Source: Candidatus Latescibacterota bacterium (GTDB lineage: Bacteria; JAAXHH01; JACQVL01). Taken from it: a stretch of 27,270 nt of DNA. The notes beneath the pieces are model-generated. The model ran no database searches, was not told the DNA's origin, and saw only the letters and a list, made by a program, of their open reading frames with translations. The stretch covers positions 1-27,270 of the forward strand of contig JACQVL010000329.1 of assembly GCA_016209865.1 (NCBI GenBank), given 5' to 3'. Numbering within the stretch: the stretch's first letter is position 1; the number at the start of each line of letters is the position of its first letter. Of this stretch, positions 1-27,270 are shown one piece after another. The position numbers and the translations under genes are program-made.

Positions 1-23
1 CAGGAGATTCCGAGGATGTACAT
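1..23 (-). CDS. 5' end of a probable carbamoyltransferase (NodU/CmcH type), cut by window edge
   Basis: Only the first seven complete codons are present. They read MYILGIS, followed by a TG that fits Cys or Trp. This is the characteristic opening of NodU/HypF-like carbamoyltransferases, which usually start M-x-I-L-G-I-S and continue with a YHDSAA-type motif that lies outside the window. A strong ribosome binding site (GAGGAGG on the minus strand, about 31-37) sits seven bases before the ATG, so a gene start is well supported. The gene would follow the WecA-like gene in the same minus-strand operon after a gap of about 75 bases. Carbamoyltransferases use carbamoyl phosphate to decorate sugars or natural products, which would fit this locus. 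The family call rests on seven or eight residues and is tentative. Confidence 0.45.
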
Positions 24-98
24 GGGACGACCTCCTCAGTGTGAGTGGTCGAAACAACCTTCAATAAGCGCTTCTATGGGATGAACGAGACGTCGTCC

Positions 99-2027
99 TC
101 AGGACTGCGCCAGGGCGGGTTCGGTCTCCTCGAACATCCAGGTGTCCTGGAGCAGGTGCGAGCGGGTGATGTCTTCCAGCAGCACCTTCGACCGCCTGAT
201 GACGATGCCATACTGGTCCGCCGCCTGATTCAGCCGGTTGAGCACCTCTGGTTTGATCGTCTCCGCGGAGATGAGAATCTGTTCGACCTTGTGCTTCTTG
301 ACGAGCCGGGGCAGCTTCCAGTGCCCGCCGTACACCGGGAAGCCGTTGACTCGCTTCCCTTCGAGTTCAGGGGTTTCATCCAGAAACCCGATCGGAGAAA
401 GGTTGAGTGTATTGTCGTTGAGGATCTGCTGGAGGGTTAAGATGCCCTTGGCATCGGCGCCGTAGATGAGCACCCGTTCCCCGCCCCGAGGTTCACACCG
501 GAAGAGATGGTTGAGGACATGGAACGAAATCCGCGCGCCCGCCACCAGGGACAGCAGGAGGTAGAAATCCAGCACGACCATCGTCACGGTGAACTCGGCC
601 CACGCCTGGGGCTGCAGAGCGAACAGCCCCACCGTGGCGGCGACCGCGAAGACGACGGTCTTCACGACTCTCAACAGGTCCCCGATCCCTAAGTACTTGA
701 ACGTGCCTTTATACAGACCGGACAGACAGAACATCCCCAGTTGAACCCCGCACACCCCGGGGAGGATGGCGAGGAAGTGCTGCTCGGCCTGGGCCGTCAT
801 CTCCCCTCGCAAGGCTAAGAAATAGGCCGCCGTGAACGCCAGCCCGATGCACCCTAAATCGAAAAACCCTTTCAGGAGCGTGCGATTCATGGCGGGCCAT
901 TCGTACAGCGGGAGCAGCACCCCGTTGCGGAGGATGGCCATCTCCCGGTAGCGCAACTGGCGCACCCCGACGATCGTGGCGATGGCGACGGCGATGAGGA
1001 CGAGCGAGGCCCCGACGTTCGTGCTGATGGTGATGGCGAACGCGCCCAGCCCGAACGCACAGGACACCAGGTAGAGCAACAGGACGACGTTGCGGTGCGT
1101 CAGTCCGCGCGCGATCAGTTGGTGATGGATATGCTGGCGGTCCGGGAGGAACATCCCCCGGAGTTTCCGGAGCCATGATTCTGAGTTGACGTTCTCGGGG
1201 AGGAGCGACCGGAGCAGCCGGCGCGTCATCGAGAGCAGGGTGTCCATGATCGGGAGTCCCAGCGCCAGGACGGGCACCAGGATGGCGAACGCGGTCGACC
1301 CTTTCGTCGAGCTCTGGATCGACAGGATGGCCAGGGTAAACCCGATGAACAGGCTGCCCGAGTCCCCCAAGAAGATGCGAGCCGGGTTGAAATTGTACCG
1401 CAGAAACCCTAAGATCGCCCCCGCGAAGATCAGGACCATCACGGCCGTCACGACATCGCCGCGGAGGGCCGACACCGCCCCGATCGTGCAGAACGCGATG
1501 AGCGCGATCCCGGAGGCCAGCCCGTCCAGCCCGTCGATCAGGTTGAACGCGTTGGTCACTCCGACGATCCAGAGCACCGTGACGGGATAATCGATCACGC
1601 CGATATTGAACAACCCGGTGCTGAACGGGTCGGTGATGGACGCGATCCGGAAGCCCGCGAAGTACGCGATCGTGGCGGCGAAGATCTGCACGATGAATTT
1701 CTGGCCGGGGTTGAGCGTCCGGATGTCGTCCCAGATGCCCAAGATGAGGACGAGGAGGAGGGAGGCGATGAGCATCATCCCTTTATGGCGCAGGTCCGGG
1801 GCGAACACCGGCAGGTCCGGCTTCAGGAAGAAGAGCAGGGCCACGGACAGCAGAAAACTCACGCACACCGCCACGCCCCCCAGGCGTGGCATCAGATGGC
1901 GATGGACTTTTCGTTCGTTCGGCTGGTCGACGGCGCCGACCAGCATCGCCAGCCGGATGACCACCGGGGTGAGCAGGAGCGAGAAGAGGACGGGGATCAG
2001 AAAACTCATGGCGAATTGGACGATCAT
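99..2027 (-). CDS. WecA-type undecaprenyl-phosphate sugar-1-phosphate transferase fused to a WbpM/CapD-like N-terminal half
   Basis: About 642 residues. The N-terminal 340 residues are a polytopic MraY/WecA-family enzyme, which moves a HexNAc-1-phosphate from UDP to undecaprenyl phosphate at the inner membrane. Visible motifs are DQPNERKVH (~34), the Asp pair in WDDIRTL (~100), NLIDGLDG (~162-169), FLGDSGS (~220) and the HIHH box (~299-302) typical of WecA rather than MraY. Residues ~380-505 form a second membrane block resembling the four-helix region of WbpM/FlaA1/CapD (motif GLYKGTFKYLG). A Rossmann-like CoA-binding domain follows (~518-642, GADAKG), but no dehydratase/epimerase SDR domain comes after it. 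The ATG at 2027 is preferred because GGGAGG lies six bases upstream; an upstream TTG at 2048 would overlap the exporter gene stop. It probably starts the repeat unit of this locus. What the extra half does is unknown. Confidence 0.88.
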   Translation of the reverse strand: MIVQFAMSFLIPVLFSLLLTPVVIRLAMLVGAVDQPNERKVHRHLMPRLGGVAVCVSFLLSVALLFFLKPDLPVFAPDLRHKGMMLIASLLLVLILGIWDDIRTLNPGQKFIVQIFAATIAYFAGFRIASITDPFSTGLFNIGVIDYPVTVLWIVGVTNAFNLIDGLDGLASGIALIAFCTIGAVSALRGDVVTAVMVLIFAGAILGFLRYNFNPARIFLGDSGSLFIGFTLAILSIQSSTKGSTAFAILVPVLALGLPIMDTLLSMTRRLLRSLLPENVNSESWLRKLRGMFLPDRQHIHHQLIARGLTHRNVVLLLYLVSCAFGLGAFAITISTNVGASLVLIAVAIATIVGVRQLRYREMAILRNGVLLPLYEWPAMNRTLLKGFFDLGCIGLAFTAAYFLALRGEMTAQAEQHFLAILPGVCGVQLGMFCLSGLYKGTFKYLGIGDLLRVVKTVVFAVAATVGLFALQPQAWAEFTVTMVVLDFYLLLSLVAGARISFHVLNHLFRCEPRGGERVLIYGADAKGILTLQQILNDNTLNLSPIGFLDETPELEGKRVNGFPVYGGHWKLPRLVKKHKVEQILISAETIKPEVLNRLNQAADQYGIVIRRSKVLLEDITRSHLLQDTWMFEETEPALAQS

Positions 2028-2030
2028 GGT

Positions 2031-2039
2031 CTCCCTCCC
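2031..2039 (-). promoter_or_regulatory. Ribosome binding site deciding the start of the WecA-like gene
   Basis: The minus strand reads GGGAGGGAG, ending three bases before the ATG at 2027. This is a strong purine-rich Shine-Dalgarno. It argues for the ATG at 2027 over the TTG at 2048 that overlaps the stop of the export-protein gene. Confidence 0.6.
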
Positions 2040-2044
2040 GGAGG

Positions 2045-2788
2045 TCAAATACGACCGGACAGGCTTAAGAATAAGAGGGTGGTTGAAGCGAGCGTGCTCG
2101 ACAGGGTGAGGACGGCGGAGAGGGAGCTCACAAACCCACGGACTCGATGCTTCCGGTACGGCACAAACACCGTGTCGCCCGGACGGACTTTCGGGATCGC
2201 CTCAAGGTTTCCGCTCTCCATCACTTTGACGAGATCGACCACGACCGCTTCACTATATTCCCCGTTCTTTCTCCGATTAATCTTCACATGCCGCCAGTCG
2301 GACTCCGATTGCAGCCCCCCCGCGATGGAGAGCAGCTCAAACAGGGAGACGTCGGCTGAGGCGGGATAATAATCCTGACGCGCCACGGCACCGAGGACGG
2401 CGATCTTCTGGCTCGTCGGGCTCGTCACCGACAGGGTAAGCCTCACCTCCCCATGGATGTACTCCGACAGCTTCCGGCTGAGCTGTTCGGTCAGTTGCTC
2501 TTCGGTCAGGCCGTCAGCCTTGACTTCCCCGATCAACGGGATGGCGATCTTGCCGTCCGGGTTCACTGTCGTCGTCGTGTTGAACTCAGAGTACCCCCAG
2601 ACTTTGAGATCAACCTGGTCGCCCGGTTTCATGACCGCGGTACTCAACGACCGCCTGGGCTGGAGGGATTCGACGGCCGGGCGGGTGAGCTGTTGCAGTT
2701 GTTCCGGACCGCCGGCAACCGCGTTCACGAAGACACCGTTGCCCAGCACGATTGCCGTCACGACGAGGATAAGTCTGGAAGTGTTCAT
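2045..2788 (-). CDS. Wza-like polysaccharide export protein (Poly_export/SLBB)
   Basis: About 247 residues from the ATG at 2788, where a hydrophobic signal-like segment begins (residues 5-25, ending near NAVAG). An upstream GTG at 2827 would add 13 residues before it. Residues ~50-115 match the Poly_export domain: MKPGDQVDLKVWGY, the DG-K-I-x-I-P-L-IGEV strand pattern and the LTEEQLTEQL helix. An SLBB-like domain follows (~125-150, VLGAVARQDYYP), then PGDTVFVP (~205-212). The last ~25 residues are hydrophobic, consistent with the membrane-crossing helix of Wza-type exporters. There is no lipobox cysteine, unlike E. coli Wza. Its role is the outer-membrane exit channel for the polymer. It is the first gene of the minus-strand operon, divergent from the chain-length gene. 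Confidence 0.87.
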   Translation of the reverse strand: MNTSRLILVVTAIVLGNGVFVNAVAGGPEQLQQLTRPAVESLQPRRSLSTAVMKPGDQVDLKVWGYSEFNTTTTVNPDGKIAIPLIGEVKADGLTEEQLTEQLSRKLSEYIHGEVRLTLSVTSPTSQKIAVLGAVARQDYYPASADVSLFELLSIAGGLQSESDWRHVKINRRKNGEYSEAVVVDLVKVMESGNLEAIPKVRPGDTVFVPYRKHRVRGFVSSLSAVLTLSSTLASTTLLFLSLSGRI

Positions 2789-2867
2789 AGGCGTTCCATC
2801 CCTCGAGGGTAGGGTGAAAAGAGACACCAGCGCATCGACCTGCCGGTCACGATCGTCCTGACTCTAC

Positions 2868-2883
2868 TACAAAAGACATGCCA
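2868..2883 (-). promoter_or_regulatory. Possible sigma-54 promoter for the exporter operon
   Basis: Read on the minus strand the site is TGGCAT-N5-TTGTA, against the sigma-54 consensus TGGCAC-N5-TTGCW. The -24 GG is intact and the spacing is right, but the -12 GC is GT, a significant weakness. Transcription would start near 2857, about 70 bases before the exporter ATG. It points away from the stronger plus-strand sigma-54 site, so the same activator sites could serve both directions. Confidence 0.4.
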
Positions 2884-3037
2884 GCGCAGCCGCCGCCGTC
2901 TCACTCTGGTTCTGCTCTTCTCAGAAACCCGGCGCCAGACTGAGAGAGAAACCTTGACCTGCCAATCACTTCATTCATCCGTGTCTCTGGAACGAATTTT
3001 CGGCCGCCCTCAGGGATGAGGAGGCGCACTCTCTGAG

Positions 3038-3065
3038 ACCGGCCTGGAGCCGGTGTTTCCTTTTT
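3038..3065 (+). terminator. Terminator-like hairpin in the divergent region
   Basis: ACCGGC (3038-3043) and GCCGGT (3049-3054) form a perfect six-base stem with a five-base loop, followed by GTTTCCTTTTT. The shape fits a short intrinsic terminator on the plus strand. No gene lies upstream on that strand, so it could end a small or antisense transcript, or be part of a leader structure. Confidence 0.3.
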
Positions 3066-3102
3066 ACACAAGCTGTGTAGGACAGTGTGTAAATATTACA
3101 CA
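3065..3102. promoter_or_regulatory. Paired dyad sites, likely upstream activating sequences for a sigma-54 activator
   Basis: Two palindromes share the same half-site: TACACA-N3-TGTGTA (3065-3079, centre 3072) and TGTGTAA-N3-TTACACA (3086-3102, centre 3094). Their centres are 22 bases apart, about two helical turns, so both dimers would lie on one face of DNA. They sit about 160-180 bases upstream of the start predicted for the sigma-54 promoter at 3226, the normal range for enhancer-binding proteins. The half-site does not match NtrC (TGCACC) or NifA (TGT-N10-ACA) spacing. The activator is unidentified. Confidence 0.6.
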
Positions 3103-3103
3103 A

Positions 3104-3118
3104 CGGGCACTCTGCCCG
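3104..3118. repeat. Perfect inverted repeat CGGGCA-CTC-TGCCCG
   Basis: A six-base perfect inverted repeat with a three-base spacer lies directly after the second TGTGTA dyad. It may be a further protein site or a structured element. No function can be assigned from sequence. Confidence 0.35.
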
Positions 3119-3225
3119 ATGGACGGCTGCATTTGCGCGGGCCCTGGCCCTGAATCGCGCCAACTCAATCGTCCTCAAGGACACACCTCCACGCAATCCC
3201 GTCTATCCGCTCCGTCTCATGATCC

Positions 3226-3240
3226 TGGCACATGAATTGC
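3226..3240 (+). promoter_or_regulatory. Sigma-54 (RpoN) promoter of the polysaccharide operon
   Basis: TGGCACATGAATTGC matches the consensus TGGCAC-N5-TTGC exactly, with GG at 3227-3228 and GC at 3239-3240. Transcription is expected to start about 3251, roughly 50 bases before the proposed start of the chain-length gene. Any start codon upstream of about 3251 in that reading frame is therefore unlikely. Sigma-54 promoters need an ATP-driven enhancer-binding activator, and the dyads at 3065-3102 are candidate sites. The operon is probably silent until a specific signal is sensed. Confidence 0.85.
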
Positions 3241-3302
3241 GCTACATCATGAACGATTCACGCGCACATCCCATGACCCGTCGATATCAGGAGCTTACCC
3301 TT

Positions 3303-4673
3303 ATGATGACTTCAACGACACAATTCACCATCCATGAGATAGTGGCCATCCTGCGACGCCGGAAGCGCCTGCTCATCATCCCGCCCATCGTGGTCATGAT
3401 GCTGTGTACGATCGCGGCGTACACCCTGCCGCGGAAATACGTCTCGTCGACCACGATCCTCGTCCAGCGCGAGGAAGTCCTCAACCCGCTCGTCCGGTTC
3501 GATATGGCCGTCTCCTTAGCCTCCGAAGACCGGACTCAAATGTTTAACGACATCCTCTACAGCCGTTCGACGATTCAGGCGCTGATCGATAGTCTCGGCC
3601 TGGGAAAGGACGCCGTCACAGAGAGTGAGAAGCAGGAGCAGATCAACGGTCTCCGGGGGAGTATCCAGACTGACCGGCCTGGCAGTTCCTCGTTCAGGGT
3701 CATGTTCACGGCGGACCGTCCGGCGCTCGCGCAGCACGGCGTCGCCTTCCTCGCCCATCACTTTATGCAAACCGTGTTGCGCGTGGAGAATCAACGGAGC
3801 GAGCAGACCGTTCAATTTTTTGAGAGTAAATTGGATGAATTCCGTCAGAAATTCGAGGCGAGCCAGCGGGAGTTCCTCCCCCTCCTGCAGCAGCGCATCG
3901 CGGACATGCCCCTCGAAAGCGGCACCCTGGTAACCCAGATCGAGGAAACTACCCAGAAGGTTCACGAACTCGACGCCCGCATCAAGACCTATCAGCAAGC
4001 TTTAGCCGTCCTGCAGACCTTCCCGGAGGCCATGCGCACCCCGGCCGGGAAACAGACGCTGTTCGAGCTCCAGCGGGACGACCTCCCGTTCGCGGCGGAT
4101 TTGCGGCCGCTCTTGACGAAATACGACGATTATACCAAAAGATACACCGAGAAGTATCCCGAGGTGATCACCCTGGAGGGTCAGATTCTCGATGTCCTGG
4201 ACAGGATGCGTAACGCGGTCGAATCGGACATTCCCAAGCAACGGCGTCAGCAATGGGAATTCGAGAAACAACAGGGGCGACTGATCGGCGACCTTCAGCG
4301 GTCTTCGGTGTCCCAGCAGATTGACCAGGATAAAGAATCCAACTATAACATTTACCGTTCCCTCTACGACGATATGAAGGTGAAACTTGAGCAAGCCCAG
4401 ACGAACCGGGAGTTGAGAAACCGGGGACAGGATGAGTTCCTCATCATCGATCCCCCGATCATGCCCATCAGGCCGACCAGGCCGAACCGCAAGATGATCG
4501 TCTTCGGCGGGGCCGCGCTGGGCATGCTGTTGGGGGTGTTAGCCGTCATCGCGGCTGAACTACTCGACACGACCATCCGAACCCCGCGCGACCTTGAGGT
4601 CTATCAGAAACGAGTGATTGCCTTCATCCCCCACAAGACGGCATTGCTGCAGAACCGGGCGAGCCAGGCATAA
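3303..4673 (+). CDS. Chain-length determinant / polysaccharide co-polymerase (Wzz/GumC type)
   Basis: About 456 residues. The N-terminus has an IHEIVAILRRRK motif before transmembrane helix 1 (~25-45), as in Wzz/Wzc/GumC proteins. A long periplasmic part follows, with coiled-coil regions (~150-270 and ~310-375) and a PxxPxxP region (PPIMPIRPTRPNRK) ahead of helix 2 (~405-430). The cytoplasmic tail is short and carries no kinase domain; the ATPase is the next gene. It sets polymer length and couples polymerisation to the exporter across the inner membrane. The ATG at 3303 is chosen because AGGAG lies nine bases upstream and because upstream in-frame ATGs fall on or before the expected sigma-54 transcription start. 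It is the first gene of the long operon. Confidence 0.88.
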   Translation: MMTSTTQFTIHEIVAILRRRKRLLIIPPIVVMMLCTIAAYTLPRKYVSSTTILVQREEVLNPLVRFDMAVSLASEDRTQMFNDILYSRSTIQALIDSLGLGKDAVTESEKQEQINGLRGSIQTDRPGSSSFRVMFTADRPALAQHGVAFLAHHFMQTVLRVENQRSEQTVQFFESKLDEFRQKFEASQREFLPLLQQRIADMPLESGTLVTQIEETTQKVHELDARIKTYQQALAVLQTFPEAMRTPAGKQTLFELQRDDLPFAADLRPLLTKYDDYTKRYTEKYPEVITLEGQILDVLDRMRNAVESDIPKQRRQQWEFEKQQGRLIGDLQRSSVSQQIDQDKESNYNIYRSLYDDMKVKLEQAQTNRELRNRGQDEFLIIDPPIMPIRPTRPNRKMIVFGGAALGMLLGVLAVIAAELLDTTIRTPRDLEVYQKRVIAFIPHKTALLQNRASQA

Positions 4674-4688
4674 GGACCCTTAAACATC

Positions 4689-5525
4689 ATGCAGAGCGCG
4701 TTCAAAATCCCGTTAGATGATGATCGTGGCCGCCTCCATAATCGGCCCGGTCAGGAGGCGCGTGACGAGGATCAGGTCTTCAGCTCTCATTCGTACGGTG
4801 ATCCCGGCGAGAAAGCGCTGGTTCGGGCCACCAGACCGATCGTCTTCAACCCGATCAAGGGGACGGGGGTCGACACGGATATCGTCGCCTTCCAGTTCTA
4901 CGACTGTTTCAATTACTCCTTGTTGGGCCAGGAACGCCGGGAGGTAGGGCTGACCGTCGGGGTGACCAGCGCGAACCCGGGTGAGGGGAAAACCCTTGTC
5001 GCGTCCAACTTAGCGGTCTCGCTCGCCATCGGATACCAGCGGAAAGCCGTCCTCGTCGACCTCAACGTCCGGCGCCCTCGCCTTCACGATGTGTTCGGGA
5101 CCTCGCTCAGTCCCGGCCTGGTCGATGCGTTAGACAACTCGAACGGGGGTACGATTCACGTGTCCTCCACTCAGATCGACGGCCTGTCCGTCCTGACGGC
5201 GGGACTGTTTCGCATCGGGTGTTTAGAAGGGTATGTGCCCTATCCGTATTCCCATCACTTCCCCGTCAACCACGGGCCGGCCATCGGACTGGGGCGGTTT
5301 ACGGCCTTCCTCGACGTGCTCTATACGCTCACGCAAGAGTTCGAGTTCATCATCGTCGATATGCCGTCCATCAACACGCGAGACTTTCCGATTCTGTTCG
5401 CCAGCCGACTGGACGGCCTGATCGCGGTCGTGGACGCCGAGAAGACCAAACGAAAAGATGTCGATCAGATGTTCCGCCAGTTGAACGAGAGCCAGATCCT
5501 GGGGTTTGTGTTGAATCGTGTCTAA
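4689..5525 (+). CDS. BY-kinase-like ATPase (CpsD/CapB/ParA type) lacking a tyrosine tail
   Basis: 278 residues. Walker A is SANPGEGKT (~94-102, Lys101), Walker A' is VLVDLNVRRP (Asp124) and Walker B is IIVDMPS (Asp224), in the order seen in bacterial tyrosine kinases of the Wzc/CpsD family. The protein stops right after the GFVLNRV strand, so the usual C-terminal tyrosine cluster that is autophosphorylated is missing. It starts 15 bases after the chain-length gene, which probably supplies the membrane activator as in split CpsC/CpsD pairs. It is likely to control assembly through ATP binding or by phosphorylating another protein. The first ~55 residues are non-conserved and hydrophilic. A simple MinD/ParA-like role without kinase activity is the alternative. 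Confidence 0.82.
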   Translation: MQSAFKIPLDDDRGRLHNRPGQEARDEDQVFSSHSYGDPGEKALVRATRPIVFNPIKGTGVDTDIVAFQFYDCFNYSLLGQERREVGLTVGVTSANPGEGKTLVASNLAVSLAIGYQRKAVLVDLNVRRPRLHDVFGTSLSPGLVDALDNSNGGTIHVSSTQIDGLSVLTAGLFRIGCLEGYVPYPYSHHFPVNHGPAIGLGRFTAFLDVLYTLTQEFEFIIVDMPSINTRDFPILFASRLDGLIAVVDAEKTKRKDVDQMFRQLNESQILGFVLNRV

Positions 5526-5527
5526 AC

Positions 5528-5552
5528 CGCAAAGCGCGCAAAGGGCGCAAAG
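5528..5552. repeat. Three CGCAAAG units at 9-base spacing
   Basis: CGCAAAG occurs at 5528-5534, 5537-5543 and 5546-5552, directly after the ATPase stop codon. The period is exactly nine bases. Similar runs occur between genes in many environmental genomes; no function is known to me. Confidence 0.5.
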
Positions 5553-5576
5553 AAGAATGAAAGATGAGTCCCTCTC

Positions 5577-5744
5577 ATGATGATCCTCATCGGCGCGGCT
5601 GGACTTCTCATCCTGGCGATTCGGATGGGAAAGCGAGCGCAACAGGCCACGGCAGGCACTTACATCATCCTCGCCCTGTTGGCGCTCCTTCAGGTGTGTG
5701 TCTCCCTCTTCGTGGCGTTCACGATGCAGGCGCCCGTGATATAA
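5577..5744 (+). CDS. Small two-helix membrane protein, function unknown
   Basis: A 55-residue reading frame fills the gap between the ATPase and the polymerase. It has two hydrophobic segments (residues ~2-16 and ~28-50) separated by a basic loop, MGKRAQQAT, so both ends would face the periplasm if the loop follows the positive-inside rule. It begins with two ATG codons; the ribosome binding site is poor (GATGAG, about ten bases upstream). The polymerase gene begins 16 bases after its stop. The hydrophobic composition, which the other frames here lack, is the main evidence that it is real. I do not recognise a family. Its place suggests a small partner of the polymerase or co-polymerase. Confidence 0.5.
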   Translation: MMILIGAAGLLILAIRMGKRAQQATAGTYIILALLALLQVCVSLFVAFTMQAPVI

Positions 5745-5760
5745 GAAGGAAGTACGACTC

Positions 5761-7320
5761 GTGTCGGCACGATTGAATGTTCTCTCTCTTTCATGGCCTG
5801 AGCACCTCTGGGCCTTCCTCGGCCTGAACCGGGAACTCGCCTCCGTTGGGGTGGTGACCATCCTGAGTTCCCTCCTCCTGGCGCTGATCTGTATCGCCAC
5901 GGACGGCAGCGGCCTTGCGGGCATCGGGTTCCTCAGCCTGTTGCTCATCCTGACGATCACCCTCTATCGCCTCGATTGGGGGTTTTTCACGTTCTTAGGC
6001 ATCGTGTTGGTCTGTGATCAGTTCCCCCCACCGGAATTAGAGTCCTATTTCACCCACAAGATCGGGTACTTCGCCAACATCAAGACCATCGAGTACATCC
6101 CCGGCGCCAAGAATTTCGATGCCGGAGTGGTGAACCCGTTAGAACTGCATCTGCTGTTCCTCCTGTTTATCTGGCTCCTCATCCTCGCCGTCAAGAAACG
6201 GTTCAAGGGAAACCGCGCCCCGGTCTGGGGAGCCGCGCTCCTGTTCTTCTCCGCCCTGCTCTGGTCGTTCGCGTACGGCCTCGCACGCGGCGGGGTGTTC
6301 CTGCCGGCGTTGTGGGAAGTCCGGGCGATGATCTATCTCGGCGTGTTGTACTTTTTCGTGCCCCAGGTCATCCACTCGAAGGAGCAGGTGGAAACGCTCG
6401 TCTGGGTCTGCATCGCCGCCATCGCCTTTAAGGCGTTCCAGGGGATCGCCCATTACGTTTCCTTAGGGTTCAGCTTTCAGGAGATTTCGACGTTGACCAA
6501 CCACGAAGACCCGGTGTTCATGTTAACCCTGCTGGTGCTGCTGATCGCGCTTCTCCAGTACAAGGGGCATCCGCAGCAGAAACGAACGCTGCTCTGGCTC
6601 CTGGTCCCGTTGCTCCTGGGGTTCTACATCGCCCAACGCCGCGCCGCCTACGCCGCCATCGCCCCGTCACTGATCGTGTTCGTCGTTCTGCTCCCGAAGA
6701 AAGATCAGTGGCGATTCTTCAAGGTGGCGGCCCCCATCCTCGTCATCATCATGATGTACCTGATCGTCTTCTGGAACAGCCACAACTCGTTGGCCGGGCC
6801 CGCCCAGATGATTAAATCGGGCCTGACGACCGACAAATCTCAGTTGTCTACCGAGGACTATTATTCCAACCTCTACCGTGATGTCGAAAAATTCAACTTA
6901 GCGATGACGGTCCGGAAATCCCCCATCTTAGGGATCGGGTTCGGCAACAAATACGAGAAAGTGATCACCCTGCTCGACCTCGGCGTCTCCCTGCTCGATT
7001 ACATCCCGCACAACGCGGTGATGTGGCTGATGGCCAAGATGGGTATGCTCGGTTTTTTTCTCTTCTGGTTCTTCCTCAATACGTTCGTGTTTCGCGGCGC
7101 ATCGGTCTTTTCCAGGCTCCAAGACCCGTACCTGAAAGCCGTCTGTATCGTCATCATCGTCGCCGTCGTCAACCAGGTGGTCGTCTCCTATTTCGACCTG
7201 CAGTTGACGTACTACCGGAACATGGTGTACCTCGGCGCACTCATGGGACTCCTCTCCCCGATCGAGAAGATCGACGGGCAATTAGCCCAGGCGCAGGCTG
7301 ACCGCCCGGACAGGACGTAG
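5761..7320 (+). CDS. O-antigen polymerase/ligase-like membrane protein (Wzy/WaaL type)
   Basis: 519 residues with about eleven to twelve predicted membrane helices and one large periplasmic loop (~345-410), the layout of Wzy_C-domain proteins. The loop and its end carry the typical pattern: a YRD...F-N-L-A-M segment, then SPILGIGFGNKY, then PHNAVMWLMAKMGMLGF. It should polymerise lipid-linked repeat units on the periplasmic side, or ligate polymer to an acceptor; sequence cannot tell these apart. In the operon with a flippase and a chain-length protein, polymerase is more likely. The start is GTG at 5761, preceded by AAGGAAG. Confidence 0.82.
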   Translation: MSARLNVLSLSWPEHLWAFLGLNRELASVGVVTILSSLLLALICIATDGSGLAGIGFLSLLLILTITLYRLDWGFFTFLGIVLVCDQFPPPELESYFTHKIGYFANIKTIEYIPGAKNFDAGVVNPLELHLLFLLFIWLLILAVKKRFKGNRAPVWGAALLFFSALLWSFAYGLARGGVFLPALWEVRAMIYLGVLYFFVPQVIHSKEQVETLVWVCIAAIAFKAFQGIAHYVSLGFSFQEISTLTNHEDPVFMLTLLVLLIALLQYKGHPQQKRTLLWLLVPLLLGFYIAQRRAAYAAIAPSLIVFVVLLPKKDQWRFFKVAAPILVIIMMYLIVFWNSHNSLAGPAQMIKSGLTTDKSQLSTEDYYSNLYRDVEKFNLAMTVRKSPILGIGFGNKYEKVITLLDLGVSLLDYIPHNAVMWLMAKMGMLGFFLFWFFLNTFVFRGASVFSRLQDPYLKAVCIVIIVAVVNQVVVSYFDLQLTYYRNMVYLGALMGLLSPIEKIDGQLAQAQADRPDRT

Positions 7321-7324
7321 ACGT

Positions 7325-8188
7325 ATGGCCACATCCACGATGCACTCAGGACTGATCGCCACTGAACAGGTCGAGCCGTCCCCCGCGTTCTTGCGGTTCT
7401 CCGATATCCCGACGATGTTCCTGTTCGGCGTTCGGGTGGATAACCTCGACGAACCCGACGCCCTCCAGACGATTCGCGGGTATCTGTCGCGCCAGAGCAC
7501 CGGTCCGGCCCGCCAGGTGTTCTTCACCAACGTCCACAGCATCCATCTGGCGCTGCGGGACCGGACACTACTCCGGACGGTCAACCGCGCCGACTTAGCG
7601 TTGCCCGACGGCTCCGGCCTGTCCATCGCGGGTCGCGTGCTGGGACACCCGGTCCGGGCGAACCTGAACGGCACGGACCTGATCCCGAAACTCCTCCGTC
7701 ACGCCGAGGCTGAAGGGTGGACGGTCTACCTCTTCGGCGCGCAGACCGGCGTGCTCGACCGGTGCCGTGAGCGGCTGGCGGCGCAATTCCCGCGCCTCCA
7801 GATCGTGGGCTGTCATCATGGCTATTGTTCGCCGGAGGAAGAACAGACGCTGCTCGACGAGATCAACGCCACCCAACCGGACCTGCTCCTGGTCGCGCTG
7901 GGGTCGCCACGGCAGGAAACCTGGATCGCCCGTCACGCCCCTTCTCTCAACGTCCGGGTATGTTGTGCCGTGGGTGGGTTGTTCGATTTCGTGTCGGGGG
8001 CTCGCAAGCGCGCCCCGCGCTGGATGCGGCGGTTCGGAATCGAATGGGCGTTCCGGTTCCTCATCGACCCGAAAGCAAAATGGGATCGGTTCTTCATCGA
8101 AATTCCGCTGTTCCTCGCCCTCGTCCTGGCCACGCGGGTTGCGCCAGGATGGGCACACCTGTTGATGCCAAGAAAGGTTCGCCGCTGA
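7325..8188 (+). CDS. WecG/TagA/CpsF-family glycosyltransferase (GT26)
   Basis: 287 residues. The family pattern is complete: TNVHSIHLAL (~68-77), ADLALPDGSGL (~89-99), NGTDL (~115-119) with the catalytic Asp region, VYLFGAQ, LLLVALGSPRQETWI, and AVGGLFDFVSGARKRAP followed by the WMRRFGIEWAFRF segment. These enzymes add the second sugar (often ManNAc or ManNAcA) to a lipid-linked GlcNAc, which fits the WecA-like initiator in this locus. The start lies four bases after the polymerase stop. The first 30 residues are variable. The C-terminal hydrophobic stretch (IPLFLALVLATRV) and basic tail may bind the membrane. Confidence 0.9.
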   Translation: MATSTMHSGLIATEQVEPSPAFLRFSDIPTMFLFGVRVDNLDEPDALQTIRGYLSRQSTGPARQVFFTNVHSIHLALRDRTLLRTVNRADLALPDGSGLSIAGRVLGHPVRANLNGTDLIPKLLRHAEAEGWTVYLFGAQTGVLDRCRERLAAQFPRLQIVGCHHGYCSPEEEQTLLDEINATQPDLLLVALGSPRQETWIARHAPSLNVRVCCAVGGLFDFVSGARKRAPRWMRRFGIEWAFRFLIDPKAKWDRFFIEIPLFLALVLATRVAPGWAHLLMPRKVRR

Positions 8189-9687
8189 TGAGCCTCGATG
8201 TCGCCAAATCGGTCGCTAAGAACACCTCGTTTATGATGGGGTCGCAGGTCATCACCTGGGTGTCGAGCTTCGTCCTCATGCTGTTCCTCCCCCGGTACCT
8301 GGGCAGCGCGGACTATGGACGGCTGTACTTAGCGATGTCCGTGGCGATGCTCGTGCAAATCCTGATCGAATTCGGCGGCCCCTACTTCATCACGAAAGAG
8401 GTCTCCCGGTCACGGAACACGACCGCCCACCTGCTCGTCAATTCGATCGCCCTCCGTATCCTGCTCTGGGCGGCGTCCATCCTCATCCTGGTCGTCTTTT
8501 CGTCCGTGGCCGGATATTCCCCGACCGTCAAGACGCTGATCCTGATCCTTGGCGTCTCCAAGCTGTGGGAAGGCGCACGGCGGGTGCTGGCGAGTTGTTT
8601 TCAAGGGTTCGAGATGATGCAGTACCCGTCCCTGGGAGCGGTCGTCGAGCGGGTGTTCGTCGCCGCCGCTGGCGTAGGGGCCCTGCTCATGGGCGCGGAC
8701 TCGACCGGCATCGCGCTCATCATGGTCGCCAGCACCCTCCTGAACTTCTTAGTGATCATCAAATTTACCCCGCGCATCGTGTCGTCTCTCCCCCCGGTGG
8801 AGTGGAAGGCGACGGCCGGCCTCATCCCTGCTGGCCTGCCGTATTTCCTCTGGTCGCTGTTCGCGGTCGCCTACTACCGGATCGACGCGGTGATGCTCTC
8901 CCTGCTCGTGCCCGAGACGGTCGTGGGCTGGTACGGCGCGGCCTACCGGGTGTTCGACATCCTGATGTTCCTGCCGAGTATCTTCTCCGTGGCAGTGTTC
9001 CCCGTGCTCTCCCGGTTCGGGACGCACGACCCCGACAGGCTCGCCCGGACGACGCAGAAAAGTCTGGAATGCATCATCATCGCCGGCATTCCGATCAGCA
9101 TCGGCGTGTTCGCGTTCGCCCAGCCGTTCATCCAGTTCTTCTTCGGACTAAACGAGTACAGCCAGTCCGTCCCTCTCCTCCAGATTTTCGCCGTCGGCCT
9201 GCTGCTCGTCTACGTCGACTTCGTCCTGGGGACGGCGCTCTTCGCCTCGGACAAGCAGCGGCAGTGGACGGGAGTGGCGTTCGCCGCCTTAGTGCTGAAC
9301 GCGGGACTCAATTATGCGTTGATCCCCTCGACCCAGACACAGTTCGGGAACGGCGGCATCGGCTCGGCGATCGCCACCGTCGTCACCGAGTGTTTCGTCA
9401 TGAGCGTGGCCATCGTCCTGATGCCCGCCGGCCTGCTGAAGGCGTTGCAGCTCGCCGTTCCCCTGAAGAGCCTGGGCGCCGGCGTGCTGATGGCGGGGTC
9501 GATCTGGTTGATGCGTACGGAAGAGATAGCCTGGGTCGTGCAGGGGATCATCAGCCTGATCGTGTACGGGGGCGCTCTGCTGGCGCTGAAAGCGATCGCG
9601 CCGTCCGAGGCAGCCCTCATCAGAAGCCTGTTCTCCGTGCGCGCCGTCAGACGGGCGCTGGTCCCGCAGAAGGGAACGAGTGTATGA
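8188..9687 (+). CDS. Wzx-type flippase (polysaccharide transporter, MATE/MOP superfamily)
   Basis: About 499 residues and some twelve to fourteen hydrophobic helices. The start ATG overlaps the previous stop by one base (TGATG), with AAAGG upstream. The opening (VAKNTSFMMGSQVITWV), the RYLGSADYG motif after helix 1 and the later GWYGAAYRVFD segment are typical of polysaccharide flippases. It would move undecaprenyl-linked repeat units from the cytoplasmic to the periplasmic face. The reading frame is open well upstream of this start, but that part overlaps the GT26 gene and reads as arginine-rich shadow sequence. Confidence 0.9.
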   Translation: MSLDVAKSVAKNTSFMMGSQVITWVSSFVLMLFLPRYLGSADYGRLYLAMSVAMLVQILIEFGGPYFITKEVSRSRNTTAHLLVNSIALRILLWAASILILVVFSSVAGYSPTVKTLILILGVSKLWEGARRVLASCFQGFEMMQYPSLGAVVERVFVAAAGVGALLMGADSTGIALIMVASTLLNFLVIIKFTPRIVSSLPPVEWKATAGLIPAGLPYFLWSLFAVAYYRIDAVMLSLLVPETVVGWYGAAYRVFDILMFLPSIFSVAVFPVLSRFGTHDPDRLARTTQKSLECIIIAGIPISIGVFAFAQPFIQFFFGLNEYSQSVPLLQIFAVGLLLVYVDFVLGTALFASDKQRQWTGVAFAALVLNAGLNYALIPSTQTQFGNGGIGSAIATVVTECFVMSVAIVLMPAGLLKALQLAVPLKSLGAGVLMAGSIWLMRTEEIAWVVQGIISLIVYGGALLALKAIAPSEAALIRSLFSVRAVRRALVPQKGTSV

Positions 9688-10901
9688 ACATCCTGCACCT
9701 GATGCCATACTCCCCCATCCCGCTCCACTTCGGGGGCGCCCTCCGCGTCTACCACCTCCTGAAGGGATTAGTCCGGTCTCACGAGGTGACAGTCGTCAGC
9801 TACGGCACGCCCGAAGACGCCCGTCGGCTGACGGACGAGTTCGGCGGACGATTGAAAGACGTCTACATGCTCCCCCGTCCGTGGCCAGCACGACATCGCC
9901 GGATCGGACAATTCCGCGCACTGTGGACGCCGCACAGCTTCTTCTCCGATCTGCTGCGGAGCGACGCGATGCAACGCACGATCTCGACCCTGCTCGACCG
10001 GTCGGAGTTCGACGTCGTGCAGAGCGAATTCTACATGATGGGCCTGTTTCGCCTCAACACGACGGCGGTCACCATCCTCGATTCGCACAACGTCGAGTAC
10101 GATAATTTCCGGCGGATGTGGCTGAACGCTCACTCTCCTCTGCGAAGGCTGCATTATTACCTGGAATACCAGCGAGTGTTCGCGGAAGAGATCGAGGTCA
10201 GCCGGAAGCACGACGCGATCTTCATCACCTCGGCCCGCGACCGGGCTATCTTAGATGAGCACGTGCCGCAGGTACCGAAATTCGTCATCCCCAACGGCGT
10301 CGATACCGCGTACTTCCAGCCGTCGTCGGACACGCCCGAACCATACTCACTCGTCTTTACGGGCATGATGGCGTACGTGCCGAATTACGACGGGATGCTC
10401 TACTTCCTGGACGAGGTCTTCCCCCGCATCCAGAAGGCGGTGCCGGAGGCGAAGGTGTACATCGTCGGGAAGCGGCCGCCGAAGGAACTGATGCGACGGG
10501 CATCCGACCGGGTGATCGTCACCGGGTATGTGGACGACGTGCGTCCGTTCATCCGGCGCGCGAGCGTGTACGTCGTCCCCCTGCGGATGGGCAGCGGGAC
10601 GCGGCTGAAGGTGTTAGAAGCGATGGCCATGAAGAAGCCGATCGTCACGACGACAGTCGGGTGCGAGGGAATCGATGTCGTCCACGGCGAGTCCGCCCTG
10701 ATCGCGGACGACCCGCAGGCGTTCGCCCACGCCGTGATCGAACTGCTCCATCGCGCCGACCTCCGGCAGACCCTCGTCCGGAACGGGTATGACCTGGTGC
10801 GGTCGTCCTACGAATGGTCGATCATCGGGGAACAGGTGGAGACGGTCTACCAGACGCTCGTCCACCCCGTCCATACCGAGCCAGCGGTGGAGGTCTCCTG
10901 A
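9684..10901 (+). CDS. Glycosyltransferase family 4
   Basis: About 405 residues. It starts [19 protein letters not shown], the nucleotide-sugar GT-B opening with a conserved GG near residue 18, and overlaps the flippase stop by four bases (ATGA). The C-terminal half has the IPNGVD motif, FTGMM, the GYVDDVRPF loop and [19 protein letters not shown] with the conserved E-x7-type retaining GT4 signature, then GCEGI. It resembles the sugar transferases found in exosortase/PEP-CTERM-type polysaccharide loci (family resemblance only; no exosortase is seen here). It should extend the lipid-linked repeat unit in the cytoplasm. Donor sugar cannot be predicted. Confidence 0.9.
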
Positions 10902-10902
10902 G

Positions 10903-11508
10903 ATGACGCTCGCAGCGTTCACGACACGGGTTCGGGGCCGACTGGCTCGCTACTCCCTCTGGGAACACGTTCAGGGCCTCTGGTTCTCCCGCCACTTCAC
11001 GCAGCGTGGGATCATCGTCGTCAGCGGGGGGTGGCCGATGCCGCGCGTCATCAACGACGGGGGAGACCTCATCGCCGGGAACTGCCAGTTCTATTCCGGC
11101 GTCCGGCTGGAAGTGGGCGACGGAGCGGTCCTCCGGATCGGGAACGGCACGTACCTCAACCGGAACACCCTGGTCATCGCCCAGAAGCAGGTGGAGATCG
11201 GGCGTGACTGTCTGATCTCGTGGGATGTCGTCATCATGGACTCTGACCTCCATCCCTCCAACGGAACCGTCAGAGAAGACAAGCCGGTGATCATCGAGGA
11301 TAAAGTGTGGATCGGATGCCGTTGCATCATTCTCAAAGGGGTGCATATCGGGGAAGGCGCCATCATCGCGGCCGGGTCGGTCGTGACGAAGGATGTGCCG
11401 CCGTACGCTCGGGTGGGAGGGGTGCCGGCCCGTCTGCTCGGCGCACCCTGTCCGCAGAGGGGAGAATCGGTCGATGAACCAGCGAGAAACTATTCACTCA
11501 CAGAGTGA
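10903..11508 (+). CDS. Hexapeptide-repeat (left-handed beta-helix) acyltransferase
   Basis: About 201 residues from the ATG at 10903, which follows GGAGG and lies one base after the GT4 stop. Residues ~60-185 show repeating [LIV]-G-x4 units, e.g. [23 protein letters not shown] and [13 protein letters not shown], ending with the GGVPARLLG motif of maltose/galactoside and serine O-acetyltransferases. The likely reaction is O- or N-acetylation of a sugar from acetyl-CoA, with the active unit a trimer. The sequence before residue 45 is basic and non-repetitive. The deacetylase gene starts 35 bases inside its 3' end, suggesting coupled translation. Confidence 0.87.
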
Positions 11509-12352
11509 GGGGAATCCCCGCGCGCTTCGGGTGCTGATGTACCATCGCATCGTCGATGACGCGGACCTCTGTCGTGCGCACTGGACGTCCGTGCACGTCC
11601 GCGATTTTCGCCGGCAGCTCGAATGTCTCGACCGATGGGGGTTCACCACGATCACGTTCGATGATTACCGGCTGTTCCTGGAAGGGGAGTTGAACCTGCC
11701 GAAGAAGCCGGTCATCCTCACGTTCGACGACGGGTACTTAGACACTCATCAGTATGCGTTCCCCCTGCTCCAAGAGTTCGGGATGAAGGCGGTCGTCTTC
11801 GTCCTGGGGAAACGCGCGGTGAAGACGAACGTCTGGGACCGGCCGTTGGGACTGCCCGAGGCTCCGCTCATGGACTGGCAGCACATCATGGAGATGCACG
11901 TCGCGGGCTGTGAGATCGGGGCGCACTCGATGACCCACGCGAAGCTCTCCACTCTCCCTGAACGCGCCGCCTGGTCGGAAATCGCCGATTCCCGGACTGA
12001 ACTGGAGGACTTGCTCAACGCGCCCGTCCTGAGCTTTGCCTATCCGTACGGCGTCGTCGACGGACGGACGAAACGGATGGTCGAGGAGGCCGGGTACCGC
12101 ATCGCCTACAGCGTCGCCACCGGCCCGGCGACGTTCGGGAACGACGCGTACGAAGTCCGCCGGACGACGATCTTCAGCACGACGGGTGTCATCGGGTTTG
12201 GTCTGCGCGTGTTGACGCCGTTCCACTACTATGAATGGCTCCGCTGGAGAACGAAACGGACGTTCGTCCATCCCAACGGGACCCAGGACGGGAACTGGCT
12301 GCCGGGGTGGGAGCAACAGCACCAGCATCCTCAACCGATCGAGACAAGGTAA
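11474..12352 (+). CDS. Polysaccharide deacetylase (CE4/NodB family)
   Basis: About 292 residues. CE4 motif 1 is LTFDDGY (~82-88, catalytic base and metal Asp), motif 2 is HSMTH (~151-155, metal histidines) and motif 3 is FAYPYG (~181-186). It should remove N-acetyl (or O-acetyl) groups from the polymer or from a lipid-linked intermediate. There is no signal peptide, so it probably acts in the cytoplasm on a nucleotide- or lipid-linked sugar; free amino groups made this way could be acceptors for the acyl groups handled by the next genes. The start at 11474 has GGGGAG upstream and overlaps the acetyltransferase gene. Confidence 0.88.
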
Positions 12353-12357
12353 CGATC

Positions 12358-14667
12358 ATGGCGCACAGCATCGACGTGAGAGAGGTTTCGAAGAACTGGC
12401 AGGGGAAGAAAGAGGCCGAACACGGCGAACCGCCCTCCCGGCTGACGATCGACGTCGTCCGCGAGATCGAAGAGTTCTCCGCGTTGCACGATGAATGGAA
12501 CGCCATCGTCACCGCCTCGTCGGCGACGGTGTTCCAGACGTTCGAATGGATGTTCCTGTGGTGGAAACATTTCGGCGCAGACCCGGCGCGCGCCCTGCAC
12601 CTGCTCCTGTTCCGTCACGACGGGCGGCTGGTCGGAGTGGCTCCGTTCTTCCTGGAGACCCACACGTTCGCCGGGGTTCTCCTCCATCGCCGGCTGCGCC
12701 TGCTCGGTTGCGGGGTGGTGCATGATGGGGCGTCCGGTCTGTTCACCGAGTACGGGTCGACCGATTACCTGGACATCATCGGGCTGCCCGACTATGAAAC
12801 GTCGATCACGCATCACTTAGCGGTGTACCTGCAGCGCTCGTCCGCGCTGTATGGCGAAGTCGAGTTCGTGAACGTCCCCCAGGAGAGCCTCGTCGTCCGG
12901 ACGCTCGTCCCTCAGTTTGATCGGCAAGGGGTTCCGTACACCCTGACCCGCTTAGATGTGTGCCCGCGGTTGAATGTCCCGTCCTCGATGGAGGTGTACC
13001 TGCGGGGACGGGGTTCGCGGGTGCGGCACAGCCTGGAACAGGCGCGGAAGACGTTTACCGATGCCACGGTCGAGACGATCTATTCCCCTGAAGCCGTCCA
13101 GGGGGCGTTTCACGACCTCGTCCGGTTGCACCAGCAGCGATGGAATCGTCTGGGATACCTGGGCCTGTTCGCCAACAGCCGGTTTCAGCGGTTCCAGGAA
13201 GAGGTGGCGCGCGTCTTCTTAGAGCGCGGATGGCTGTGGTTTCAGCGCGTCCAGATGAACGGCCAGACGATCGCCGCCCGTCTCGGGTTCGCGTTCAACG
13301 GGTGTTTCTACGACTTTCTGTCCGGGTTCGATGTCGATTCGCCGTTCGCCAAACGCCGGCCCGGACACGTGTTGCTCCTGCGTATGATCGAGGACGCGAT
13401 CAAGACCCAGGGCCGGGTCGTCGACCTCCTGCGCGGGAATGAACGGTACAAGTTCGACCTGACGCCAGACTTCAGCTACAACTGGGGCGTCACGGTGTCC
13501 AACCCGGCGACAGCGCGGAGCGTCCGCGTTCGGCTGTACCACGCGCTGCACGCGTGCGAATCGCTCCTGCGCCGCGTGTCGAAAGAGGGCCTCATCCTGC
13601 GCGTGCACGCGCGAGAACACCGGTTCCCCGCGTTCGTCTTCCGGTACCTCGCGTTCCGGACTCAACGGTTCTTCCAGAACGTGACGCGTGAGCGGGACAC
13701 CGTTCCGCACCCGCCGACAGTCCCACACCTGCTCACGAGTCCGAAGCAATGGGTCTCGCAGCGCATCAAGAACGCGAGCCACCCGCTGGTGAAGAAGATC
13801 GTCAACAGCCTGCAACGGGATCACGACCTCCCGCTCTCGCGGAAACTCTACAAGGGCTTCATCTTCGCGCGTGCGATGTTCCTCGCCGCCCTCTACCTGC
13901 GGCGGTGTAACACCGTGGGCAAGCGAGCGCGGACGCGCGGACGGCCGTACATCGATAACCCTGGCCGCATCGTGGTCGGGGACGATTTCAACTTGAACTC
14001 CCGGATCGTCCGGAGCGAACTGGCCACCGGCCACAAAGGAGTCATCGAGATCGGGGACGAGGTGATCATCAATTTCGGCGCGTCGATCTCCGCCCAGAAG
14101 CTCGTTAAGATCGGGAACCGGGTCCGCGTCGGGCCGTACGCGATGATCATCGACTCGGACTTCCACACCCCGGACGAACGGTATACGATGCCCACCGGGA
14201 AGCCCATCATCATCGAGGATGAGGTGTGGCTGGCCGGTCGGGTCACCGTGCTGAAGGGAACGAAGATCGGAACAGGGTCGGTCATCACCGCCGGGAGTGT
14301 GGTGTCCGGGACGATTCCACCGCATGTCATCGCGGGCGGGGTTCCGGCTCGCGTCATCCGGCATCTGCGGAAGGCCGAGCCCCCGCGTGCGCCGCGTCGT
14401 GAACCCGCGCCCGCCCCGCGGAGCGTCCCCGACCCGGTGACGCAGCGCGTCACGCAGGTCTTCTCCACCATCTTCTCCCTGAACGGCTCGATCGACCCGT
14501 TATGGGGTCCGAAAGACATCGTCCAGTGGGATTCGCTCGGACACATGAACCTCATCGTCGGCCTTGAGACAGAATTCGGCATCTCGTTGACCGAAGACGA
14601 TCTGCTGAACATGCACACCGTGAAGGATGTCTGCCAGATTATCAAGAAATCCGTGGAGGAGGAGTAG
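12358..14667 (+). CDS. Three-domain fusion: CelD/BcsL-type acyltransferase + hexapeptide acyltransferase + acyl carrier domain
   Basis: About 769 residues. Residues ~25-400 match the CelD/BcsL (BioF2-like, PF13480-type) GNAT fold: FQTFEWMFLWW, the QQRWNRLGYLG segment and the FLSGFD...VDLLRGNERYKFDL end. A linker (~400-525) follows. Residues ~525-665 are hexapeptide repeats (VVGDDFNLNSRIV, VWLAGRVTVLKG, IGTGSVITAGSVV) ending in AGGVPARVI. A Pro/Ala/Arg linker leads to a carrier domain (~690-769) with WDSLGHMNLI, where Ser726 is the expected phosphopantetheine site. A carrier domain joined to two acyltransferases suggests the acyl group is held as a thioester and passed to a sugar in cis. A nearby AMP ligase could load it. 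The start has AAGGT nine bases upstream. A single protein with these three parts is unusual. Confidence 0.85.
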   Translation: MAHSIDVREVSKNWQGKKEAEHGEPPSRLTIDVVREIEEFSALHDEWNAIVTASSATVFQTFEWMFLWWKHFGADPARALHLLLFRHDGRLVGVAPFFLETHTFAGVLLHRRLRLLGCGVVHDGASGLFTEYGSTDYLDIIGLPDYETSITHHLAVYLQRSSALYGEVEFVNVPQESLVVRTLVPQFDRQGVPYTLTRLDVCPRLNVPSSMEVYLRGRGSRVRHSLEQARKTFTDATVETIYSPEAVQGAFHDLVRLHQQRWNRLGYLGLFANSRFQRFQEEVARVFLERGWLWFQRVQMNGQTIAARLGFAFNGCFYDFLSGFDVDSPFAKRRPGHVLLLRMIEDAIKTQGRVVDLLRGNERYKFDLTPDFSYNWGVTVSNPATARSVRVRLYHALHACESLLRRVSKEGLILRVHAREHRFPAFVFRYLAFRTQRFFQNVTRERDTVPHPPTVPHLLTSPKQWVSQRIKNASHPLVKKIVNSLQRDHDLPLSRKLYKGFIFARAMFLAALYLRRCNTVGKRARTRGRPYIDNPGRIVVGDDFNLNSRIVRSELATGHKGVIEIGDEVIINFGASISAQKLVKIGNRVRVGPYAMIIDSDFHTPDERYTMPTGKPIIIEDEVWLAGRVTVLKGTKIGTGSVITAGSVVSGTIPPHVIAGGVPARVIRHLRKAEPPRAPRREPAPAPRSVPDPVTQRVTQVFSTIFSLNGSIDPLWGPKDIVQWDSLGHMNLIVGLETEFGISLTEDDLLNMHTVKDVCQIIKKSVEEE

Positions 14668-14669
14668 CG

Positions 14670-15506
14670 ATGCAGACTATGAGAGCCACGAGCCGGGTTG
14701 AAGAGTACGATCTCCGCGCGCGGTATTTGAAGAATGACTATGATATGGCAGGGCGTGGGCGGCTTGAGACGGAGTTTCTGATCAAGCGGCTCATCTCGCT
14801 CGTCCCGTTTGCCCCTGAGGATCGCGTGCTCGACATCGGTCCGGGCAACGGACTGCTGTTCCACCTCCTCCATGCGCGAGTGGCCGAGTGCCACGGGGTC
14901 GACCCCAGCCCGGCGATGATCGAACGGCTCCAGCAGAAATTCCGCTCCTGCCCGAACGTGCAGTTCACCCGCCTCACGTCATCGACTCTGCCGTTCCCCG
15001 ACAAGTCGTTCGAGAAAGTGGTGCTGAGCAGCGTCATCACGTACATGGACGACCGGAACGCCGTCCTCCGCACCCTGTCAGAGGTCAGGCGTGTCTCGAC
15101 GGACGAGGCGGTCATCTTTATCGGAGAGGTGCCGTTTCTCGACGAAGCGCAGGCGCCGCGGCCGCAGCTCCCCTTGTCCGAGCGGCTCCGCCACAAGCTC
15201 CGGGAAGAGGGGATGGTTGAGTTCGTGCGTTCCGCCATCATCAAACTGTCGAAGAAGCTGCGAGTCCTCTTTGGTCGCGAGCCAGCGTTGATCGCGTCAG
15301 ACCACGGCCTCCATTTCAATGAAGAGACATTCCTGATGATGTGCCGCCAGAGCGGGTTTGAGGGCATCGTCATGCGAACCGAAACCCTTCACGGCCTGTC
15401 AAAGTCGCGGAACGACTATCTGCTTCATCCGATCGAGGTTCCAGCAAGCCGGTCGACAGCCGGACAGCCCAGACCTTCTCGCGCGTCACAGGCCACGACA
15501 GCCTGA
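14670..15506 (+). CDS. SAM-dependent class I methyltransferase
   Basis: 278 residues. Motif I is VLDIGPGNG (~53-61) and the acidic end of strand 2 is HGVDPS (~75-80); the LPFPDKSFEKVVLSSVI segment is the usual methyltransferase_11 strand 4 region. GGAGGAGGAG precedes the ATG and the gap from the fusion gene is two bases, so they are translated together. Its place between the carrier-domain fusion and the AMP ligase suggests it methylates either the carrier-bound acyl group or a sugar hydroxyl. The substrate is not predictable. The last ~25 residues are Ser/Ala/Pro-rich and probably disordered. Confidence 0.85.
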   Translation: MQTMRATSRVEEYDLRARYLKNDYDMAGRGRLETEFLIKRLISLVPFAPEDRVLDIGPGNGLLFHLLHARVAECHGVDPSPAMIERLQQKFRSCPNVQFTRLTSSTLPFPDKSFEKVVLSSVITYMDDRNAVLRTLSEVRRVSTDEAVIFIGEVPFLDEAQAPRPQLPLSERLRHKLREEGMVEFVRSAIIKLSKKLRVLFGREPALIASDHGLHFNEETFLMMCRQSGFEGIVMRTETLHGLSKSRNDYLLHPIEVPASRSTAGQPRPSRASQATTA

Positions 15507-15524
15507 ACGCAGGAGACCGAGCCG

Positions 15525-17105
15525 ATGCGTCTCATCCACCAGTATCTTTTAGAAGCCGCCTGCCGGACTCCGGACAAGACCGCCCTGATCTGCGACGACA
15601 AACCGCTCGTCTACGACGCGTTCATCCACCGGATGCAGGCGCTCTCCGGGCTGCTGATCGACGCGGGACTGCGCAAAGGCGACCGGGCGCTGATCGTGAT
15701 CAGCGACAAGATGGATTTTCTGGTGGCCTGCTACGCCGTCATCGCCGCCGGCGGTCTGGCGGTGCCCATCATGGAAGGGGCGGCCGCCGCGACAATCCAG
15801 CAGGTGGCGCACGATTGTACCCCGCAGACGCTGCTTTCCACCTCCCAGGACCTGACGGCCTACCCCGACCTGCGAGAGCGGGTACGCTGCTCGATCATGC
15901 TCCTGGACACGACGGGACCAGCGTCGCCCCACGACCCGTGGCACCGGGCCACGATCGTGCCCCACGATGCCCTGCACCGGGGGAACGGGTCGCTGCGGAC
16001 TCCGGACATCCAGGAGGATGACGGCGCGTTCATCCTCTACACGTCGGGGACGACCGGGAAGAAAAAAGGCGTCCTCTTATCCCACCGGAACCTCATCCAA
16101 TCCACCCTCAACATCAACGAATTCATGGGCATCGATGCGGACATCCGGGAATTCGTCGCCATCCCGCTGACGCATTCGTTTGGGTTTGGACGGAGCCGGT
16201 GCGTGCTCTTCGTGGGCGGCACGCTGGTCGTCACCAACGGGATGTTCAACCCCGTCGCGGCCGTCCAGCAGATGCGGGAGCACCGGTGCGATGCCCTCTC
16301 CTCCGTGCCGTCCGGGTTCGCGTTGTTCTTCGGCCGCATGGAGTCGTCCCTGTGCCGGATCGGCCCGCAGGTCCGGTTCGTCGAGATCGGGAGCGCGCCC
16401 ATGCGCCTCGACCATAAGCTGAAACTGACCGAGGTCTTCCCGAACGCCCGCCTCTGCATGCACTACGGCCTCACCGAAGCCTCGCGCAGCGCGTTCATCG
16501 AGTTTCGGCACGACCGCGACAAACTCGACACCGTCGGGCGTCCCGCCCCGCATGTCGAGATCGCCATCCTCCCCGATCAGGAGCCGGGCGAGAAGGACGG
16601 GCAGACCGGGGAGATCGCCGTCCGGGGCGCGCACGTCGCGGCGGGCTACTGGCAGAACGGGGACCTCAACGCCCAGCGGTTCACCGAAGACGGGTGGTTC
16701 AAGACGGGGGATTACGGATTCCTGGATGAAGACGGCTACCTCCATCTGCTCGGCCGGAAAGATGACATCATCAACATGGGCGGGCTGAAGATCTCACCCA
16801 TCGAAGTCGAGGAGAGCATCCGGACCGCCTATCCCCATTGCGAGGTGTGCGTGGTGGGCATCCCCGACCCGGCGGGCCTGGTCGGGGAGATTCCGGTGCT
16901 CTGCTACGTCTCCAGGGACGGGAGCAGCATCACCCTGCCGGAGTTGTCTCACGCGCTGTCGAGCCGTCTGGATCGGCACAAAATCCCGAGAATCGTCTAC
17001 CGGTTGGAGCAACTGTCCAAGACCGAGAACGGCAAAATCCTGCGGCACGAACTCCGCCGGACCCTGCTCGACGGGGTCGTCCCACAACACGAAAAGAGTG
17101 TGTAG
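15525..17105 (+). CDS. AMP-dependent acyl ligase (acyl-CoA/acyl-ACP synthetase type)
   Basis: 526 residues. ANL-superfamily motifs are complete: YTSGTTGKKKG (P-loop, 172-182), YGLTEASRSA (A5), GEIAVRG, WFKTGDYG (A7), GRKDDIINMGG (A8 hinge) and TENGKILRHEL with catalytic Lys504. It activates a carboxylic acid with ATP and transfers the acyl group to a thiol. In this setting the thiol is likely the phosphopantetheine of the carrier domain in the 12358 fusion or the free carrier at 21486. The A8 and A4 regions look more like acyl-CoA synthetases than amino-acid adenylation domains. It is about the same size as stand-alone fatty-acyl ligases. The acid is unknown. Confidence 0.87.
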   Translation: MRLIHQYLLEAACRTPDKTALICDDKPLVYDAFIHRMQALSGLLIDAGLRKGDRALIVISDKMDFLVACYAVIAAGGLAVPIMEGAAAATIQQVAHDCTPQTLLSTSQDLTAYPDLRERVRCSIMLLDTTGPASPHDPWHRATIVPHDALHRGNGSLRTPDIQEDDGAFILYTSGTTGKKKGVLLSHRNLIQSTLNINEFMGIDADIREFVAIPLTHSFGFGRSRCVLFVGGTLVVTNGMFNPVAAVQQMREHRCDALSSVPSGFALFFGRMESSLCRIGPQVRFVEIGSAPMRLDHKLKLTEVFPNARLCMHYGLTEASRSAFIEFRHDRDKLDTVGRPAPHVEIAILPDQEPGEKDGQTGEIAVRGAHVAAGYWQNGDLNAQRFTEDGWFKTGDYGFLDEDGYLHLLGRKDDIINMGGLKISPIEVEESIRTAYPHCEVCVVGIPDPAGLVGEIPVLCYVSRDGSSITLPELSHALSSRLDRHKIPRIVYRLEQLSKTENGKILRHELRRTLLDGVVPQHEKSV

Positions 17106-17107
17106 CC

Positions 17108-17890
17108 ATGAGCAAGCGACTGGGACATCTCGTGACGACGATCGCGTTCCTCGTCCGGCATCGCCAACTGGCCAGCCTGTGGTCGAGAATCCGGCACAAG
17201 CTCCATTCGGAGACCCTGTCCTTCGGCCTCCGGCGAGACTTGACGATCCCGTTCACGGCGCCCGACGCGAACCTCCCGCTGACCATCCGGCCGCTGGCCG
17301 AGCGGGATATTCCTGTCCTGCTCGGCACGGACGCGCCATCCGGCACGGAGGAGGGCGCCAAAGACCGGACAGCCCGGCGGCTGTTGGTACAGGAGCAGAT
17401 CTCGACCTGCTACGTGGCGGTCACCCCCGACGACCAGCCCTGCTATATGCAGTGGCTGATCGGGTCAGGCGAGAATGAACGCATCCGGACGTTCTTCGCG
17501 GGCGGGTTCCCGCAGCTCGCGCCGGACGAAGCCCTGCTCGAGTATGCGTTCACCCTCGAAGCGTACCGCGGGCAACGGATCATGCCGTGCGCGATGGCCC
17601 AGATCGCCCAGAAGGCGGCGGATTTCGGAGCCCAGAGGGTCATCACCTTCGTCATCCACAACAACATCCCATCCCTGAAGGGGTGCAAGCGTGCGGGCTT
17701 CGTGCCCCATCTGCTGCGGCACGACCGGTGGCGGCTGTTCCGCCGGCGGTTGACGTTCACGCGGCTGCCCGACGGAACCCCGTATCCGTTCGACGTCGAG
17801 CCCCAATCACACGACAGCACCGCGCACCCCAGCCCTGCTCTGGCAGGCGAGGGAACCAGGAGAACCGAGTATGCCAGCGTCCCCTCTTAA
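17108..17890 (+). CDS. GNAT-family N-acyltransferase
   Basis: About 260 residues, starting two bases after the ligase stop. The first ~55 residues are basic and not recognised. Residues ~57-220 look like a GNAT fold: LTIRPLAERDI at the start, LEYAFTLEAYRGQRI (motif A, with the R-G-x-R/G acyl-CoA pyrophosphate loop) and VIHNNIPSLKGCKRAGFVP (motif B, with the N-x-x-S pattern). It should transfer an acyl group from CoA or a carrier protein to an amine. The C-terminal ~35 residues are low-complexity. Its 3' end overlaps the next gene by 20 bases. The context suggests an amino-sugar acceptor. Confidence 0.75.
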   Translation: MSKRLGHLVTTIAFLVRHRQLASLWSRIRHKLHSETLSFGLRRDLTIPFTAPDANLPLTIRPLAERDIPVLLGTDAPSGTEEGAKDRTARRLLVQEQISTCYVAVTPDDQPCYMQWLIGSGENERIRTFFAGGFPQLAPDEALLEYAFTLEAYRGQRIMPCAMAQIAQKAADFGAQRVITFVIHNNIPSLKGCKRAGFVPHLLRHDRWRLFRRRLTFTRLPDGTPYPFDVEPQSHDSTAHPSPALAGEGTRRTEYASVPS

Positions 17891-18893
17891 TCCGACCATC
17901 GAGGTGTTCTCGACCTGCCCGCAATCGAGCGATGTCGACCGGACGGCGTACGTCCAGCGGGTCGTCGACGTTGCCCGCTGGAGCGAGCAGTATGGATACA
18001 AAGGCATCTTAGTGTACACCGACAACCGGCTCGTCGACCCGTGGCTGGTGGCGCACCTCATCATCCAGCAGACGGACGCGCTCTGTCCCCTCGTCGCCAT
18101 CCAGCCGGCGTACATGCACCCGTACTCGGTCGCCAAGATGATCGCCTCCTTCGGCCATCTGTACCACCGGCGGCTGTACCTCAACATGGTGGCGGGCGGG
18201 TTCAAGAACGACCTGACGGCGTTGAACGACACCACCCCGCACGATAAGCGGTACGACCGCTTAGTCGAATACACGCAGATCATCACCGCGCTGCTGACCA
18301 GCCCGTCGGTGAGTTACACCGGCGAGTTCTACACGGTGCACCAGTTGAAAATGACCCCGCCGCTCCCGTCCGACCTGGTTCCCGGCATCTTCATCTCCGG
18401 CTCGTCCGAGGCGGGACTGGCCGCCGCGCGAGCGACCGGGGCGACCGCCGTGCAGTACCCGAAACCCGCGGGCGAGTATACCAGAGAGGAGCTGGAGGGC
18501 ATCCAGAACGCGGGCATCCGGGTGGGGATCATCGCCCGCGAGGATGAAGATGAGGCGTGGAAGATCGCGTACGAGCGGTTTCCTGAGGACCGGCGCGGCC
18601 AGATTACCCATCAAGTGGCGATGAAAACCTCCGATTCCGTCTGGCACCAGCAACTCTCCGACATGGGCGCAGACCCGGACACGAAGCAGACACCGTACTG
18701 GCTGGTGCCGTTCCAGAACTACAAGACGTTCTGTCCGTATCTGGTGGGGAATTATCGACGGGTGGCCGACGAAATCGCCCGGTACATCGCGGTCGGCTAT
18801 ACCACCTTCATCCTGGACATCCCGCCGGATGAAGAAGAATTGTCTCACATCCATACCGTGTTCGAGCACGCGACGTTGGGGGTGGCGGCATGA
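17871..18893 (+). CDS. Luciferase-like (LLM) flavin-dependent monooxygenase
   Basis: 340 residues of TIM-barrel type. Supporting features are IEVFSTCPQSS at strand 1, WSEQYGYKGILVYTDNRL, the LVAIQPAYMHPYSVAKMIAS segment, RRLYLNMVAGG (the usual N-x-V-x-G strand of SsuD/bacterial luciferase relatives) and PGIFISGSSEAGLAAA (phosphate-binding region). These enzymes use reduced FMN and oxygen. LLM enzymes of this kind are also found in non-ribosomal peptide clusters, and the next gene is an adenylation protein. A role in oxidising the amino-acyl group or the sugar is an inference. AGGAG precedes the ATG and the gene overlaps the GNAT gene by 20 bases and the next by four. Confidence 0.82.
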   Translation: MPASPLNPTIEVFSTCPQSSDVDRTAYVQRVVDVARWSEQYGYKGILVYTDNRLVDPWLVAHLIIQQTDALCPLVAIQPAYMHPYSVAKMIASFGHLYHRRLYLNMVAGGFKNDLTALNDTTPHDKRYDRLVEYTQIITALLTSPSVSYTGEFYTVHQLKMTPPLPSDLVPGIFISGSSEAGLAAARATGATAVQYPKPAGEYTREELEGIQNAGIRVGIIAREDEDEAWKIAYERFPEDRRGQITHQVAMKTSDSVWHQQLSDMGADPDTKQTPYWLVPFQNYKTFCPYLVGNYRRVADEIARYIAVGYTTFILDIPPDEEELSHIHTVFEHATLGVAA

Positions 18894-20509
18894 CCTCATT
18901 ACTCCAGCATCTGGTCACGGCTCAGGCGGAGCGGTGGCCTGATGCCCTGGCGGTGGTCATGAATCAGGAGCGTCTGACCTACCGTCAGTTGGACGAAGAT
19001 TCCAACCGGCTGGCGCGGCTGCTCAAAGACGCGGGCTGCCGAAGGGGCGACCGGGTCTGTCTGCTCCTCCCCAAATCGCCCGCCGCCATCGTCGGGATTC
19101 TGGGGATATTAAAGGCCGATTGCCTGTACGTCCCGATCGACCCGTCCAGTCCGGCTGCGCGCGTGGCCAAGATCGTCGAGTCGTGCGAGAACCGGTGGAT
19201 CTTAGCGGCCGGGGCTGTCGCGCCGCTGCTCGACGACCTCCTCGCAGAGGACCGGTTCCGCGCGGCGCTGTCGATCGGCTGGATGGGGCCAGAACGGGCG
19301 GCCGGGCGGCACTTCACCGCCGCGTTCTCGTCGGAGGACGTGCGCGCCTACCCGCCAATGCCTCTGGACGCGCGCAACGTCCCGACGGACGGGGCGCACA
19401 TCCTGTTCACCTCCGGGTCGACCGGGACGCCCAAAGGGGTGGTCATCACCCACGCGAACGTCCTTCATTTCGTGCGCTGGGCGGTCGGGTATTTCGGGAC
19501 GAGCCCGTCGGACCGGATTTCAGGTCACCCACCCCTCCATTTCGACCTGTCGACGTTCGACATATTTGGGACGTTCATGGCCGGCGCCCAACTCCATCTG
19601 GTGCCGCCGGACCTGAATCTGCTGCCGAACAAGTTAGCCGACTTTATCCGCGACTCGGAGCTGACCCAGTGGTTCTCGGTGCCGTCCATCCTGAACTACA
19701 TGACCAAATTCGACGCGGTGCGGCCGAATGATTTTCCGGCGTTGAAACGCCTGCTCTGGTGCGGGGAAGTCTTCCCCACCCCGGCGCTGCGGTACTGGAT
19801 GCAGCGACTCCCCCACGTGGCGTTCACGAACCTCTACGGCCCGACCGAGACGACGATCGCCAGCAGCTACTACACCGTGCCGCGATGCCCGGACGAGGAG
19901 CAAGCCGCCATTCCCATCGGGACGCCCTGCGAGGGGGAAGAATTGCTCATCCTCGACGACGCGCTCCGCCCCGTCCCGCCGGACGAGGTCGGGAACCTCT
20001 ACATCCGGGGGGTTGGACTGAGTCCCGGCTACTGGAGGGACCCGGAAAAAACCCGCGCCGTCTTCCTGCCCAACCCGGCAGACCCGGCGGACCGGGTATA
20101 CAAGACCGGGGATCTGGCCAGAATCGGGTCGGATGGGCTGGTCTATTTCCTCGGACGGGCGGATTCACAGATCAAGAGCCGGGGGTACCGCATCGAGCTC
20201 GGCGAGATCGAATCCGCGTTGAACGCCCTGAACATGCTGCAAGAGTGCGCGGTGGTCGCCATCCAGACGGACGGGTTTGAGGGGGCGGCGATGTGCTGCG
20301 GGTACGTGCCCGAACCGGACGCGGGAGTCACCCCGATGACGCTTCGGAAGGCGCTGAGCACGATGCTGCCCGCCTATATGCTCCCGTCCCGCTGGATGGC
20401 GTTTGAACGGCTTCCGAAGAACGCGAACGGCAAGATCGACCGGCGGGCGCTCAGGGAATGGTTCGCGGTGCCGGTCGACACAGAAGGACGGGCGCAACGC
20501 CCGGTGTAG
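18890..20509 (+). CDS. Stand-alone amino-acid adenylation protein, DltA-like
   Basis: 539 residues; the ATG overlaps the monooxygenase stop (ATGA). Adenylation motifs are all present: LTYRQLDEDSNR (A1), FTSGSTGTPKG (A3, 173-183), FDLSTFDIFG (A4, 218-227), NLYGPTETT (A5), YKTGDLARI (A7), GRADSQIKSRGYRIELGEIE (A8) and NANGKIDRRAL (A10, catalytic Lys515). The Asp of FDLS binds the substrate amine, so it is an amino-acid activator. The LLWCGEVFP segment puts Cys291 where D-alanine ligase DltA has its selectivity cysteine; NRPS domains usually have a small residue there. There is no fused carrier or condensation domain, so it probably loads the free carrier at 21486. Alanine or another small amino acid is a guess. 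Confidence 0.87.
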   Translation: MTSLLQHLVTAQAERWPDALAVVMNQERLTYRQLDEDSNRLARLLKDAGCRRGDRVCLLLPKSPAAIVGILGILKADCLYVPIDPSSPAARVAKIVESCENRWILAAGAVAPLLDDLLAEDRFRAALSIGWMGPERAAGRHFTAAFSSEDVRAYPPMPLDARNVPTDGAHILFTSGSTGTPKGVVITHANVLHFVRWAVGYFGTSPSDRISGHPPLHFDLSTFDIFGTFMAGAQLHLVPPDLNLLPNKLADFIRDSELTQWFSVPSILNYMTKFDAVRPNDFPALKRLLWCGEVFPTPALRYWMQRLPHVAFTNLYGPTETTIASSYYTVPRCPDEEQAAIPIGTPCEGEELLILDDALRPVPPDEVGNLYIRGVGLSPGYWRDPEKTRAVFLPNPADPADRVYKTGDLARIGSDGLVYFLGRADSQIKSRGYRIELGEIESALNALNMLQECAVVAIQTDGFEGAAMCCGYVPEPDAGVTPMTLRKALSTMLPAYMLPSRWMAFERLPKNANGKIDRRALREWFAVPVDTEGRAQRPV

Positions 20510-20518
20510 GGGCTTTTT

Positions 20519-21439
20519 ATGAACGTTCTGCTCGTCGGCGAAGAATCCGCCGGTATTCAGACACTCAGGGCCTTAGCGCGCAGCCCTCACCGGGTGATCG
20601 GGGTGATGGCCTCGCCGTCGAAACAGACGATCGGGGAAGCGACCGTCTGGGCGGTCGCCCAACGCTCAGGCTACCCGGTCTGGCCGGCCGGCCTCGTCAA
20701 AGACCCGGCGTTCGCGGATGAGGTCCGCGGCCGCCAGGTCGACCTCATCCTCAACGTCCACTCCCTGTACCGCATCCATCCGGACGTGCTCGACGCGGCC
20801 CGGGTCGGAGGGTTTAACATGCACCCCGGCCCCTTGCCGCACTACGCCGGCCTGAACACGGTGAGCTGGGCGATCTACAGGGGAGAGCGGGCGTACGGCG
20901 TCACGGTGCACAAGATGGTCGCCGGGATCGACGCGGGACCGATCGTCTACCAGGCGTCCTTCCCCATCGCCGACGACGACACCGCCCTGTCGTTGTACTC
21001 GAAGTGCCTGAAGGCCGGGCTGCCGCTCATCCTTCAACTCCTCGACACGGCCTCGGCCGCCCCCGACGCCCTGCCCCTCATCCCCCAGGACCTGACGAAA
21101 CGCGCCTACTTCGGCAAGGGCACGCCGGAGCAGGGCCGACTCACCTGGTCCCGGCCCGCCCGCGAGGTCGTCAACTTCGTCCGCGCGTGCGATTATTTTC
21201 CGTTTCCATCCCCGTGGGGCTACCCGCGAGCGCGCAGGAACGGGGACGAGATCGCCATCGCGAAAGCGTCCCTGACGGGCCGGCGGTGTGACGCGGCCCC
21301 CGGGACGGTCGGGGCCGCTCAGAGGACAGGAGTCACCATCGCCTGTGCGGACGAATGGCTCTGCCTTCACACCGTCATCCTCAACGGGCAGCGGGTCGAC
21401 GCGGGTGAGGTGCTGAAACCCTCGGAACGGCTCGGCTAA
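20519..21439 (+). CDS. Formyltransferase-family protein (Fmt/ArnA type)
   Basis: 306 residues. The N-terminal ~200 residues fit the formyltransferase Rossmann fold with the catalytic triad Asn100 and His102 in FNMHPGPLPHYAG and Asp138 in AGIDAGPI. A partial C-terminal domain follows (WSRPAREVVNFVRACDYFPF). These enzymes transfer a formyl group from N10-formyl-tetrahydrofolate to an amine: methionyl-tRNA, UDP-4-amino-sugars (ArnA, VioF) or a carrier-bound amino acid (LgrA). Between an adenylation protein and a carrier protein, the last two are the likely substrates. The length is near that of tRNA formyltransferase but the neighbours argue against that role. The ATG follows AGGGG. Confidence 0.83.
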   Translation: MNVLLVGEESAGIQTLRALARSPHRVIGVMASPSKQTIGEATVWAVAQRSGYPVWPAGLVKDPAFADEVRGRQVDLILNVHSLYRIHPDVLDAARVGGFNMHPGPLPHYAGLNTVSWAIYRGERAYGVTVHKMVAGIDAGPIVYQASFPIADDDTALSLYSKCLKAGLPLILQLLDTASAAPDALPLIPQDLTKRAYFGKGTPEQGRLTWSRPAREVVNFVRACDYFPFPSPWGYPRARRNGDEIAIAKASLTGRRCDAAPGTVGAAQRTGVTIACADEWLCLHTVILNGQRVDAGEVLKPSERLG

Positions 21440-21442
21440 GGA

Positions 21443-21465
21443 GGGGCGAGGCACCGGGTCGCCCC
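21443..21465 (+). other. RNA hairpin between the formyltransferase and carrier protein genes
   Basis: GGGGCGA (21443-21449) and TCGCCCC (21459-21465) pair perfectly around a nine-base loop. There is no T-run after it, so it is not an intrinsic terminator. It may protect or process the transcript ahead of the carrier-protein gene. Confidence 0.4.
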
Positions 21466-21485
21466 GGCACAAGAGAGGTCTTGAC

Positions 21486-21752
21486 ATGGTCGAATCGACA
21501 ACATTGTATGATCAAATCGGCGTCCTGTTCTCCGAAACCTTGAACATCGAGGTGCCGTCCACCGAGACCGACCTGGTGGACGCGGGCGTGTTAGATTCCT
21601 TAGCGTTCGTGGAGCTGTTGTTGCATCTTGAACGCACATTCGGGCTGAAGGTTTCGACCGACAGCCTGGAGATCGACAACTTCCGTTCGATCGCCCGGAT
21701 CGCGGACTTTATCACAAGCCGGAATGGCTGGAATGGCCATCACAAGATGTAG
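21486..21752 (+). CDS. Free acyl/peptidyl carrier protein
   Basis: 88 residues, the usual length for ACP/PCP/DltC-type carriers. The core is VDAGVLDSLAFVELLLHLE, with Ser38 in the DSL motif as the expected 4'-phosphopantetheine site. The helix pattern and acidic helix 2 fit the fold. The leading candidates to load it are the adenylation protein (18890) and the AMP ligase (15525). AGAGG precedes the ATG. It is the second carrier in this operon; the first is fused in the 12358 product. It is followed directly by a GNAT-like protein, a probable user of its cargo. Confidence 0.88.
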   Translation: MVESTTLYDQIGVLFSETLNIEVPSTETDLVDAGVLDSLAFVELLLHLERTFGLKVSTDSLEIDNFRSIARIADFITSRNGWNGHHKM

Positions 21753-21765
21753 GAACGAGGCGAGT

Positions 21766-22845
21766 ATGGGGCGAGTTCGGCCATTTATCGTCGATGACAT
21801 TCCGCAGGTCGTCGGCCTGAGCATGCGGTTGTTTCCGAATAGCGCCTGCGTATCCCCGCAGACCCAGCACGAGAGTTTTCACCAGGTCTGTTTTCGCAAC
21901 CCGTGGTACGATGAGGCGCTGCCGTCCCTCGTCCATGAAGAGGAGGATGGCAGGATCACCGGGTTTCTGGGGGTCGTCCCGCGCCGGATGTCGATGCACG
22001 GACAGACGATGCGGGTTGCGGTGAGCCAGCATCTGATGGTCGAGCCGGATCGTCGTTCGACGCTCGCCGGCGTACAGTTGCTCAAGACGTTCCTGTCGGG
22101 CCCGCAGGACCTGTCGATGGCGGATATGGCCGAAGACATCTCCCGCCAGCTCTGGGAGCGGCTGGGCGGCGCGACGGCGCTGCTCTACAGTCTCTACTGG
22201 TGGCGTCCACTCCGGCCGAGTTGTTATGTGCTGTCGCGCGTGGGACGACATCGGGGGCTGGCCCCGTTCGCGCGGGCGGCCATGCCCCTGTGCCGGGTCG
22301 TGGACGCGCTGGCCGCCCGGATTCCGCGGAGCCCGTTCCGCCCGGCCGTCCCGCAGGCGGCGGCCGTTGATCCGACGGTGGAGACGCTGTTAGGGTGTCT
22401 GTCTCGCTTCTCAGAAGACCAGGCGCTCCGGCCGGAGTATGACAGCCATTCGTTATGCTGGCTGCTGGAGCGGGTGACTCAGGAGAAACGGTACGGCGCG
22501 TTGCAGCGAGTCGTCGTCCAGGACGCGAAGCAGAACATCCTCGGCTGGTACCTGTACTATCTGAACCCGGCGGGCATGAGCAAAGTCTTACAGATCGGAG
22601 CGCGGCGTCATGCGCTCGACGGGGTGGTCGATCATCTCGTCTACCATGCCTGGCAGCACGGGACGATCGGCCTGTTCGGGCGGCTGGAGCCCCGGCTGAT
22701 GAACGGGGCGTCGCGGAAGTTTGGTCTCGTCATCCCAGGCTCTCACTGGATGCTGGTACACTCACGCCGCCCTGAATTGCTGCAGACGATCCAGCGCGGC
22801 GAGGCGTTTTTGTCGCATTTAGAGGGCGACCTGGAGCTATTGTAA
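21766..22845 (+). CDS. GNAT-like acyltransferase of unknown substrate
   Basis: About 359 residues from the ATG at 21766 (GAGG five bases upstream); an upstream in-frame ATG at 21724 would overlap the carrier gene. The N-terminal half opens VRPFIVDDIPQVVGLSMRLF and has a GNAT-like strand, GRITGFLGVVPRRMSMHG, then VAVSQHLMVEPDRRSTLAG at the place of motif A. The C-terminal half has a second strand-helix set (RVVVQDAKQNILGWYLYYL), suggesting a tandem GNAT-like fold. It starts 13 bases after the carrier protein, so transfer of a carrier-bound acyl or aminoacyl group is a reasonable guess. The family call is moderate. Confidence 0.65.
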   Translation: MGRVRPFIVDDIPQVVGLSMRLFPNSACVSPQTQHESFHQVCFRNPWYDEALPSLVHEEEDGRITGFLGVVPRRMSMHGQTMRVAVSQHLMVEPDRRSTLAGVQLLKTFLSGPQDLSMADMAEDISRQLWERLGGATALLYSLYWWRPLRPSCYVLSRVGRHRGLAPFARAAMPLCRVVDALAARIPRSPFRPAVPQAAAVDPTVETLLGCLSRFSEDQALRPEYDSHSLCWLLERVTQEKRYGALQRVVVQDAKQNILGWYLYYLNPAGMSKVLQIGARRHALDGVVDHLVYHAWQHGTIGLFGRLEPRLMNGASRKFGLVIPGSHWMLVHSRRPELLQTIQRGEAFLSHLEGDLELL

Positions 22846-22868
22846 CGGAGATGAACGGAGGAGCCCAC

Positions 22869-23153
22869 ATGGGGCCACTGAATACCCGCAACGTGATCAT
22901 CGTCGCGGCTCCGCTCCCGGAGAACACGATCGAGATCCCTATTGTCCGCGTCGGGAGCGAGAGCTTTGAGGACGCGGTCCGTGATGTGATGGCGTACCTG
23001 ACCGACCGGTGCGTGCGCCTGGGCATCCACCGCATCCAGTTTGTGTGTCAAGAGACAGGCCGTTCGGCCGAATGGGTGATGGAGCGTCATCCCGATGCTC
23101 CCTCACGTGATCCCTGGGCATCCACGAAGGAGGCTTCTGATGTGGCATCTTGA
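22869..23153 (+). CDS. Small protein of unknown function
   Basis: 94 residues. The ATG at 22869 is chosen because GGAGGA lies six bases upstream; an ATG at 22851 has no better site. The middle part (RNVIIVAAPLPENTIEIP, then SFEDAVRDVMAYLTDRCVR, then HRIQFVCQETGR) suggests an alternating strand-helix-strand fold. The last ~20 residues are polar. There is no signal peptide or membrane helix, so it is probably cytoplasmic. I do not recognise a family. It overlaps the next small gene by 14 bases, so the pair is probably translated together. Confidence 0.55.
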   Translation: MGPLNTRNVIIVAAPLPENTIEIPIVRVGSESFEDAVRDVMAYLTDRCVRLGIHRIQFVCQETGRSAEWVMERHPDAPSRDPWASTKEASDVAS

Positions 23154-23316
23154 TAACCAGAGCACGGTGACGACCGCGTATCATCTGCCAGAAGAGTTGA
23201 TCCTCAGCCTGGAACAGGCGAGTCTCATCTTCGGGGTCGAGGATGAAGAGATCGTCATTCAAGCGTTGAAAGAGTTTTTCGAGAAACACGGGATTCGCCA
23301 GAGGAGTGGTTCATGA
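23140..23316 (+). CDS. Small ribbon-helix-helix-like protein (possible DNA-binding regulator)
   Basis: 58 residues; AAGGAGG lies six bases before the ATG. The pattern T-A-Y-H-LPEEL (strand), LILSLEQASLIFGV (helix 1) and EDEEIVIQALKEFFEKHG (helix 2) follows the CopG/MetJ/Arc ribbon-helix-helix layout, where LPEEL plus a helix with EALREFLEKH-like spacing is typical. The strand lacks the basic residues most such DNA-binders use, and the loop is acidic, so DNA binding is uncertain. It could be a local regulator or an antitoxin-like partner of the preceding small protein. Its stop overlaps the GH9 start by four bases. Confidence 0.5.
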   Translation: MWHLDNQSTVTTAYHLPEELILSLEQASLIFGVEDEEIVIQALKEFFEKHGIRQRSGS

Positions 23317-25172
23317 TAGGCGTACCCCGTCTCATTCACTATACCTTAGAAAGCATTGGGGCGCTGACCCTGGTGTGTGTGGCAGCGTTGTTCCTCCTGG
23401 ACGCGCGAGGAATGGTTCGGACGGCCAGGCAGCTGGCCTATAAGGTGATCGAGCGGAATCCCGGAGCGAAAGACCGTGTCTTGCAACTGGCGGGATTCTT
23501 CATGATGGTGGATCGGGAGGAGCCAGAGCCACCACAACCGTTGGTGATCGTCGACCAACTGGGCTACCGGCCGGGCGACCCCAAGCTCGCGTTGGTCAAG
23601 GGAGACCACGCTCGTCGATCGTTCGAAGTCGTCAACGCAGCCACGAACAAAGCGGTGTACACCGGGACGATCCAGAGTATGGGGCAGCCGGACGGCAGTA
23701 CCGGGGATATGACCTCTCTCCTCGATTTCACTCCCCTCAACACGCCCGGAACCTACCACCTGCGGATCCCGGGCACGGCGTTGAAGTCGTATGAGTTTCG
23801 GGTTGGGGATGACGTCTATCGAATCGCGGCCTCGTCGACGATCGAGAGCTTCTACTATCAGCGATGCGGGACGGCGGTGGGCAACGGGACGGTCTGGAAA
23901 CACCCACCGTGTCATACCAAGGATGGGGTAGTCCATGACAATCCCTCTGTCTTTAAAGACGTGACCGGCGGCTGGCACGATGCGGGTGATTACGGGAAAT
24001 TCGTCGTCACCGGGGTGGTCAGTGCCGCCTACTTGCTGTACCTGTACGAGCATCAACCGGCGAAGTTTACTGACAGGCAACTCGCCATTCCGGAGGCGCG
24101 GAACGGGACTCCTGACCTGCTCGACGAGGCGCGGTGGGAACTGGCGTGGCTGTTAAAACTGCAGCGAGACGATGGCGGAGTGCCTCATAAAGTGTCCGCC
24201 AAGAAATGGACGGGCAATAATTTGCCCCAGGACGACCCGGATCAACGGTATATTCTCGGCGTGAGCAGCACGGCGACCGCCGGGACGGCGGCTGTGACGG
24301 CGCTGGGGGCTCGGTTGTTCGACAGGTGGGATAAGCCGTTTGCCGCGCGCCTACTCAAGGCGTCCGTCCAGGCGTGGAAGTTTCTCGAAGCCCATCCCGA
24401 CATCGTCCCGCCCGGTGGGTATAAAAACCCGTCCGACGTGATCGGTGGAGACTACGGCGACCGGCGCGATACTGATGAACGGCTCTGGGCCGCCGCCGAG
24501 CTGTACCGGCTCACCGGGGACGACCGGTACCACCAGTATTTCGTCACGCACTATCAACAATGCGGGCTTTACAACTACAACACGATCATCTGGCAGCATG
24601 TCGAAAACTTCGCGTACGCGGCCTACCTGCGCACGACAGAGTATCCGGTAGACAAGACGGTACATGCCGCCTTACTGTCCAACCTCATCAGCCACGGAGA
24701 CCGGCTGCTCAAGCACATCGGGGAGAATCATTACCGCCATATCCTGAAGACCGATGAATACTTCTGGGGGTCGAACAGCCTGGCGTTAGGGTATGCGTTT
24801 GACCTCATCCAGGCGTACACCGCCACCCAACAGCCCCAGTACCTCGAAGGGGCGTTAGACCAGCTCCACTACATGTTAGGCCGGAACACGTTCAATAAAG
24901 TTTTCATCACCGGGGTCGGGTCGAACCCCGTGCGATATCCCTACCATCAATTTTCTATGAAACTCGGTGCAGAAAAACCGGTACCGGGTCTGGTAGTTGG
25001 TGGTCTCAACCGTTATGATGGACCGAACGGACAGGCCCTGTCGGAGTTTCCCGGCAAATGTTATCAAGACAGCAAACAGAACTACTTTGTGAATGAAGTC
25101 GCCATCAATTACACCGCGCCGCTCGCGTTCGTCGCCGGGTACTTTGCCCAATTCAACCCCTCCACTCCGTAA
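23313..25172 (+). CDS. Membrane-anchored GH9 glycoside hydrolase (endoglucanase-like)
   Basis: 619 residues. An N-terminal hydrophobic helix (~14-30) with no clear cleavage site would anchor it with the enzyme in the periplasm. Residues ~76-165 match the CelD_N Ig-like domain (VIVDQLGYRPGDPKLALV). The catalytic GH9 domain has GGWHDAGDYGKF (219-230; Asp223/Asp226 are the base region), GVGSNPVRYPYHQFS at the substrate histidine loop (one arginine of the usual PHHR is replaced), PGLVVGGLN, and FVNEVAINYTAPLAF with the catalytic acid Glu595. GH9 enzymes invert beta-1,4-glucan bonds. In an export locus it may trim or release polymer, as BcsZ does in cellulose loci. The ATG overlaps the preceding stop. 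Confidence 0.88.
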   Translation: MIGVPRLIHYTLESIGALTLVCVAALFLLDARGMVRTARQLAYKVIERNPGAKDRVLQLAGFFMMVDREEPEPPQPLVIVDQLGYRPGDPKLALVKGDHARRSFEVVNAATNKAVYTGTIQSMGQPDGSTGDMTSLLDFTPLNTPGTYHLRIPGTALKSYEFRVGDDVYRIAASSTIESFYYQRCGTAVGNGTVWKHPPCHTKDGVVHDNPSVFKDVTGGWHDAGDYGKFVVTGVVSAAYLLYLYEHQPAKFTDRQLAIPEARNGTPDLLDEARWELAWLLKLQRDDGGVPHKVSAKKWTGNNLPQDDPDQRYILGVSSTATAGTAAVTALGARLFDRWDKPFAARLLKASVQAWKFLEAHPDIVPPGGYKNPSDVIGGDYGDRRDTDERLWAAAELYRLTGDDRYHQYFVTHYQQCGLYNYNTIIWQHVENFAYAAYLRTTEYPVDKTVHAALLSNLISHGDRLLKHIGENHYRHILKTDEYFWGSNSLALGYAFDLIQAYTATQQPQYLEGALDQLHYMLGRNTFNKVFITGVGSNPVRYPYHQFSMKLGAEKPVPGLVVGGLNRYDGPNGQALSEFPGKCYQDSKQNYFVNEVAINYTAPLAFVAGYFAQFNPSTP

Positions 25173-25196
25173 CGCGGAACCGCCGGGAAGACGAGT

Positions 25197-26429
25197 ATGC
25201 TCATTGTCATTCAACTGGGGTTGCTGGTCGGCCTGGGATTGTTGCTTTTCTATCTTGCGTTCCTGAGCCTTCTTGCGTTTATTGGACGACGGCCTACCCC
25301 GATCCTCCCGGCTCGTCTGCGGCGGTTCGCGGTCGTCGTCCCGGCGCACAACGAGGAACTCGTCATCGAGAAGACGTTGCGCAGCCTGTTCGCCGTCGAA
25401 TACCCGCGCGAGTCCTTCGACGTGATCGTCGTGGCGGACAACTGCCGCGACCGGACGGCGGACATCGCCAGGTCGCTGGGGGCGATCGTGTATGAACGGC
25501 AGAACCCGGCCCTGCGCGGGAAGGGGTACGCCCTTCGATGGTGCTTTGACCGCCTCCTCCATCCGCAGCCTGAGTATGACGCGCTCGTCGTGATCGACGC
25601 GGACAGTGTGGTGTCCGGGAATTTTTTGGCGGCGATGAACGTTTACCTGGACAAAGGAGCACGGGTCATCCAGTGTAGTGACATGGTCGAGCCGCAGCCG
25701 GGCGCGTGGAACGCGGAAGTCACCCGGATCGGGTTTACCCTGTATAATTACGTGCGCCCGTTAGGCCGGCGGATGTTAGGGTGCCCGACGGGGCTGCGCG
25801 GCAACGGGATGTGTTTCACCCCCGACGTGCTGCGCCAGGTGCCGTGGCAGGCGTATTCGCTGACCGAAGACCTCGAGTACGGCCTCGAACTCCTGCTCCG
25901 CGGGATCGACGTCGTGTTCGCGCCCGAAGCCCGGGTGATGGCCACGATGCCGCAGGACGTGAAGAACGCGGAAACCCAGCGCGCCCGCTGGGAGGCGGGA
26001 CGGTTTCCAGTGATCCGCAAGTACGCCGGCCGGCTCCTGGCCGCGGCGATCAGCCGGCCGTCCTTCAAAGCGTTCGATGCCTGGGTCGATCTGGTAACCC
26101 CGCCGTTCGTCAACATGCTGGTCGCCGTCCTCACGATGCTGGGGATTAACCTCCTGCTGTGGGCGGTCGGAGTTGAAGAGACGGGACGGTTTGTCTGGCT
26201 CTGGCTTGCGCTCCTGGGGATCGGGGTTGTCCATGTCGTCGTCGGTCTCTACGCGGCGGGGGCGGATCGCGTGATGTACCGGGCGTTCGTGCATTTCCCC
26301 CGGTATGCGCTCTGGAAAATCCTGCTCTACACCAGCCTGTTCCGGCGCAGGCAGACGCAGGAGTGGGTGCGGACCGCACGGGAGCAGGCCATCGCCAGAC
26401 CGGCCGCTGACAACCCGATCAAGCAGTGA
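25197..26429 (+). CDS. Membrane glycosyltransferase family 2, processive-type motifs
   Basis: 410 residues. One N-terminal helix (~4-29), a GT2 domain, then about two to three C-terminal helices (~290-345). Motifs are VVVPAHNEE (~46-54), VVADNCRDRT, DAD (134-136, metal binding), TED (223-225, catalytic base) and QRARW (261-265, the Q-x-x-R-W signature). The TED plus QxxRW pair is characteristic of synthases such as cellulose, hyaluronan and PNAG synthases, although many non-processive GT2 enzymes also carry it. There is no PilZ domain. It follows the GH9 gene by 24 bases, recalling the synthase-cellulase pairing of cellulose operons. It is the last gene of the long operon. Confidence 0.85.
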   Translation: MLIVIQLGLLVGLGLLLFYLAFLSLLAFIGRRPTPILPARLRRFAVVVPAHNEELVIEKTLRSLFAVEYPRESFDVIVVADNCRDRTADIARSLGAIVYERQNPALRGKGYALRWCFDRLLHPQPEYDALVVIDADSVVSGNFLAAMNVYLDKGARVIQCSDMVEPQPGAWNAEVTRIGFTLYNYVRPLGRRMLGCPTGLRGNGMCFTPDVLRQVPWQAYSLTEDLEYGLELLLRGIDVVFAPEARVMATMPQDVKNAETQRARWEAGRFPVIRKYAGRLLAAAISRPSFKAFDAWVDLVTPPFVNMLVAVLTMLGINLLLWAVGVEETGRFVWLWLALLGIGVVHVVVGLYAAGADRVMYRAFVHFPRYALWKILLYTSLFRRRQTQEWVRTAREQAIARPAADNPIKQ

Positions 26430-26452
26430 CTACCCCTCAGTACAGGATGGAG

Positions 26453-26468
26453 CGTGAATTCCCTCACG
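26453..26468. repeat. Palindrome CGTGA-N6-TCACG just before the response regulator
   Basis: The arms are perfect and the layout is that of a CRP/FNR half-site pair with a C/G end in place of T/A. It lies immediately before the GAGGAGG ribosome binding site, so it could be a repressor site or an RNA hairpin affecting translation. Function unproven. Confidence 0.35.
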
Positions 26469-26481
26469 AGGAGGGCGTGCG

Positions 26482-26901
26482 ATGAAGACGATCTTGATCG
26501 TCGATGATGACGAATCCTACCTCGAATTGTTGCGTCTTCTGTTGATCCAAGAGGGGTACCGGGTGCTGACGGCAGCCGACGGCCCGCAGGGGATTGCCGT
26601 ATATCAGGAACACCATCCCGACCTTGTCTTCCTCGACCTCAGCCTTCCGAGCATGAACGGGATTCAGGTCTTGAGGGAGATTCGACACATCGACAGTAAA
26701 GCCAAAATCATCGTCATCACGGGGTTCGGATCGGTTGAATCCGCCGTGACCGCCATGCAATCCGGCGCCGTCGACTTCGTGGAGAAAGTGGATTCGAGCG
26801 AGAACGTAGATTTTGTGGAGAAGGTGGATTTTGTGACAAACTTTCAGGAGGTCACGTCCAAAAAAATTAAAAACGTGCTCGACGAGTTCGGAGGAGACTG
26901 A
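26482..26901 (+). CDS. Single-domain response regulator with an internal repeat
   Basis: 139 residues, a receiver domain with no output domain. Acidic pocket Asp8/Asp9, phosphorylation site Asp52 in LVFLDLSLP, Thr80 in IVITGFGS and Lys102 are in place. After Lys102 the usual proline is Val, and residues 97-108 are repeated at 109-120 (VDFVEKVD in both). The tail has VTSKKIKNVLDEF. GAGGAGG precedes the ATG. It may belong to a phosphorelay or act by protein contact; the closest link is to the sigma-54 activator this locus needs, but no histidine kinase or activator gene lies in the window. It lies 52 bases after the GT2 gene and could be read with the operon. Confidence 0.87.
   Translation: MKTILIVDDDESYLELLRLLLIQEGYRVLTAADGPQGIAVYQEHHPDLVFLDLSLPSMNGIQVLREIRHIDSKAKIIVITGFGSVESAVTAMQSGAVDFVEKVDSSENVDFVEKVDFVTNFQEVTSKKIKNVLDEFGGD
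26770..26841 (+). repeat. 36-base in-frame tandem duplication within the response regulator
   Basis: Codons 97-108 and 109-120 encode VDFVEKVDSSEN and VDFVEKVDFVTN. Nine of twelve residues match, while several synonymous positions differ (GTC GAC TTC against GTA GAT TTT), so the copies have diverged while keeping the protein sequence. Confidence 0.8.
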
Positions 26902-27013
26902 GAAAATGAAAGCTGGTGATCAGTGGTCAGTCAACGTTCTTTTGTATCTGCCGTCCCTTGTCAATAGCAGACCGATGTTGCCGGGTATTTGCCTATGAGT
27001 ATCAACTTTCCTC

Positions 27014-27033
27014 AAAATTCTTGAAAATTCTTG
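27014..27033. repeat. Tandem decamer AAAATTCTTG x2
   Basis: AAAATTCTTG occurs at 27014-27023 and again at 27024-27033 with no gap, so the units repeat every helical turn. It lies just upstream of the CRP-type site and may be a binding site for an OmpR-like regulator or an UP-like element. Confidence 0.5.
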
Positions 27034-27039
27034 GGCAAG

Positions 27040-27055
27040 TGTGATTTCAGTCACA
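27040..27055. promoter_or_regulatory. CRP/FNR-family binding site
   Basis: TGTGATTTCAGTCACA fits TGTGA-N6-TCACA with no mismatch. Its centre (27047.5) is about 41 bases before the start predicted from the -10 box at 27076-27081, the class II activator position, where it replaces a poor -35. Confidence 0.7.
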
Positions 27056-27075
27056 TAAAGTTAGAATAAATAGAG

Positions 27076-27081
27076 TATACT
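27076..27081 (+). promoter_or_regulatory. Sigma-70-type -10 box (TATACT)
   Basis: TATACT differs from TATAAT at one base. No good -35 lies 17 bases upstream; the CRP-type dyad covers that place. The transcript would start near 27088, about 60 bases before the lipoprotein ATG. Confidence 0.55.
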
Positions 27082-27146
27082 TACCCTATGTTTGTTTGAG
27101 AGTGTTGTGCGCAGGCATCTACGTCCACCGACAAAGGAATCATACG

Positions 27147-27270
27147 ATGAATAAGTCTCTGAGAGATCAAACGTGGTTGGGTCTTGGGCTGTGCCTCGTC
27201 CTGGCCGTCCTGGTAGTGACCAGTTGCTCGACCCTGAGCAACCCGCTCGCCCCGCCGACCCTCCAAGCCC
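27147..27270 (+). CDS. Lipoprotein, 5' part only (window end)
   Basis: The reading frame is open to the window end (41 complete codons). It starts MNKSLRDQTW, followed by a hydrophobic helix and a lipobox, LVVTSC (Cys at residue 27), then STLSNPLAPP. The export signal with a Cys for lipid attachment is clear; residues after the Cys (Ser) do not show an inner-membrane retention Asp, so outer-membrane sorting is likely in a Gram-negative cell. AAAGGA precedes the ATG. The mature protein is outside the window, so its function is unknown. It has its own CRP-type promoter and is probably not part of the long operon. Confidence 0.75.
   Translation, partial: MNKSLRDQTWLGLGLCLVLAVLVVTSCSTLSNPLAPPTLQA

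What the first reader, a model, noticed from the sequence alone, without database searches (positions are those of the whole stretch)
12358..22845. Carrier-protein-dependent decoration pathway embedded in a Wzx/Wzy polysaccharide operon
Nine consecutive genes encode two AMP-forming ligases (15525 acyl type, 18890 amino-acid type), two carrier domains (fused at Ser726 and free at Ser38), a methyltransferase, a luciferase-like monooxygenase, a formyltransferase and three acyltransferase-type proteins. This is an NRPS-like toolkit without condensation or thioesterase domains. The gaps of 0-20 bases and overlaps show it belongs to the polysaccharide operon. The inferred product is a sugar carrying an acid- or amino-acid-derived group made on a carrier and moved by GNAT or hexapeptide enzymes. 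I know of pieces of this (DltA/DltC, ArnA, Qui4N acylation), but not of this full set together.
Basis: partly seen in the sequence, partly recalled or inferred. Interest (0 to 1): 0.85.

Follow-up and report, generated by a model that had tools for sequence, protein, structure and literature searches.

The report
Glycine-on-carrier decoration cassette in polysaccharide operon
A sugar-polymer operon carries a small, mobile set of genes, found in at least a dozen bacterial phyla, that probably loads glycine onto a carrier protein, oxidises it, caps its nitrogen with a formyl (elsewhere acetyl) group, and passes it to a sugar, a surface decoration that I could not find described.

Summary
The nine genes exist as described (12358-22845, co-directional, gaps -20 to +46 bp), inside a Wzx/Wzy operon. 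The strongest part is 17871-22845: LLM monooxygenase, amino-acid ligase, formyltransferase, free carrier, large GNAT. The LLM's relatives occur at 73 loci in at least 12 phyla; the ligase gene directly follows the LLM gene in 63 of 74, usually overlapping by 4 bases. Free carrier and GNAT9 often follow. The ligase pocket (DLFSLCLIAK) is nearly invariant even across two very divergent ligase clades and matches AlmE, the glycine ligase of Vibrio lipid A modification, better than DltA. Formyltransferase and an unrelated 170-aa GNAT never share a cassette and swap between near relatives; one locus fuses formyltransferase to the LLM. I infer: glycyl-carrier, oxidised by the LLM, N-formylated (or N-acetylated), then moved to a sugar by the NMT/Eis-like GNAT9. 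The exact product, perhaps hadacidin-like N-formyl-N-hydroxyglycyl, is inference. Polysaccharide genes flank about half of the loci (37/73 against 4/20 random stretches), so the cassette is a building-block module used in glycans and also elsewhere. The upstream half (FemX-hexapeptide-carrier fusion, methyltransferase, acyl ligase, GNAT) seems specific to this genome and remains unassigned.

The parts
12358..14667 (+). fusion: FemX-like GNAT + left-handed beta-helix (hexapeptide) acyltransferase + C-terminal carrier domain (Ser726)
   Evidence: hexapeptide-carrier fusion not seen in 297 other genomes searched
14670..15506 (+). SAM-dependent methyltransferase, target unknown
15525..17105 (+). 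AMP-forming acyl ligase (acyl type), may load the fused carrier
17108..17890 (+). GNAT-type protein (GNAT1), weak Pfam match; relatives only in L018 and L064
17871..18893 (+). luciferase-like (LLM) flavin monooxygenase, core of the conserved cassette; related to SsuD by sequence but SsuD His228 is Gly in all 71 relatives
18890..20509 (+). free-standing amino-acid adenylation enzyme, pocket DLFSLCLIAK, predicted glycine (AlmE-like)
20519..21439 (+). formyltransferase (ArnA/Fmt type, Asn-His-Asp conserved in 15 of 15), N-cap
21486..21752 (+). free carrier protein (Ser38; Ser conserved 53 of 53)
21766..22845 (+). GNAT9: tandem-GNAT acyltransferase, predicted fold like N-myristoyltransferase and Eis-type enzymes; likely transferase to the sugar (start at 21724 or 21766)

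Best explanation
The 3' half (17871-22845) is a portable carrier-protein cassette that makes a modified glycyl group and hands it to a sugar of the polysaccharide. The ligase (18890) activates glycine and loads it on the free carrier (21486). The LLM (17871), fed FMNH2 by a flavin reductase, oxidises the carrier-bound glycyl unit. The formyltransferase (20519) caps the nitrogen; relatives use an acetyltransferase-like GNAT instead. GNAT9 (21766), a two-lobed GNAT of the NMT/Eis fold, transfers the acyl group from the carrier to an amine or hydroxyl of a nucleotide- or lipid-linked sugar before Wzx flips the unit and Wzy polymerises it. Because glycine offers only its nitrogen and alpha carbon, the likeliest products are N-formyl-N-hydroxyglycyl (a hydroxamate, the acyl form of hadacidin; about 0.35) or N-formyl-alpha-hydroxyglycyl (about 0.25). 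Shown by sequence: gene set, order, co-inheritance, pocket residues, catalytic residues. Inferred: substrate, all reactions, order of steps, acceptor. The 5' half (12358-17890) probably attaches a second, methylated acyl group by a second ligase and carrier; this is weakly supported.
For: Recurrence: 73 loci in at least 12 phyla; LLM followed at once by the ligase in 63, median -4 bp; cap gene and carrier overlap or abut. Distances of LLM, ligase, carrier, FT and GNAT9 correlate (Mantel r 0.59-0.82, 0 of 2000 permutations; relatedness not removed). Glycine: pocket nearly invariant in both divergent ligase clades; alignments show Ser278, Cys301, Leu322, Ile330, Ala331 shared with AlmE (4oxi), while DltA has Thr322 and Val330 and PltF-type lacks Cys301; AlmE Leu248/Cys316 set glycine choice (PMC11253843). 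N-cap: FT and the 170-aa GNAT in 0 of 44 complete cassettes together (13 and 16; Fisher p 0.0007, relatedness not removed) and swapped between nearest relatives. FT-LLM natural fusion in L059. Flavin reductase gene inside cassette L072. LLM acting on carrier-bound thioesters has a precedent in MupA (PMC10952193). GNAT9 fold Z about 21 to NMTs, 3.3 A to an Eis-like enzyme; GNAT9 also occurs beside another ligase. Glycan genes enriched.
Against: About half of the loci show no glycan marker by my partial set; some look like small-molecule clusters (P450, HDO, NRPS neighbours). 15-16 of 44 cassettes have neither FT nor the small GNAT. ArnA-like FTs usually act on sugar amines, so FT may formylate the sugar. 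Glycine specificity is read from about ten residues. No structure or assay touches the LLM reaction. The GNAT9 acceptor is unknown; cassettes without GNAT9 exist.
Confidence: 0.6

Rival explanations
1. The cassette makes a free small molecule (or lipid/peptide cap) and its place in the polysaccharide operon is incidental.
For: Some loci have P450, haem-oxygenase-like enzyme, carbamoyltransferase, ABC exporter and few or no glycan genes (L060, L061); distant LLM relatives (38-48% identity) sit in NRPS-like clusters with halogenases and acyl-CoA dehydrogenases.
Against: In the window the cassette is packed between Wzx/GT genes and GH9/GT2 genes with gaps of at most 46 bp and no promoter- or terminator-like sites beyond chance; glycan markers flank 37/73 loci against 4/20 controls; several are whole XrtA-like EPS loci (L027, L035, L047, L120).
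Confidence: 0.2
2. Formyltransferase and small GNAT act on an amino sugar (N-formyl or N-acetyl amino sugar), as ArnA, VioF or FdtC do, and the LLM-ligase-carrier route adds a separate aminoacyl group.
For: Best solved relative of 20519 is ArnA; FT/GNAT alternation is common for amino sugars (own knowledge).
Against: A sugar aminotransferase (DegT family) marker is near only 1 FT locus and 1 small-GNAT locus; the cap gene sits between or beside ligase and carrier with overlaps; FT is fused to the LLM in L059.
Confidence: 0.15
3. The ligase loads D-alanine (Dlt-like), so the group is an oxidised, formylated D-alanyl.
For: DltA shares Ser278, Cys301 and Ala331 and, by the review, the Leu after the first Asp; TIGR01734 240 bits over model positions 142-500.
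Against: Leu322 and Ile330 follow AlmE, not DltA (Thr, Val); the review links such a Leu-to-Thr change to making room for D-Ala (PMC11253843); DltA cut-off (560 bits) not reached.
Confidence: 0.15

Closest known systems
AlmEFG glycylation of Vibrio cholerae lipid A
   Same: free glycine ligase with the same pocket residues (Leu, Cys, Leu, Ile, Ala) and a free carrier, acyl moved to a surface glycan-lipid
   Different: no LPLAT-type AlmG; adds an LLM oxygenase, an N-cap enzyme and a tandem GNAT; sits in a Wzx/Wzy operon
Dlt D-alanylation of teichoic acids (DltABCD)
   Same: ligase plus free carrier, amino acid put on a surface polymer
   Different: no DltB/DltD among the nine; pocket leans to glycine; oxidation and capping before transfer
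XrtA/PEP-CTERM EPS loci (TIGR03098 ligase, TIGR03108 amidotransferase)
   Same: AMP-ligase and carrier genes inside Wzx/Wzy-type EPS loci; the cassette occurs in several such loci
   Different: window ligases score 242 and 263 bits against a 592 cut-off; no LLM or FT is part of that known set
Hydroxamate routes (PvdA/PvdF, hadacidin)
   Same: flavin N-oxygenase paired with formyl- or acetyltransferase (own knowledge)
   Different: oxygenase is an LLM, substrate would be carrier-bound glycine, product would be polymer-bound
MupA and LLM domains of PKS/NRPS (TIGR04020)
   Same: LLM acting on carrier-bound thioesters
   Different: 17871 product does not match TIGR04020; free cassette without KS or C domains

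Membership tests
AlmEFG | glycine-type pocket of AlmE (Leu248, Cys316 equivalents) | tested here: met
AlmEFG | separate carrier with attachment serine | tested here: met
AlmEFG | AlmG LPLAT acyltransferase in the set | tested here: not met
   no such domain among the nine products
Dlt system | ligase above the DltA cut-off | tested here: not met
   240 of 560 bits
Dlt system | DltB and DltD partners | tested here: not met
   none among the nine products
SsuD alkanesulfonate monooxygenase | catalytic His228 and family cut-off | tested here: not met
   Gly in 71 of 71; 119 of 510-518 bits
TIGR04020 natural-product LLM | match to the model | tested here: not met
   no match at E 0.01
XrtA/PEP-CTERM EPS ligase TIGR03098 | score over cut-off | tested here: not met
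   242 and 263 of 592 bits
XrtA/PEP-CTERM EPS locus | exosortase gene | not tested
   not looked for in the rest of the genome
NRPS | condensation or thioesterase domain | tested here: not met
   none in the nine products
Hydroxamate pathway | N-hydroxylation of the amine | not testable with these tools
   reaction of the LLM cannot be read from sequence

The most novel reading that the evidence does not exclude
A widespread, horizontally mobile pathway puts carrier-made N-acyl-N-hydroxyglycyl groups (hydroxamates, hadacidin-like) on exopolysaccharide sugars, giving bacteria an iron-binding or antimetabolite-bearing matrix; the LLM would be a new kind of carrier-dependent glycine N-oxygenase.
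Probability: 0.25. Interest if true: 0.85.

Novelty: new variant of a known kind. Interest (0 to 1): 0.62.

Why it matters
Carrier-dependent aminoacyl decoration of surface polymers is known from Dlt and Alm only in simple form. This would be a version with oxidation and N-capping on the carrier, spread through soil and groundwater phyla with little surface chemistry known. It gives a concrete, cheap test: five small soluble proteins, a predicted substrate (glycine) and a predicted product mass. It also gives a function to an unnamed LLM subfamily and to GNAT9, and if the group is a hydroxamate, polymers that bind iron.

Tried and rejected
LgrA as nearest ligase relative: its 497 bits are two domains summed, each about 245, so no glycine argument from it. 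Proline (PltF has the best single pocket alignment, 126 bits): rejected because Cys301 and the 322-331 residues differ. SsuD-like desulfonation: active-site His, Cys54 and Tyr331 equivalents are replaced. A nine-gene conserved unit: rejected. Apparent co-occurrence of FT and small GNAT in L031: a clustering artefact, the 400-aa protein does not match the GNAT family. Literature searches for the combination gave nothing; only open-licence papers are covered. GNAT9 has no sequence relative among solved structures. Promoter/terminator scan: no more than chance.

Full report
What is there. The window is a whole contig (G000:C296) of an 83% complete genome. Nine co-directional genes at 12358-22845 lie between Wzy/WecG/Wzx/GT4/hexapeptide/deacetylase genes (5761-12352) and a GH9 hydrolase and EpsU-like GT2 (23313-26429).

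The conserved part. Of 191 genomes searched, only one besides the window's own had the LLM (two copies, 64% identity); the 15 other genomes of the window's order had none. A scan of 84,980 species genomes found 73 loci in at least 12 phyla. Calling genes and matching them shows one repeated order: LLM, amino-acid ligase (next gene in 63 of 74 loci, median overlap 4 bases), then often a cap gene (FT or a 170-aa GNAT) and the carrier, then GNAT9 (about 24 loci). Members' distances correlate, and the ligase tree mixes phyla (23 changes where 9 would suffice), so the cassette probably moves as a unit. The correlation test does not remove common ancestry, and bins can hold foreign contigs.

Substrate. 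The ten pocket positions read DLFSLCLIAK in the window and vary little in more than 60 ligases, including a clade only about 250 bits similar (mostly DLHSLCLIAK). Direct alignments show AlmE (4oxi) sharing Ser278, Cys301, Leu322, Ile330 and Ala331; DltA shares Ser278, Cys301, Ala331 but has Thr322, Val330; proline ligases lack Cys301. The review PMC11253843 gives AlmE Leu248/Cys316 as the glycine-selecting pair and a Leu-to-Thr change as part of what makes room for D-Ala in DltA. Glycine is therefore the best guess, D-Ala the runner-up.

Cap and oxygenase. FT keeps Asn-His-Asp in 15 of 15, the carrier its serine in 53 of 53. FT and the small GNAT exclude each other (13, 16, both 0, of 44; p 0.0007 without correction for relatedness), and the window (FT) nests with L017/L025 (GNAT) and L078 (FT). 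In L059 FT and LLM are one protein. Both facts fit N-capping of the same carrier-bound glycyl unit that the LLM oxidises. The LLM is no SsuD: His228 is Gly in all 71 relatives; His83, His124, Trp258, His259 and Cys288 are invariant or nearly so. A flavin reductase lies in cassette L072. MupA shows that LLM-type enzymes can hydroxylate carrier-bound thioesters at the alpha carbon (PMC10952193). With glycine as substrate, the choice is N-OH (then formyl or acetyl: a hydroxamate, as in hadacidin and siderophore routes, own knowledge) or alpha-OH on an already N-acylated glycyl. I lean to N-OH, weakly.

Transfer. GNAT9 (22 aligned) is predicted with pLDDT 88 as a tandem GNAT, Z about 21 to N-myristoyltransferases (5 A) and 20 to an Eis-like acetyltransferase (3.3 A). 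In other genomes a GNAT9 stands beside a TIGR03098-like ligase and TIGR03108-like amidotransferase instead, as if it takes acyl groups from different carriers. A fold does not show the acceptor.

Context. Markers of glycan assembly occur at 37 of 73 loci, 23 of 41 long ones, against 4 of 20 random 20-kb stretches from seven of the same genomes, two of which lie on contigs that carry a cassette (p 0.012 and 0.007). L027, L035, L047 and L120 are EPS loci with XrtA-like parts. Others look like small-molecule clusters. The marker models come from the test loci, so the enrichment is approximate.

The rest of the block. The hexapeptide-carrier fusion was not found in 297 genomes of the phylum of L018 and the acyl ligase has no close relative in the window's own phylum. 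Azospirillum loci (L070, L084) do have a second carrier and acyl ligase upstream of the cassette, so two-carrier loci recur, with other parts.

Verdict. Observation confirmed; interpretation partly supported and sharpened: a probably glycine-specific, oxygenase-containing, N-capping carrier cassette. Product and acceptor are unproven.

Noticed in passing
L059:8981-11017: Natural fusion of formyltransferase and LLM in one reading frame.
   Followed up: partly
L121:3334-9376 and L123: GNAT9-like gene with TIGR03098-like ligase, TIGR03108-like amidotransferase and an NAD-synthase-like gene (L121): a second carrier cassette without LLM; L070 has a similar set next to an LLM cassette.
   Followed up: partly
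L060:5630-9525, L061:5866-9704: NodU-type carbamoyltransferase and a haem-oxygenase-like iron enzyme just before the LLM cassette; carbamoyltransferase genes lie near the cassette at about 16 loci.
   Followed up: no
L096, L097, L098, L099: Distant LLM relatives on plasmids beside ligases, carriers, P450 or tryptophan-type halogenase, acyl-CoA dehydrogenase and PPTase.
   Followed up: no
window 7000-23000: G+C is 62-66% in the decoration block and 57-59% in much of the EPS skeleton, in line with separate origin.
   Followed up: no
window 22851-23153: 100-aa ORF after GNAT9 with no family match.
   Followed up: no
L022:3848-7322: Three ligase-like reading frames in a row, as from a duplication or frameshift.
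   Followed up: no
window 23313-25172: GH9 cellulase-like gene beside Myxococcus-EPS-like Wzx, Wzy and GT2 genes.
   Followed up: no
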